Shown here in pieces: positions 1 to 57,439 of a DNA stretch of 57,439 bases. Source of the stretch: Acidobacteriota bacterium. GTDB taxonomy: Bacteria; Acidobacteriota; JAAYUB01. The notes under the pieces were generated by a model. It saw only the letters and a list, made by a program, of their open reading frames with translations. It searched no databases and was not told the origin of the DNA. The stretch spans positions 1 through 57,439 of the forward strand of contig JAFGRT010000102.1 of NCBI GenBank assembly GCA_016935015.1, read 5' to 3'. The position numbers and the translations under genes were made by a program. Each line of letters opens with the position of its first letter. Position 1 is the stretch's first letter.

Positions 1-81
1 AAAAAAAATATGGAAGACTTACCCAAGACTAATGATGATGCAACATGCATACGGCATAAATTGTTGACGGAGGAACAGGTT

Positions 82-1269
82 ATGATCAGCATCATTGGAA
101 TGGTTCTGGTTGCATTTTCTATGATCCTGTTCATGGGTTATTCCATTTTCATCATCGCCAACCGCCGGCGCAGCATCCGGTACGACGCGTTGCCGCCGGA
201 ACGGCTGCATCGCGTCAGCATCCTCAAACCGGTCAAGAACCCGGCCCCTGGCTTTGCAGAGAATCTGGAGTCCTTCTTTCGGCTGGATTATCCCGATTAT
301 GAAATCCTGTTTGGAGTGGAGTCCCCGACAGAGCCGGCCCTGGCCGCCATCACGCGGCTGATGACCAAATATCCGGACATCCCGGTGGTCATCGTTCTGA
401 CCGGTCACCAGAAACCGGCCAATCCGAAAGTGGACAACCTGATGAAAATGGAGCGCCTCGCGACCGGAGAGCACTACTGGGTCGCCGACGCGGACGTCCA
501 TGTGGAACGCGACACCCTCAAGAGACTGATGCACGAGTACATCCTTCATGATTCCAAGCTGATTTTCTCGCCCATCCGCGGCGCCGGCGCCGAAACACTC
601 GGCAGCCTGGCCGACAACACCCATTTCAGCTATTTCGTGTCCGGCAATGTCATCGCCGGCTGGCAATTGTTCCGCCAGCAGATCACCGTCGGTAAATCCA
701 TGTTTCTGGAACGCCGCACGCTGGAGGAAAAATTCGGCGGCTTCGCTTATTTCCTGGACTTTCTGGCTGAGGACTACGTAATGGGTGAAACCTATGTCAA
801 AGCCGGCCTCCCGGTTTCCACCAACTGCACCTGGGTCACAGCCACCAACCGGCGGGGCACCCTCACGGCGTTTTACTCCCGCATGGCCCGCTGGTCGGTG
901 CTACGGTTCAACCTGAAGAAAATATACTACTTTTCCGAAATCCTGTTCCTGAATCCCCTGGTGATGAGCCTGTTGCTGCTGGTGCCCTTTTCCCCCCACG
1001 GCGGGTGGTGGATGCTGGGTGTGTTTGGGACGAAATTGTCCCTGGAATTCATCAATTTTCTGATTCTTCAACCCGCCGATAGAGTTCGGAGCCGCACGTG
1101 GCTGCTCTTTCCCCTGGCGGTGCTCCTCAAGGATATCCTGATTTTCGCGGCCTATCTCACACCGCTGTTCACCGACAAGGTCAATTGGCGGGGCCGCCAG
1201 ATTGTTGTGGGCAAAATGACCCGCATCGGGGCGGAAACGGCCATTCCCCTGCAGGAGCAGTTGAACTAG
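82..1269 (+). CDS. Family 21 glycosyltransferase (ceramide glucosyltransferase/HpnI-like)
   Basis: This 395-residue membrane glycosyltransferase probably moves a sugar from a nucleotide sugar onto a lipid acceptor at the inner membrane. An N-terminal membrane helix (about residues 3-27) precedes a GT-A domain with D136-A-D138, the E230-D231 pair and the RMARW motif at 267-271. These match the D1-D2-D3-(Q/R)xxRW pattern of ceramide glucosyltransferases and HpnI. Two or three C-terminal helices follow (about 285-375). The ATG at 82 was chosen over an upstream in-frame ATG at 10 because GGAGG at 69-73 sits 8 bases before it. The next gene starts 1 base after the stop, so the two are surely co-transcribed. 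The lipid acceptor cannot be read from sequence. Confidence 0.85.
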   Translation: MISIIGMVLVAFSMILFMGYSIFIIANRRRSIRYDALPPERLHRVSILKPVKNPAPGFAENLESFFRLDYPDYEILFGVESPTEPALAAITRLMTKYPDIPVVIVLTGHQKPANPKVDNLMKMERLATGEHYWVADADVHVERDTLKRLMHEYILHDSKLIFSPIRGAGAETLGSLADNTHFSYFVSGNVIAGWQLFRQQITVGKSMFLERRTLEEKFGGFAYFLDFLAEDYVMGETYVKAGLPVSTNCTWVTATNRRGTLTAFYSRMARWSVLRFNLKKIYYFSEILFLNPLVMSLLLLVPFSPHGGWWMLGVFGTKLSLEFINFLILQPADRVRSRTWLLFPLAVLLKDILIFAAYLTPLFTDKVNWRGRQIVVGKMTRIGAETAIPLQEQLN

Positions 1270-1270
1270 C

Positions 1271-2671
1271 GTGCAATCAGCATCCCTGACCGACCTATCC
1301 AACCGGGAGTCACCGCCCGAAATGCCCTCCGCAGCGGAGGGGGCCTGGGTGGTAGCCGTCCACATGGGTCTGGGTCACCTCCGCGCCGCCCACGGACTGC
1401 AGAATCTTGCCCATGGCCGACTCATCGTTTACGGCGATGACGACGAGTTTTGCCCCGCTCCGGAGCGACGCCTCTGGAAGCGTACCAAGCGGTTGTACTA
1501 TTTCCTGTCGCGGGCCATCGAATTCCCTCTGATCGGCAAGGCCCTGTTCGGCTTTCTCAACAAGATGCTCATGATCCCGCCCTTTTATCCCAACCGTGAT
1601 CTATCGCGCCCTTCCTGGTCGGTGCGTCTCATGACCTCCATGATCCGCGACTTCGGCCTGGGGGCGACCCTCATCCGGCGGATCAAGGAGTCGGGCCGGC
1701 CGTCGATCAGCACCTTCTACGCCACCGCCCTGGCCATCGATCGCCTGGTGGAGCAGAAAAAGGACAATTACCTGGTGATCACCGACACGGACCTGAACCG
1801 GATCTGGGTGCCCGAAGAACCGGAGCGCAGCACCATCCGGTACCTGGCGCCCTGTGCCCAGGTCAAAAAGCGGCTCCGATCCTATGGCATTCCCAAACAG
1901 AACATCTACGTGACGGGCTTCCCCCTGCCTGTGTCCAATCTCGGCAGCCGGCAAGGTCTCGAAATCCTCAAGGAGGACCTTTTTTGTCGGCTGGTGCGCC
2001 TGGATCCGCGCCGCGAATTCCATCACAAGCACAAGAAGGAAGTACTGCGCTACCTGGAACGTACGAATTGGCCGGCGGCCGAAGAGGAAGGAATTTTCAG
2101 CCTGACCTTTGCCGTGGGCGGTGCCGGTGTACAAACCGGGCTGGTGCGCCAGATCCTGAGCAGCCTGCGCGAAAAGATCAGTCAAAACCGGATCCGCGTT
2201 AACCTTTCGGCCGGGATCCGCACCGACGTACGGGATCGTTTCCTGGCCTATCTGGACGACACCGGCCTGACGCCCTACCTGGATGAACGGGTGCGGATTA
2301 TTTACCATGCCGATGCGATCCGCTTTTTCACCCTCTTCAACGAGGCCATGCGCACCACCGACGTCCTGTGGACCAAGCCCAGCGAGCTCTCCTTTTTCTG
2401 CGGCCTGGGCATTCCCATCCTCATCGCCCCGCACGTGGGGCACCAGGAAAAATGCAACGCCCGCTGGCTGCAGGAGATCCATGCCGGCCTGCGCCCACCG
2501 GGCGAGGCTCGCTATACCAACGAATGGCTCTTCGATCTGCGCAAGCGGGGCCGGCTGGCCGAAACCGCCTGGCAAGGCTTTCTGAATGCGCGCAAGCTGG
2601 GTGCCTATAAAATCGAGGAACTGGTCCGCTACGGCCGTTTTGAGGCGGGCAAAAAACCCCTGGAGAAATGA
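1271..2671 (+). CDS. GT28/MGDG-synthase-like glycosyltransferase (GT-B fold)
   Basis: This 466-residue protein resembles the monogalactosyldiacylglycerol synthase/MurG branch of GT-B glycosyltransferases, which glycosylate membrane lipids. Visible signs are an N-terminal H-M-G-L-G-H loop at 31-36, a central PCAQVKKRLRSYGIP segment (194-208) followed by VTGFP, a GGAG loop at 283-286, TKPSE at 368-372 and GHQEKCNARWL near 390-400. The last two match the nucleotide-sugar-binding KPSE and Q-x3-NA-x-L regions of the family. The start is uncertain: the GTG at 1271 has AGGAG 13 bases upstream, and an ATG at 1322 is a possible alternative that keeps the catalytic loop. It sits between a family 21 glycosyltransferase and a phosphoesterase, 4 bases before the latter. 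Confidence 0.72.
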   Translation: MQSASLTDLSNRESPPEMPSAAEGAWVVAVHMGLGHLRAAHGLQNLAHGRLIVYGDDDEFCPAPERRLWKRTKRLYYFLSRAIEFPLIGKALFGFLNKMLMIPPFYPNRDLSRPSWSVRLMTSMIRDFGLGATLIRRIKESGRPSISTFYATALAIDRLVEQKKDNYLVITDTDLNRIWVPEEPERSTIRYLAPCAQVKKRLRSYGIPKQNIYVTGFPLPVSNLGSRQGLEILKEDLFCRLVRLDPRREFHHKHKKEVLRYLERTNWPAAEEEGIFSLTFAVGGAGVQTGLVRQILSSLREKISQNRIRVNLSAGIRTDVRDRFLAYLDDTGLTPYLDERVRIIYHADAIRFFTLFNEAMRTTDVLWTKPSELSFFCGLGIPILIAPHVGHQEKCNARWLQEIHAGLRPPGEARYTNEWLFDLRKRGRLAETAWQGFLNARKLGAYKIEELVRYGRFEAGKKPLEK

Positions 2672-2675
2672 ACCG

Positions 2676-3425
2676 ATGAATATCCTGGTGATATCCGACT
2701 TGCATATCGGTCCGGAAGACCGTTATGATAGCTTCGGCTGGAGCAGCCGCGAGTTTATCACCACGTTGGATCTCCTGCGGGAGGAACACGAGATCGACCG
2801 GGTCGTGCTCAATGGCGACGTGTTCGAGTTATACCGTTACCACTACCTCGACATCATGGCCAACCGACCCGACCTGATCCGTTATTTCAAGGATCCGGCG
2901 ACCGTTTACATCCGGGGCAACCATGATTTTGCCAACGATTTCGCACAGGATCATCTGCTGATCCGGAACCGGGCCGGGAAAACGATCTTTATCGAACACG
3001 GTCACAACGCCGATTTCATCAACGGCACGCGCCTGGGGCGGATCATCGGGCTGTTTTCTTTTAAAATTCTCAAGTTGCTGGTGCGGAATGAATTTTTCCA
3101 TCGCCATTACCACCGTTTCCTGGAAAAAGACAGCCAGATCAATCATATCCCCCGGCGCTACAATTCCTATCCATATCTCAAGTACGCGCTCCATCGGTTG
3201 AAAGAATTCGACGTGGTGATCCTGGGACATACGCACAAAATGGAAATCCACAAAACGTACTACCTGAATCAGAAAAAGATCTACCTGAATACCGGCTCCT
3301 GCTCGCTGGGCCGATTCCAGGGCATTCTGCTGAACACGGAAACGCTGGAGTACGACATCATCAATACCCATCCCACGCAGCTGCGGCTGGTGAAAGGTAT
3401 CGCCGATGAGCCAGTTGCCGTCTGA
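2676..3425 (+). CDS. Calcineurin-like metallophosphoesterase (LpxH-like)
   Basis: This 249-residue cytoplasmic or membrane-associated metallophosphoesterase has the full metal-binding set. It shows DLHIG near residues 8-12, NGDVFEL (about 47-53), RGNHDF (about 78-83), EHGHNAD (about 106-112) and GHTHKME (about 185-191). The order and spacing fit the UDP-2,3-diacylglucosamine hydrolase (LpxH)/YbbF branch. A role in cleaving a lipid-linked or nucleotide-linked pyrophosphate is inferred from its place between lipid glycosyltransferases and a HAD phosphatase. The ATG at 2676 follows GGAGA at 2662-2666 and lies 4 bases after the previous stop. An earlier in-frame ATG at 2586 would overlap the previous gene by 86 bases and was not used. 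Confidence 0.8.
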   Translation: MNILVISDLHIGPEDRYDSFGWSSREFITTLDLLREEHEIDRVVLNGDVFELYRYHYLDIMANRPDLIRYFKDPATVYIRGNHDFANDFAQDHLLIRNRAGKTIFIEHGHNADFINGTRLGRIIGLFSFKILKLLVRNEFFHRHYHRFLEKDSQINHIPRRYNSYPYLKYALHRLKEFDVVILGHTHKMEIHKTYYLNQKKIYLNTGSCSLGRFQGILLNTETLEYDIINTHPTQLRLVKGIADEPVAV

Positions 3426-4422
3426 GTCCAATTGGACATCGGATAATCGGAAACGCATTAACCTCCTCTTGCAGGAAATCACATCAATGGACCGAACCGT
3501 CGGACATCCCCAACCGGTGGCCCTGGTGGATTTCGATCACACCACCATACAGGGCGACCTGGCCGAGGCTTTCCTGGACGCCTGTCTCGTCACGGAGCGC
3601 GTGCCCCGGCCGCCGGCGGGCGACTGGCGGCGCAGCAGCCGCTTTCTGACGGCCGAGGCGGCGGAGCGTCTCAACGCCCTCAGCCGTCACGCGGGTCTGT
3701 CGGATGCCACCCTGCCGACCCGACGTCATCCGGAACTGGCCGAAGAGATCATGTGTATCTATTTCCAGTGGCGGACCACCGCCGATGCGCCGGCTTTCAC
3801 TGGTTATGACCCGGACTACATCCAGCCGGCCTATGCCTGGAGCAGCCAGTTGTTCAGCGGCTACACCCCTCACCAGATCCGCACTCTGGCCCGGCAGGTC
3901 ATCGGCGAACGACTGGCGGCCGGCCGAAACGAATTCTCACCCTATGGCCGCCCCTGGGGCATCCCCGGCTGGTTGCGCATCCAGCCCAAGACATTGGCCC
4001 TGCTGCAAATTTTGAAACAGGCGGGTGTCGACATCTGGCTGGTCTCTTCCACCATGGAGTTGCTGATCCGCACCTTCGCCGAGTATCTGGCGGTGCCCCT
4101 CTGTGGAATTATCGGTTGCCGGTTGGCCACGGACATGGGCGGACGTCTCACGCCGGAACCGGCCCACTGGCTGGAAGAGGGCTCCGTTCACCAGCCCATC
4201 ATGCCCTTCAAGCGCGGCAAGGCCTATTTTATCCGGCAGGAAATCATCGCCGGGGAGAGCGCCGTGCCCGTCATCGGCATTGGCGACTCGCTGAATGATT
4301 TTTACATGCTGAAGGAATGCCGGGGCTTACGGATCATCCTCGGCCGGCGAGATCCGGAACTCCAGGCCGCCGCCGCCCGGGACGGCGCCGACAACTGGCT
4401 GGTGGAGGCCGTGGACGGGTGA
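3406..4422 (+). CDS. HAD-superfamily phosphatase (SerB/PSPase-like)
   Basis: This is a haloacid-dehalogenase-type phosphatase of up to 338 residues. It shows motif I VDFDHTT (nucleophile D42, acid D44 when counted from 3406), motif II VSSTME, the conserved Lys in RGKAYF and motif IV GIGDSLND. The long cap between motifs I and II suits the phosphoserine phosphatase-like C1 cap group. Two starts are possible: the ATG at 3406, preceded by AAAGG and overlapping the previous gene by 20 bases, or the ATG at 3487, preceded by AGGA. The shorter form (311 residues) puts the nucleophile at the usual distance from the N terminus. It closes the four-gene glycolipid-like operon and probably removes a phosphate from an intermediate. 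The substrate is unknown. Confidence 0.75.
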   Translation: MSQLPSESNWTSDNRKRINLLLQEITSMDRTVGHPQPVALVDFDHTTIQGDLAEAFLDACLVTERVPRPPAGDWRRSSRFLTAEAAERLNALSRHAGLSDATLPTRRHPELAEEIMCIYFQWRTTADAPAFTGYDPDYIQPAYAWSSQLFSGYTPHQIRTLARQVIGERLAAGRNEFSPYGRPWGIPGWLRIQPKTLALLQILKQAGVDIWLVSSTMELLIRTFAEYLAVPLCGIIGCRLATDMGGRLTPEPAHWLEEGSVHQPIMPFKRGKAYFIRQEIIAGESAVPVIGIGDSLNDFYMLKECRGLRIILGRRDPELQAAAARDGADNWLVEAVDG

Positions 4423-4562
4423 CGACCCCTGTGGCCCGGGATTTCCGATCCTTGCCGGACCTGGGCGGGACATTGTCGGCCCCCCGCAGTCCCTGTGCCG
4501 CGGGAGACGACCGGGACCCCGGCAACCGTATCCACGCATCTCAATATAGCAAGGCAGATCGT

Positions 4563-7298
4563 ATGAGCCCGACAATGCGCATCACAGGCGGCATCATGAT
4601 CTGGCTGATCGTCTTCGGCCATTGGGGGATCAGCGACCCAGCGGTCTGTCCAGCCGGGGAGCCGGCTGAGACGGCGACAGACAGTCCGCCGCCAGCGACC
4701 GTCGTATCCCCGGCGGCAGCGGATACGGACGCTGTCCGACGCCTCATGGACGATATCCGGCCGCTGATGGAACCGAACCATTGGCCTTTCGCGGCCGCCT
4801 GCCTGGAACGGCCGGACATCGCCCGCCTGATCCGCGCCGATTTTTCCCGCATGTCCACCATTTGGCGACGCATCTCCCGGGCGGCTACCATCGGTACCGG
4901 TTCCACCTTTCTCATCCTGCAGGAAGATGCCGTGGCCAGTGTGTTCTGCGCCCGGCCGGAGGCGGTGGCGGACATGGTAGCCATCACCGGTCGGCATGCC
5001 TTTCATGCCCTGGTGTTGTTGCGTGATCCAGTCCTGGCCGAACAGTTCACTGCCCGGCCCGATCTTTTCACCCGCCGCCTCCACCGGATGGTGGCGGCGG
5101 CGACCCCGAACGTACGGGAAGTGCTGCATGCCTGCCAGAACCCCCTCCTGCGCCCGCTCCTGACCGCGCAGCCGGCCGAAATCCTCCGTCTGGTGGAATG
5201 CGCCGGGGAGACGGCACCGGCCGCCCTGGCGGCGCTCTGCCAACCGGAACTGCAGGATGCCTTCCATCGGAATCCGTCCGAGACCGTGACCCGCCTGTGC
5301 CGTCTGCCGCACGCCGCCAATTTCCTGGGCGAAAATGTGTGGCGCCTGATGAGGTCCCCGCCCCTGGCCGCGCTGCTCCTGCAGGCGCCGGAGACGATGG
5401 ACCTGCGGCTAAACCGGTTGGACCGGGAAATGGACGGCCGTGGGGCCGAAGCGTGTATCGCCTTGGGGAACCCGTCGCTGGGCAAATGGCTGGTCGCCAA
5501 TCCCGATGCTTGCCTCGGGGCGTTGCGCCAATTGACCGATATCGCCGGCCTGGACGCGCCCGAGTTGATGTCCCTGCTGGCTCACGAGTCCGTCGGTGCG
5601 TCCCTGGTGGCCGATCCGCCGGAGTTTATTGAACGGGTCCGACGGCTGAGCCGGGCCGCGGGAATGGATGCCGATACCGCCTTCACCGCCCTGGCCGCGC
5701 CCGAAATTGCTCCGTTGCTGGTGAGCCATCCTTCTGAATGCCTGGCTCTGGCCGAGGAGGTGGGGCGGGCGGCGGGAGCGGCGTTTGATGCGCTGCGAAA
5801 TCCCCTTCTGAATGAATCCTTTCGTCGCGATCCCGCTGCCGTGACCGACGGATTGATCCAGATCCGACGGGTGAGTGAAGATCACACCGCCGCAGTATTT
5901 GAATGGTTGGCGGCCGCCGAACCGGCCCGGCGCTTCCTGCAGGACCGACAAGGACTGCTATACGCCCTGACCCTGCTGCATCAGGCGCTCGGGCCCCGCA
6001 GCGGCGACGTGATCCGTTCACTCGACAATGCGCAGCTGACCCCTTTTTTCCTGGACAATCCGCGGCCGGCGGTCTATCGGTGGCAACGGATCGCCCACCG
6101 GGCGGGTGACTACGCATCGGTGGCGCTGGGCATCCTGGCCGAACCCGAGCTGGCGGAGCTGTTCATTGCCGATCCGGACCGGCTATACGACTGGATCAGC
6201 CGTATCGTCAAAGGTGCCGGCGCCGGACCGGCATTGCAGTATCTGGCGGAGACAAGCGGACGGGAGTTGTGGCGGTGCGAACCGGCCGTCTACCTCCAGC
6301 TGGCGACGGTCTTTCGTAACATGACTCCCGCCGCCGTGGAACTTCTGGTGTCGCCGCCCACTGCCCCCCTGATCCGGCGGGTTCTGGCGGCGGAGCCGTC
6401 ATTGACGACGGACGCCCTGTACGGCCTCGTCTTCTCCCTGCGCGAAGCCGCCCGGGACCCCCGTCTGGCCGGCAATGCCGCCGAAATGACGGAATTGTGC
6501 CGGCGCCTGTCTCCGGCGGAGATCCCCGCCCTGCCGCTCAGTTATCTCACCGATTCCGTCACCGCGGCCGGGACGACAGCCGAAAAAACCGCCCTGCTCA
6601 AAGATATGGCCCGCGTCTTCGACGAGTTGAATCTGGCCAATTTTCAACGCTACACCCCGGCCCTCCTGGAAAACGTATACGGTACCGTCACCCGGCCGCC
6701 CCGTGCGGACCAACGTCTGGCCCTCATCATGGTCAGCCGCAACGATCCCGGCGAGGCGTTCGCCGAGGACAAGCGCACCTATCGGTCCCTGCTGGACCAG
6801 GGGTACAACCTGATCATCTGCGAGTCGGACAGCGACCGGGAACTGGCCGAGCGCTTGTGTCACGGCGGCGTCCGCGGCGACAGTCCGCTGGCGCATACCC
6901 GCCGCCTCGACCTGCTTGTCATCGGCGGCCACGGCACCGCCGACGCCATCAACCTGGGGGCCGGCTGTGGATCCGGCTACGATCTCGATTTATCCGATTT
7001 CCGCTGGCTGCGGGATCTTCCCTGGCCGGACCTGCTGGCGCCGGACGCCGCGGTGCTGCTGTTCTCCTGCTTCACCGGGGCCGACGATGTCGCCGCCCCG
7101 CGCAAATATTCTCCGGCCGGGGGTGAACATGATTTCGCCAACATCATGGAGATGTTCGCCCGAGTGACGGAACGGACGGTCTTCGCGCCGCGCCTCGCCA
7201 CCGGTGTCGGATGGCTCGATTTTGGTCCGGATGGAAATGTCCGGCAGGTTCACTACTGGGATCTAGCGGCCGGCAACTGTTCACCGGGATCCCGCTAA
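4563..7298 (+). CDS. Secreted helical-repeat protein with C-terminal caspase-like (clan CD) domain
   Basis: I do not recognise this 911-residue protein as any named family. It begins with a hydrophobic signal segment (about residues 5-24). A Pro/Ala/Thr-rich linker follows, then about 15 degenerate repeats of 33-40 residues covering roughly residues 70-640. Each repeat follows a pattern like ALxxPxLaxlFxxxPxxxxxxLxRlxxxAG, which suggests an alpha solenoid. The C-terminal part (about 725-890) has VIGGHGT with His790 and LLFSCFTG with Cys836. Spacing and context resemble the His/Cys dyad of caspase/CHAT/gingipain-type peptidases. The ATG at 4563 follows AAGG at 4551-4554; the frame is open back to 4317 but would overlap the HAD gene. 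Export is inferred from the signal. Activity and partners are unknown. Confidence 0.72.
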   Translation: MSPTMRITGGIMIWLIVFGHWGISDPAVCPAGEPAETATDSPPPATVVSPAAADTDAVRRLMDDIRPLMEPNHWPFAAACLERPDIARLIRADFSRMSTIWRRISRAATIGTGSTFLILQEDAVASVFCARPEAVADMVAITGRHAFHALVLLRDPVLAEQFTARPDLFTRRLHRMVAAATPNVREVLHACQNPLLRPLLTAQPAEILRLVECAGETAPAALAALCQPELQDAFHRNPSETVTRLCRLPHAANFLGENVWRLMRSPPLAALLLQAPETMDLRLNRLDREMDGRGAEACIALGNPSLGKWLVANPDACLGALRQLTDIAGLDAPELMSLLAHESVGASLVADPPEFIERVRRLSRAAGMDADTAFTALAAPEIAPLLVSHPSECLALAEEVGRAAGAAFDALRNPLLNESFRRDPAAVTDGLIQIRRVSEDHTAAVFEWLAAAEPARRFLQDRQGLLYALTLLHQALGPRSGDVIRSLDNAQLTPFFLDNPRPAVYRWQRIAHRAGDYASVALGILAEPELAELFIADPDRLYDWISRIVKGAGAGPALQYLAETSGRELWRCEPAVYLQLATVFRNMTPAAVELLVSPPTAPLIRRVLAAEPSLTTDALYGLVFSLREAARDPRLAGNAAEMTELCRRLSPAEIPALPLSYLTDSVTAAGTTAEKTALLKDMARVFDELNLANFQRYTPALLENVYGTVTRPPRADQRLALIMVSRNDPGEAFAEDKRTYRSLLDQGYNLIICESDSDRELAERLCHGGVRGDSPLAHTRRLDLLVIGGHGTADAINLGAGCGSGYDLDLSDFRWLRDLPWPDLLAPDAAVLLFSCFTGADDVAAPRKYSPAGGEHDFANIMEMFARVTERTVFAPRLATGVGWLDFGPDGNVRQVHYWDLAAGNCSPGSR

Positions 7299-7439
7299 GC
7301 CGTTGTCTGCCCGTGCGTGCCGTGGCGGTCGGCACAACCAGGACTTCACCGCGCCTCTTCATGGTACCCCTCCCCGGGAAACCGGAGACAACAATTGAGG
7401 CGCCGCTGTCGATAACCCCTGTGGTCCCCTTTTGGCGTA

Positions 7440-7448
7440 TGCTAAAAT
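7440..7448 (+). promoter_or_regulatory. Extended -10 promoter candidate for the propeller gene
   Basis: TG-C-TAAAAT is an extended -10 element about 110 bases before the ATG at 7557. No good -35 hexamer is seen, which extended -10 promoters can lack. The 258-base gap 7299-7556 holds little else that I can name. Confidence 0.4.
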
Positions 7449-7556
7449 AGGGCAGATGATTTCACAACCAGGTCGGTCGAATCCATCTTGCAACGGTTTT
7501 TACTTTTTTTGACCTCCGGAGTCACCTGGTTGAGACGTTTCCCGGGAGGAAAAGCC

Positions 7557-10500
7557 ATGAATGGTCGGATGGCGATCGTGGCCGTGCTGACCGGCCTTCT
7601 GATTCTGCCGTCGGCGGTATTCGCCGGAATCTGGACCAGCAACGGCCCCTACGGCGGCAGCATCCAACAGATCTGGGTCAATCCGGTTCATCCCAACAAA
7701 ATGCTGGCTGTGGTCCAGGACGGGGGATGCTTTCAAACCAAGAACTGGGGCACCAGCTGGACCGCCATCGGGGCTCTGCCGAGGACGATCGGCGCCCTGG
7801 CCGGTGATGATCGGGCCCGGCGCATCTATGTCAGCTCCGGTCTGAACTTCTATCGAAGCCTGGACCAGGCCGAAACCTGGGAATTGCTGGCCTCGCTCCC
7901 TTCCACAGCCACCTGCCTGGCCCTTCATCCGGGCAGCGACAAGATTCTCTATCTGGGTACACTTCAGGGCCTGAAAAAAAGCAGCGACGGCGGCAGCAGC
8001 TGGCAGGATGTCGGCTCTTCACTCCCCAAGGAGCAGATCGAATCGGTCGTCGTGGATCCCTTCAACAACAACATCGTATATGCCAGTGTCAACAACGAGG
8101 GCGTATTCAAGTCCTCCAACTCCGGCAGCTACTGGACAGCCATCTATGACAGTTCGGCCTGGTTTCCACAAGTGGCCTGTCATCCGCGCATCCGTAACCG
8201 GCTATACATGTGCACGTGGTCGCCCCCCTATTTCGCCGTCAGCACCAATGGCGGTACCAGCTGGGAAGCCGCGCCCAGCGGCTCCTTTTTCGATGATCTG
8301 GTGGCCGATCCCTTCATGGACAATGTTCTCTACACCAACAGTCTGCGTGGTTTGTTCAAGAGCATCGACTTCGGGGAAACCTGGGAAAAGATCCTGTCGG
8401 TGGAGGGACATGCCGTTGCCGTCGATCCATCGGAATCCGGGATTCTCTATGCCGGAACCCTGGCGGGCGTGCTTCGCAGCAGTGACGGCGGAGCCACTTG
8501 GTTCCCGGCGACCGCCGGCATCAACGAAGTGGACAAGTGCATTGCTGTCGACCCCGGCAACCCCGGCACGGTCTACGTGGGGGACGAAGCCAACAATATT
8601 TTCCGGAGTACGGACGGCGGCGTCACCTGGACCATGCTCCCCTTCGACCATGGCTCGAACGCCGTTGCGTCCCTTTTGGTATATCCGAACGATCCGGACG
8701 TCTTGCTGGCCACCACCAATGGCTACCTCTATCGGAGCGCCGATGGTGGCTGGACCTGGGACGACGTCCTGAGCGGCTATATTTACGCCACCGCCGTCGA
8801 ACCGGTTCCGCCCTACAAGATCTATGCCTGTTCCGGCTGGCCCTACTGGAGTTACGCCTTCACGGGAATTCACACCAGCACCGACGGCGGCAAGACTTGG
8901 CAATACCTGGGCCTGGAGGGCATCAACATCACCAATCTGGCCATCGATCCCGCCAATCCGAAACAGCTGTTCGCCGGCGGCGACGACGGCCTGTACCGGA
9001 GCGAGAACGGCGGCTCAGCCTGGTCCCCGCTCAATCTGGGTGTTTCCGAGCCGAAAGTGGACTGCCTGGTCATCGATCCCCGGAATCCCCAGATCCTGTA
9101 CGCCGGCGTCCGCAACCAGGGCGTCTACCGCTCTTCCAACAGCGGGAATAGCTGGCTTCAGCGGAACACCGGCCTGAACGATCTGCGGGTGGAAAGCCTG
9201 GCCGTGGACCCCGAAACATCCACGACGATCTATGCCGGAACGTATTCCGACGGACTCTATATCAGCGGAAACAGCGGTCAGAGCTGGAGCCTGGCCAGCC
9301 CGATCCTGAACGATATGCAAATATGGGCGTTGCAGTTCGATGCCGGACCGCCCAAGCGGCTCTATGCCGGCACCAATTACGGACTGCGCGTCAACACCAT
9401 CACCGACGACCCGGCCGTCATGGTGGACCACCGCTCGAATCAGGTGGGGAGCGTCAACAAAAATTCCCCCTCACAGCTTCTGCCGGCCACCTACCTGACC
9501 CTGGGGCTGCTGCCCGACACGTTTCCCAATGCCTCTTTCAACGAACCGGTACTCATCGAAATGATGCTGCCGCAGGGGACTCGGCTCAGCCAGACCCTGG
9601 CCGACGGCGTCTTCTCCACCAAGGGGGAAAATCCGTTGCTGAATCAAAAAACCCCTCCGCTGGCACTGTCCGAATACATGTTCAATCCGGCCTCCCAGCG
9701 ATATGAACCGTTGGACGACACCGCGGCTCCGGCTGAAATCGACGAGCGGGCGGTGGAGCTGTTTCGCTACGTGGCCGGGGAGAATGCCATCTGGCTCCGG
9801 GTGAACGTCAGCACCACTGAATTCCAACCTGGTTCGCCGGACCGTTTCCTGGGCGTCACCATCGGCCTGGGCGGAGGCGTATGGCCGCCCAACGAGGCCA
9901 GCAACTGGGGCTCGGACGGCGTTCACCGTCAGGCCAACACCCAGTTTTTCGCCGATGTCCGCAACTACGATTTCGCCACGGCGGGGTACCGGCTGACGGT
10001 GAGCCTGCGCGCGCTTTACCAACAGACGGGCCAGCTGGTGGGCACGGAATTCCAGCCTTCCGAGATTACCCTGTTCAACCTGGATCCCGGCCTGGAAAAC
10101 GACAAATATGTCAGCTCTCCTGTCGGTCCGTCCATCAAGGATTTCGACACCGCCGACCTGAACCAGGACGGCTATGAGGATATGGTCAGCGTCGACGGCG
10201 AGAATGAATGGATTACCTGGGTCCTGGGCCAGCCGGACGGCAGTTTCGGCACCGTCGAACAGCTGAACGTGCCGGGCATCATTCCCGTCACCGTGGATCT
10301 GATGGATTTCACCGGACCGGGAAGCAAACCGGACGGGCGTCCCGAACTGGTTTTCAGCAGCCTATCCGGAACCATTTACTATATGTACTGGCCTTCCGTC
10401 TGGAGCAAAGGATCTGCCGCCGGCGAGATGATCCCCGTCCAAGTGACCAAGCTGGCCGTTGCCCCTTCCGCCACCATGGTGCAGGATGTGAACCATGATA

Positions 10501-12479
10501 CCCATGCCGATATCATTTATACCGATGCCAGCGGTGAACAGCTCGTCGTCCTGTTCGGCAGCACGTTCTCCAGTTCGGCCGTCTATGCCTGCGGCCATGG
10601 CCCGGCGGCCATCACCGCCGGCGATTTCGACGGTGACAGCCGTCTGGACCTGGCGGTGGCCAACCGCGACTCCGCTTCCGTCTCTGTCTATCGGAACAAC
10701 GGTAGCGGTTTCGATGCGGCGGAATACGCCGCCGGCGGCAGCGAGCCGGTGGACATCAAGGCAGCGGATTTCAACCGGGACGGCCGGGCCGATCTGGTGG
10801 TCGCCCTGGCCGACGACAGGGCCATCTCCATCATGCCGGCCGGCGCCGGCGGCAGCTTCGACAAAGCGGCCATTCAGAAGATTTATTTTCTGAACGCCCC
10901 CTCGGCCGTGCTGGCGGAAAATTTCGACGGCCAGCACGGCGCCGACGTGTTGGTGGGCTTCCGCGACTTCTACAAGCTGGCCCTGTGCGTCAGCCAGGCC
11001 GACGGCCGTCTGGCCTATGCCTACACCCTCAACACCCTGGGGGATGTGGAACTGGATTACGTCAACCATGCCACCCTCAACGAGGACAATATCCTGGCCG
11101 TGGGCGGCGGCACCGGCGCCGGCGGGGTTTCCTCGGTCACCGGGGTGGCCGCCCTGGGGGAAATGCCCATCAATCTCATCCATTTCCCCCGCAGTCGACA
11201 GCTTTCGTTCTCCGTCGTAAACATGGGCACCTCGGCCGCCCTGCTGAACCTGGAGCTGTATGAAGACGCCGGGACCCTGACCGAGGCAGTGACTACTTCC
11301 ATCGGTCCGGGGCTCCAGTTTGCCCGCTACCTGACGGATCCGGCGCTGCTGGGCTCGGCGGCCGATGATCCGGAACGCTGGGTACGGGCGTTCCTGACCG
11401 AGGAGGATACGTATGGCCTGTGGCTGGGTAACGACGGCTCCACCCTCGATTACCTCGACGGCTTCCGATTGCCGGCCGCCGGTGACGCCTCTTCCTCGTT
11501 CGTACTGCCCGAAGTATGGAACGAACCGGGCGAATATACCGAAATCATTCTCCTGAATCCGTCGCAGAAGCAGGCCGCCGTGAACATCTCCCTGATGCGG
11601 GATGGAACCGTCCGAGCCGTATCGGCCCGGGTGATTGCCGGTCGGGGCCGGATTCGCCTCGACCTGGAAACGGTATTCCCCAGCGCCGCGCAGGAAGATT
11701 ACGTGCAAGTCATCTCGGACCGGCCTGTCATCGGTCTGGAGCTCTTCGGTGACAGTGGTCGCCTGGCTGGCCTGGAGGGTATGGATACCACCCGAGGCGG
11801 TGATCTGCTCTATGGGCCTCACGTGGCCATCGGCGATCTGGGCCTGGCCTTTCGGTCGGACCTGACCCTCGTCAATGCGGGCGATCAGGCGGCCACCCTC
11901 TCCCTGGATCTGGTGGACGATGCCGGGGATCTCGTCGGCTTCATCAACGACCTCACTCTCAATGCCGGGAGTAAATTGACCACCGATCTGGCCGACTTGT
12001 TCGCATTGTCCATGCCCGTGTCGGGTTATCTGGTGGTGGATCCGCATGGTGCCGAAGGGATCGTCGGCGCCATCACCTTCCAGGGAGTGGGGGACGACCG
12101 TTATGTTTCATCCCTGCCCCTGTTGCGATCGGCAGCGGATCACTTCCTGGTGGGCCACCTGGCCACGGGACTGCAGGGCGGCACCAACTACTTCACCGGC
12201 GTGGCCGTCTTGAATCCCGATGCCGAAGCCAAGCAGGTGCGGGTTTCCGCGTACGATCAGAACGGCATCCTGCTGGATTCCCAAAGCAGCACTATCCCCG
12301 GCAACCGCCGGGACATCTATCTGCTGCACGACCGCTTGACCGGACTGACGGGTAACTTCGGCGGTTATCTGCTCGTGGACAATGAATCGACGACGGTGGG
12401 GAGCCTGCTGGTGTTTGTGCTCTTCGGCGATGAGGCCTACAATTTCCTGAGCGCCGTGCCGGCGGTGCCCCGGCAATAA
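7557..12479 (+). CDS. Large secreted beta-propeller protein (BNR/sortilin-type and FG-GAP repeats)
   Basis: This 1640-residue exported protein begins with a clear signal peptide (cleavage probably after A22 or A23, at AVFA). Residues 25-620 carry repeated SSDGGxxW/STDGGxTW Asp-box (BNR) units alternating with IAVDPxNPxxxYAG strands, as in Ycf48/sortilin-like propellers. Residues about 860-1090 hold FG-GAP/VCBS calcium-binding repeats: DLNQDGYED, DVNHDTHAD, DFDGDSRLD and DFNRDGRAD. The last 450 residues repeat a beta-rich module found at the C terminus of large secreted proteins of environmental bacteria. The ATG at 7557 has GGGAGGA six bases upstream; the frame is open back to 7488. It is probably a surface or extracellular binding protein. 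No catalytic motif is visible. Confidence 0.85.
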   Translation: MNGRMAIVAVLTGLLILPSAVFAGIWTSNGPYGGSIQQIWVNPVHPNKMLAVVQDGGCFQTKNWGTSWTAIGALPRTIGALAGDDRARRIYVSSGLNFYRSLDQAETWELLASLPSTATCLALHPGSDKILYLGTLQGLKKSSDGGSSWQDVGSSLPKEQIESVVVDPFNNNIVYASVNNEGVFKSSNSGSYWTAIYDSSAWFPQVACHPRIRNRLYMCTWSPPYFAVSTNGGTSWEAAPSGSFFDDLVADPFMDNVLYTNSLRGLFKSIDFGETWEKILSVEGHAVAVDPSESGILYAGTLAGVLRSSDGGATWFPATAGINEVDKCIAVDPGNPGTVYVGDEANNIFRSTDGGVTWTMLPFDHGSNAVASLLVYPNDPDVLLATTNGYLYRSADGGWTWDDVLSGYIYATAVEPVPPYKIYACSGWPYWSYAFTGIHTSTDGGKTWQYLGLEGINITNLAIDPANPKQLFAGGDDGLYRSENGGSAWSPLNLGVSEPKVDCLVIDPRNPQILYAGVRNQGVYRSSNSGNSWLQRNTGLNDLRVESLAVDPETSTTIYAGTYSDGLYISGNSGQSWSLASPILNDMQIWALQFDAGPPKRLYAGTNYGLRVNTITDDPAVMVDHRSNQVGSVNKNSPSQLLPATYLTLGLLPDTFPNASFNEPVLIEMMLPQGTRLSQTLADGVFSTKGENPLLNQKTPPLALSEYMFNPASQRYEPLDDTAAPAEIDERAVELFRYVAGENAIWLRVNVSTTEFQPGSPDRFLGVTIGLGGGVWPPNEASNWGSDGVHRQANTQFFADVRNYDFATAGYRLTVSLRALYQQTGQLVGTEFQPSEITLFNLDPGLENDKYVSSPVGPSIKDFDTADLNQDGYEDMVSVDGENEWITWVLGQPDGSFGTVEQLNVPGIIPVTVDLMDFTGPGSKPDGRPELVFSSLSGTIYYMYWPSVWSKGSAAGEMIPVQVTKLAVAPSATMVQDVNHDTHADIIYTDASGEQLVVLFGSTFSSSAVYACGHGPAAITAGDFDGDSRLDLAVANRDSASVSVYRNNGSGFDAAEYAAGGSEPVDIKAADFNRDGRADLVVALADDRAISIMPAGAGGSFDKAAIQKIYFLNAPSAVLAENFDGQHGADVLVGFRDFYKLALCVSQADGRLAYAYTLNTLGDVELDYVNHATLNEDNILAVGGGTGAGGVSSVTGVAALGEMPINLIHFPRSRQLSFSVVNMGTSAALLNLELYEDAGTLTEAVTTSIGPGLQFARYLTDPALLGSAADDPERWVRAFLTEEDTYGLWLGNDGSTLDYLDGFRLPAAGDASSSFVLPEVWNEPGEYTEIILLNPSQKQAAVNISLMRDGTVRAVSARVIAGRGRIRLDLETVFPSAAQEDYVQVISDRPVIGLELFGDSGRLAGLEGMDTTRGGDLLYGPHVAIGDLGLAFRSDLTLVNAGDQAATLSLDLVDDAGDLVGFINDLTLNAGSKLTTDLADLFALSMPVSGYLVVDPHGAEGIVGAITFQGVGDDRYVSSLPLLRSAADHFLVGHLATGLQGGTNYFTGVAVLNPDAEAKQVRVSAYDQNGILLDSQSSTIPGNRRDIYLLHDRLTGLTGNFGGYLLVDNESTTVGSLLVFVLFGDEAYNFLSAVPAVPRQ

Positions 12480-12548
12480 TCATGTCTTGTGGAAAGGATG
12501 CCGCAACCAGGCCGTCAACAGGGCGGCGGCGAATCAGGGATCGCGGAC

Positions 12549-14243
12549 ATGCCGGATGAACGGAAGGGAGTATTTCAGACGACATTGACGTCGCTGTTTC
12601 GGCGGCGCGCCCCGATCCCCACACCCGGCGGCGGCGCGACCGCCGCGCCTCGCCAGCACAGCGTGCGGCGGCTCAAGGAACTGCTGGGGGAGGACTACCA
12701 TTTTGAGGCCTTTCTCGGCCGCGGCGGGTTTGCCGCCGTGTTCAAGGTCCGGCAGCTGCGGCTGGATCGACTCGAAGCCCTCAAAGTGTTGCTGGAAACC
12801 CACGACGAGGACCCGGGATTCGCCGAGCGATTCGTCCAGGAGGCCAAGGTGGCGGCCTCCCTGGATCATCCCCACATCGTCAAAGTGTATGACTTCGGCC
12901 AAGCTGAAGGGATATTTTGGTACAGCATGCAGTTTATCGATGGGCCGACGCTCTCGTCGGAATTGCGCGCCGGCGGGCCGCTGCCAGAGCGTTCGGCCGT
13001 CCGGTTGGTCCTGCCGCTCCTGGACGCCCTGGAATACAGCCATCGCCGCGGCGTGGTTCACCGGGATATCAAGCCGGGCAACATCATCCTCGACGCCCAG
13101 GCCCGCCCTTACCTGATGGATTTCGGCATCGCCAAGTCCATGGACAGCGTGCTGAAGACCCGCACCGGTCTGTTGCTGGGCACCCCGGCCTATATCGCCC
13201 CCGAGCAGGCATCGCGGCAGGTGGTGGACGGCCGGGCCGACCTCTACGCCCTGGGGGTGACACTCTACGAAATGATCACTGGGCATTATCCTTTTCCCAT
13301 GGACGATCCCGTCCAGAGCGTGGTGTTGCGACTCACGGAAAAACCCGACAAGCCATCCCGCTGGTTGCCCGACATCCACGCCGAACTGGAGCGAATCATT
13401 CTCAAGGCGCTGGAACGCGACAAGGGGCGGCGCCATGCCGATGCCGCGGCCCTGCGGGCGGATCTGCTCCGTTTCGTCGGCGATGCCGATTCCACTGCAA
13501 GATTTGATCTGCGTTCGCTGAAGGAGGCCAAATCCGTATCGCCCTTCGCCCCCGAAGCCGATGTGCTGGCACCAACCTACATGGAAATGTCGGCGGCGGC
13601 GACCGGTCCGACTTTGCCACGTCCCTTCGGCCGTCGGGGACGCCGGCTGGTTCTGGCGGCAGCCCTGGTGACCCTGGCGCTGGGGAGCGCGGCCCTCGTG
13701 AAGTTCTGGCCTAGGGTCGAAGCGCCGCCGCCGGTGGAGCGGCTGTTCGAACGACCGCCGGATACGGCGACGGATCCAGTCCGAGAACAGTTAAGCAAAC
13801 CGGGTGAGCTGGCGAGGGAAATGGAATCAAATCAGGCCTCGGTCGGGGGCGTTGAGGAAAAAGAACATGCCGCCCCGAAGGCGGAACAGGTTGAAACCGC
13901 CGGGCCACTTTCCACTTCGTCCCCGGTGCGGGCGACGACACCCATCGAACCGATCGTTCGGCGGCCCGTCCAGCCGCCGCGCCTGCTGGAGCAGGCCCCG
14001 GTCCAGCTCGACGGGGAGGATGCGGCCCTATGCCTGAACCAGATCATCAACTTTTCCGTGGTGATCGGCGAGGACGGCCGGGTGAAAGCGGTCCGCGCGA
14101 TCTCCGCCGGGCATCCACCCGTCTGCCTGACCGCCGCGGAGGAGGCCGTCCGGCGCTACATTTTTTCACCGGCCCTGGATGTGGCGGGAAAACCGGTGGA
14201 GTCGACCATCGCCGTGGCGGTGGAAATTACGGGAGGTAACTAA
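12549..14243 (+). CDS. Membrane Ser/Thr protein kinase with periplasmic TonB-C-like domain
   Basis: This 564-residue protein has a PknB-type kinase domain (about 50-310), a membrane helix (about 364-386), a Pro/Glu-rich linker and a C-terminal domain (about 485-564). The kinase motifs are complete: GRGGFAAVF glycine loop (57-65), catalytic Lys79 in ALKVL, HRDIKPGNI (171-179), DFG at 191-193, and APE. The tail contains INFSVVIGEDGRVKAVRAI and RRYIFSPAL, which resembles the TonB C-terminal/AgmX energy-transducer fold and would lie in the periplasm. The ATG at 12549 follows AGGGA at 12536-12540; a GTG at 12489 lacks a site. The stop overlaps the start of the OmpA-like lipoprotein, so the two are translationally coupled and probably work together at the envelope. 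Confidence 0.85.
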   Translation: MPDERKGVFQTTLTSLFRRRAPIPTPGGGATAAPRQHSVRRLKELLGEDYHFEAFLGRGGFAAVFKVRQLRLDRLEALKVLLETHDEDPGFAERFVQEAKVAASLDHPHIVKVYDFGQAEGIFWYSMQFIDGPTLSSELRAGGPLPERSAVRLVLPLLDALEYSHRRGVVHRDIKPGNIILDAQARPYLMDFGIAKSMDSVLKTRTGLLLGTPAYIAPEQASRQVVDGRADLYALGVTLYEMITGHYPFPMDDPVQSVVLRLTEKPDKPSRWLPDIHAELERIILKALERDKGRRHADAAALRADLLRFVGDADSTARFDLRSLKEAKSVSPFAPEADVLAPTYMEMSAAATGPTLPRPFGRRGRRLVLAAALVTLALGSAALVKFWPRVEAPPPVERLFERPPDTATDPVREQLSKPGELAREMESNQASVGGVEEKEHAAPKAEQVETAGPLSTSSPVRATTPIEPIVRRPVQPPRLLEQAPVQLDGEDAALCLNQIINFSVVIGEDGRVKAVRAISAGHPPVCLTAAEEAVRRYIFSPALDVAGKPVESTIAVAVEITGGN

Positions 14244-14962
14244 TGGATATCATCCGCAAGAACCTTTCTCTGCTGGTGCTGACCGGGGTGATTTGTCTGC
14301 CGGCCGCAAGCGGTTGCAGCACTAGGACCGTGGCCGAACCGGCCCGGGCCGAAGCTCCGCGGCTGCAACTCACGGCTGACGTGCTGGCCGAGCCGGAGCC
14401 GCTACTCATCCGCTTCGGCGAAGAGGAGGTGGGCATGACACCCTTGACATTGCAGTTGAACAGTTTCAACGAACTGCTGCTGATCAAGCCGGCCGAGCAT
14501 GTCGAGGAAGTGATGGAGACCCGTTTCCGTTTCAGCGGTATCAACCAGGTCCAGGTGATCTTCCGCCGCGGCGCGGAACCGGTTCCGCTGGCCCAGGCGC
14601 TGCGATTGAACAAAGTGCTGGTCTTTGATTATTCCTCCCGCGCGACGTTCAACGTGGATGAATATCTCCTTAAACCCGAAATGGAACCGCTGCTTCTGAA
14701 TCAGGTCGAAATGCTCATCGACTATTTCCCCGGGGTCCGCGTCTATGTTTGCGGCCATACGGACAGCACGGGGACCGTCCCGCACAACCTGGAGCTGTCC
14801 CTGCAGCGGGCGCGCAGTGTCCGGGATTTTCTGATGGCCCATGGCGTGGTGCAAGAGCGCCTGATTTCCCAAGGTTTCGGCGCCGATTACCCCATTGCCA
14901 CCAACAGCACCGACGACGGGCGCGCATTGAACCGCCGCACCGAGGTGGTGCTGCCGCAGTAG
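14243..14962 (+). CDS. OmpA-family peptidoglycan-associated lipoprotein
   Basis: This 239-residue protein has a lipoprotein signal with an AASGC lipobox (Cys25). A unique middle segment leads to a C-terminal OmpA domain (about 130-237). The domain shows VYVCGHTDSTGT, LSLQRARSVRDFL, ISQGFGADYPI and the closing ALNRRTEVVL, all typical of OmpA/Pal-type peptidoglycan binding. It is expected at the outer membrane facing the periplasm and anchored to the cell wall. The ATG shares its first base with the last base of the kinase TAA, and GGGAGG lies six bases upstream. Coupling with the kinase suggests that the kinase's periplasmic domain and this lipoprotein share a function. That link is inference. 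Confidence 0.88.
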   Translation: MDIIRKNLSLLVLTGVICLPAASGCSTRTVAEPARAEAPRLQLTADVLAEPEPLLIRFGEEEVGMTPLTLQLNSFNELLLIKPAEHVEEVMETRFRFSGINQVQVIFRRGAEPVPLAQALRLNKVLVFDYSSRATFNVDEYLLKPEMEPLLLNQVEMLIDYFPGVRVYVCGHTDSTGTVPHNLELSLQRARSVRDFLMAHGVVQERLISQGFGADYPIATNSTDDGRALNRRTEVVLPQ

Positions 14963-14978
14963 CCCGCCTTATTGCCGG

Positions 14979-16157
14979 TCATTGATCCAGCGGACGCTTT
15001 TCCAGAAAATCCAGCACCAGACTGGTCATGAACAGGGCGGCCTCGGGCAGTGCTCGCTCGTCGATGTCGAAGGCTGGATGATGATGGGGATATTCCATGC
15101 CGTCGCCCATCCCGAAAAACATGAAGGCGCCGGGCCGCTCCTGAAGAAAGTAGGCGAAATCCTCGCCACCCATCACCGGATCGATCCATGCCGTCCGCTC
15201 CGGGCCCAGTGTGTCGGCCAGCGTTTCCACGGCGAAGTCGATCATGGCCGGGTCGTTGACCACCGGCGGATAGCCGCGGTGATATTCGAGTTCAGCCGTA
15301 GCGCCGAAGGTCCGGCACGTGTCTGCCACGATTTCCCGCACCCGGCGCTCGGCCAATTCCTGGATGGCGGCGTCGAAGGTGCGCACGGTACCCATCAGCT
15401 TGACCTGGTCGGGGATGACGTTGTAGATGTCGCCGCCGGCGATCTTGCCGAACGAGACCACCAGGGGTTTGAGGGGATCACAGTTGCGGCTGACGATGCT
15501 TTGGCAGTTGATGATGAGCTGGGCGGCCGTCACAATGGGATCCACCGTCTGCTGGGGCATGGAGCCGTGGCCGCCGCGGCCCTTGATGACGAGGTCGAAC
15601 GTGTCGGGCTGGGCCATCATGGGGCCTTTGACCATGCCCACCTGGCCGGTGGGCAGGGATTGCCACAGGTGCAGTCCGAACAGGGCGTCGACGCCTTCCA
15701 GCGCTCCCTCGTCGATCATGGGCTTCGCCCCGCCCGGCAGATGCTCTTCCGATGGCTGAAAGAGAAACGCCACTCGACCGCTCCACTGCGACCGCCGGTC
15801 GGCGACAATTTTCGCCACACCCATCATGATGGCCATGTGGCCGTCGTGGGCGCAGCTGTGCGCCGCGCCGGGGTTTTGCGAGATGTACTCCTTGTCGCCC
15901 TGTTCGGTGATGGGCAGGGCGTCCATGTCGGCACGCAGGGCGATGCACGGTCCGGGGCCGTTGCCCGTCATCATGCCGCGCAGGCCGGTGCGGGCGTAAG
16001 GCTCCACCTCGAAGCCCTCCCGTTCCAGAAATTCCCGGATCACCCGCGAGGTCCGCTCTTCCTGATAGGCGATTTCCGGATGCCGATGAAAATCCCGCCG
16101 CCAGGCGACGATCTGTTCCGTCATTTTTTGGACGGCCTGTTGAATATCTGCACGCAT
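14979..16157 (-). CDS. M20 family amidohydrolase (hippurate hydrolase/N-acyl amino acid amidase-like)
   Basis: This 392-residue cytoplasmic metallo-amidohydrolase of the M20D group cleaves N-acyl or N-carbamoyl-type amides of amino acids. Seen are the SCAHDGHMA metal motif, the catalytic Glu pair in QPSEEHLPGGAKPMI, the central GGHGSMPQQTVDPI dimerisation segment and GEDFAYFL near the end. The first residues form a helix of the usual IaaA/HipO type. AAGGAGA lies six bases before the ATG. The gene is the last of a three-gene operon after a DUF3311-like protein and a sodium:solute symporter. The likely scheme is that the symporter imports an acylated amino acid and this enzyme releases the acyl group. 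The exact substrate is unknown. Confidence 0.85.
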   Translation of the reverse strand: MRADIQQAVQKMTEQIVAWRRDFHRHPEIAYQEERTSRVIREFLEREGFEVEPYARTGLRGMMTGNGPGPCIALRADMDALPITEQGDKEYISQNPGAAHSCAHDGHMAIMMGVAKIVADRRSQWSGRVAFLFQPSEEHLPGGAKPMIDEGALEGVDALFGLHLWQSLPTGQVGMVKGPMMAQPDTFDLVIKGRGGHGSMPQQTVDPIVTAAQLIINCQSIVSRNCDPLKPLVVSFGKIAGGDIYNVIPDQVKLMGTVRTFDAAIQELAERRVREIVADTCRTFGATAELEYHRGYPPVVNDPAMIDFAVETLADTLGPERTAWIDPVMGGEDFAYFLQERPGAFMFFGMGDGMEYPHHHPAFDIDERALPEAALFMTSLVLDFLEKRPLDQ

Positions 16158-16202
16158 ATCATCTCTCCTTGCCGAAATGAATACAGAGTAAGGGGCGGGT
16201 CT

Positions 16203-17639
16203 TCAATCCGCCAACATTTGTTCCCGGGGCGTCGGCCGGGTGACCAGGCACACGCCGACCGTCACCGCGGCATTGATCACCAGGCCGACGAAGCCGGCAT
16301 TCAGGCCGAACACGGGGTCGAAGCCGCCCAGGATCAGCACCGCCACAGTAACGGACCCCACCAGCAACCCGCTGAGGACGCCTGTCCGCGTGGCCCGTTT
16401 CCAGAACAGGCCCAGCACCACACCCGGGAAGAACTGGCACACGCCGTCGTAGCCCAGGATGAGCAGGTTCACCAGTTCGTTGGGAAAGAAAATGGCCAGG
16501 GCCAGGGCCACGGCCATGATCACCAGCACCATGATCCGCGACAGGCGCATCACCGTCACCTCCTTGGCCTGGGGCCGGAACGCCGTCTGGTAAACGTTTT
16601 TGACCAGCAGGGTGGCGGCGTACAGCACCAGGATGGCCGCCGGCACCATGGCTGTCACCGCGCCGGCGGCGCCCACAAAACCCAAAAACCAGGGCGGGTA
16701 GGTCTGCTTGACCAGTTCCAGGAAGGCCATGTCGCTGTTCTCCAGGCCGGGGATCACCAGCAGGGCAGTGAAGCCCACCATGAAGACCAGGAGGATGGGG
16801 ATCTGGTAGAGGGGCATGATGATGGCGTTGCGCTTTATGATCTGGTCGCTGCGGGCCGAATAGGCCGAGCTGAATACATGGGGCCACATGTAGAAGCCCA
16901 GACCGGTGAGCAGGATGGTGGACATGACCCACAGCACGTCCATGTCGGGCGTCGAGCCCGGAAACACCAGATGATGCGGCATTTTTTCCATCAACCGGCG
17001 GAAAAATGCATCGTAGCTGCCAAAATAGATGATGGGCACACCCAGGCCGACGATGGCCACAGCCAGAATCATGAGCACGTCCTTGATGACGGCCACCCAG
17101 GCGGCGCCCTTCAGACCACTGGTATATACAAAGGCGCAGGTGAGGACAAAGGAGATGCCGATGGCCCAACCGGATCCGATGGCGCCGCCGCTGGCCACCT
17201 CCACGATCAACCCCAGGCCGGCCAACTGCAGCTGCAGGTAGGGGATGATGGAAAACACGCCGATCAGGGCCACCAGCACGCCCAGGGTCCGGCTGTCATA
17301 GCGCTTGATGAAAAAATCGGGCTGGGTGTGCAGATGATGCTTCTTGCCGGCGCGCCATACGGCCGGCAAGATGAAAAAGGACAATGTGTAGGCCAACGCG
17401 CCGTACACCAGGATGTAGAACGCCGGCGCGCCCTTGGAATAGGCCCAGCCGCTGGCCCCCAGAAAGGTGAAGGTGGTGTAGATCTCGCCGGCCATGAGCA
17501 GCCAGATGATAAGAATCCCGAACTGACGACCACCGACGGTCCAGTTTTCCAAGTTCATCTTCACCCTGCGGCCGGCGAAAATCCCGACCATGGCCGAGCC
17601 GACAATGGTGCCGAAGATGATCAGCAAGGCCGTGTTCAT
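16203..17639 (-). CDS. Sodium:solute symporter (SSF family)
   Basis: This 478-residue, roughly 13-helix inner-membrane transporter of the SSF (PanF/PutP) family couples sodium entry to uptake of a small solute. Its N terminus holds the GRRVKMNLENWTVGGRQFG segment typical of the family. The core contains YTTFTFLGASGWAYSKGAP and, further on, VGAAGAVTAMVPAAILV and VYQTAFRP. Its ATG overlaps the TGA of the upstream DUF3311-like gene (ATGA), so the two proteins are translationally coupled. The M20 amidohydrolase follows 45 bases downstream. The solute is unknown; an N-acylated amino acid or dipeptide is inferred from the neighbour. Confidence 0.87.
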   Translation of the reverse strand: MNTALLIIFGTIVGSAMVGIFAGRRVKMNLENWTVGGRQFGILIIWLLMAGEIYTTFTFLGASGWAYSKGAPAFYILVYGALAYTLSFFILPAVWRAGKKHHLHTQPDFFIKRYDSRTLGVLVALIGVFSIIPYLQLQLAGLGLIVEVASGGAIGSGWAIGISFVLTCAFVYTSGLKGAAWVAVIKDVLMILAVAIVGLGVPIIYFGSYDAFFRRLMEKMPHHLVFPGSTPDMDVLWVMSTILLTGLGFYMWPHVFSSAYSARSDQIIKRNAIIMPLYQIPILLVFMVGFTALLVIPGLENSDMAFLELVKQTYPPWFLGFVGAAGAVTAMVPAAILVLYAATLLVKNVYQTAFRPQAKEVTVMRLSRIMVLVIMAVALALAIFFPNELVNLLILGYDGVCQFFPGVVLGLFWKRATRTGVLSGLLVGSVTVAVLILGGFDPVFGLNAGFVGLVINAAVTVGVCLVTRPTPREQMLAD

Positions 17640-17860
17640 GGCGCCTCTCCGTCATCGGACCGCCTGCAGCGACGCTCTGCAAGGTAGGCCAGCCAGAGGA
17701 TCACCGGCGTCAGTATCACCCAGGCCAGAATCCAGAAAAGCAGGAACGGCAGGCCCAGGATCAGCGGTTCCACTCGATTGACCAGCGGCAGGGCCAGCAC
17801 CAGGGTGATGAAGGGGATGGCGCCCAGGAGCAGGGCCAGCCAGGTGGTTCTCTTTTTCAC
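17636..17860 (-). CDS. Small DUF3311-like membrane protein, symporter partner
   Basis: This 74-residue protein has two hydrophobic helices joined by a short loop with PLVNRVEPLILGLPFLLFW, the recognisable core of DUF3311 proteins. These small proteins are usually encoded directly before SSF symporters and are thought to act as accessory subunits. The GTG at 17860 was chosen because AAGGAG lies about seven bases upstream; the frame is open further to 17899 without a site. The C terminus is basic (ERRCRR). The stop overlaps the start of the symporter by four bases. A second pair with the same layout lies at 41872-43596. Confidence 0.8.
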   Translation of the reverse strand: MKKRTTWLALLLGAIPFITLVLALPLVNRVEPLILGLPFLLFWILAWVILTPVILWLAYLAERRCRRSDDGEAP

Positions 17861-18054
17861 CAGCGTCTCCTTCTGGGGATTGCCCGATGACAGGGCCACG
17901 CGCCGCGGTGCCCCGTTGTCGGTGACGGGGGCAGGGATGTGCCATGGTCCTCATCGGTTCGTCCGGATCATCATAGCGGAGCGGCCCGCGAAACCTCAAG
18001 CAGAAAAACGGGCGGCCGGCAGGGCAACGGGGGTGTTGGCGGAAAGATGGCCGT

Positions 18055-19101
18055 TCAGACGGGTGCGGCCAGGCTGAGAAGGTCGTTGAGGACGCCGTAG
18101 GCCGTATCGTACAGGGTGGGGTTTTCCTGGGTGATGAGCAGCGGGCCCATGAGGTCCGTCTCCAGGCGGAGAATGGAGCCGCTGCCTTCCACCCGGGCGA
18201 ACGGATCGTCGAGGGGGATCTCTTCGGGCGCCACACGGGCCGTCACGCCGGTTTCGGTGCGCCGGGCACGGCAGACCAGCTTTAGCCGGCATCCGCGATC
18301 CCGGGCCCGGCGGATATCCGCCGGCGTGATACCGGTGATGCCGGTGCGCGCCACCTCGGGCGGAGTGACCCGGCCCTCCAGCAGCACATTGGCCAGAACG
18401 GCAATCTTGGCGGCGGCATCCCAGCCCTCCAGATCCAGGGACGGATCGGCCTCAGCGAAACCGGCGGCCTGGGCTTCGGCCACGGCTTCTGCCAGGCTGC
18501 TGCCTTCCTCCAGCCGCCGGAGAACATAGTTGGTGGTGGAGTTGAGAATGCCGGAAATTTCCAGGATGCGGCTACCCATGAGGGCATGGCGGGCCATGTT
18601 GAAGACCGGCGCGCCGTCCATCACCGCCGACTCGAACAAAAACCGAACCCCCGCCCGGTTGGCCGTTGCGGACAGCTCGGCGTGGGCGAAAGCGGCCGGC
18701 CCCTTGTTGGCCGTGACCACATGCCGGCCGCGGCCAAGGGCCTCACGCACCCAGGTGACGACCGGTTCACCCCGCTGCTCGATCGAGAGAACCGACAGTT
18801 CCACAAGAATATCATAGTCCAGCTGTTGGACTGCCTCGGCAACGGTCAAAGTCGTCCGGTAGGGGTGGCTATCCGGCACGCCGCTCTCCGCCGGCAGGCT
18901 TTGCAGGACATCCTGCGGATCCAGTCCGGCCGACCGGGCCAGCGCCCCGCGCGAACGAGTAAACACCCCCACCCATACCGGGTGCAGCCTCGTCAGCCCG
19001 GGAAAGCGGTGGCGCGCCACGGAGAGGATCTCCATCACTTTGCGGCCGACGTTGCCGAAGCCGATCATCAAGATGCGCAGGGGCGGGTGGGCGGCGGACA
19101 T
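18055..19101 (-). CDS. hom: Homoserine dehydrogenase
   Basis: This 348-residue enzyme reduces aspartate semialdehyde to homoserine with NAD(P)H, on the way to threonine and methionine. The N-terminal Rossmann motif is MIGFGNVGRKV. Further marks are VVTANKGPAAFA with the catalytic-region Lys, GILNSTTNYVL and DLEGWDAAAKIAVLAN, all signatures of the family. There is no ACT domain, so it belongs to the short form without C-terminal threonine feedback. The ATG at 19101 has GGAGGT four to five bases upstream; the longer frame from 19155 has no comparable site. It stands alone, about 140 bases after the M16 operon and 190 bases before the symporter operon. Confidence 0.9.
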   Translation of the reverse strand: MSAAHPPLRILMIGFGNVGRKVMEILSVARHRFPGLTRLHPVWVGVFTRSRGALARSAGLDPQDVLQSLPAESGVPDSHPYRTTLTVAEAVQQLDYDILVELSVLSIEQRGEPVVTWVREALGRGRHVVTANKGPAAFAHAELSATANRAGVRFLFESAVMDGAPVFNMARHALMGSRILEISGILNSTTNYVLRRLEEGSSLAEAVAEAQAAGFAEADPSLDLEGWDAAAKIAVLANVLLEGRVTPPEVARTGITGITPADIRRARDRGCRLKLVCRARRTETGVTARVAPEEIPLDDPFARVEGSGSILRLETDLMGPLLITQENPTLYDTAYGVLNDLLSLAAPV

Positions 19102-19207
19102 GGTCACCTCCACGGCACGTTCACGGACACGGCCGGCACCGGGTGAAATCAGCACCTTTCGTTCACTTCCTTCGAGGGGGCAGGGGCCGGCCGTTATCGG
19201 CGGGAGA

Positions 19208-19237
19208 GAACCGGCGCGGAAGTCGCCGCGCCGGTTC
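19208..19237 (-). terminator. Strong hairpin after the M16 peptidase pair
   Basis: A perfect 12-base inverted repeat (GAACCGGCGCGG and its complement) with a 6-base loop begins 8 bases after the stop of the M16 gene. It lacks a T tract on the - strand. It may therefore be a weak or Rho-assisted terminator, or an mRNA 3' stabiliser. Confidence 0.55.
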
Positions 19238-19244
19238 CACGCAC

Positions 19245-20669
19245 CTACTCGGTTTTCAGATCGATGACGTTGACCTTGCCGAAATCGCTCAGGGGACGGT
19301 CGAACAACTTTTCGTTGCCCACGACCAGGACGGTGAGCTTGTCGGGATGGAGATATTTCTGCGCCACCCGGCGGATGTCGGCCGCGGTGAGCTTGGCATA
19401 AGCTTCCATATCGCGCTGGGGCGTATCCAGGGGGCGCCCCTCGAAACGCAGGCTCACCAGCCGCTGGATCACCTGGGCCTTGGATTCGTAATCAAACACC
19501 TGGCTGTTGAGATAGGAATCCACCGCCTTGCGGACCTCCTCCTCGGTGGGCCCGTCGGTGCGCATACGATCCATCTGCTCGATCATGAGCTGCATGGCCC
19601 GGCTGTAAGCGTCGGCCTTGGTTTGGGCAAAGGCGTAGAAGGTCCCCTTGGCGAACGGATCGGCACCGAACCGCGAACCGGTGGAGTAGGCCAGGCCCTC
19701 GTCGCTGCGCACCCGTTCGGTGATCCAGGAGGTGAAGCTGCCGCCGCCCAGGATGAAGTTCATCACGTTGACGGCGCAGCGGTCCGGATTGTTGGCGTTG
19801 AGCCCCTGGTGGCCCAGCATCATGTACGCCTGGTTGATGTCCATGAAGGCGTAGTTGTGGTTTGCATTAAATGATTCGGACAGGGCCGGAATCTCGGGGA
19901 TCACCACATCGGCCGCCGGCCACTGGGCGAAGGCCTTGTCCAGGGAGGCCATGATCTCAGCCTGTTCCACATCCCCGCTGATGCCGATGATGGCGTTGTT
20001 GGGATGGAAATACTGCTGATGGAAGGCCAGCAGGTCCTCGCGGGTGATGGCCTGCACCGACGCCGGCGAGGTGTCCCAGCCATAGAGATGATCACCATAG
20101 ATCAGCTTGTTGAATTCACGATTGGCCACCTGCCGCGGTTGGTCGTTCTGGCGGCGGAGCTCTTCCAGCATGGTTTGGCGGCGCATTTCCACCTTATCCG
20201 CGGGGAAAGCGGGATTCATCACCAGATCGGCGAAGATGTCCAGCACCGTGGGCAGGTCTTTTTTCAGGCAGTTCAGGACGACCATCGTGCTCAGATCACC
20301 ACCGAAGACCTCGATGTCGGCGGCCAGGAACTCAAGTTCATCGTTGAGCTTTTCGGCCGGCCAGCGCTGGCTGCCGCCGTTACGCATGACCCACTGGGCC
20401 ATATCGTTCAGGCCGTACTTGGACCGTTCCGGGTAATAGGTTTTCACCAGCAGCACCACGTTCACCACGGGGATCTCGTGATCTTCCAGCAGAAAGCCAT
20501 CGAGACCGCAATTCAGGGAGATTTCGCTGACTTCCGGTGTCTTCACGCGGAGGGGTGGATAGATCAAGTCCCGCGGGTGGGGGCGGTCCACATGCTGCGC
20601 TGCCACGACGGAGGCCGACCCGAGGATCATCAGCGCGGCAAGAAAGATGGTAACAATGTGTCGTTTCAT
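19245..20669 (-). CDS. M16 peptidase-like subunit lacking the zinc motif
   Basis: This 474-residue secreted protein has a signal peptide (cleavage likely after AQ near residue 25). It contains two M16 repeats, including HLYGWDTSPASVQAITREDL and LGGGSFTSWITERVRSDEGLAYS in the second half. At the site where active members carry HxxEH it reads N88-D-M-A-Q92, so zinc cannot bind. Such inactive chains normally pair with an active M16 subunit, as in mitochondrial processing peptidase. The active partner lies 12 bases upstream. AAGGAGG precedes the ATG. It probably acts in the periplasm in peptide breakdown. The partner relation is inferred from synteny. Confidence 0.85.
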   Translation of the reverse strand: MKRHIVTIFLAALMILGSASVVAAQHVDRPHPRDLIYPPLRVKTPEVSEISLNCGLDGFLLEDHEIPVVNVVLLVKTYYPERSKYGLNDMAQWVMRNGGSQRWPAEKLNDELEFLAADIEVFGGDLSTMVVLNCLKKDLPTVLDIFADLVMNPAFPADKVEMRRQTMLEELRRQNDQPRQVANREFNKLIYGDHLYGWDTSPASVQAITREDLLAFHQQYFHPNNAIIGISGDVEQAEIMASLDKAFAQWPAADVVIPEIPALSESFNANHNYAFMDINQAYMMLGHQGLNANNPDRCAVNVMNFILGGGSFTSWITERVRSDEGLAYSTGSRFGADPFAKGTFYAFAQTKADAYSRAMQLMIEQMDRMRTDGPTEEEVRKAVDSYLNSQVFDYESKAQVIQRLVSLRFEGRPLDTPQRDMEAYAKLTAADIRRVAQKYLHPDKLTVLVVGNEKLFDRPLSDFGKVNVIDLKTE

Positions 20670-20681
20670 GATCGTGCCTCC

Positions 20682-22595
20682 TTATTCCTCTTTCTTCTCT
20701 TCGCTTTTGATGAAACCGGCAGCCCGGGCCCGTTCCACCAGCTCTTTAATGAACGCTTCTCGGGCGGCGGGATCCTTGCCGGCCTGCTGGAACTTCTGGA
20801 AAATGGCCATCTGCTCTTCCGGACTCAGGGTCTGGATATACTTCATCATGGCCTCGCGCATGGCCTTCTGTTCCTCAGTGGGGCCTTCCGCCCCGGTCTT
20901 TTCCTCGATCTTGATCCGGTAGCCCACCGTGCGATTCTGGGGGATGAGATACTGACTCGCCACCCGCTGAATATCTTCAGCCTTCACTTTCTTGAGCTGA
21001 TCGCTCATCCGGAACATAGCCCGATAGTCGCCCAGGTAGAGCTGTCCGATGGCCAGCTGAAAAGCGATGCCGATGTTGGAACCCATCTGGCGGATCCGCT
21101 GGGCGTCGATCTGGTTTTTAATGCGTTGCAGTTCACGATCGGTAACCTGTTCCGTTTTTAGCTTGTCCATTTCGGCTAAAATGGCTTTCTCCACTTCCTC
21201 CAGGGTGTGGGGATGACGCGGTTCGGCTTCGATCATCAGCAGGTTGTCGTAGCGTTGACCCGGCCCTGCATAAACCCGGGGGGCCTCGGCGGTAAGCTGC
21301 TGTTCCTCGAAAATGGACGTGTACAGCCGGGAAGTCCGCCCGCCCGTCAGCAGGCTCTGCATCACCTGAAACACCAGATTGTCGGGATGGGGAAATGTTG
21401 GCTTGTGGAAGCCCATCATGAGTTTGGGGTTGGCCGTATGCTCTACCGTGACCCGGCGCTCGCCGCGCTGATCCGGCTCGCGCGTTTCCACGGGTGGCGG
21501 CGGTGCCTGGGCCGGTATGGGACCGAAATATTTCTCGGCCATCTGCCGGACCTGGTCGGCGTCGATGTCGCCGACGACGACGGCTGTGGCATTGTTGGGC
21601 GCGTAGTAGGTCCGGTGATAATCCGCCAGTTCCTGGCGATCGATGGTCTGCAGATCACTCATCCAGCCCACCACCGGCCAGTTGTAGGGACTGGCCGTGA
21701 AAGCCACCGAGTGGAAAGCCTCGGACAGGACGTCATCCGGATCATTCTCGCCCAGCCGGCGTTCCTCCATCACCACGTCGCGCTCGGACCAAAATTCGCG
21801 GAAGATGGGGGTGTCCATGCGGTCCGATTCGAGGACCATCCACAGTTCCAGCCGGTTGGCCGGGATATAGGCGAAATACATGGTAAAATCCGTGGACGTA
21901 CCGGCATTGAGGAAGCGGGAGCCGTTGTTCATGTAGGTTTCCCACAGCTCGTCCTTGACCATGTACTCCCGCTGTTCGTCCAGGATACGGGCGATCTCAC
22001 CCCAGGCCACCTCGTACGCCAGGTACTTTTCCAGGTAGTTGACACCCTCGTCCTCCACCAGGAACGGCACAGCCGTAAGGGACTCAGGCAGCGGGTCCAT
22101 GGCCCGGACCTTCTCGGCCAGCAGCCGGTTCTGCTCGTATCTGCTGGTGCCGATCCGTTCTTTTTCCTCGTCGGTGAAACCAGTGATGACTTCCTTGCCG
22201 AAATCCTGGAAGCGGACGAAGCGCCACTCACCGATTTCCTTACGCAGCAAGATGGTCTGTTCACCCAGTTCATCAGTTTTCCGGATGTAGGGGATCTCTT
22301 TTTCGTAATCGGTGGTCCCCACCATCTTGGTGCCCTTGAACATCATGTGCTCCAGCAGGTGGGAGATCCCGGTGACGTTGGGCCATTCATTGGCCGAACC
22401 GACGTTGAAAACGATGGCCCCCAGGACCACCGGCGCCTCATGTCGCTCCACCACCAGGAACTTCATGCCGTTGTCCAGGTCGAACTCCCGGACCTTGTCC
22501 TCCAGGGACTGGGCCAAGCCGAGTCCGGCCAGCAGCAGGAACGCCAGGGCGATGACCAGCCCCCGGCGAACACGCGGATTGATACGATGATTCAT
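20682..22595 (-). CDS. Active M16 zinc peptidase with large insertion
   Basis: This 637-residue exported peptidase has a signal peptide (residues 9-29) and an inverzincin motif H79-L-L-E82-H83 in GISHLLEHMMFKGT. The third ligand region LELWMVLESDRM normally comes about 75 residues later. Here an insertion of about 115 charged residues (roughly 100-215) separates them, longer than in typical PqqL/YmxG members. The second lobe carries TGGRTSRLYTSIFEEQQLTA. The ATG at 22595 has GGAGGAGG directly upstream, and an open frame continues to 22769 without a site. With the inactive subunit downstream it probably forms a periplasmic heterodimer that degrades peptides. Confidence 0.88.
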   Translation of the reverse strand: MNHRINPRVRRGLVIALAFLLLAGLGLAQSLEDKVREFDLDNGMKFLVVERHEAPVVLGAIVFNVGSANEWPNVTGISHLLEHMMFKGTKMVGTTDYEKEIPYIRKTDELGEQTILLRKEIGEWRFVRFQDFGKEVITGFTDEEKERIGTSRYEQNRLLAEKVRAMDPLPESLTAVPFLVEDEGVNYLEKYLAYEVAWGEIARILDEQREYMVKDELWETYMNNGSRFLNAGTSTDFTMYFAYIPANRLELWMVLESDRMDTPIFREFWSERDVVMEERRLGENDPDDVLSEAFHSVAFTASPYNWPVVGWMSDLQTIDRQELADYHRTYYAPNNATAVVVGDIDADQVRQMAEKYFGPIPAQAPPPPVETREPDQRGERRVTVEHTANPKLMMGFHKPTFPHPDNLVFQVMQSLLTGGRTSRLYTSIFEEQQLTAEAPRVYAGPGQRYDNLLMIEAEPRHPHTLEEVEKAILAEMDKLKTEQVTDRELQRIKNQIDAQRIRQMGSNIGIAFQLAIGQLYLGDYRAMFRMSDQLKKVKAEDIQRVASQYLIPQNRTVGYRIKIEEKTGAEGPTEEQKAMREAMMKYIQTLSPEEQMAIFQKFQQAGKDPAAREAFIKELVERARAAGFIKSEEKKEE

Positions 22596-22927
22596 GCCTC
22601 CTCCTCGGAGAGATTGGGATATGACTTCCCGCGCGGGAAACGATTCATCGGATTGATTACCCCTCAGCCCGGATGGATCCAGCGTGCAGAAAAAGTATTG
22701 TAACCCGACGGATCGCCGGATGCAAGACGGACTTTCCCACCCCATGTCACCTGCCGGTCGCCGGTGCACTCACCGTAGTCGAAGTGACCCAAAAACTGGT
22801 TTGTTTGGCCGGCCGGTCACCGATAGCAGGCTTTTCGGTCCTTCCCCGCTCCGCAAGAGGAGTTTCACCTGTTCACCCGATGAATCTTTGTCACTCGACC
22901 GACAACTATTCATGGTAAGGTAATCCC
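22596..22927. other. Intergenic region between divergent genes
   Basis: This 332-base gap separates the M16 pair (-) from the dockerin hydrolase (+). It holds the - strand promoter at 22697-22725 and, in the M16 leader, the perfect palindrome TTCCCGCGCGGGAA at 22626-22639, which could be an operator. Small open frames at 22673-22923 have no ribosome-binding sites and look non-coding. I find no convincing + strand promoter. Confidence 0.5.
22697..22725 (-). promoter_or_regulatory. Sigma-70-type promoter of the M16 operon
   Basis: Reading the - strand, TTGCAT (22725-22720) and TACAAT (22702-22697) are separated by 17 bases. This places the transcript start near 22690, about 95 bases before the ATG at 22595. 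Confidence 0.6.
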
Positions 22928-25060
22928 ATGAAGAACCGAGTTTCATTCGCAGGTTTCTTGTGCGGATTGATACTGGCCGGCGGCGCCTCGTTGGCCCAGG
23001 TGAACCCCGACCTGGCGGCCGCGTACCTGGCCCATGACCCGGCCGGTGACCTGGCCGTCGGCCGGGCCCTGACGGTGGAGGCCGTCTACACCCATGCTTC
23101 GGATGTGGCCGTCATCCGCACCTGCGAGCTGCGGCTGGACCATCCCCAGTACCCGGTGGGCATGACCCTGGACCGTGCCACGGGCCAGGTCAGCCTCTGG
23201 TCCGGCGACGGCGGGGCCCATTTTCTCTACCCGCCGGGGGTTGTCCTCATCGCCTCCGACACCGTTTCGCTGACGGTGCGCTGGTCGGTGTTGCCCCGGG
23301 CCAACTGGCCGACGGTGACGAGCGGGGCCGGTTTTTCCATTCGCGCCGGTGACGACGGCGGCGGTTTCGGGGCGTGGAGCTCCGCCGGGCTGGACCTGGC
23401 GTTTGAACCCGCCGAATGCGGCGCCACTGTCATTATCCACGGCCGCAACAGCGACGTGCCCCAGTGGGCGCTGACCATGGGCCAGGGGGTGGCCGCGCGG
23501 CGGGGCACCGGCCGGGTCTGGCGGCTGGATCCGGCCAGCGTCACCTTCGGCGCGGCGCCCGTGGCCGTCAGTGGCGATCCCGACACCGCCGGCGAGGCCA
23601 GCGAGGAAGTATTCGTCATGGACTGGACCAGCGAGTCCAACGAGATGTGCGTGCCTGGCTTCAGCGAGGCGGCGGCCGATGCTTTCGTGGCCGCCCTTGT
23701 CCGGCACCAGCAGGCCCACCCGGTGCCGCATTTTTTGGACCGCCTCCACCTCATCGGTCACAGCCGCGGTCCGGTGGTGGCCAGCGAAATGGCCGAGCGG
23801 CTGCTGGCGCTGGCGGCGGGCGGCGAGACCTTCGCTGTGGACGGCCCCGTGGCCGATTGGGTGGATGTGACGGCGCTGGATCCCCATCCCGTGTGGGGCG
23901 ACCAGGGTTTTCTCATCTCCTGCAATCAGGACGTGGACCGGGTCAACAGCAGCGTCGCCGAGCGGGACCAGGTGCAGGCCTGGACCGGCCTGGCCTACGC
24001 CGACAACTACTACCAGCCGGTGAGCACCAGCCCCCACCTGTTCAATCCCGACGGCATGTGGCTCCATGCCTGCATCAACCGCAACCTCGACGCCACCATC
24101 CCCGCCTCGGCCGGCGACAGCAGCCCCGTGGAGCACAGCGACGTCCACGCCTGGTATTACGGGACCATCAACCCCGACGCCACCGACGACGAACTGCTCA
24201 AGATGATCAACGAGGAACGGGCCTGGCGCCGCGATGCCCTGGCCGGCAAGGTCTACGGAACGGGGCCGGCCGACAAGATCGCCATCGATCGCTCCGGCTG
24301 GTACTTCGACGGGCGGGGCATCGCCGCCGGCTACGGCCACGCGCCGGCGGGCGGCGGGCTGATGCACCGTATGGTGAACCCGCTTACCGGCCTGGCCTGG
24401 GGCACGGGTGAATACTGGACGGATCCGGCGACGCCGCCGGCGACTGAATGGGATCCCGCGCTGGACAACGTGTTCAACGGCACCCTGACCTACGTGGACG
24501 GCAGCGCCACCATCCCCGGCTGGGAGCGGCAGGGGGGCGGCGGCAGCGGCACGGTAGTATCCGGCCGCCTGCGCCTGGGTGGCGCCAACCTCAGCCGCAC
24601 CCATAACTTCCTGCACATCCCCGACGGCGCGGCCTGGCTGGCATTCGACCTGGCCGTCACCACGGCCGGCGGTGACACCCTGACGGTGACCCTGAACCGA
24701 GGCCTGCCCGACGCGGCTGTCATCGCCGCCCTGGCGCTGGCCGACGCCATCCCTGGCGGGCATCAGGTGGCTGTACCGGCCACGTTCCGGGGAAAACCGG
24801 CTACCATCGATTTCCGCATCGGCGGCGGCGACCTCAGCCTGGACGACATCCGCCTGGTAGTGACCGCCGGCCTGCCGGGCGATCTGAACCAGGACGGCGT
24901 GCTGGACTCCCTGGATGTGGCCCTGCTGGCCGGTTACCTGGCCGGCAATGTGGCCGCCGGCGAGGGCGCCTTCATCGCCCCGGCCGGTATGGCCGACGTC
25001 AACGACGATGGGGTCATCGACACCGCCGACCTGGTGACCCTGCTTATCCTCACCACATAG
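22928..25060 (+). CDS. Secreted alpha/beta hydrolase with C-terminal dockerin
   Basis: This 710-residue exported protein has a signal peptide (cleavage near residue 24). After a beta-rich N-terminal domain, a lipase-like alpha/beta hydrolase starts at VIIHGRNS. It carries the nucleophile elbow GHSRG with Ser279, an Asp candidate in VTALDPHP, and a possible His in PVEHSDVHAWYYG. A jelly-roll-like domain follows (about 510-640). The last 60 residues are a type I dockerin with two calcium loops, GDLNQDGVLDSLDVALL and ADVNDDGVIDTADLVTLL. The ATG has AAGG about seven bases upstream. Probably an extracellular esterase or lipase; no cohesin protein is seen in the window, so the docking partner is unknown. 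Confidence 0.8.
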   Translation: MKNRVSFAGFLCGLILAGGASLAQVNPDLAAAYLAHDPAGDLAVGRALTVEAVYTHASDVAVIRTCELRLDHPQYPVGMTLDRATGQVSLWSGDGGAHFLYPPGVVLIASDTVSLTVRWSVLPRANWPTVTSGAGFSIRAGDDGGGFGAWSSAGLDLAFEPAECGATVIIHGRNSDVPQWALTMGQGVAARRGTGRVWRLDPASVTFGAAPVAVSGDPDTAGEASEEVFVMDWTSESNEMCVPGFSEAAADAFVAALVRHQQAHPVPHFLDRLHLIGHSRGPVVASEMAERLLALAAGGETFAVDGPVADWVDVTALDPHPVWGDQGFLISCNQDVDRVNSSVAERDQVQAWTGLAYADNYYQPVSTSPHLFNPDGMWLHACINRNLDATIPASAGDSSPVEHSDVHAWYYGTINPDATDDELLKMINEERAWRRDALAGKVYGTGPADKIAIDRSGWYFDGRGIAAGYGHAPAGGGLMHRMVNPLTGLAWGTGEYWTDPATPPATEWDPALDNVFNGTLTYVDGSATIPGWERQGGGGSGTVVSGRLRLGGANLSRTHNFLHIPDGAAWLAFDLAVTTAGGDTLTVTLNRGLPDAAVIAALALADAIPGGHQVAVPATFRGKPATIDFRIGGGDLSLDDIRLVVTAGLPGDLNQDGVLDSLDVALLAGYLAGNVAAGEGAFIAPAGMADVNDDGVIDTADLVTLLILTT

Positions 25061-25062
25061 TA

Positions 25063-25085
25063 CCCCGGGGTCGCCGAACCCGGGG
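25063..25085 (+). terminator. Probable terminator after the dockerin hydrolase
   Basis: CCCCGGG and CCCGGGG form a 7-base stem with a 9-base loop, starting 2 bases after the stop codon. Only a weak AT-rich stretch follows, so termination may be partial. Confidence 0.5.
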
Positions 25086-25146
25086 CAATTGATTACAGTT
25101 TATCCCCATGAAATCAGCACAATATGATCAGCATCGGGTGTATCGT

Positions 25147-25167
25147 GCCGCCTTCGGCGAAGGCGGC
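25147..25167. repeat. GC palindrome, copy 1
   Basis: GCCGCCTTC, loop GGC, GAAGGCGGC: a perfect 9-base stem. A near-identical hairpin lies 48 bases downstream. Confidence 0.6.
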
Positions 25168-25214
25168 GCACGGAAATCAGTTACCCGGATCGTTCAAACA
25201 GACAGTTCACTCTT

Positions 25215-25235
25215 CCGCCTTCCGGCAGAAGGCGG
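25215..25235. repeat. GC palindrome, copy 2
   Basis: CCGCCTTC, loop CGGCA, GAAGGCGG: a perfect 8-base stem sharing its core with the copy at 25147. Both resemble REP-type palindromes. Confidence 0.6.
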
Positions 25236-25471
25236 CCACGATGGTGCGCCGCCCGGCCAATTGCCCGCTGCGATGTAGGCGAAAAAGAAGCTCGAAGGAA
25301 AACAAGGAATGCGCTGGACCGGCATGGGGCACCCTGCCAGCCTTCAGCATAGCGCCGGTCCCAAAACGTACCCGCGAAGTAGGCAGTGGATGTCTGTGCT
25401 AGAATAATATCAGGAAGAGCCGCCCGGCCAGGCGGCCTGCATGATTGTATAACCAAGGGAGGAACAACCCG

Positions 25472-26719
25472 ATGATCCAGATCGCCGTGCTTTTTTCCAG
25501 CCTCGAAAAGGAAGCCGATGTCCGGCATCGCATTACGTTCCCCCTGCAGCCCGATATGCAGCTGGAATACCTGTCCACCGCCGCGACTGCCCCCCGGCCC
25601 GCCCCGGCCGTCAACGGAGCCTGCTGCGGCCGGGTGATGGTCATCGCCAGCGGCGGCACTGAGGAGCTGATCCGCGACATCATCACGCACAACCGGCAAC
25701 CGGTCCTGCTGCTGGCCAATCCTGTCAGGAATTCGCTGGCGGCGGCCATGGAGGCGTATGCCGTGCTCAAAAAAGACCATCCGGTGAAACTGGCCTACGC
25801 CGAACACGGTTCGGCTGCGGAGCAAGCGGAGATCGCCCGCTTCGCCTGGATCGCCCGCACCCTGCATCACCTGCGCCACGCCCGGCTGGGTTGCATCGGC
25901 CCGCCCTCAGACTGGCTGCTGACTTCCCGCGGCATCACGGATTTCGGTCACCTGGGGACAGAACTGGTCTCCATCCCTGTCGAAGATTTGCTGCAACGGA
26001 TGCGGACGGAAGACACACCCCCGGCCCGGGAGCTCACCCGGGAATACCGCCATCATTTCAGCTGCCGGGATGTGGAAGCGCCGGCCGTGGAACAGGCCGC
26101 CCGACTGGCCCTGGCCCTTGAAGCGTTGGTGGCGGACCACCGCCTGGATGCTGTGACCGTCCGCTGCTTCGATCTGCTGGAACACGGTCTCACCGCCTGC
26201 CTCGGGGTGAGCCGCCTCAACGACGCCGGCATCCCTACCGGTTGCGAGGGGGATCTGCCGGCCGCCCTGACGCTGATGACGGCCGAACGCCTTACCGCCC
26301 AGCCGGCCTGGATGGCCAATCCGGCCCGGCTGAACGTGGCGGCCAACACCGTTACCCTGGCCCATTGCACCGTACCCGCGCGAATGCTCGAGGAGCGCCG
26401 GCCCATGACCATCCGCCCCCATATGGAATCGGGCCAGGGAACCGCCCTGGAGGGCAACCTGCGCAAGGGATTCGTCACCCTGCTTCGTTTTTCCTCCGCC
26501 GCGGATTCGCTGCTCATCGCCCCCGCCGAACTCGAGTCCTCGGGGGGAGATGATCCCGACATCTGCCGCACCCGCGCCATGATCCGCCTCGAGGGCTCCG
26601 TCCTCCAATGGCTGGAGCATTCGCCGGGCAACCACCAGATCATGATCTACGGCCACCACCAGGATATGTTGATGGATTTCTGCCGCCTGGGCCGGATCCG
26701 GCCGGTGCTGATCGCCTGA
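25472..26719 (+). CDS. L-fucose/L-arabinose isomerase-like protein
   Basis: This 415-residue cytoplasmic protein resembles the FucI/AraA-type sugar isomerase superfamily. The N-terminal half has a Rossmann-like pattern with QPVLLLANPVRNSLAAAMEAYAVL. The C-terminal half has TVRCFDLLEHGLTACLGVSRLND followed by PTGCEGDLPAALTLM, the region that usually supplies metal-binding Glu/Asp, and later THC-like AHCTVPARM and IRPHMESGQG segments. The closing HHQDMLMDFCRLGRI may contribute a His. It is shorter than FucI (about 590 residues), so the true substrate may not be a sugar. The ATG at 25472 has AGGGAGG nine bases upstream. It stands alone between two intergenic regions. Confidence 0.65.
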   Translation: MIQIAVLFSSLEKEADVRHRITFPLQPDMQLEYLSTAATAPRPAPAVNGACCGRVMVIASGGTEELIRDIITHNRQPVLLLANPVRNSLAAAMEAYAVLKKDHPVKLAYAEHGSAAEQAEIARFAWIARTLHHLRHARLGCIGPPSDWLLTSRGITDFGHLGTELVSIPVEDLLQRMRTEDTPPARELTREYRHHFSCRDVEAPAVEQAARLALALEALVADHRLDAVTVRCFDLLEHGLTACLGVSRLNDAGIPTGCEGDLPAALTLMTAERLTAQPAWMANPARLNVAANTVTLAHCTVPARMLEERRPMTIRPHMESGQGTALEGNLRKGFVTLLRFSSAADSLLIAPAELESSGGDDPDICRTRAMIRLEGSVLQWLEHSPGNHQIMIYGHHQDMLMDFCRLGRIRPVLIA

Positions 26720-26749
26720 AACCGCGGCCGGCCGCCGGCGAAATGGGTG

Positions 26750-26778
26750 TTGCATCCGGCGCGGATTTACGATATCCT
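26750..26778 (+). promoter_or_regulatory. Promoter candidate for the SlyD-like gene
   Basis: TTGCAT and TATCCT are spaced by 17 bases, about 190 bases before the ATG at 26970. The -35 hexamer is the same as in the M16 promoter at 22697-22725. Confidence 0.4.
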
Positions 26779-26969
26779 GCCTGCGGTTCCGAAGCGTAAT
26801 CCTTTGCCCCCTTTATGGTAAAGTCGTCGGGGACGCGTCCTGACCGCATGATTCCGCATCACGTCGATTGCCCCCACCGGAGCCGGGGCGACATTCACCC
26901 GCCGGACACGTCCGGCATCTTCAAGCGGTGCTCGCCCGGATCATTTTTTTTATCAGCAAGGAGAACACC

Positions 26970-27398
26970 ATGACACAGGCAAAAAAAGGGGACACCGTCC
27001 GGGTCCATTACACGGGCAAACTCCAGGACGGCACCGTTTTTGATTCCTCCTGGGACCGGGAAGCGCTGGAATTCGAGCTGGGCAGCGGCCAGCTCATCGC
27101 CGGTTTCGAGGAAGCCGTCATTGGCATGAAAGTGGAGGCTACCCAAACCGTCCAGGTGGTCAGCGATGACGCCTACGGCCCCTATCGGGAGGAAATGATT
27201 CTCACCGTGAACCGGGACGAATTCCCCGACAACGTCGAGCCGAAAGTCGGCCAGCACCTCCAGGTCAACCTCCAGGGCGGCCAGCAGCTGGTGGTTCGCA
27301 TCAAGGACGTGACGGACGAAGACGTGACCCTGGATGCCAACCACCCCTTGGCCGGCCAGGACCTGACCTTCGAAATCAAACTGATGGAAATCCTCTAG
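26970..27398 (+). CDS. FKBP-type peptidyl-prolyl isomerase, SlyD-like
   Basis: This 142-residue cytoplasmic prolyl isomerase/chaperone has the FKBP N-terminal half VRVHYTGKLQDGTVFDSS and GSGQLIAGFEEAVIGM. An insert-in-flap domain follows (about residues 70-125), then the family-specific DANHPLAGQDLTFEIKL. It lacks the His/Cys-rich tail that binds nickel in enterobacterial SlyD. AAGGAG lies six to seven bases before the ATG at 26970; the open frame back to 26868 has no site. The stop codon falls inside a short inverted repeat shared with the convergent copper ATPase gene. Confidence 0.88.
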   Translation: MTQAKKGDTVRVHYTGKLQDGTVFDSSWDREALEFELGSGQLIAGFEEAVIGMKVEATQTVQVVSDDAYGPYREEMILTVNRDEFPDNVEPKVGQHLQVNLQGGQQLVVRIKDVTDEDVTLDANHPLAGQDLTFEIKLMEIL

Positions 27399-27415
27399 AC
27401 GTGCGTATTGTCTAG
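27395..27415. terminator. Short palindrome spanning two convergent stop codons
   Basis: CTAGAC and GTCTAG are separated by 9 bases and contain the stop codons of both convergent genes. The stem is only 6 bases without T tracts, so a shared terminator is a weak suggestion. Confidence 0.3.
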
Positions 27416-29865
27416 GGTAATTCGGCCCGATAGAGGCGCAGACTGTTGCTGACCACCGTCACGCTGCTGAAGGCCATGGCCAGGGCGGCCAGGATAGGAT
27501 GCAGCTGGCGGAGAATCAGCGGCAGGAATTCGAGGGGCTGCAAAACGCCGGCCGCCACCGGAATCAGCACCACATTGTAGGCAAAGGCCCAGAAGAGATT
27601 CTGGCGGACCGTCCCCATAGTCCGCCGGCTGAGGCGGATGGCACGGTCGATGCCGTGCAGGTCGCCGCTGGTGAGGATGACGTCGGCCGTCTCCATGGCC
27701 ACGTCGGTGCCGGTGCCGATGGCGATGCCCACATCGGCCTGGGCCAGGGCCGGCGCGTCGTTGATGCCGTCGCCCACCATGGCCACCTGCCGGCCTTCCG
27801 CCTGAAGTTGCCTGACCTGGTCGCTTTTTTGTACCGGCAGGACTTCCGCCAGCACATCGTGGATGCCCAGTTCGGCGGCGATGGCCCGGGCGGTACGTGC
27901 ATTGTCGCCGGTGATCATCACCACGTCCAGCCGGCGGCGATGCAGGGCGGCCACGGCCGCGGCGGCCTCGGGCCGCACCTGGTCAGCCACGGCGATCAAT
28001 CCCAGCGGTCGGGACTCCTCCACCACCACCATGACCGTTTTCCCCGCCGCTTGCAGATCTTCTATGACCGGCCAATGGGAGTCCAGGGCGACGTTCTGCC
28101 CGGCCAGCCAGTCCGCCTTGCCGATGCGGATGAACCGGCCGTCAATCCGTCCTTCCACCCCGGCGCCACCCACAGCCCGGAAACCTTCCGGCTCGGCCAG
28201 GGCCAAATCCCGATCTTTGGCCGCCCGGACCACCGCCCTCCCCAGCGGGTGCTCCGAGCCTCGCTCCACACCGGCCACCAGCCGCAGCAGGTCGTCCGCG
28301 GCAAGGTCCGGCTCTGCGCTCGGCAGGGAAAGAACATCCGTCACCGCCGGTTCGCCGCGGGTCAGGGTGCCCGTCTTGTCGAGTATCACCGTGGTGATGT
28401 TCGTGGCCCGCTCCAAGGACTCGCTATCCTTGAAGAGGATGCCCCGTTCGGCGCCCTTGCCCGTGCCGGCCATGATGGCCGTGGGCGTGGCCAGTCCCAA
28501 TGCGCAGGGACAGGCGATGATGAGCACCGCCACCAGGCGGATCATGGCCGGCACGAAGGCGCCGCCCAGGCTCCACCACAGGCCGAAGGTGAGGAGGGCG
28601 ATGAGGATGACCCCCGGGACGAACACGGCCGCCACCCGGTCGGCCAAGGCCTGGACCGGCGCGCGGCTCCCCTGGGCCTCCCGGACCAGGCGGATGATCC
28701 GTGCCAGGGCGGTGTCACGCCCCACGCGGGTGGCGCGGAATTTCAAACGCCCGGTCGTATTGAGGGTGCCGCCCGTGACCACATCGCCGGTGGATTTGTC
28801 CACGGGAATGGACTCGCCGGTCAGCATGGACTCATCCACCGCAGAATCGCCCGCCAGCACCTCGCCGTCTACGGCAACGGTTTCGCCCGGGCGAACAATG
28901 ACTGTATCGCCGACCTGCACCCGGCTCAGGGGAATTTCCGTCTCCTCGCCATCCCGCAAAATGGTGGCCGTCTTGGGACGCAGATCCATCAGTTTGCGGA
29001 TGGCGGCCCCGGTGCGGCCCTTGGCCCGTACTTCCAGCAGTTTACCCAGCTTGATGAGGGTAATGATGACCGCCGCCGTCTCGAAATAGACATGGCCGCC
29101 CAGTGCCGGAACGACCAGGATGACCAGGGAATAGCCGTAAGCCACGGACGAACCCAAGGCCACCAGCATATCCATGTTGGCAGTGCCGTTGCGCAGGCTC
29201 TTCCAGCCGCCGCGATAAAAATCCAGCCCGGTATAAAACTGCACCGGCGTGGCCAGTACCCCGAACAGCCAGTTGACCCAGAGAGCCTGACTCCAGGCGC
29301 CCAGCAGGCCGAAATCACGCCCCATGCTCAACAGGAACAGCGGCGCCGTGAACAGGGCGCCCACCAGCAGGCGCCGGGCCTGGCGGGCGATTTCGCGGTG
29401 CCGGGCGATCTCCTCAGCGTCCTCTGCCCCGGCGGCGTCCGGCTCCTCGACCACATTGTAACCAGCGCTGCGGATGGCGTCGACGATGGCGGCACGGTCG
29501 ACGACGTTCGGGAGGTACTCCACCGTGGCCGTCTCCGAGGCGAAATTCACTTCCGCCCGGATCACGCCGGGCACGCGCCGCGTCAATGTCCGGCCGACTG
29601 TCAGGGCGCAATTGGCGCACGTCATGCCGGTCACCGCCAGCTCCTCTTTGTCCACGGCGACGTCATAGCCGGCATCACGCACCGCCTGGACCAATCGGGA
29701 TGGATCCGTCTCCCCTGGGTCGTAGTCGACGGCGGCGTTCTCCGCCGCGAAGTTGACCGTCGCCCGGTCCACTCCGGGCAGCCGTTCCAGGCTGCGGGCG
29801 ATGGTCCGCGCGCAGTTGGCGCACGTCATGCCGATGATAGGCAGGATGATTTGGGCTGATTTCAT
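27412..29865 (-). CDS. copA: Copper-transporting P1B-type ATPase
   Basis: This 817-residue inner-membrane pump exports Cu(I) from the cytoplasm using ATP. Two N-terminal metal-binding domains carry GMTCANC motifs (Cys15/Cys18 and Cys83/Cys86). Eight helices follow, with the CPC metal site in [11 protein letters not shown], the phosphorylation motif [10 protein letters not shown], the SEHPLG motif of the nucleotide domain and the hinge [10 protein letters not shown]. The ATG at 29865 has AGGA about 11 bases upstream, and an ATG at 29877 is also possible. The open frame to 29985 adds only low-complexity residues and was not used. A copper chaperone gene lies about 120 bases upstream on the same strand, so the two form a copper-resistance unit. 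Confidence 0.92.
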
Positions 29866-29987
29866 ATCGGTTTTCATCCTGGAAAGACCGGGCGGGAAGA
29901 CCCGGCCAGTTTTGCGGCCCGCCAAGTCTGGCAATTGATCACCCACAGCCTGTGTGCCAAGGCGGTTGCGGCCAGCTCGGTGCAACG

Positions 29988-30194
29988 CTAGCCGGCGGGC
30001 GGGTAGCCGATTTCGGCGAGGGTATCGTGGACAGCATCCAGATCGGCCGGTGCCTCCCAGTATACGGTAATTTCACGGCGCTCCACATCGCCCGATACGC
30101 GGCTCACGCCCTCCAGGGCCGATAATTCGCGCTGGATAGTACGCAAGCAATGTTGACAGGATATGTCAGGAACGGAAATGATTTCACTGTTCAT
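29988..30194 (-). CDS. Copper chaperone, HMA domain (CopZ-like)
   Basis: This 68-residue cytoplasmic protein is a single heavy-metal-associated domain. It binds Cu(I) through the CxxC in DISCQHC and ends with the usual IGYPPAG loop. It most likely delivers copper to the P-type ATPase encoded next. The ATG at 30194 is preceded by GGGAGAG five bases upstream; the GTG at 30200 overlaps that site and was rejected. No CueR-type operator is obvious in the 180 bases upstream. Confidence 0.85.
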
Positions 30195-30373
30195 AAACAC
30201 TCTCCCTCGTCATCGTCCGGGTCGCAGCAGGGCGGTCATGTCCTGCACTGGGTTATGTCGCCATGCTATCTATTAATTGGATGAAAAGGACCCAGTCACC
30301 GTTTCAGAACCCTGCCGCCTGGTTGGGCAGAACCATCCCCGAGGGACGGTAATTCGATAGAGCCGGTGCCAGA

Positions 30374-30517
30374 TCATTCATGACGGAGGGTGTCCACCGA
30401 ATTGGCCAGAGAGGCCCTCACCGACTGGGAGACCACGGCCAGCCAGGCGACGGCCAGGCCCAGGACCGCACCCAGCAGAAAGGTGAGCGGCTGGAGGGAG
30501 ATCCGGTAGGCGTAGAA
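30374..30517 (-). pseudogene. C-terminal remnant of a MacB/FtsX-type ABC permease
   Basis: About 47 codons encode FYAYRISLQP, a membrane helix and ASLANSVDTLRHE, followed by a stop. This is the usual end of MacB-like or ADOP-type permeases, which close with a last helix and a xANPVxSLRxE motif. The rest of the roughly 800-residue gene is missing. Upstream sequence in frame (to 30607) is low-complexity and not recognisable. The truncation suggests a past deletion or rearrangement between the copper genes and the four-helix-bundle gene. Confidence 0.6.
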
Positions 30518-30631
30518 GCTCAGAAAACGCTGCCCGCAGAAATCAGCCGCCGGCCAGGGACAGGCGGGGATGGTTCGGCTGGGACCGGGCATTCTCGCCC
30601 GGAGCAAGGAATCCGGTGCTCCTTCAGGCGA

Positions 30632-31009
30632 CTAACATGAGGGCAGTGAAGAGGGCAGCCCCCGGGTGTGGATAAGACGGTAGAGCAGAGCGGAAATATG
30701 GCGGATGCGGTAGCAGAAATCGTCCCCTTCCTCGGGACTCAGTACCTGGTTCTCCACCGCCAGGCCGATCTGATGCTTCAGTTCGGCACATGAGCCTTTG
30801 GCGAAGTAGAGAAACTGGACCAGGTCCTCGCAGGAGAGCTGGTCGAAGCCGGTGCCGATGTTTTTGAAAACGCGCGACATGGAAGCGATCACGGCGTCCC
30901 GGCCATTGCCGAACGTCCGGGTGCCCAAACACTGCATCAGGTCGCGGGCCAGATCCATGCCCTCCCGACGCAATTGACAATCATTGAATGCCACCAGCCG
31001 GCCGGCCAT
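30632..31009 (-). CDS. Four-helix-bundle protein (S23/intervening-sequence type)
   Basis: This 125-residue protein shows the pattern of the four-helix-bundle family first found in 23S rRNA intervening sequences. It has an N-terminal helix with a Phe/Arg-rich patch, then SCEDLVQFLYFAKGSCAELKHQIGLA and a last helix starting LSPEEGDDF. The biochemical role of these proteins is unknown. Here it is not inside an rRNA gene. GGGGAG lies six bases before the ATG at 31009; the longer frame to 31552 runs antisense through the CPBP gene region and was rejected. A palindrome next to a -10-like hexamer upstream may control it. Confidence 0.8.
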   Translation of the reverse strand: MAGRLVAFNDCQLRREGMDLARDLMQCLGTRTFGNGRDAVIASMSRVFKNIGTGFDQLSCEDLVQFLYFAKGSCAELKHQIGLAVENQVLSPEEGDDFCYRIRHISALLYRLIHTRGLPSSLPSC

Positions 31010-31032
31010 GATATGCTCCCCTCGCGGATGAT

Positions 31033-31060
31033 GTGACGAAACCTTCGTCACTACATAATA
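31033..31060 (-). promoter_or_regulatory. Operator-like palindrome next to a -10 element
   Basis: GTGACGAA, spacer ACC, TTCGTCAC (31033-31051) is a perfect 8-base inverted repeat. It sits directly downstream of TATTAT (31060-31055 on the - strand). A repressor bound here would cover the transcript start of the four-helix-bundle gene. No good -35 hexamer is seen. Confidence 0.4.
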
Positions 31061-31173
31061 CAACTTGCATGCCAAAATAGTTACATTCTTTTTCCTAGAA
31101 ATTTGGCCCGGATGCCCTGGGTCTTGTCCATTCATGAACAGTGGCTGTCCGATTGCGGACAGTTGGATGAGGG

Positions 31174-31824
31174 CTAATACCGGCCGGTGCCGTGGTAAAA
31201 GAACGAGCCCAGACCGACGGTGAAAATCAGACAACCGTACAGGGCATGCTCCAGCGAGACCAGTAACAGGGATTGCGAACGTTGATAGGTCCGGGCGAAA
31301 ATGTAGCCGCCCGCCCAGGAAAGAACCAGAGCCAGCGGATTCAAAAAAATGATATGCACCAGGGCGAAGGCGGCGGCACTCAGATGAACCCGCATCTGTT
31401 CCGACGAAAACAACGGACGGTAACGGTGGAACAAGAACGCCCGGTAGAGGATTTCCTGGGGGTAGACGGAGAACAGGGGATAAAGCACCATGACCAGGGC
31501 CCACATGAGCGGCCGCTGGCGAACGAATCCCAGCAGCATGTCGGGGCGCCATATCATGAGTCCCACCGTCAATACGACGATAGCCAAAAGGTAGCGTCCC
31601 AGGATACCCCGCAGCAGGGCCGGCTCCAGCCGCAGGCGGGTCAGCCGGCGCCGGTCAAAGGATGAATCCCGCACCAGAATGATCACACACAATACGGTCA
31701 GCAGAGCGAGGGGGAGCAAGGGAGAAAAGCGGAACGAACCCAGGGTGTAGGCCAGGGGGAGAATCAGGTACAGCAAGCTGAATTCCGTAACCAGGATTCC
31801 CTTGGGGATGGACTGTCCTTTCAT
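31174..31824 (-). CDS. CPBP-family intramembrane protease-like protein
   Basis: This 216-residue protein has about six membrane helices and the layout of CAAX-prenyl-endopeptidase (Abi/CPBP) members. Motif 1, usually EExxxR, reads PQEILYR, so the first Glu is a Gln. Motif 2 is FALVHI with the expected His, and EHALYG lies near the third motif. The Q replacement may reduce or abolish protease activity. Neither the ATG at 31824 nor the GTG at 31860 has a clear ribosome-binding site; I use the ATG. It is divergent from the acyltransferase fusion with about 240 bases between. Its substrate is unknown. Confidence 0.72.
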   Translation of the reverse strand: MKGQSIPKGILVTEFSLLYLILPLAYTLGSFRFSPLLPLALLTVLCVIILVRDSSFDRRRLTRLRLEPALLRGILGRYLLAIVVLTVGLMIWRPDMLLGFVRQRPLMWALVMVLYPLFSVYPQEILYRAFLFHRYRPLFSSEQMRVHLSAAAFALVHIIFLNPLALVLSWAGGYIFARTYQRSQSLLLVSLEHALYGCLIFTVGLGSFFYHGTGRY

Positions 31825-32068
31825 GCACGGAAATATAACACACCGGCGGTGTTGGAACACGTTTGAATCCTGTTAATTATGATTGCCGGGGCGGCCGCCG
31901 GGGTGAACGCGGTCTGCCCGCCGCCGGCAGTCTGACGAACTTCTGTCCAGTCGCTAACAGAATACTTGCTTTTTCATACGAAATCGTCACCGCCTGCTCA
32001 TTTGGAGCATGCATTTCCGACGCATGATCAAGCTGGTGGCAGCGGGTCTGTCGCCAAGGAGCCAGGAA

Positions 32069-33619
32069 ATGAGTCATCGCCCCTCGCCCACCGTTACCGG
32101 CTCGTCCCCGGCCGATCCGAACACCCTGTCCGGCCGCCTCTCCCCCCTCCGCCGTATCATTGTCTCAACGGTCGGGCGTGCCGCACGCTCTGTCTGCACC
32201 GTCCGCCATCCGGAACGCTTGGCCCAGCTGCCCGATCCCCTGATCTTCGTCCTCAATCACAGCAACTACATGGAGTCCCTGCTGGTGCCCGTGACCCTGA
32301 TCTATCATCGCCAGGGCCGCCTGATCCACTTCATGGTGGACTGGATGTTCCGGCATCTGCCGCTCATTGGCACGCTTTTGCGGCTGGGCGAAACGGTGCC
32401 GGTCTACACCAAACCGGCCCGCTGGCGGCTTTTTGAAGGCTACCGGCGACGGCAGCGCACCTTCTCACCGGTGGATGAGTGCCTGGCCTTGCTGGCCGCA
32501 GGGCGGAGTGTGGGCATTTATCCCGAAGGGACCCGTAATCCCGATCCGTTGCAGCTGCGGCGGGCCCGTCCCGGCCTGGCCCACCTCATCCTGACCTCTA
32601 CCGCCCCGGTGGTGCCCGTGGGCATCCATTTCCCCACCCGCAACCGCCGGGGGCTAATTCCGGCCCTGGGGCGTTTCACCATCACCATCGGGGAAGCCCT
32701 GTCGTTTGAAGCGGAGCGACGGGCGTACCGGCACCCCGGGCGCAACACTTCCATGGGTCCGGAGACGCCTCACCGCGACAGCCAGCTCAGCCGGCAGGTG
32801 CTGTCCGACGTGATGCAGGCCCTGTCCCCCTTGTGCGGCAAGACATATCCCTTTGCTCATCCCGACGTCCGGGGCAACCGCTCCGGGAAATCACCGGCGG
32901 GATATAACCATATGGAAGGAAGGAACATCATGAGTATGACCCGAGTGACCGCAACCAAAGTGACCGGTTCCGAACTGCGGGCCGAGGCCCTGCAAGTGAT
33001 CCAGCAGGTATTCGTGCAGGAAAAGGGCTGGATCAGCGCCCCGGAAACCCAGATCGACGAAGACATCGGCGAACAGGAACACATATCCTGGTTTCTGGTC
33101 CGGGCCAACGGTAAACCGGCGGGCGTCATCCGCCTGTATTATGATCCACCCATTCAGATTCCTGCTGAATACGAGCCGGAATTCGAAGCCGACATCAACC
33201 TGGATGCCGTGGCCAGGATGTACCGGTTCGTGGAAATCGGCCGTTTTATGATCATACCGGCCTATCGCCGCAACATCCGGGTCGTCATGAGTCTGATGAA
33301 GGTGGCGGTGAAGGAGGTGGTGCAGCGGGGCTATACCCATTTCATCACCGATGTGTATGAAAGCGATCCCCATTGCCCGTACAAGTTTCACGTGCAAGTG
33401 CTGGGTTTTCAGCGCATCGGCACCCATCGTTTCGGTGAGCTCAACTGCAACAGCCTGCGGATCATCCTGGTGCTGGATATCGCACGCGCCTACCGGCGGA
33501 TGAAACAGAAACGGAACCGAATTTTCCGCGAATTCACCGAGGGGATCAGTGAAGAACTGGAAGCCTTGCCGTTGCCTATACCCATTCTGCCGGAAGCAGG
33601 CAACCAGCGTTCAATCTAA
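32069..33619 (+). CDS. PlsC-type acyltransferase fused to GNAT/FeeM-like N-acyltransferase
   Basis: This single 516-residue frame joins two acyltransferases. The N-terminal part (about 25-250) is PlsC-like. Motif I reads N63-H64-SNYM-E69 (usual H-x4-D, here Glu), and motif III is YPEGTR near 151-156. The C-terminal part (from about 288) is a GNAT domain resembling FeeM/OlsB. It shows VFVQEKGW, a GVIRLYY strand and the YRFVEIGRFMIIPAYR acyl-donor region. The order PlsC then GNAT matches bifunctional OlsF ornithine-lipid synthases, so an aminolipid product is a reasonable guess. The ATG at 32069 has AAGGAG seven bases upstream. GGAAGGAAGGA before an internal ATG at 32930 could start the GNAT half separately. 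The end overlaps the convergent SLC13 gene by 9 bases. Confidence 0.75.
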   Translation: MSHRPSPTVTGSSPADPNTLSGRLSPLRRIIVSTVGRAARSVCTVRHPERLAQLPDPLIFVLNHSNYMESLLVPVTLIYHRQGRLIHFMVDWMFRHLPLIGTLLRLGETVPVYTKPARWRLFEGYRRRQRTFSPVDECLALLAAGRSVGIYPEGTRNPDPLQLRRARPGLAHLILTSTAPVVPVGIHFPTRNRRGLIPALGRFTITIGEALSFEAERRAYRHPGRNTSMGPETPHRDSQLSRQVLSDVMQALSPLCGKTYPFAHPDVRGNRSGKSPAGYNHMEGRNIMSMTRVTATKVTGSELRAEALQVIQQVFVQEKGWISAPETQIDEDIGEQEHISWFLVRANGKPAGVIRLYYDPPIQIPAEYEPEFEADINLDAVARMYRFVEIGRFMIIPAYRRNIRVVMSLMKVAVKEVVQRGYTHFITDVYESDPHCPYKFHVQVLGFQRIGTHRFGELNCNSLRIILVLDIARAYRRMKQKRNRIFREFTEGISEELEALPLPIPILPEAGNQRSI

Positions 33620-34867
33620 GCGGTAGATCCAGGGCAGCGCCACGGGCAGCCAGGCGGCGATGATCAGACCGGCGCCGATGTTCATGACCAGTCCGGCGGC
33701 CAGAAAGCGCCGGAGCGACAGCCCTTGCATCTCTCCGTACAGCAAGGCATTGCAGCTGGTGGCAACGGGCAGCATGAAGGCGCAATTGGCGGCCACGGAA
33801 ACCATGACCATGAAAGGCAAGGGTCCCAAGCCCTGGGCGGCAGCCATGGCCTGGGCCACCGGGAAGAACAGACCCACCACCAGGACATTGCTGAGTATTT
33901 CCGTCAGAAAAATCACGCCCAATACCAGTCCGACAGTCCGCCCTGGCGGGCCCATATCCCAGGAGCTGATGGCGGAGGTCAGATACTGCTCCAGCTCCGG
34001 CGGCAAGGCAAGAACAGTCAACCCATAGATCCCCAGAAACAATCCCATGAAAAGCAGCCCGCGGCGCGGCAACTGCCCGATCAGATTGCGCCAGTGCAAC
34101 AGGGGTTCACATCTTCGGCCGGGGATCGGGAAAAACAGCAGCCCGATCAGCATCAGGAAAACCACGAGATGGACCGCGGATTGCAGCCACCGATAGTCTC
34201 TCACCAGACCCGCCAGAACGCCGTCCGCCATCAGAAACAGCAGGAAAAGCAGGAACCACCGGCCGGCTGTGCGCTGCCCTGCGGGGACGGTCGCCGGTTC
34301 CGCCGGCCCGGAGGGAAGGTCTGCCCCCACCTCCTCGTAGAAACTCCGTGGCTGCCCCAGGTGCAGGACCACCACCGCCAGCGCCAGCAGCATGAACAGC
34401 AGCGGCAGGGACCAGTACCACCAGTTGAGAAAGGTGATCCGGGCGGCGGCGGGGACTCGGCCCGCGTCCAGGGCACCGATGAGCAGAAGGTTGGCCGGAC
34501 TCCCGATCAGGGAGCCGACTCCACCCAGATTGGCGCCATAGACGGCGGCCATGGTCAGGGAAGACGTGAAGACCCGCCGGGCCGGCGGGGCGACCTTGCC
34601 CACGGCGGTTTTGAGGAAGGGAAGCAGCAACAGGGCGGTGACGGTATTGGAAATAAACATGGACAACACCGCGGCCGTGACCAGCGTGGCCAGGACGATC
34701 CGTTGCGGCCGCGCACCCCCGCCGAACATGGCTCGCGCCACCAGACGGCCGGTGAGATCCGATTCTGTCAACAGGCGGTAGATCATAAACCCGTCGGCGA
34801 AAACGAGAATGATGGGCAGGCGGTCCCAGATGTACTGGCCCAAGACTCCGAGGTTCAGCTGATCCAT
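33611..34867 (-). CDS. SLC13/DASS-type anion permease
   Basis: This 418-residue inner-membrane transporter has about eleven helices. The two halves each carry the substrate and sodium site motifs of the divalent-anion family: SNTVTALLLLPFL in the first half and CAFMLPVATSCNALLY in the second. Likely substrates are dicarboxylates or sulfate, carried with sodium. ArsB/NhaD-type permeases share the fold, so the ion is not certain. The ATG at 34867 follows GGAAGG closely; the frame is open to 35335 but runs antisense into the next gene's leader. No enzyme gene of matching function is adjacent. Confidence 0.82.
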   Translation of the reverse strand: MDQLNLGVLGQYIWDRLPIILVFADGFMIYRLLTESDLTGRLVARAMFGGGARPQRIVLATLVTAAVLSMFISNTVTALLLLPFLKTAVGKVAPPARRVFTSSLTMAAVYGANLGGVGSLIGSPANLLLIGALDAGRVPAAARITFLNWWYWSLPLLFMLLALAVVVLHLGQPRSFYEEVGADLPSGPAEPATVPAGQRTAGRWFLLFLLFLMADGVLAGLVRDYRWLQSAVHLVVFLMLIGLLFFPIPGRRCEPLLHWRNLIGQLPRRGLLFMGLFLGIYGLTVLALPPELEQYLTSAISSWDMGPPGRTVGLVLGVIFLTEILSNVLVVGLFFPVAQAMAAAQGLGPLPFMVMVSVAANCAFMLPVATSCNALLYGEMQGLSLRRFLAAGLVMNIGAGLIIAAWLPVALPWIYRLD

Positions 34868-34946
34868 ATGCCTTCCACTCCACGCGAAATCATGCGTATT
34901 CTTGGCTGGAAAGGTCAGGCGTCCGAGAAGATTGCGTGAGGAAACA

Positions 34947-35132
34947 ATGAGCAAATCCGTCCCTGTCAGTTTAGCCCCGGGAACCATATCGACGGAACCG
35001 CTCATCAAAAACAGGCGGTTCCGCCCCTTTTTTTGGAGTAGAATGAAAAGAGAGCGCCGGCCGCTGGATTTAGGTTTGGCCCTCACCCATGATTTCTGCA
35101 CGCCGCGATGGCAAGCAGGGAGTGACCGATGA
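34947..35132 (+). CDS. Possible 61-residue leader ORF
   Basis: An ATG at 34947 with GAGGA four bases upstream opens a 61-codon frame. Its TGA overlaps the ATG of the serine hydrolase (ATGA). The peptide is basic and rich in Arg and Pro, and I recognise no family. A terminator-like hairpin with seven Ts lies inside the frame. This layout would suit translational coupling or attenuation, but coding cannot be shown from one sequence. Confidence 0.3.
   Translation: MSKSVPVSLAPGTISTEPLIKNRRFRPFFWSRMKRERRPLDLGLALTHDFCTPRWQAGSDR
34993..35034 (+). terminator. Intrinsic terminator-like hairpin upstream of the serine hydrolase
   Basis: CGGAACCGC and GCGGTTCCG form a 9-base stem with a 13-base loop, followed by CCCC and seven Ts. 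It reads as a + strand terminator about 95 bases before the ATG at 35129. No + strand gene ends just before it, so it may be an attenuator or the end of a small RNA. Confidence 0.55.
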
Positions 35133-36418
35133 CTGCCCAATGGAAAATATCTCTCGGGATGCTGATGTTGCTGGTTTGGCTGGCTAGCGCCATGACGGGC
35201 CACTCCCTGGCCTGGGAATGGCCGCGTTCGAGCCCCGAGGAGCAGGGGCTGGACGGCGCGGTGATCCGAGGCTACGTCGGCGCCATCGCTGCTGGCGAAT
35301 ACGGCAGCATCCACAGCCTGCTCATCGTCCGCCACGGCCGGCTGGTCACCGAGGAATATTTTGGTTATTGGGGCGCCGATTCGCTACACCCGGTCTTTTC
35401 CGTCACCAAGAGCGTGACCTCAGCCCTGCTGGGCATTCTGCACGAACAGGCCTACTGGACGGATCTGGACAGCCGCCTGCTGGACTATTTTCCGGAATAT
35501 GACGATCTGGCCAACATGAGTCCGGCCAAGCGGGCCATCACCCTGCGGGACGTGTTGACCATGACGGCCGGTTTCCAGTGGAACGAGCTGTCGCTGGACT
35601 ACAGCAATCCCTTCAACGACGTTGTGCTCATGTCCCTCAGCGCCGACTGGTTGCGCTACGTCCTCGACAAGCCCATGACCGACAATCCCGGTGATAAATT
35701 CAACTACAACAGCGGCTGCACCATGCTGCTGGGCGGCATCATCCACCAGACCACCGGCTGGGAGGCCCGCCACCTGGTGTCACCCCTGCTCTTCGATTTT
35801 GTGGATATCGATGCGTATGAATGGTCCACCGGCGCCCAGGGCATCACCAATACCGGTTGGGGACTGTCCCTGCGGCCGCTGGACATGGCCAGTTTCGGCT
35901 ATCTCTACCTTCACAACGGCGCGCGCCGCGGCATGTCCGTCGTGCCTGCTGAATGGGTATACGACTCCCTCAGCGATCAGGTGGCGGCCCGGGAAGGGTC
36001 GCACTACGGCTACCAGTGGTGGGTGCTGCCGCTGGATCCGGCGGCACCCGACGCTCCGGCCCGGATCCGCACGGCCTGGGGTTACGGCGGGCAGTTCATC
36101 TTCGTGGTGCCCACCCTGGACATGGTCGTGGTCTCCACCGCCGGCGAATACAACTCCATCCAGAACGGCGCCGTCGATTTTATCCAGCATCTGCTGGCCG
36201 AGGCCGTTCTGGACCCGGCCGCCGCCAGTGGCGATGTGGATGACGACGGCTTTGTCACCGCTGCGGATCTGGCGCTGCTGCGCCGGAGCTGTGCCGAGCA
36301 GCCCGCGCTGCCCGTCACGCCCGCCGATGCCGTCGCCCGCGGCGACCGCAACGGCGACGGCCGCCTAGATATCATCGATTGCCTGCAGGTGCAGATCTGG
36401 CTCCGGGCCGACGATTGA
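35129..36418 (+). CDS. Secreted serine hydrolase (beta-lactamase/EstB-like) with dockerin
   Basis: This 429-residue exported protein has a signal peptide (about residues 6-28). Its hydrolase domain belongs to the class C beta-lactamase/6-aminohexanoate-dimer hydrolase group. It carries S91-V-T-K94 (nucleophile and base), FNYNSG with Tyr193, and GYGGQFIFV in place of the KTG box. This points to an esterase or amidase more than a beta-lactamase. The C terminus (about 365-429) is a dockerin with GDVDDDGFVTAADLALL and RGDRNGDGRLDIIDC loops. The second loop contains an extra Cys. AGGGAG precedes the ATG. It acts outside the cell; no cohesin is seen here. Confidence 0.82.
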   Translation: MTAQWKISLGMLMLLVWLASAMTGHSLAWEWPRSSPEEQGLDGAVIRGYVGAIAAGEYGSIHSLLIVRHGRLVTEEYFGYWGADSLHPVFSVTKSVTSALLGILHEQAYWTDLDSRLLDYFPEYDDLANMSPAKRAITLRDVLTMTAGFQWNELSLDYSNPFNDVVLMSLSADWLRYVLDKPMTDNPGDKFNYNSGCTMLLGGIIHQTTGWEARHLVSPLLFDFVDIDAYEWSTGAQGITNTGWGLSLRPLDMASFGYLYLHNGARRGMSVVPAEWVYDSLSDQVAAREGSHYGYQWWVLPLDPAAPDAPARIRTAWGYGGQFIFVVPTLDMVVVSTAGEYNSIQNGAVDFIQHLLAEAVLDPAAASGDVDDDGFVTAADLALLRRSCAEQPALPVTPADAVARGDRNGDGRLDIIDCLQVQIWLRADD

Positions 36419-36424
36419 CCATCC

Positions 36425-37774
36425 TCAGGGAGCAGGCAGCACACAGGGGACTCTGATTGCCGTCTCCGGAATGAATCTCGTCACGATCCCTCTGTCCGCC
36501 GGCCGCCGGGGACCGACGCTGTAAAGAACCCGCTCCTCACCGTCGAACCGGTACGGTTGTCCCGAAAAAGGATCGACGGAACCTTCACTGTCCAAATAAG
36601 CCTGGACATCGGTCGCCGTCGTCCCGGTGCCGAAATGGACATAGGCCTGAGCCGCCAGGCGCACCCGATCGTGGGTGGCCATCATTTCATACAGCAGGGA
36701 ATAGAAGGACTTCATGCTCGGCAGACAAAAATCGTGGATGATCTTGCCGGCGGCATTGTTGAGCCACCAGAATCCGCCGGTCGTATGCAGGCGGGGAGTC
36801 CATTCATGGCCTTCATACGGGGGATGGGGAAATTCAGTCCGAACCTGGGCCAGGCTGTCATCCAGATAGCCCAAGGTGCGGTTTCGCTGCAAGGTCAGGT
36901 ACTTGAAAACGTTGAAGGGAAAATCCCCCTCGCCGAAGGGATCATAATCATACACGCTGCCGTCCATAATGCTGTTCCGGGAATAGTTATATTCTCCCCA
37001 CCACAGATTCTCCAAATAGATATCAGCCAGCTGGAGGGGCGGCAAGCGGTTGGCGACATGGCTGCACACATCGGCCGTCCGACCGGGCTGGTTCATGAAA
37101 ACCGCCAGTACCCGCAGGGAGTCGGCCAGGCAGGCCAGGCCGGCCAGGTTGTGAATCAGCATGCGGGCATTCCGGACCAGCAGCCGATGGAACCGGATAT
37201 GGTCCAGCAGCATGTCGGCCGCCCGTTCCGGATCAACGTCCCGGGCCACCAGGATGGCTTCGGCCAGGTACAGCCGTGAGAACAGCCGGGTGTTCAGCAA
37301 AGAGAGAACCGGAGCCTGGTAGTGGGGATAGGTGGTGTCTTCAACGGTTTCGGCCTGCAGCATCCAGGCGTACCGGTCGAGGATGTAGCCGTATGTTTCG
37401 ATCCGTTCCCGCATCGGCTCGGCCTGGCGGAGGCAGGCGCCGTAAAAATCATCCTCGGCGCCGAGAATCTCTTGCAGATCCTCAAACGTCCGGGTGCCCG
37501 GCCAGTGGGTGTGGAACAGTTCGGGATAGTCGTCCCGGGCCATGGTCTGCGGATCGTTGAGCTGGCGGATCCACTCGACGAACGCGGGCCCGGTCACATC
37601 CTCATCCGGTTCGGCGCAAAGGGTGACCAACCGACAGAAGCCGTTCTCGGGGGACAGGGCAGCGGGCCGCGGAGCCGCCAGGTCAGACTCGCCGGCCGAC
37701 GGGGTCGTGTCCAGCTGGTTGACGGCCAGCCAGACGGCCAGAAGCCCCAGCGCTGCGCCAAACACCCAGATCAT
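36425..37774 (-). CDS. Uncharacterised membrane-anchored or exported protein, pseudopilin-like tail
   Basis: I do not recognise the main part of this 449-residue protein. An N-terminal hydrophobic helix (about residues 1-17) could anchor it or act as a signal. The middle (about 60-400) is helical with many Trp and Tyr residues, including LENLWWGEYNYSRNS. The tail has DPFSGQPYRF and LYSVGPRRPADRG, very like the end of type II pseudopilin-like proteins in Planctomycetes and relatives. The ATG at 37774 lacks a good site. GGAGG instead serves an ATG 14 bases upstream that is out of frame after a run of seven As. One more A would give a normal Lys-rich signal start. Confidence 0.6.
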   Translation of the reverse strand: MIWVFGAALGLLAVWLAVNQLDTTPSAGESDLAAPRPAALSPENGFCRLVTLCAEPDEDVTGPAFVEWIRQLNDPQTMARDDYPELFHTHWPGTRTFEDLQEILGAEDDFYGACLRQAEPMRERIETYGYILDRYAWMLQAETVEDTTYPHYQAPVLSLLNTRLFSRLYLAEAILVARDVDPERAADMLLDHIRFHRLLVRNARMLIHNLAGLACLADSLRVLAVFMNQPGRTADVCSHVANRLPPLQLADIYLENLWWGEYNYSRNSIMDGSVYDYDPFGEGDFPFNVFKYLTLQRNRTLGYLDDSLAQVRTEFPHPPYEGHEWTPRLHTTGGFWWLNNAAGKIIHDFCLPSMKSFYSLLYEMMATHDRVRLAAQAYVHFGTGTTATDVQAYLDSEGSVDPFSGQPYRFDGEERVLYSVGPRRPADRGIVTRFIPETAIRVPCVLPAP

Positions 37775-38103
37775 CTTTTTTTCATGAAGATCCTCCCCGT
37801 TGAAAGTGCCACCGCGATGATTCCCTTGACCGGATCCTGCCCCGGCATCCGGCCGACTACGGCAACTGGGTCCAGGGCTGTGCCCAGCCGCCCCCGGCAA
37901 TCCCTCGCAGAACAATTCGGTCTCGACAGATAACCTTATCTTACCAGCGGGTTGCATTTTTCTGGATATTTTTCCAGGGGAGGGTACTGGATCCCCAACG
38001 CCTCAAACACAGCCACACGCCAGCCATTGATCGGAGAGGCGAGGATCGAACGAAGCCACATCTACGCGATAGATGCCGGGTGATCACCCGGTTGAGTGAA
38101 GCG
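37775..38103. other. Intergenic region with paired hairpins and shifted start site
   Basis: This 329-base gap lies between the hybrid kinase and the uncharacterised gene, both on the - strand. It contains the out-of-frame GGAGG/ATG/A7 start region (37775-37800) and two adjacent inverted repeats at 38059-38091. I see no convincing -35/-10 pair. Confidence 0.45.
38059..38091. repeat. Two adjacent inverted repeats after the hybrid kinase
   Basis: CATCTA-CGCGA-TAGATG (38059-38075) directly abuts the perfect palindrome CCGGGTGATCACCCGG (38076-38091). They begin 12 bases after the stop of the kinase. They may form a terminator pair or an operator for the next gene. Confidence 0.5.
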
Positions 38104-40071
38104 TCACAACAGTCCGACGAAGGACTCCAGCAGGGTTTGCATGGTGAAGGGTTTTTTGAGAAAGGCGTCCACAGCGATGTCCCCTTCCCGCTCACGGATC
38201 TCGGCCAGGGAATAGCCACTCATGAGGATCACGCGCACCTGCGGCAGGTTCCGGCGCAATTCAATCAGCAGGGCGTGCAGGTCCAGGTCGGGCTGCTGAT
38301 AGTCGAGGCACATGAAATCCAGGCGGGCCCCGTCCCGGTCCAGGATCCCGCGCGCCGCCGTCATGCTCCCGGCCCGATGCACCGTCACGCCCAGGTCCGC
38401 CACCATTTCCACCAGGACATCCAGAACCAATTCATCATCATCCACTACCAGCGCCACGTATTGGCCCTGTCGCAGCCGCTGCCCATCGTCCGTCGGTATG
38501 GCTGGCACTGTCCCTTCGGCCACGGGCAGGTAGACCTGGAATTCCGTCCCCTGCCCCACCGTGGACTCGACACGCACGAAGCCATTGTGCTTCTGCACGA
38601 TGCCGAAAACGGCACTCAGCCCCAGCCCGGTTCCCTTGTCGGCCGCCTTGGTGGTGAAAAACGGCTCGAAGATCCGCTCCTGCAACGCTGGATCGATACC
38701 CACACCGGAATCCCGCACGCGAATGCAAACATAATCACCCGGTTCCCCCTCGCTGGCCGGCTCAGGCGCCATCTGCAGCGCCGGCCGGACGCCGAACCGG
38801 ATGACACCTCCCTCGGGCATGGCGTCCTGGGCATTGGTGGCGAGATTCAGCAGCACCTGCTCCAGCTGCGTCGGATCCGCCTGGATGGGAGGAACATCAA
38901 CCACCGGCGGGCCGCTGAGCTCAATGGAGGAATTCTTGTAATTGCCAAAAAATTCGCAAAACCGTCGAACGGCTTCCACCGGATCCAGCAGCTCCATATT
39001 CGCCGGCGTCTCCCGGGAGAAGGCCAGCAGCTGCGACGTCAGGGACACACCCCGCTCGGCGGCGCTGGCAATGCTCTGCAGCTGATGGAAATCCTTGTCC
39101 GTGATGTCCGGCCGGTTGAGGAGCAGCATGATATTGTGCTGGATGATGGCCAGGATATTATTGAAATCGTGGGCAACCCCCGCCGTCAGTGTGGACATGC
39201 TTTCCAGCTTCTGAATCTGCCCCAGGCGGCGTTTAAGCCGGTTTTTCTCGGTGACGTCCGTGAAAGAAAGCAGAAAACTTTCCTTCTCATCGGGCCAGCT
39301 CCGAACCGAGACGCCCGAAACCACCACCTCCCGGGTTTGATTCTGCTGGGTGCGCAAGGATGTCTCCCACAACTGGGGAATCCCCTGGGAGCACAAGGTC
39401 AGGTGCAGCAGCAGTTCATTCTGCCCCGGTTCGTCCAAAAACAGATCCAGCGTGGAGGGCTCGAACTCATCCATGGCCAGCAGGTCGCGCATTTTCTGGT
39501 TCAGAAAAATAGTACGGCGCTGGCTGGACAGAAACCAGATACCAATATTGACGTTGTCCACCAACTGACGATAACGTTCTTCCGATTCCTGCAGCCGCCA
39601 GTTGATGTCATGCAGCGCCGACACCTTCTCCTCCAGATTGGACACCAGCTGCCGACTGTATTCGCGCAGCACCACGGGTTCCCGGGCCTGGGCGATGGTA
39701 TCACACCGGCCGCTCAGATAACTGTCGACATCCTGAACGAACGTTTGGAGGTCCAGTGGTTTGGGAATAAAACCGATACACCCCGTGGCCAGGGCCATGT
39801 CCCGATCCCCTTTCATGGTCCGGGCCGTCAAGGCCACAATGGGAATGTCTTCCAGGCCCTCGATGGATTTGATGCGGGTGGTCACTTCGTAGCCGCTGAG
39901 GGACGGCAGGTTGATATCCATCAGGATCAGATCGGGTCGCTGCTCACACGCCACCCGGATAGCAGTCAGGCCGTCTGCAGCGCCGATCACTTCGTGTCCG
40001 GCGCGGGTCAAAACTTTTTCCACCAGCTTGTAATTGATTGGATTGTCCTCGACATACAGAATCTTCGGCAT
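38104..40071 (-). CDS. Hybrid sensor histidine kinase with receiver domains at both ends
   Basis: This 655-residue cytoplasmic signalling protein starts with a receiver domain (about 1-120, phospho-acceptor Asp52, KPL loop near 104). A coiled linker and PAS domain follow (about 165-275). Next come a HisKA domain with H301 in GVAHDFNNILAI and a HATPase domain with N-box NLATNAQDAM, GVGIDPALQ and GTGLGLS. A C-terminal receiver domain has Asp590 and the KKPF loop. No transmembrane helix is present. The HDFNN H-box is typical of the PAS-containing hybrid kinases. ATG 40071 has AGAGGT about nine bases upstream. The output partner is not visible in the neighbourhood. Confidence 0.9.
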   Translation of the reverse strand: MPKILYVEDNPINYKLVEKVLTRAGHEVIGAADGLTAIRVACEQRPDLILMDINLPSLSGYEVTTRIKSIEGLEDIPIVALTARTMKGDRDMALATGCIGFIPKPLDLQTFVQDVDSYLSGRCDTIAQAREPVVLREYSRQLVSNLEEKVSALHDINWRLQESEERYRQLVDNVNIGIWFLSSQRRTIFLNQKMRDLLAMDEFEPSTLDLFLDEPGQNELLLHLTLCSQGIPQLWETSLRTQQNQTREVVVSGVSVRSWPDEKESFLLSFTDVTEKNRLKRRLGQIQKLESMSTLTAGVAHDFNNILAIIQHNIMLLLNRPDITDKDFHQLQSIASAAERGVSLTSQLLAFSRETPANMELLDPVEAVRRFCEFFGNYKNSSIELSGPPVVDVPPIQADPTQLEQVLLNLATNAQDAMPEGGVIRFGVRPALQMAPEPASEGEPGDYVCIRVRDSGVGIDPALQERIFEPFFTTKAADKGTGLGLSAVFGIVQKHNGFVRVESTVGQGTEFQVYLPVAEGTVPAIPTDDGQRLRQGQYVALVVDDDELVLDVLVEMVADLGVTVHRAGSMTAARGILDRDGARLDFMCLDYQQPDLDLHALLIELRRNLPQVRVILMSGYSLAEIREREGDIAVDAFLKKPFTMQTLLESFVGLL

Positions 40072-40209
40072 GCCTCGGGACCTCTCGACCAACGGGAATT
40101 GCTGAGATGCGTCCTTCCTCTGTCAACCTGCTCCGGCAGCGCAAGTCCATGGAAAAACCGACAGATTATAGAATGGCCAGGTTGGGCGGATCTTCTAGTG
40201 CGCACGTTT

Positions 40210-40215
40210 ATTTTA
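40210..40215 (-). promoter_or_regulatory. -10 element candidate for the hybrid kinase
   Basis: TAAAAT on the - strand, about 140 bases before the ATG at 40071. The -35 region is weak (TGGCAC, 17 bases away). Confidence 0.3.
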
Positions 40216-40246
40216 AGCCAAAAACAGTCGGAGTGCCAGTGCATTT

Positions 40247-41677
40247 TCAGCGGGATGTCGGCGCGGGGCCGCTGCCGATGAGCACCAGCCGCAGATCGCC
40301 GACATTCGTCCCTGTCGGACCGGTGCGGACAAGATCCTGCAAGCCGTCGAAGAAAGTGTAGGAATCGTTGCAATCCAGGTATGCGTCCGGATCCATCCCC
40401 TGCTGGCGGGCCCGGGCGAGACTGCGATTATCGGCCATGGCACCGGCGGCATCCGTCGGGCCGTCACGGCCGTCCGTACCCACGGCGGCCACCACGACCG
40501 GTGTCGACCAGTCAGCCAGCGACCGCACCCAGCTGAGCACGAACTCCTGATTCCTCCCGCCACGGCCGTCTCCCCGCACATTCACCGTGGTCTCGCCGCC
40601 GGAAATGATGACCAGGGGCGCCTGGCCGGGTGATCGCGAAACCAGTTGCTCACGGACGATCCCCTGGTGAAAGCGGGCACACTCGCGCGTATCTCCAACC
40701 AGCTCACTGGACAGAAGCAGGGAATCGTACCCCTGCCGTTCGGCCGCGTCACGGGCGGCCAGACAAGCCACGCGGTTGTTTCCGATCACCAGCAGCTGTT
40801 GTTGTCCCAAGCGGTGGACGGTGGGTCCCGACCCGAACGCGGTGCGATCCGCAACCCGTGCGGCGCCGGCCGGCGCCGGCTTCGGCGATTCGGGATGGAC
40901 GCCGGCCGACCCTTTCTCCAGACAGGCGCGGACACCGGCCGGTACCTTTTCCAGCAGACGATGGCGGCGCAGGACGTTCAAGGCGTCTTCATAGGTTGTG
41001 GGATCCGCAACCGTCGGCCCGGAGGCGATGACATCCGGCGGATCGCCCGCCACGTCGGACAGGATGAGGGTCAGAACCGGCCGGGTCCCCAGCCGCTCCG
41101 CCAGTCGGCCGCCTTTCACCGCCGACAGGTGCTTGCGTACGCAATTCAGTTCGCCGATGTCGGCACCGGCCGTCAACAATCGCCGCACCGTTGCCATCTT
41201 GTCGGCCAGAGTGATGCCCGGCGCCGGCAGGCACAGGAGCGCCGAGCCGCCCCCGGAGAGGAGGACGACGAGGCCGGTCGCCGGATCCAGGTCGGTCTCC
41301 AGCCAGCGCAGTATCTCACGGGTGGCCACGACACTCCGTTCGTCCGGCAACGGGTGCCCGCCGGGCAGAATGCGCACACCGGCCACGGCGGTCGCCGCTG
41401 TCAACGGCGCCACGCCCCAGCCGCCCAACCGATGCCCGGGGAGCCGTTCGGCCAGGGCCGCCGTCATGGCCACGGCTGCCTTGCCCACAGCCAGTACCGG
41501 CACCTCCCCTTGCGGCGGCAACGGCCAGATGTGTCCGTCTGGCAGGCGCAGGCCGGCCGGCGTCACCTGCACGGCGGCCGGCAGCAGCCGCCCCGGCGTC
41601 ACCGCCGCCAGGGCGGCCCGCCAGATCTGCCCGGCATCCTGCCGCAGCGCCGCCAGTATCCTGTCCACTTCAATCAT
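40247..41677 (-). CDS. Glycerate 2-kinase, class II (MOFRL family)
   Basis: This 476-residue cytoplasmic enzyme phosphorylates D-glycerate to 2-phosphoglycerate (GckA/TtuD type). It shows the glycine-rich VVLLSGGGSALL, NCVRKHLSAVKGGRLAERL, DVAGDPPDVIASGPTVADPTTY, and the MOFRL-domain motif ISGGETTVNVRGDGRGGRNQE. A long N-terminal Rossmann half precedes these. It is longer than average owing to an insertion near 250-285. GGAG lies about 11 bases before the ATG. It is divergent from the symporter/hydantoinase cluster. It may recover glycerate from ureide or oxoacid breakdown, but this link is only positional. Confidence 0.88.
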   Translation of the reverse strand: MIEVDRILAALRQDAGQIWRAALAAVTPGRLLPAAVQVTPAGLRLPDGHIWPLPPQGEVPVLAVGKAAVAMTAALAERLPGHRLGGWGVAPLTAATAVAGVRILPGGHPLPDERSVVATREILRWLETDLDPATGLVVLLSGGGSALLCLPAPGITLADKMATVRRLLTAGADIGELNCVRKHLSAVKGGRLAERLGTRPVLTLILSDVAGDPPDVIASGPTVADPTTYEDALNVLRRHRLLEKVPAGVRACLEKGSAGVHPESPKPAPAGAARVADRTAFGSGPTVHRLGQQQLLVIGNNRVACLAARDAAERQGYDSLLLSSELVGDTRECARFHQGIVREQLVSRSPGQAPLVIISGGETTVNVRGDGRGGRNQEFVLSWVRSLADWSTPVVVAAVGTDGRDGPTDAAGAMADNRSLARARQQGMDPDAYLDCNDSYTFFDGLQDLVRTGPTGTNVGDLRLVLIGSGPAPTSR

Positions 41678-41820
41678 GGTGCGTGGGGCTCCAATTTCCA
41701 GCCTTCTTCAGCCTCTTTTCATACAAACGGCACGGCGCTCCCATTATAAAAAGCCAGAGCCGCCGACACAAGTACGACCTCATGTTTCATCCTCCTTCCA
41801 GTTGGACCGGGATGCTTATT

Positions 41821-41850
41821 TTGACACCTGTTTGGCATCTGTGGTACAGT
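41821..41850 (+). promoter_or_regulatory. Sigma-70-type promoter of the symporter-hydantoinase cluster
   Basis: TTGACA (41821-41826) and TACAGT (41845-41850) are 18 bases apart. The first gene starts 22 bases after the -10, so the leader is about 15 bases. Confidence 0.6.
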
Positions 41851-41871
41851 TCTGCTTTTGAAAGGCGTCAC

Positions 41872-42105
41872 ATGAAAGAACCACAGCCCCATACCCCGGC
41901 CGAACCCGTGCGCCGGGACAAATCCGTTCGGCGGAGCTTGTGGCTGTTGCTTCTGTTGCTGGTTCTCACCCAATACCCGCTACTGACCCTCTTCAACGAC
42001 GGAACCCCTTTCCTTTTCGGGTTCCCCCGGCTGTTCTGCTATCTTGGCGGCGTATTTTTGCTTTTTTTCGTCCTGTTCATCCTACTCGCCAGCAGCAAGG
42101 AGTAG
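41872..42105 (+). CDS. Small DUF3311-like membrane protein
   Basis: This 77-residue protein has a basic N-terminal tail and two hydrophobic helices. The segment YPLLTLFNDGTPFLFGFPRLF matches the P-x3-N...P-x2-G-x-P core seen in the protein at 17636-17860, although identity is low. AAAGG lies six bases before the ATG at 41872; the open frame back to 41683 covers the promoter and was rejected. A sodium:solute symporter starts 3 bases after its stop. It is probably an accessory subunit of that transporter. Confidence 0.7.
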   Translation: MKEPQPHTPAEPVRRDKSVRRSLWLLLLLLVLTQYPLLTLFNDGTPFLFGFPRLFCYLGGVFLLFFVLFILLASSKE

Positions 42106-42108
42106 ACC

Positions 42109-43596
42109 GTGGAACCCTGGCTGGTATCCACTCTCATTCTGGCGGCGTACATGCTCTTGACCCTGATCCTGGGCTGGGTGGCCGGCCGGAAACTCGAGGT
42201 CGACGTTGAAGATTTCTTCCTCTATGGCCGCAAGGCCGGCTTTCTGGTGCTTTACCTGGCGGTGGTGGCCACCTACCACAGTGCCTTCGCCTTCCTGGGC
42301 GCCCCGGCCTATTTTTACCGGCACGGCCTGGGTTTTCTCGACGCCGGCTGCTGGACACTGCTGGTGGGTATCCTGACCGTCATCTACGCGCCGCGAATCC
42401 ATAAACTGGGCAAGGCTTTCCGTTGCCTGACCCCCGCCGATCTCTTCGCCGCCTATTTTCGCCATCCGGCTGTCCGGCCCGTCATCGCCCTGCTGTGCAT
42501 GGTGTTTTCCGTTTTCTACATCCAGGTGCAATCCATGGGCTTGGGGTACATTCTGCACTCCATCTCCGGCGCCCGCATCTCCTATCCGCTGGCGGTGGGG
42601 CTGCTGCTGGGGGTGGCGGCTGTATATGTCATGACGGGCGGCCTGCGGGCCGTGTACTGGACCGACGTGCTGCAGGGTGTCTGGATGTACGTCGCCGTGT
42701 GGCTGGGCGCCGCTTACATTCTCTTCGCCCGCTTCGACAGCCTCGGTGAATTCTGGCGGACGGTGGCGGCCAAATCACCGGCCCACCTCACCCTGCCCGG
42801 ACCGGAGAACTTCTTTTCCTATCCCATGTGGTTCTCGTTCCTGATCATTTTTTCCATGGGCGTGTTCCTGCAGCCCCATATTTTCATCCGCTTCTACACC
42901 GCCCGCAGCTCCGGGATGCTGAAAAGACTGGGCGCCACCACGCCCCTGTATCTGACGTCGCTGTACATCCCGATTTGTTTCGTCGGGCTGGCCGGGGTGG
43001 TGCTCGTCGATCAGCTCAGCGTGCCCCCGGCCTCGGCTGACCAGATTTTCCCGGCATTGCTGACGGAGCTCGCCCCGGTCTGGCTCACCGGTCTCGTCCT
43101 GGCCGGCGCTGCCGCAGCATCCATGTCCACCATGGACGCCATCCTCCACGTCAACTCCCTGGTCTTCACCCAGGACATTTACCAGCATTACATCGCCCCG
43201 GGCCGGACCGGCGCTCACTACATCGCCGTCGGCCGGGCGGTTATTTTCGTCCTGCTGGTGATCTCCTTTTTCCTGAGCGTGTTCGAACCGAAATTCCTGG
43301 TTCACCTGGTAGCCCTCAGCAGTTCCGGTGCCCTGCTTCTCTGGCCAGGGCTCCAGGAAATCCTCTTCCCCGGCTCCCTGCGCTTGGGCCCTCGTGCGCT
43401 GCTGGCCGGCATTGTCGCCGGCCTCCTGGCGCTGCTGGTCGCCCTATTCTGGGGATTGACGCCGCTGGGATTTCACGCCGGCATCTGGGCCACGATCATC
43501 AATTTCAGCGTAGCGGTGGGTGCCGCCCGACTCTGGCACGAGGGCGGCGCAGAGCTGGCACGGCCTTTTCGCGACGCATTACGCGAAGAAGCCTAA
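42109..43596 (+). CDS. Sodium:solute symporter (SSF family)
   Basis: This 495-residue, about 13-helix inner-membrane transporter starts at a GTG, with AAGGAG overlapping the previous stop. Family marks include GRKLEVDVEDFFLYGRKAGF and FAFLGAPAYFYRHGLG in helix 1-2, and VLAGAAAASMSTMDAILHVNS in helix 8. It is distant from the symporter at 16203-17639 but has the same small partner gene. Hydantoinase/oxoprolinase genes follow directly, so hydantoin, 5-oxoproline or a related lactam is a likely cargo. The cargo is inferred. Confidence 0.86.
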   Translation: MEPWLVSTLILAAYMLLTLILGWVAGRKLEVDVEDFFLYGRKAGFLVLYLAVVATYHSAFAFLGAPAYFYRHGLGFLDAGCWTLLVGILTVIYAPRIHKLGKAFRCLTPADLFAAYFRHPAVRPVIALLCMVFSVFYIQVQSMGLGYILHSISGARISYPLAVGLLLGVAAVYVMTGGLRAVYWTDVLQGVWMYVAVWLGAAYILFARFDSLGEFWRTVAAKSPAHLTLPGPENFFSYPMWFSFLIIFSMGVFLQPHIFIRFYTARSSGMLKRLGATTPLYLTSLYIPICFVGLAGVVLVDQLSVPPASADQIFPALLTELAPVWLTGLVLAGAAAASMSTMDAILHVNSLVFTQDIYQHYIAPGRTGAHYIAVGRAVIFVLLVISFFLSVFEPKFLVHLVALSSSGALLLWPGLQEILFPGSLRLGPRALLAGIVAGLLALLVALFWGLTPLGFHAGIWATIINFSVAVGAARLWHEGGAELARPFRDALREEA

Positions 43597-43664
43597 CATC
43601 CAATTGCGGGCGGATCCCTGGACGGTCCCGCCCCGGCAGCCACCCATACCGGTTGGAGCGTAAC

Positions 43665-45659
43665 ATGAAACCACTGCTGGAAGTCGCCGTCGATACCGGT
43701 GGAACATTCACCGATTTTGTCATACTGAAGGCCGGGCGCCTGCACCTCCACAAGGTGCCTTCCCGCCCGGATAATCCGTCCCTGGCCGTCCGGCAGGGGC
43801 TGGACGACCTGGAACTCGATCCGGCGATCGTCACCCTCATCCACGGCACCACCGTCGCCACCAACGCTCTTCTGGAGCGCAAGGGCGCCCGGCTGTGTCT
43901 CATCACCGACGCCGGGTTCGAGGATGTGCTGCGCATCGGTCGGCAGAACCGGAGCGATCTCTATGACCTGCAGGTCTCACGCCCCGAACCGCTGGTCCGG
44001 CCGGAGGATATTTTCGGCCTGACCCCGGAAACCCTCAACCTCCTTTTCCGGGAAGAAGATCCGCCGTATTTGCACCACCGGCTGCTGGCGCCGCTGCAGA
44101 CCCGGCAGCCGGAGATCGTCTGTGTCTGCCTGCTGGGCGCTTACGAGGACGCCGGCGTCGAGAGCCGACTTAAGGTCTGGCTGGAGCGACACGGATTCCG
44201 GGCCATCACATCCAGCGAAGTCCTGCCTGAATTCCGGGAATTTGAGCGCTTCTCAACGACCGTACTCAACGCCTACGTCGCCCCCATCATGGAGCGCTAC
44301 ATCGAACAGCTGGACACCCGCCTGGGCCTGGCCAATCTGCAGATTATGCAATCCAACGGCGGCACGCTGTCAGCGCGGACCATCGGCCGCGAGGCCATTC
44401 ACACCCTGCTCAGCGGCCCGGCCGGCGGGGTGGTGGGCGCCCGGGCCCTGGCCTACCATCTCGGTTACGACCAGCTCATCACGTTTGACATGGGCGGCAC
44501 CTCGACGGATGTATCGCTGCTGCCCGGCAAGATCCTGTATACTACCGACTCCAGTTTCCACGGCTGGCCGGCTCGCATCCCCATGATCGACATTCACACG
44601 GTGGGCGCCGGCGGCGGATCCCTGGCCTGGATGGACCTGGGCGGTTTGCTCAAGGTGGGACCCCAATCAGCCGGCGCCGATCCGGGGCCGGCTTGCTATG
44701 GCCGGGGCCGGGAAATCACCGTCACCGACGCCAACGTGCATCTGGGGCGGATCCAGCCTGACTTCTTCCTGGGCGGTCGCATGCCCCTTTTCCCGGAAAA
44801 CACCGGGCCGGGGTTGGATCAGCTGGCGGCAGCCTGTGGGCAGACGCCCCGGGAAGTCGCTGAAGGCATCGTCACCATCGCCAACCAGCATATGTTGCGT
44901 GCCCTGCGGGTGATTTCCATCCAGCGGGGATTCAACCCGGCTGATTTTATCCTGGCCACTTTCGGCGGGGCCGGCGGACTTCACGCCGCCGCCCTGGCCC
45001 GGGAACTGGGCATCCGCCGCGTACTCATCACCCCGTGCGCCGGCGTGCTGTCGGCCCTGGGGCTGCTCCTGGCCGAGGTCATCAAGAACTTTCAGCTACC
45101 GGCCTTTCTGGAATACCCCGCCGCCACCGACGCCATCTCGCCGTCGGACGTGGCATCCATTCTGGAGCAGCTGGGCGAAACGGCCCGCCGGGACATGGCC
45201 CGGGAAGGTTACACGCCCAACGAACTCGTGTTGAACCCAACGGTGGATGTCCGCTACGTGGGCCAGTCATGGGAGATCAACATTCCCTACCAGCCCGACT
45301 CCCTCGGTTCCGACCTGCGCCGCCGCCACCGGGAACTCTACGGTTATGTGCCTGCCGGGCGTGGGTGGGAGATTATCAACGTCCGCCTGCAGGCGGTGGG
45401 CCAGCGGCCCCACCCCGACCTGGACCAGTTGCGGCCGCCGGCCTACCGGCCCGCCCCCCGGCCGCTGACACGCAGGCCCGTGACCTGGCAAAACCACCCG
45501 GCGGACACGCCTTTCTTTCGCTGGACGGACCTGACGGCCGATCACCCCGTGGGAGGCCCGGCGGTCATCCTGGATGATTATTCCACGGTGTGGGTCCCCC
45601 CTGATTTCAGCGTCGCGCTCAACGCCATCGGAGGTCTGGAATTATGTCCCCTGAGCTGA
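43665..45659 (+). CDS. hyuA: Hydantoinase/oxoprolinase subunit A
   Basis: This 664-residue cytoplasmic subunit of the ATP-dependent hydantoinase/5-oxoprolinase/acetone-carboxylase family has an actin-like ATPase fold. The N-terminal phosphate loop is VAVDTGGTFTDFV, followed by IHGTTVATNALLERKG. The middle holds ITFDMGGTSTDVSLL and HTVGAGGGSLAW. The late FGGAGGLHAAALAREL is also typical. The ATG at 43665 has GGAG six bases upstream. The last 16 bases overlap subunit B, showing translational coupling. Together they open lactam or hydantoin rings with ATP. Which ring is used cannot be told. Confidence 0.9.
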   Translation: MKPLLEVAVDTGGTFTDFVILKAGRLHLHKVPSRPDNPSLAVRQGLDDLELDPAIVTLIHGTTVATNALLERKGARLCLITDAGFEDVLRIGRQNRSDLYDLQVSRPEPLVRPEDIFGLTPETLNLLFREEDPPYLHHRLLAPLQTRQPEIVCVCLLGAYEDAGVESRLKVWLERHGFRAITSSEVLPEFREFERFSTTVLNAYVAPIMERYIEQLDTRLGLANLQIMQSNGGTLSARTIGREAIHTLLSGPAGGVVGARALAYHLGYDQLITFDMGGTSTDVSLLPGKILYTTDSSFHGWPARIPMIDIHTVGAGGGSLAWMDLGGLLKVGPQSAGADPGPACYGRGREITVTDANVHLGRIQPDFFLGGRMPLFPENTGPGLDQLAAACGQTPREVAEGIVTIANQHMLRALRVISIQRGFNPADFILATFGGAGGLHAAALARELGIRRVLITPCAGVLSALGLLLAEVIKNFQLPAFLEYPAATDAISPSDVASILEQLGETARRDMAREGYTPNELVLNPTVDVRYVGQSWEINIPYQPDSLGSDLRRRHRELYGYVPAGRGWEIINVRLQAVGQRPHPDLDQLRPPAYRPAPRPLTRRPVTWQNHPADTPFFRWTDLTADHPVGGPAVILDDYSTVWVPPDFSVALNAIGGLELCPLS

Positions 45660-47233
45660 ACCCCATCCTGTTGGAGGTTTTCCAGAACCTGTTCAGTTCC
45701 ATCGCCGAGGAGATGGGCGTCGCACTCTGCCGGTCGGCCTTTTCGCCGAACATCAAGGAGCGGAAGGATTTCTCCTGTGCTCTTTTCGATGAGGCCGGCG
45801 ACATGATCGCCCAGGCGGCTCACATCCCCGTCCATCTCGGCTCCGCGCCGCTGAGCGTCCAGGGGGTCCTGGCCACCCTGGAACTGACCGACGGCGATAT
45901 GGCCATGGTCAACGACCCATACGCGGGCGGCACCCATCTGCCCGATATCACCGTCATGGCGCCGGTCACCCTGGCCGGCCACCGCTTCTATGTGGCCAAC
46001 AGGGCTCATCATTCCGACATCGGCGGCATCTCCGCCGGCTCCATGCCCCTGTCGACACGGATCGAGGAGGAGGGGGTCCGCATACCGCCACGGCATATCT
46101 TTCGCAACGGACGGCTCGACGAGGATCTGCTGCACGAAATCCTGGACCAGAGCCGTACACCCCAGGAGCGACGCGGCGATCTCGAGGCCCAGTTCGCCGC
46201 TAACTACCTGGGCATCCAGCGGCTGCACGACACTACCCAACGCTATCCCCCGGCCGAGATGGCCCGTTACGCCCGCGGTCTGCTTGCTTATGCCGAGACC
46301 ATGACCCGCCGGATGCTGGCCGGGATCCCCGACGGCGTGTATGAAGCGGAGGATTACCTGGACGACGATGGATTCACGTCGGAAAAGATTCCCATTCGGG
46401 TACGGCTGACTATTAGCGGCGACCGGGCCGTGGTGGACTTCACCGGCTCGGCGGACCAGGTGCCGGGCAGCATCAACTGTGTCCGCGCCGTTACCGTCTC
46501 CGCTGTTTTCTACTGCTTTAAATGCCTGGCCGCTCAGTCCATCCCGGCCAACTCGGGTGGGATGCGCCCCCTGGAAGTGATCACTCCGGCCGGCAGCGTC
46601 GTGGCAGCCGAGTACCCGGCGGCCGTGGCCGGCGGCAACGTGGAAACATCCCAGCGCATCGTGGACGTGGTGTTCCGGGCCCTGGCCGGATGCCTGCCGG
46701 ACAGGATCCCCGCCGCCAGCCAGGGGACCATGAACAACATTTCCATCGGCGGCCGGGACCCATTCCGACAACGGCCGTTCACCTATTACGAAACCCTGGG
46801 CGGAGGGACCGGCGGCGGTCCCGGCTGGGCGGGCATCTCCGGCATCCATTCCCATATGACCAACACCCTCAACACCCCGGTGGAGGTGATCCGCCGCGAG
46901 TATCCTTTCCGCATCCGGGCCTATCACCTGCGGCGGGATTCAGGCGGCCGCGGCCGCTTCCCCGGCGGGGACGGTCTGGTGCGGGAGTACGAGTTTCTGT
47001 CCGATGACCAGGAGGTCACCCTGCTGACCGAACGACGGCGGCTGGCGCCCTACGGCCTGGCCGGCGGCGGGGATGGCAGTCCCGGGCGGAACCGGCTGTT
47101 GCGGGCCGACGGACGGGAAGAAAAACTGGGCGGCAAATGCACCGTCCGCGTCAACCGGGGGGACGTGCTGCGGGTGGAGACACCGGGCGGCGGCGGCTGG
47201 GGCGTGGATGATCGTGAATCTCGGAGTGAATGA
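45644..47233 (+). CDS. hyuB: Hydantoinase/oxoprolinase subunit B
   Basis: This 529-residue cytoplasmic partner subunit contains the HyuB signatures LFSSIAEEMGVALCRSAFSPNIKERKD-like N terminus, NDPYAGGTHLPDITV, the ANRAHHSDIGG segment and FTGSADQVPGSIN. The C-terminal half has GGGTGGGPGWAG and RRDSGGRGRFPGGDGLVREY. The tail GGGGWG is usual for the family. It is slightly shorter than typical B subunits (about 580). It completes the A/B complex encoded by the overlapping upstream gene. Confidence 0.9.
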   Translation: MSPELNPILLEVFQNLFSSIAEEMGVALCRSAFSPNIKERKDFSCALFDEAGDMIAQAAHIPVHLGSAPLSVQGVLATLELTDGDMAMVNDPYAGGTHLPDITVMAPVTLAGHRFYVANRAHHSDIGGISAGSMPLSTRIEEEGVRIPPRHIFRNGRLDEDLLHEILDQSRTPQERRGDLEAQFAANYLGIQRLHDTTQRYPPAEMARYARGLLAYAETMTRRMLAGIPDGVYEAEDYLDDDGFTSEKIPIRVRLTISGDRAVVDFTGSADQVPGSINCVRAVTVSAVFYCFKCLAAQSIPANSGGMRPLEVITPAGSVVAAEYPAAVAGGNVETSQRIVDVVFRALAGCLPDRIPAASQGTMNNISIGGRDPFRQRPFTYYETLGGGTGGGPGWAGISGIHSHMTNTLNTPVEVIRREYPFRIRAYHLRRDSGGRGRFPGGDGLVREYEFLSDDQEVTLLTERRRLAPYGLAGGGDGSPGRNRLLRADGREEKLGGKCTVRVNRGDVLRVETPGGGGWGVDDRESRSE

Positions 47234-47253
47234 CGAAGGGCTGTCGCCCTGCG

Positions 47254-47619
47254 TCAACTCAGAAAGGGAATGGACAGCGGGTAATGGAAGGGCTTACCCT
47301 CGCCGGCCTGGATGGACGCCAGGATGATCATGATGGTGCTGAAAATACCGATGGCGGCCGTCAGGATGGCACCAAAGCCGCAGGTCACGACGGCAAACAC
47401 AATGGACAGGCCCAGGTAGATGGTGATGGAGATCTGGAAGTTGAGCGACTCCTTCCCCTGCTCGTCGACGAAGGGATGCTCCTCCCGTTTCATGAGCCAG
47501 ACCACCAGGGGACCGACGATATTGCCGAACGGGAAAATATGCCCGGCAAACGCCGTGACGTGACAAAGCAAACCAAGTGTCCGGGCTTCCCGGGGAAGAA
47601 TGGATGGATTCTCGGTCAT
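47254..47619 (-). CDS. DUF4870 small membrane protein
   Basis: This 121-residue protein matches DUF4870: an N-terminal LGLLCHVTAFAGHIFPFGNIV, then WLMKREEHPFVDEQGKESLNFQ and three or four hydrophobic helices. The function of this family is unknown. It lies convergent with hyuB (20 bases between) and divergent from yraN. Residues IASIQAGEGKPFHYPLSI at the end are also typical. Confidence 0.85.
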   Translation of the reverse strand: MTENPSILPREARTLGLLCHVTAFAGHIFPFGNIVGPLVVWLMKREEHPFVDEQGKESLNFQISITIYLGLSIVFAVVTCGFGAILTAAIGIFSTIMIILASIQAGEGKPFHYPLSIPFLS

Positions 47620-47714
47620 CGGGTGCCTCCGGCCTGTTTACCTTACCCGTACGAAGGAGCCGTGCCGGATGTTCCCCCGGTTCAGCGCACAAAACGCATT
47701 TTCGAGGTGAGAGC

Positions 47715-48113
47715 GTGAGATTTCGGAAACGGGTGGCTCGTCGCTATCTCGCTGACCCCAAGAGGCTCGGCCAGTGGGGGGAATGGCAGGCCTATCGTTA
47801 CCTGCGGTCCGGCGGCTACGACGTCCTGGCGAAAAACTGGGCGGCACCCTTCGGCGAGGTGGACCTCATCGCCCGGCGGAATGGCCATCTGTATTTCATC
47901 GAGGTCAAAACCCGGCAACACAGCGACCTGTTCCGCCCCGAGGATGCCGTCACCGCCGACAAATCCGCCCGCTACCGGCAACTGGCCGCCTATTTCATCA
48001 AGCAGTATCAGCAGCAAGGGGTCCCGCTCCGTTTCCTCATTATCAGCATCGACATCGACGCCGAACGGCGCCCCCACCTCCGGGAACTGCCCATGTTCTC
48101 ATCCTTCGCCTGA
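47715..48113 (+). CDS. yraN: YraN/UPF0102 endonuclease-like protein
   Basis: This 132-residue protein has the restriction-endonuclease-like fold of UPF0102: GQWGEWQAYRYLRSGGYDVLAKNW, then GEVDLIARRNGHLYFIEVKTRQ with the Asp/Glu-x-Lys metal site. Members are linked to DNA processing or Holliday-junction-type functions, but no role is settled. The GTG at 47715 is used because AGGTGA lies just upstream; the frame back to 47577 adds residues foreign to the family. It is convergent with the following phosphatase gene. Confidence 0.85.
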   Translation: MRFRKRVARRYLADPKRLGQWGEWQAYRYLRSGGYDVLAKNWAAPFGEVDLIARRNGHLYFIEVKTRQHSDLFRPEDAVTADKSARYRQLAAYFIKQYQQQGVPLRFLIISIDIDAERRPHLRELPMFSSFA

Positions 48114-48150
48114 GCGGCCACCTGCCGCAGACACAGCGTTTCGTCACGGC

Positions 48151-49068
48151 TCAGCCGCCGAGGTATTCCACGATTGCCGGGGTGACATCCATGATGCTCC
48201 TGACCCGCGAACGGAAGGCGGCGGCCCCCGGTCCCCAAACGATAAACGGCACCGGATTCCGGGTGTGGGTGGTGACGGACAGATCCTCGATGTTGCCGTG
48301 GTCGCTGGTCAGGATGACCGTGACACGGGACAGATCCACCCGCCGAATCAAGACGTCGAGGAATTCATCAAGCAGTTCGATGATCGCCTGCACAAAGGGG
48401 CCGCCGCCGTCATGCCCGGCGATATCCGTCAGGAAATACTCATACAGCAGAAACGGCTGCTGCTCAGCCAAACCGGCCAGCGCGGTGGCGGCATCGGACG
48501 GCGACTGCCGGGGCACGTCGTAGCCCTGCAGCTGGAGAAACAGGTTGGTGAATTCCTGGTAAACCGCCCGGCCGGCCATCAGATCCTGGAGAGTGGCCAA
48601 TGGCCGGCCGGCGGCCAGCGTGGACCAGGTCGTCACCGACAACCGCCGCCGGCGAAGGCAATGAAAAAATTCGGGAGTGAAAGCATTGGCGAAATTTCCG
48701 ACGAGACCGCGCCGTGCCAGCTGCAGGAATATGCTTTCCCGGGCGATCACATCGCGCAGCTTGGCATTGGGAAAGCCCGTCAGGTGGCGGTTCAGCCGTG
48801 CGGCGGCATTGACGCCGGTGAGCAGGGCGGTCTGGCCGGTGGCACTCTGCGGCAAACCCGGCACACCAAGGGTGGCCGTAATGGGCCAGGCCTCGCTGCC
48901 ACTCGTCCTGTCTTGCGTTATGGCGCCGTCATCCATCTGCAGACGGGACAGCACCCGCCAGCGGCTCTCCGCAAGCGGATTGTCGGATCCCTCGGAACCG
49001 CCTACGCCGAGACCATCTAGAAACAGCAGGAGGACATGGCGGCTCGACCGGCTTTGACGCCCCATCAT
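48151..49068 (-). CDS. Alkaline-phosphatase-superfamily metalloenzyme (phosphoglyceromutase/PglZ-like)
   Basis: This 305-residue protein has two metal sites: FLDGLG (Asp18) with the nucleophile region QSATGQTALLTG (Ser75/Thr77), and DIAGHD and TSDHGNIED followed by THTRNPVPFIVWG. The last resembles independent phosphoglycerate mutase and phosphopentomutase. It is much shorter than those enzymes, so the substrate is unclear; a phosphatase or phosphoester hydrolase is likely. The ATG at 49068 overlaps the Nudix stop as ATGA, which indicates coupling. GGGGAG lies upstream. Confidence 0.75.
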   Translation of the reverse strand: MMGRQSRSSRHVLLLFLDGLGVGGSEGSDNPLAESRWRVLSRLQMDDGAITQDRTSGSEAWPITATLGVPGLPQSATGQTALLTGVNAAARLNRHLTGFPNAKLRDVIARESIFLQLARRGLVGNFANAFTPEFFHCLRRRRLSVTTWSTLAAGRPLATLQDLMAGRAVYQEFTNLFLQLQGYDVPRQSPSDAATALAGLAEQQPFLLYEYFLTDIAGHDGGGPFVQAIIELLDEFLDVLIRRVDLSRVTVILTSDHGNIEDLSVTTHTRNPVPFIVWGPGAAAFRSRVRSIMDVTPAIVEYLGG

Positions 49069-49499
49069 TCCGCCGGCTCCCCGCCACCCGGGACGAAGTG
49101 TTCTCCGGTAAGGAGGGGCAACACCACAGGCAGCACGGCCCGGTCCGCCGCCGCCAGCGACAGGCGCGCCAAGGCAGCCGCGTCGAACCACTCCACGGCG
49201 GCGCATTCCACCGGCTGCGGCACGCCCGATCGGATCCGGGACAGATAAAACAGCAACAGGATCTGTTTCTCGGGATATTCCCAGTAGATAAAGGTAAGGG
49301 GTGACAGCACATCCACTTCGACCGCCAGTTCCTCGCGTATTTCCCGAGCCAGACCGGCGGCGGGATCCTCGGCGGCATGCAGCTTGCCACCCGGAAATTC
49401 CCAGCAGCCGCCCTGGTGATCCCCCGGCCGGCGGCGGGCCAAGAGCACACGGCCGTCCTGAACGATGACGGCGGCGGTGACGAGCAGCGGTGACGTCAC
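49065..49499 (-). CDS. Nudix hydrolase (MutT-like)
   Basis: This 144-residue hydrolase cleaves a nucleoside diphosphate linked to another group. The Nudix box reads G-x5-E-x7-REIREEL-A-V, with Ala in place of the usual Gly near the end. FPGGKLH and the AAVEWFDAAAL stretch place it near MutT/CTP-pyrophosphohydrolases. The GTG at 49499 has GGGGAGG six bases upstream; an open frame continues to 49595 without a site. It is followed directly by the AP-superfamily gene. Confidence 0.85.
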   Translation of the reverse strand: MTSPLLVTAAVIVQDGRVLLARRRPGDHQGGCWEFPGGKLHAAEDPAAGLAREIREELAVEVDVLSPLTFIYWEYPEKQILLLFYLSRIRSGVPQPVECAAVEWFDAAALARLSLAAADRAVLPVVLPLLTGEHFVPGGGEPAE

Positions 49500-49569
49500 C
49501 GTTGTCCTCCCCGGTCGGCAGCGCGGCCGACAAAAAAGGGCACCCGACCGGAATCCGACCCCCGGCTCG

Positions 49570-50022
49570 TCATGCGTCCTCCGCCAGCCCGTCAAAAGGA
49601 TAATTCAGGACAAAATCCTCCTGCTCCCGGGTCTGAACGGCCCCCCAACGCCGCTCCCGCACATAGCGCACCGCCTCGGCGCCGCTCATGCCGCGATACT
49701 TGAGATAGAGGGCGGCCATGGTGCCGGAACGACCCAATCCGGCCAGACAATGCAGCAGAATGGTCCGGCCGCGATTGCGTTCCATAACCTCGATAAAAGA
49801 GGCCACCGAATTCGGCAACGGCACATCAAAATCGATGATGGGGATGTGATGGTAATCTATATTCAACAGGCGGTATTCGGTCGCCAGTGGCTCGGATTCG
49901 CGGAAGGAAACGACCACCTCGATGCCAGCCCGCACGTATTCCAGCAGGCGGGCATCCACCTGCCCGGGTGCGGAGAAATCAGCCGCCGCGTCAATATAGA
50001 TATTCTCAAACAGGTGATCCAT
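49570..50022 (-). CDS. Dual-specificity/tyrosine phosphatase-like protein
   Basis: This 150-residue cytoplasmic phosphatase has the signature H91-C92-LAGLGR98-S99 of cysteine phosphatases. The general acid is probably Asp64 or Asp66 in IPIIDFDVPLP. The short fold and the YRGMSGAEAVRYVRERR segment resemble bacterial dual-specificity (cyclin-type) phosphatases. Substrates could be phosphoproteins or phosphoinositol-like molecules; this cannot be decided. It sits in a string of - strand genes with Nudix and AP-type enzymes. Confidence 0.82.
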   Translation of the reverse strand: MDHLFENIYIDAAADFSAPGQVDARLLEYVRAGIEVVVSFRESEPLATEYRLLNIDYHHIPIIDFDVPLPNSVASFIEVMERNRGRTILLHCLAGLGRSGTMAALYLKYRGMSGAEAVRYVRERRWGAVQTREQEDFVLNYPFDGLAEDA

Positions 50023-50113
50023 GTCTTATCCATCCGGCAGCGGATCAGGATGGGGCGGCGGTACGCCGCCCTCTCCGCTGACGGCATTCGGCCGAAAAGA
50101 GTGCCCGAATTCC

Positions 50114-50800
50114 TTACTTTCCATCAGCCCCTTCATTTTCACCCTCAGGTGTTGTCTGCGTGTCGGCGGGCAGGTCCGGCACGGGCAGCAGGGGCTGGAC
50201 TTCCGGCAGGTCCTCGTCTTCGGGGACCACGATGCCCGCGGCCTCGATCCGTTCGAGATACGGGAAGCCGAAATACCCGTCGCGAATGATCAGATCGACA
50301 GTCCCGTTGTTTTCCAACTGATTGTAAACCGTCTCCTCGACTTCCAGCTGCTTCGGGTCGAAATCCTTCACTTCCACATAGTACACGCTCTTCTTGCCGC
50401 TGCCCTGCTTGTACTTGAAGACCACGTCCAATGTCTGGCGCCGCAGCGCCGACTTATCCCACGGCCGGTTGAAACTCAGAACGAACGCCACGGCGATCAG
50501 GGCCCCGCTGAAGGCCATGATACCGATCATGAACCAGAGGGATTCATACCGGGTGATCAGATATACGATCAGGCCGGTGATGGCCCCGCCGACCGCCCCG
50601 ATACCCAACGGCCAGAGAAAAAAGTATTCATCGAACGGTTGGTGCGCCGTGGCGAAGGCGGCGACACAGAATATGATGCTGCCGATGAACAGACCGGTGA
50701 TGGCCAGGTCCATTTTGGTCAGGGGCTGGGATTTGGTGGTGCCCTTGGTTTTTTGGCGGGAACCGGAACGGGCACCCGGCTTCTTGATCTTTTTGACCAT
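50114..50800 (-). CDS. Uncharacterised three-helix membrane protein
   Basis: I do not recognise this 228-residue protein. A basic N-terminal tail (about 25 residues rich in Lys and Gly) precedes three membrane helices (about 32-54, 65-90 and 95-115). A soluble C-terminal domain follows with SVYYVEVKDFDP and a closing acidic Pro/Glu-rich tail. The C-terminal domain has a repeating beta pattern. The ATG at 50800 is close to AAGGA. It lies between the phosphatase gene and the GlmU-like gene on the same strand. Confidence 0.7.
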   Translation of the reverse strand: MVKKIKKPGARSGSRQKTKGTTKSQPLTKMDLAITGLFIGSIIFCVAAFATAHQPFDEYFFLWPLGIGAVGGAITGLIVYLITRYESLWFMIGIMAFSGALIAVAFVLSFNRPWDKSALRRQTLDVVFKYKQGSGKKSVYYVEVKDFDPKQLEVEETVYNQLENNGTVDLIIRDGYFGFPYLERIEAAGIVVPEDEDLPEVQPLLPVPDLPADTQTTPEGENEGADGK

Positions 50801-50961
50801 GATCCTTCTGTCTCCTCGGGAAATGTTCAGGCTGGCCGAAAAAACATGGTAGCACGCCCGGAGAGCTTGTTCAACCGGCCAATGCTGGATGACACGATTT
50901 CCCGTCCGGCGGCGGACCCCGGTGCAGGGCCGCCCATTCCCATGCCCCCCTGATGGTGCTG

Positions 50962-52248
50962 TCAAGATTTCTTTTTGAGGGATGCCAGTTTTTGTCGCCG
51001 TTTAGCCGCCCAGCCCTCGATGATCCGCTGGCGGCCGCGCCCGACGCCCAGACTGTCGGCCGGCACGTCCAGCGTGATGACGGATCCGGCGCCCACATAT
51101 GCGCCCCGGCCGATCCGGAGCGGCGCGACAAGGATGGAATCGCTGCCGACGAATACCTGATCCTCGATGATGGTGGGGTGCTTGTGCGCGCCGTCGTAGT
51201 TGCAGGTGATGGTTCCGGCGCCGATGTTCACGTCGCGCCCCAGTGTGGCGTCACCCAAGTAGGCCAGGTGGGCGGCCTTTGTGTTCTCACCGGTGCTTGA
51301 TTTTTTGACTTCCACGAAATTCCCGATCCGGTTGGCCGGCCCGATATGGGCGCCATCACGGATGTGGGCGAAGGGACCGACGGTTGTGCCGGCTTCGACA
51401 GTGGAATTTCGGATAACGGACATTTCCACACGGACGCCACGCTGGAGGATGGAATTTTCGATGGTGCTGAAAGGCAGGATTCTGGCTTCAGCGTCTACCC
51501 GGGTATGCCCGGCCAGAATCACGCCCTGATGGATTTCGACACCCGCCGCCAGCGCGACCTCAGGACCGATGTAAACACTGGCAGGATCCCAGATCACCAC
51601 GCCGGCGTCCAGCCACCGGACCACCAGACGCTCCCGCAGGATCCCATAGGCCAGGACCAAATCGGCCGTGCACTGCAGCCGCAGTAATTCATGGGTTCCG
51701 GGCGCTGCCAACCGATGACATGTCAGAGCCTCATCACGGATTTTCTGAAGGAACAGGGCCCAATCGTCGGTAAATTCAGCGGCCGCCGCTCCCAACCGTT
51801 CCCCCAGCCAGCGCGAATCGGCCAGCCAGACCATGCCCGTTGCCGCCGATGCCTTGTGCGCAGGCGGCAGACAGGCACACCGGGTACCCACCTGCCGGTA
51901 ATGGTCCAGGAGCGTGCGCAGGGTTTCCGTCTGCAGCAGCGGGGTGGACGCCTCCACGACCAGGGTGACGCCGTTTTCCGCGCCCCAGCGTCCGGCCAGT
52001 TGGCGCAGGGCGGCCGGGCCGTCGCCGGCGGCGAACGGGAGAAGAGTGCCGGCGGTCAAACCGGGGACGGTTACTCCTGCCGGCCCTACAACGGTGATGG
52101 ATCGCGGTGCCAGAGACCGGACGGTTTCCAGAATCCATTGCAGGGGGGTGCGTTCACAGAGGGCGGATGAAATATCGGAGACTGGCGGCCGCTCATCCGT
52201 TGGCGGCTTCGCCAGCAGAACCATGACATGCAGTGCCGGATCCGCCAT
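50962..52248 (-). CDS. GlmU-like protein: degenerate uridyltransferase half, intact acetyltransferase half
   Basis: This 428-residue protein aligns in layout with bifunctional GlmU, which makes UDP-GlcNAc. The C-terminal left-handed beta-helix (about 225-400) is well kept: [10 protein letters not shown], the catalytic His327 in [13 protein letters not shown], and [13 protein letters not shown]. The N-terminal domain has lost the LxAGxGTRMxS loop (it reads [13 protein letters not shown]). It has also lost the GDxPLL metal Asp (EASTPLL). Uridyltransferase activity is therefore unlikely. A separate uridyltransferase would be needed elsewhere. GGAGGT lies six bases before the ATG. It lies 23 bases after a TPR gene on the same strand. 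Confidence 0.82.
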
Positions 52249-52271
52249 GGAAGACCTCCGTTGGAGCGGGG

Positions 52272-52763
52272 CTACTTATCGGTCTCCACCATTTCCTTAA
52301 AACGGGGCGTTTCACGCAGAGACCGCAAATCTATATCATTGTGGGCCCGAATCCGGTTGACCGGGTCCGCCTTGATGGCCCGGGCCAAGGCATCCAGCGC
52401 CTTCTCCTGATTGCCGCGCCGGTTTTCGAGCAACGCCTCGAAGAAGAAACAGAAAGCGTTTTTGGGATCAAGCTCCTGCATTTTCTTCAGATTTTTCTCG
52501 GCCTCGGTCACATCGTTGCGATGAAAATGGAAAACCGCCAGATCGGCTGCTTCGTCAAAGGTGGCTGCCTCGAAATCGTCCCGACGGGTTTTTTTCTCAC
52601 AAATCCGGCTGTTTTCAGCCGCTTTGGCCGCCAGGGCGGGATCCACGGTTTCATCCGCAATCAACTTCTGAAAGCGCTTCTGGGCTTCCTTGAACTTGGC
52701 CTGGAACATGAGTTCCAATCCTTTTTCGTATTCCGCAATCCCTTGCATTTTCGTATCCGCCAT
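52272..52763 (-). CDS. Tetratricopeptide-repeat protein
   Basis: This 163-residue protein is mainly helical. It has TPR-like units at [40 protein letters not shown] and [20 protein letters not shown]. It has no signal peptide, so it is probably cytoplasmic and acts in protein-protein contacts. GGGGAGG lies five bases before the ATG at 52763; the frame open to 52907 runs through the upstream terminator. It probably forms an operon with the GlmU-like gene. Confidence 0.78.
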
Positions 52764-52838
52764 GAATGCCTCCCCGATAAAATGGTTTACCATTATGGAG
52801 TAAAAAGCCAATCCTGTCAAGGAAGCCTGTCCGGGCTC

Positions 52839-52872
52839 AGAAAAGAGACAGGGCGACCACAAGCGGTCGCCC
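52839..52872 (-). terminator. Rho-independent terminator of the rplM-tsf operon
   Basis: GGGCGACC and its complement form an 8-base stem around a 6-base loop, about 60 bases after the tsf stop. On the - strand a T-rich run (TGTCTCTTTTCT) follows. Confidence 0.8.
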
Positions 52873-52932
52873 CATGATGCAGCGGGCCGGGACGGCGCAC
52901 CTGGCACCGGCCGTCAGGCCCAGTCAGTTCGA

Positions 52933-53529
52933 CTATTCGCCACCCAGAGCGTAGCGGACAAATCGTTCCACCTGGATGTTCTCGCCGATGATAGCGATGA
53001 CGGACGAGACGTATTCCCGAACACTCATCCCGGTATCCTTGATATATTCCTGGTCCAGCAGACAAGTTTCCTTGAAGAACTTGTTCAGCTTGCCTTCCAC
53101 AATCTTATCGATGACATTTTCGGGCTTGCCGCTGTCCGCCATCTGGGCGCGGTAGATTTCCTTCTCTTTTTCCAGAATCTCATTGGGCACATCTTCGGGT
53201 TTTACCCACAGCGGCTTGGCCGCCGCGATCTGCATGGCGATGTTGTGTGCCAGTTCATGGAAATTCTCGTTGCGGGCGACGAAGTCCGACTCGCAGTTGA
53301 CTTCCACCAGCACTCCCACTTTGTGGTTGGAATGGATGTAGGCATGGATGACGCCTTCGTTGGTGGCCCGGTGGGCTTTGCCTTCCGCGGCCGAAATCCC
53401 TTTTTTGCGGAGATATTCGATGGCCTTTTCCATTTCACCGCTGGTTTCCACCAGGGCTTTTTTGCAGTCCATCATCCCTGCGCCGGTTTTATCGCGCAGC
53501 TCTTTCACCATATTGGCCGTAACTTGCAT
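52933..53529 (-). CDS. tsf: Elongation factor Ts
   Basis: This 198-residue factor regenerates EF-Tu from its GDP form. It shows the N-terminal UBA-like [18 protein letters not shown] and GLx-like core [16 protein letters not shown], with the [24 protein letters not shown] segment. It is the short type (about 200 residues, as in Thermus), lacking the second core subdomain of E. coli EF-Ts. GGAGGAAG lies directly upstream of the ATG. It follows rpsB and is the last gene before a terminator, whereas pyrH and frr, its usual neighbours, are absent. Confidence 0.93.
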
Positions 53530-53658
53530 GATCTTCCTCCAAATATACTTTCGAACGTTCGGAATGTATGAACGGTTGGGGCGCAGATCCCCGTGATGGG
53601 CGGCTCGTCAGGGTACGGATGTTCGACACGCCGGCCGGTGGAAGTATCCGATCCGGGA

Positions 53659-54558
53659 CTATTCTTCGTCGCTGGACTCTTTTTTCCGCCGGCGCACAAC
53701 CTTCCCGCCGCGACGAGCCCGGGCTGCCGCATCATCGTCTTCGCTGACATAGGCGCGGGCCGGTTTCAGATCGCTCTCGGATTTATCCACCGGAGATTCC
53801 AAGATCTTCTCTTCCATTTCAGCGGCGGCGGCTTCCTCCGCTTCCTGCTTGGCGACCATTTCATCTTCCTGCTTGCGCATCTCCATGCCTTCGATCACCG
53901 CGTCGGCCAGCTTGGAAACAATCAACCGCACGGAGCGCAGGGCGTCGTCGTTCCCCGGAATCACGTAGTTGATCTCCTCGGGATCGCAATTGGTATCCAC
54001 CAGCGCCACCACCGGGATGTTCATCTTCTGGGCTTCCTTGACGGCGATTTGTTCCTTGTTGGGATCAATGACCACGATGGCATCGGGTAGCCGATCCATA
54101 TCCTTGATACCCACAAGGTTCTTTTCCAGCTTGCGTCGCCGCCGCTCCAGCCGGGTAATGGCCTTTTTGGAGATCTGGTTCTCGTAATTCGTTTCCTTCA
54201 TGGCCTCCAGCTCTTTGTAACTCTTCAGAGAGCCGCTGACCGTCTGCCAGTTGGTCAGCAGGCCGCCGAGCCATCGGTTGTTGATGTAGTACATATTGCA
54301 GCGTTCGGCTTCTTCGCGGACGGCGTCCTGGGCCTGGCGTTTCGTGCCCACGAACAGGACCTTTTTTTCCAGCCGGACGGTATCGGAAATGAAATCCGTC
54401 GCTTCCTTGAAAAGCTGCATGGTCTGCTGCAGATCGATTATATGGATCCCGTTCCGGGCCCCGAAAATATACGGTTTCATCTTGGGGTTCCAGCGACGCG
54501 TCTGATGGCCAAAATGAACCCCGGCTTCCAGCAGTGCTTTCATCGTTACTGAACTCAA
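53659..54558 (-). CDS. rpsB: 30S ribosomal protein S2
   Basis: This 299-residue protein of the small ribosomal subunit contains [34 protein letters not shown], and the [21 protein letters not shown] core. The C-terminal 60 residues form an acidic then basic extension (ending in [14 protein letters not shown]-like residues) not seen in E. coli S2. The start is a TTG at 54558 with AGGAGG five bases upstream. An in-frame ATG 15 bases further has no site at a proper distance. It precedes tsf by about 130 bases. Confidence 0.93.
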
Positions 54559-54605
54559 CCGTGCCTCCTACACAGAAAATTTTAAAACGAGCGGTCGTCG
54601 GCCCA

Positions 54606-54998
54606 TTACCGCTTGGAGAACTGGTACCGCCGACGGGCACCGGGCTGGCCGTATTTTTTCCGCTCCTTGCGGCGGGGGTCCCGCGTCAGATACTTGGCCT
54701 GTTTCAGCTTGAGCCGCAGCTCGCTGTTGGCCTCCACCAGCGCGCGCGCCACGCCGTGACGCACCGCCACCGCCTGTCCCATCAGACCGCCGCCGGCGAC
54801 CGTGACATACAGGTCAAACTTGTCCTGGTTGCTCGTCAGCAGGAGAGGCTGCCGGACCAATCCTCGCTGGGTGTTGGTTTTGAAATATTCCTCATAGGGA
54901 ATCCGGTTGATGAGCATTTTTCCGGAGCCGGGTCGCAAGAAGACGCGGGCCACAGCCGTTTTTCTTCTTCCCGTGCCGTAATATTGCATCGTAGTCAA
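54606..54998 (-). CDS. rpsI: 30S ribosomal protein S9
   Basis: This 130-residue protein binds 16S rRNA near the P-site tRNA. It shows [39 protein letters not shown] and the C-terminal [24 protein letters not shown]-type tail with the final SKR. The start is probably the TTG at 54998, with AGAGGT six bases upstream; an ATG at 54989 is an alternative. It lies 18 bases after rplM. Confidence 0.94.
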
Positions 54999-55016
54999 TG
55001 TGACACCTCTCCTTCC

Positions 55017-55445
55017 CTAAAATTTGAGCTCGACAGGCCGCTGGGCCTGGTGGTTGTGATTCGGGCCGGCGTACACCCGCAGTTTCTTGATCATTTGCCG
55101 ACCCATCTTGTTTTTGGGCAGCATGCCGCGGACGGCATGCTCGATGATCCGTTCCGGTCGCTGGGCCAGCAGCCGTTTGGCCTTGACTTCCTTCAGGTGG
55201 CCCAGATAACCGGTATGATGACGGTAAACCTTCTGCTCCAGCTTCCGCCCGGTCATTTCCACCTTGGCGGCGTTGATGACGATGACACTGTCACCGCAAT
55301 CCAGAAAGGGGACGTAGCTGGCCTTGTGTTTGCCGGCGAGGATGTGCGCCACCTGCGTCGCCAGCCGGCCCAGCACCATCCCTTCCGCATCCACGACGAA
55401 CCAGTTGTGGTGGATGTCCTTTTTTCGTGGCACATATGTTTTCAT
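55017..55445 (-). CDS. rplM: 50S ribosomal protein L13
   Basis: This 142-residue protein of the large subunit has NWFVVDAEGMVLGRLATQVAHILAGKHK, the GDSVIVINAAKVEMTGRK core and RGMLPKNKMGRQMIKKLRVYAG near the end. It is the first gene of the rplM-rpsI-rpsB-tsf unit. The ATG has GGAG eight bases upstream. A promoter lies about 250 bases upstream, leaving a long leader. Confidence 0.95.
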   Translation of the reverse strand: MKTYVPRKKDIHHNWFVVDAEGMVLGRLATQVAHILAGKHKASYVPFLDCGDSVIVINAAKVEMTGRKLEQKVYRHHTGYLGHLKEVKAKRLLAQRPERIIEHAVRGMLPKNKMGRQMIKKLRVYAGPNHNHQAQRPVELKF

Positions 55446-55745
55446 CCGTTCACTCCGCTGATTATTTTTCGTTGCTGATTCGTCCCGCCACAGAAACGGC
55501 GGCCGCCGAATCGGTTTTCGGTCTGTTTTCCTTCTGGAAATGGAAACAAAATGCAGATATTTCCTCTTGCCTGGATTTCAACCGTCGGATCGGTAGATGA
55601 CCCGACAGAATTTTGCACGCGTCATGTGCATTCAAAGACCGATGGAATCAAAACAAGCAATCCAGGCCGACAAATCAAACGGGAGCCAGATTTTACCGGC
55701 TGGAAACGCTTTTGTCAAATAAAAATTGCTGTTTCCGGTTGAAAA
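55446..55745 (-). other. Long leader of the ribosomal operon
   Basis: This 300-base gap holds the operon promoter (55690-55718) and an untranslated leader of about 240 bases. Such leaders often carry autoregulation sites for r-proteins, but I find no clear structure. The 63-codon + strand frame at 55551-55742 has no ribosome-binding site and is rejected. Confidence 0.5.
55690..55718 (-). promoter_or_regulatory. Strong sigma-70-type promoter of rplM-rpsI-rpsB-tsf
   Basis: On the - strand TTGACA (55718-55713) and TAAAAT (55695-55690) are spaced by exactly 17 bases. This is the best promoter match in the window. Confidence 0.75.
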
Positions 55746-56351
55746 TCAGGCGGAAGCTCCCTCAGCGCCAGGCACGGATTCGTCAGCGGACAGATCCGGA
55801 AAATCACGGTCGAGGATATCGTCGGCACGGCCGGCCCGGAGATTGGCGTAGCGGGCCAGGGTAAAGAGGTAGTCACTGAGCCGGTTGACCAGGACGGGAG
55901 TATGGGGGCCGAGATCTTCGGCGGCGGCCAGTTCCACCATGATCCGTTCCGCCCGCCGGCAGACGGTGCGGGCCACGTGCAGGCAGGCGGCCACGGGTGT
56001 CCCCCCCGGCAGGATGAATTGGGCCAGTTCCGGCAGGCGGCCCGTCAGGAGATCGATCTGCTGCTCCACATAGCGAACATGGGCGGCGCTGATGCGGGTG
56101 ACCCGGTCGGCGGCAGCGGCGGTCGGGAAAGGGGTGGCCAGGTCCGAGTTGAGAATGAAGACAAGGGTCTGCAGGCGCCGGCACAATGCTTCGATTTCGG
56201 CATCCTGGTTATACGCCCGTGCCAAGCCCAGGACGGAATTCATTTCATCCAACGTGCCATAAGTATTGACCCGTAAATGATTCTTGGTGACGCGTTCACC
56301 GGAGAACAGGCTGGTGTACCCCTTGTCGCCGGTCTTGGTGTAAATTTTCAT
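55746..56351 (-). CDS. Cob(I)alamin adenosyltransferase, PduO/MMAB type
   Basis: This 201-residue enzyme transfers adenosyl from ATP to cob(I)alamin, making coenzyme B12. It shows MKIYTKTGDKGYTSLFSG, RVNTYGTLDEMNSVLGLAR with the cob(I)alamin Arg/Glu site, and AQFILPGGTPVAACLHVARTVCRRAER. The C terminus carries NRLSDYLFTLARYAN. AAGGTG lies about five bases before the ATG at 56351. It lies downstream of peptidase T, with no B12-dependent enzyme in view. Confidence 0.9.
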   Translation of the reverse strand: MKIYTKTGDKGYTSLFSGERVTKNHLRVNTYGTLDEMNSVLGLARAYNQDAEIEALCRRLQTLVFILNSDLATPFPTAAAADRVTRISAAHVRYVEQQIDLLTGRLPELAQFILPGGTPVAACLHVARTVCRRAERIMVELAAAEDLGPHTPVLVNRLSDYLFTLARYANLRAGRADDILDRDFPDLSADESVPGAEGASA

Positions 56352-56495
56352 GGCGCACCTTCCGCGCTCTGATCTGGGCGGCATGTCGCCGGCCGCTGCA
56401 CCGTGTGTACCGCGCGCCCGATGCCTTTTTCAGATGTCGTGCCCCGGACCCGGATTCAGCGGAAATCGGCGCCGCGCATGGATCGTCCTCTTCGA

Positions 56496-57439
56496 TCAGA
56501 GGGAGCGCTCCCGCCAGATTTGAGTCAGATGCAGAATGGTCTCCACCGCTTTCTCCATCACCTTCACCACCACCCATTCGTGCTTGCTGTGAAAATTGAT
56601 CCCGCCGGCGAAGAGATTGGGTGTCGGCAGTCCCATGTAGCTCAGGCGCGCGCCGTCGGTGCCGCCCCGGATAGCACGTTGTAGCGGTTGCAGACCGCTC
56701 CGCTTGACGGCCTCGATGGCGTATTCCACCACCCATGGCTCTTCTTGCAGCTTGTAGATCATGTTACGGTAAGACTCCTTGATTTCCAGCGAAATCTCCA
56801 GGCCGGGGAAGTGTTCCCGGGTACGTTCGACCGATTCTTCCAGCCAGCCGGCTTTCTCCTTGAGTCCCTCCACCTCGAAGTCGCGCAGCAGCATAACCAC
56901 CTTGGCCTCGCTCACGTTTCCTTCCACCTGATAGGGATGGATATAGCCCTGCCGCCCAGCCGTGGTTTCCGGCAGGGCATCCCCGCGCAGGAGCCCGATG
57001 AACCAGGCGGCAGCGCGCACAGCGTTGACCATCTTGCCCTTGGCGTAGCCGGGGTGCACATCCCGGCCCCGGCAGGTGACGATGCCCGTGTCGGCACAGA
57101 AGGTCTCGTTCTCCACTTCACCGGGATAGCCGCCGTCCATGGTGTAGGCGTACCGCGCCCCGAACCTGGCCACATCGAAGTATTTGGTCCCCAGTCCGAT
57201 TTCCTCGTCGGGAGTGAAACCCACCCGGATGGTGCCGTGTTTCAGCTCGGGATGCGCGACCATGTATTCCAGGGCGGCCATGATTTCGGCGATGCCGGCC
57301 TTGTCATCGGCGCCCAGCAGCGTGGTGCCGTCGGAAGTGATGATGTCCTCACCGATGAAGTCCCGCAGCTGGGGATTGTCCACCTCGCGGATCACTTCGC
57401 CCGACTCATGGCCGAGCACGATGTCGCCGCCCTGATAAT
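56496..57439 (-). CDS. pepT: Peptidase T (tripeptidase), 5' end beyond the window
   Basis: This zinc aminotripeptidase (M20B) cleaves N-terminal residues from tripeptides in the cytoplasm. Visible are YQGGDIVLG at the window edge, LGADDKAGIAEIM, TPDEEIGLGTKYFD with the catalytic Glu, DVHPGYAKGKMVNA and RGGTDGARLSYMGLPTPNLFAGG. The frame is open to the end of the window, so about 100 N-terminal residues are missing. The C terminus is complete. The GTG at 57419 is internal and not the start. Confidence 0.92.
   Translation of the reverse strand, partial: YQGGDIVLGHESGEVIREVDNPQLRDFIGEDIITSDGTTLLGADDKAGIAEIMAALEYMVAHPELKHGTIRVGFTPDEEIGLGTKYFDVARFGARYAYTMDGGYPGEVENETFCADTGIVTCRGRDVHPGYAKGKMVNAVRAAAWFIGLLRGDALPETTAGRQGYIHPYQVEGNVSEAKVVMLLRDFEVEGLKEKAGWLEESVERTREHFPGLEISLEIKESYRNMIYKLQEEPWVVEYAIEAVKRSGLQPLQRAIRGGTDGARLSYMGLPTPNLFAGGINFHSKHEWVVVKVMEKAVETILHLTQIWRERSL

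Follow-up and report, generated by a model that had tools for sequence, protein, structure and literature searches.

Which kind of enzyme is encoded by a gene that joins about 15 helical repeats to a domain with a caspase-like His/Cys pair, and where else does such a protein occur? These questions are raised by a 911-residue protein encoded in a stretch of bacterial DNA of 57,439 nucleotides, hereafter the window. The open reading frame runs exactly from an ATG at 4563 to a stop ending at 7298, and we regard it as coding because its codon-position GC (0.71/0.51/0.77) follows the same pattern as that of the neighbouring genes. A preliminary description had placed in it some 15 repeats followed by His790 and Cys836, a layout confirmed here by the reading frame, by comparison of the protein with itself and by the positions of the motifs (Table 1). 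The N-terminus (MSPTMRITGGIMIWLIVFGHWGISDPAVCPAG) is hydrophobic, with a 15-residue mean hydropathy of up to 1.7, and is followed by a Pro/Ala/Thr/Ser linker, while a full-length AF2 model places a helix at residues 3–21 with low confidence. From these features the segment looks like an export signal or a membrane anchor; no clean signal-peptidase site or lipobox is visible in it by reading.

Table 1. Coordinates of the features described (window positions, except where a locus is named)
Feature	Position	Strand	Basis
Whole gene, 911 aa: hydrophobic N-terminal segment, alpha-solenoid, C-terminal predicted clan CD (caspase-like) domain	4563..7298	+	ORF, codon bias, archaeal-only profile match
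Hydrophobic N-terminus, possible signal peptide or membrane anchor (residues 1–35)	4563..4667	+	Direct reading, hydropathy
Predicted alpha-solenoid, about 15 repeats, period 38, three helices each (about residues 73–630)	4779..6452	+	Shift-38 z = 8.7, AF2 helices, profile matches archaeal solenoids
FQRY linker motif (residues 694–697), just N-terminal to the protease domain	6642..6653	+	Alignment
Predicted caspase-like catalytic domain (about residues 713–900), order b1-a-b2-a-b3(HG)-b4(C)-a-b5	6699..7262	+	AF2 model, Foldseek
Predicted catalytic His790 codon (VIGGHGT)	6930..6932	+	Conserved in 41/41 rows
Predicted catalytic Cys836 codon (LLFSCFTG)	7068..7070	+	Conserved in 41/41 rows
Seven tandem solenoid-caspase paralogues, Micrarchaeota-type genome	L113:3229-17569	all one strand	

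Archaeal relatives and the catalytic domain

Searches with the single sequence in 60 and then 396 genomes of the same phylum returned no relative, no second copy was present in the protein's own genome, and none was found in viral contigs, plasmids or phages. We also used motif-guided query alignments containing artificial rows stripped of everything but the His and Cys motifs; such bait rows served solely to pick scan patterns and are no evidence in themselves, the archaeal loci being later confirmed with real sequences only. A scan of 84,980 bacterial and archaeal species genomes with one such alignment (A4) gave two loci, both archaeal, one from archaeon DeMMO3_13 (L066) and one from a Candidatus Micrarchaeota archaeon (L067). 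In their real sequences the whole C-terminal region, together with the upstream F.RY linker, can be aligned to the window protein. When a profile made from archaeal sequences only was searched against the 481 window ORFs of at least 60 aa and their reversals, the window protein was its sole match (E = 2.8e-33). The protein also carries the family pattern, a GHG..(I/V)xLG...SCxTG domain with the F.RY linker upstream, and on these sequence comparisons it belongs to an archaeal solenoid-caspase family. A signal-region match in genome G020 and a Neorhizobium match were both rejected as unsupported.

His790 and Cys836 lie 46 residues apart, each after a hydrophobic strand and within HG and [SA]C motifs, as in clan CD, and both are kept in all 41 homologue rows, a set that includes two duplicate pairs. 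Across 27 rows R30, D62, E88, H124, G125 and C170 are invariant (aligned-region numbering); in the FQRY linker the Arg is likewise invariant (27/27), with Phe and Tyr each kept in at least 90%. An AF2 model of the C-terminal 245 residues, computed from a six-row alignment, has a pLDDT of 73.9 and a pTM of 0.79. Searched with Foldseek against the PDB, it gave top matches that are nearly all clan CD, at modest TM-scores of 0.3–0.5; the best was Tce1 (PDB 9qpe, E = 3.7e-4), a putative T6SS cysteine protease of the DUF4347 type (PF14252), followed by the TcdB CPD, caspase-11, -1 and -2, legumain and PIG-K. Tce1 has itself been described with a predicted His/Cys dyad and aligned with TcdB (PMC13323088). 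Searching PDB chains with the family sequence profile placed a CHAT protein (0.0026) and the DUF4347 protein Tce1 (0.0037) at the top. The C-terminal domain is thus predicted to adopt the caspase-hemoglobinase fold, with a caspase-like sheet, and by its modelled fold and its dyad the window protein is a member of clan CD.

Curated families do not, as far as sequence models reach, claim the protein. The full sequence had no match in Pfam up to E = 10 and non-significant matches only in NCBIfam and the PDB, and PADLOC returned none. The C-terminal domain alone gave one sub-threshold Pfam match, to DUF4347 over the His-to-Cys stretch (E = 0.24 and 11.6 bits, the gathering score being 24.6 bits). 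DUF4347 is the sole Pfam family matched by many members, weakly in 16 of 27 with a best value of 5e-4; it differs from the window protein in lacking a solenoid of this type. The CHAT model (PF12770) failed to match the window protein and matched two of the 27 relatives (best 4e-4), no TPR match was found in the window protein, and the separase (C50) model matched neither the window protein nor any of the 27. The earlier view of the protein as clan CD, with His790 and Cys836 as its dyad, therefore holds in the modelled fold and in the conservation of both residues, whereas its label "metacaspase-like" proved too specific, the nearest families by sequence and structure being DUF4347 and CHAT. 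Metacaspases and orthocaspases (C14) do have GHG and DSCHSG motifs that resemble the GHG and SC[S/F]TG of the window family, and the domain model matches caspases by Foldseek, but Peptidase_C14 (PF00656) matches neither the window protein nor the 27 relatives, and we see no evidence of the C14 subunit arrangement in the window protein. Weak P0002 matches in a GHDLDLxNLxLFRDLP-like, PdxJ-like stretch between the motifs did not cover the His and were rejected as chance.

A 38-residue helical repeat shared with archaea

The repeats were assessed by self-comparison of residues 55–640 over all shifts between 20 and 59, with 300 shuffles as the background. This gave a single clear peak, at a shift of 38 residues (z = 8.7, the next-best shift reaching z = 3.1), which places the repetition far beyond chance. 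We delineated 15 repeats of 35–41 residues, and a profile built from 12 of them recovers 13 units in the window protein. The full-length AF2 model is helical throughout residues 55–710, with three helices per repeat and a local pLDDT of 80–93 at residues 60–240 and 390–540; its pTM of 0.40 is too low to place the solenoid relative to the protease. Neither Pfam nor NCBIfam contains a repeat model that fits the window protein, and Foldseek found no solved solenoid in the PDB significantly similar to the full-length model. Matches of the repeat profile to de novo beta-trefoils in the PDB were rejected as chance.

Over 396 genomes the window repeat profile found no relatives. Against the N-terminal parts of the archaeal members the same window-only profile gave a best E of 1.5e-17, with nine archaeal rows below 1e-4, the best of the shuffled decoys standing at 0.029; by this sequence comparison the N-terminal repeats are homologous between the window bacterium and the archaea. 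The match is weak or lacking in the more diverged archaeal members, from which we conclude that the solenoid evolves fast. One archaeal homologue passes the Pfam Arm_2 model (24.0 bits, cut-off 20.4). This pass, taken with the three-helix helical model and the lack of a solved counterpart, leads us to call the repeat ARM-like and as yet unmodelled, and, judged on the predicted structure, not to call it a new fold. Like ARM and HEAT repeats it is all-helical, and it shares with ARM the three helices per repeat, but the window repeats match no Pfam repeat model. The alpha-solenoid foreseen in the preliminary description is accordingly what the model predicts; of its suggestion that the repeat could be new, the lack of a curated repeat model stands, while the restriction to one protein is lost, since the repeat recurs in archaeal homologues.

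Distribution, tandem copies and origin

In the phylum of L067, the Micrarchaeota-type DPANN, the domain is present in 32 of 245 sampled genomes, and in the retrieved archaeal loci it almost always stands at the C terminus, after a long N-terminal region of helical repeats. One archaeal clade has larger multidomain versions, one of them with a HATPase_c domain; in this protein of 2183 residues (L134:4366-10914, genome G514) the caspase-like domain lies mid-protein, with the HATPase_c (GHKL) domain nearer the C terminus. An export signal is not evident in most archaeal homologues, and a few have lipobox-like or membrane N-termini (L122, L123, L124, L129). No conserved neighbour gene across the family loci points to a partner or a substrate.

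The 1.2 Mb archaeal genome G397 holds nine paralogues, of which seven make up a tandem array; in the tree its sampled copies all group in a single clade. Among these nine, all 36 pairs show higher identity in the protease half than in the solenoid half, with means of 52% and 31%. Such a contrast would be expected of a solenoid that determines specificity next to an unchanging enzyme; neutral drift, by which solenoids in many cases outpace enzymes in divergence, could contribute to it.

In the bacterial phylum a full match was found in the window genome only (1/392). Two proteins of about 190 residues in the same phylum (L107, L108) lack a solenoid and combine a minimal GHG...SC caspase-like domain with an N-terminus that resembles a signal; by sequence they look like distant relatives that carry this catalytic domain alone. 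The phylum has another divergent, clan CD-like protein (L065:928-2226, genome G074; 433 residues), which is exported-looking and carries VIMGHGS and VLLINCS. The contig around the window gene is bacterial, as judged by ORF reading, for instance from a ribosomal protein S2-like gene at 53659-54558. Patchy bacterial spread, taken together with rich archaeal diversity, suggests that the gene moved between archaea and bacteria; the tree, sampled from two phyla, has the window protein as a long branch outside any well-supported clade and gives neither direction nor date for such a transfer.

Possible role and genomic surroundings

Repeats, a conserved dyad and a predicted clan CD fold are found in the same architecture in a bacterium and in DPANN archaea. 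We consider it probable that the window protein is a cysteine peptidase of clan CD that its ARM-like alpha-solenoid regulates or aims, with cutting tied to a bound partner. The N-terminal solenoid would recognise a protein partner and would position, restrain or activate the C-terminal His790/Cys836 protease, which would then cut that partner or an associated substrate. We infer that the protein cleaves proteins and that its bacterial version works outside the cytoplasm; the solenoid would be the recognition or regulatory part by analogy with TPR-CHAT and separase. Craspase TPR-CHAT is an autoinhibited protease that is allosterically activated via a partner and is structurally like separase, which is in turn held inactive by its own partner (PMC9729208).

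The window protein is analogous to both and a member of neither. With TPR-CHAT (Csx29, Craspase) it shares an alpha-solenoid followed by a C-terminal caspase-like His/Cys protease, but it has 38-residue three-helix repeats in place of TPR and no gRAMP or CRISPR neighbours; it may work like TPR-CHAT despite failing the definition of that class. With separase (C50) it shares a large helical solenoid and a C-terminal clan CD protease, while being prokaryotic and much smaller, with no sequence match and no securin-like partner seen. In both known systems a helical solenoid and a caspase-like protease make a switch that ties cutting to recognition, and in the window protein the same plan is built from another type of repeat and a clan CD domain that is not yet classified, recurring in a phylum of small DPANN archaea and in an unrelated bacterium. 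We found no description of such a family, in DPANN or elsewhere, in the open-access literature searched; a paper that combines DPANN and caspase-like proteins (PMC10907252) concerns other systems. The family is a missing entry for protein-family databases and offers a handle on how gene-poor small archaea use many regulated proteases. We further propose, tentatively, that tandem duplication diversifies the recognition solenoid and keeps the enzyme, yielding a repertoire of proteases against host-cell, viral or surface proteins, and that the window protein would be the first to be described from a prokaryotic family of solenoid-guided clan CD proteases found in both Bacteria and DPANN archaea.

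Other explanations have to be weighed against a partner-directed peptidase. It is unlikely, though conceivable, that the enzyme trims surface or secreted proteins of its own cell, as the preliminary description suggested for surface proteins, with the solenoid holding exported clients in the periplasm or on the cell surface. Such a task would suit the hydrophobic N-terminus with its P/A/T/S linker, the lipobox-like or membrane N-termini of the four archaeal homologues named above, the small, exported-looking GHG/SC proteins L107 and L108, and the adjoining gene for a large exported BNR/FG-GAP repeat protein. It fits poorly with the archaeal homologues, most of which lack an evident export signal, and no cleavage site or substrate was found; moreover, the BNR family occurs in same-family relatives that are all without the protease, so that the pairing is not obligate. 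We regard as improbable a conflict or cell-death effector whose solenoid would sense a molecule of an invader or rival and set off proteolysis in the manner of TPR-CHAT or Craspase. PADLOC found nothing, no gasdermin, nuclease or CRISPR neighbour is conserved, and the bacterial copy is apparently exported, all of which weigh against an effector that the shared TPR-CHAT layout, the tandem copies with their variable solenoids and conserved protease half, and the patchy spread (32/245 archaeal against 1/392 bacterial genomes) would otherwise favour.

Little credence is given to the caspase-like fold being a binding module, a transamidase or a ligase, with the solenoid as a scaffold. The Foldseek matches do include non-hydrolytic clan CD proteins, namely the GPI-transamidase subunit PIG-K and asparaginyl ligases; the full conservation of both catalytic residues argues for catalysis, although transamidation would use the same His/Cys dyad. 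That HGT and SC motifs arose by chance in an unrelated protein and were misread as caspase-like could draw on the lack of a significant single-sequence match and on the weak PdxJ-like resemblance between the motifs, but with a dyad conserved in 100% of rows, a predicted fold and independent profile matches in the PDB to CHAT and DUF4347 its likelihood is negligible, and we rejected it on conservation and predicted fold.

The genes around the protease were also read. The BNR/sortilin-like and FG-GAP protein next downstream (7557-12479) has 23–27 matching stretches per same-family genome, none of these genomes carrying the solenoid-caspase protease, which indicates a big paralogous family; in a same-family genome its match lies among other genes than in the window and so offers no empty-site comparison. 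A further gene (12489-14243) encodes a protein kinase (Pfam Pkinase, 7e-45) whose C terminus is weakly TonB_C-like (22.9 bits, cut-off 24.6), an odd pairing. Just upstream (10-4422), glycosyltransferase family 21-like, MGDG-synthase-like, phosphoesterase-like (by reading) and HAD genes stand in a row and look like a glycolipid cluster, the HAD gene having no match in 19 relatives. Elsewhere in the window, two exported proteins (22928-25060 and 35129-36418) end, by reading, in dockerin-like calcium-loop repeats (GDLNQDGVLDSLDV, GDVDDDGFVTAADL).
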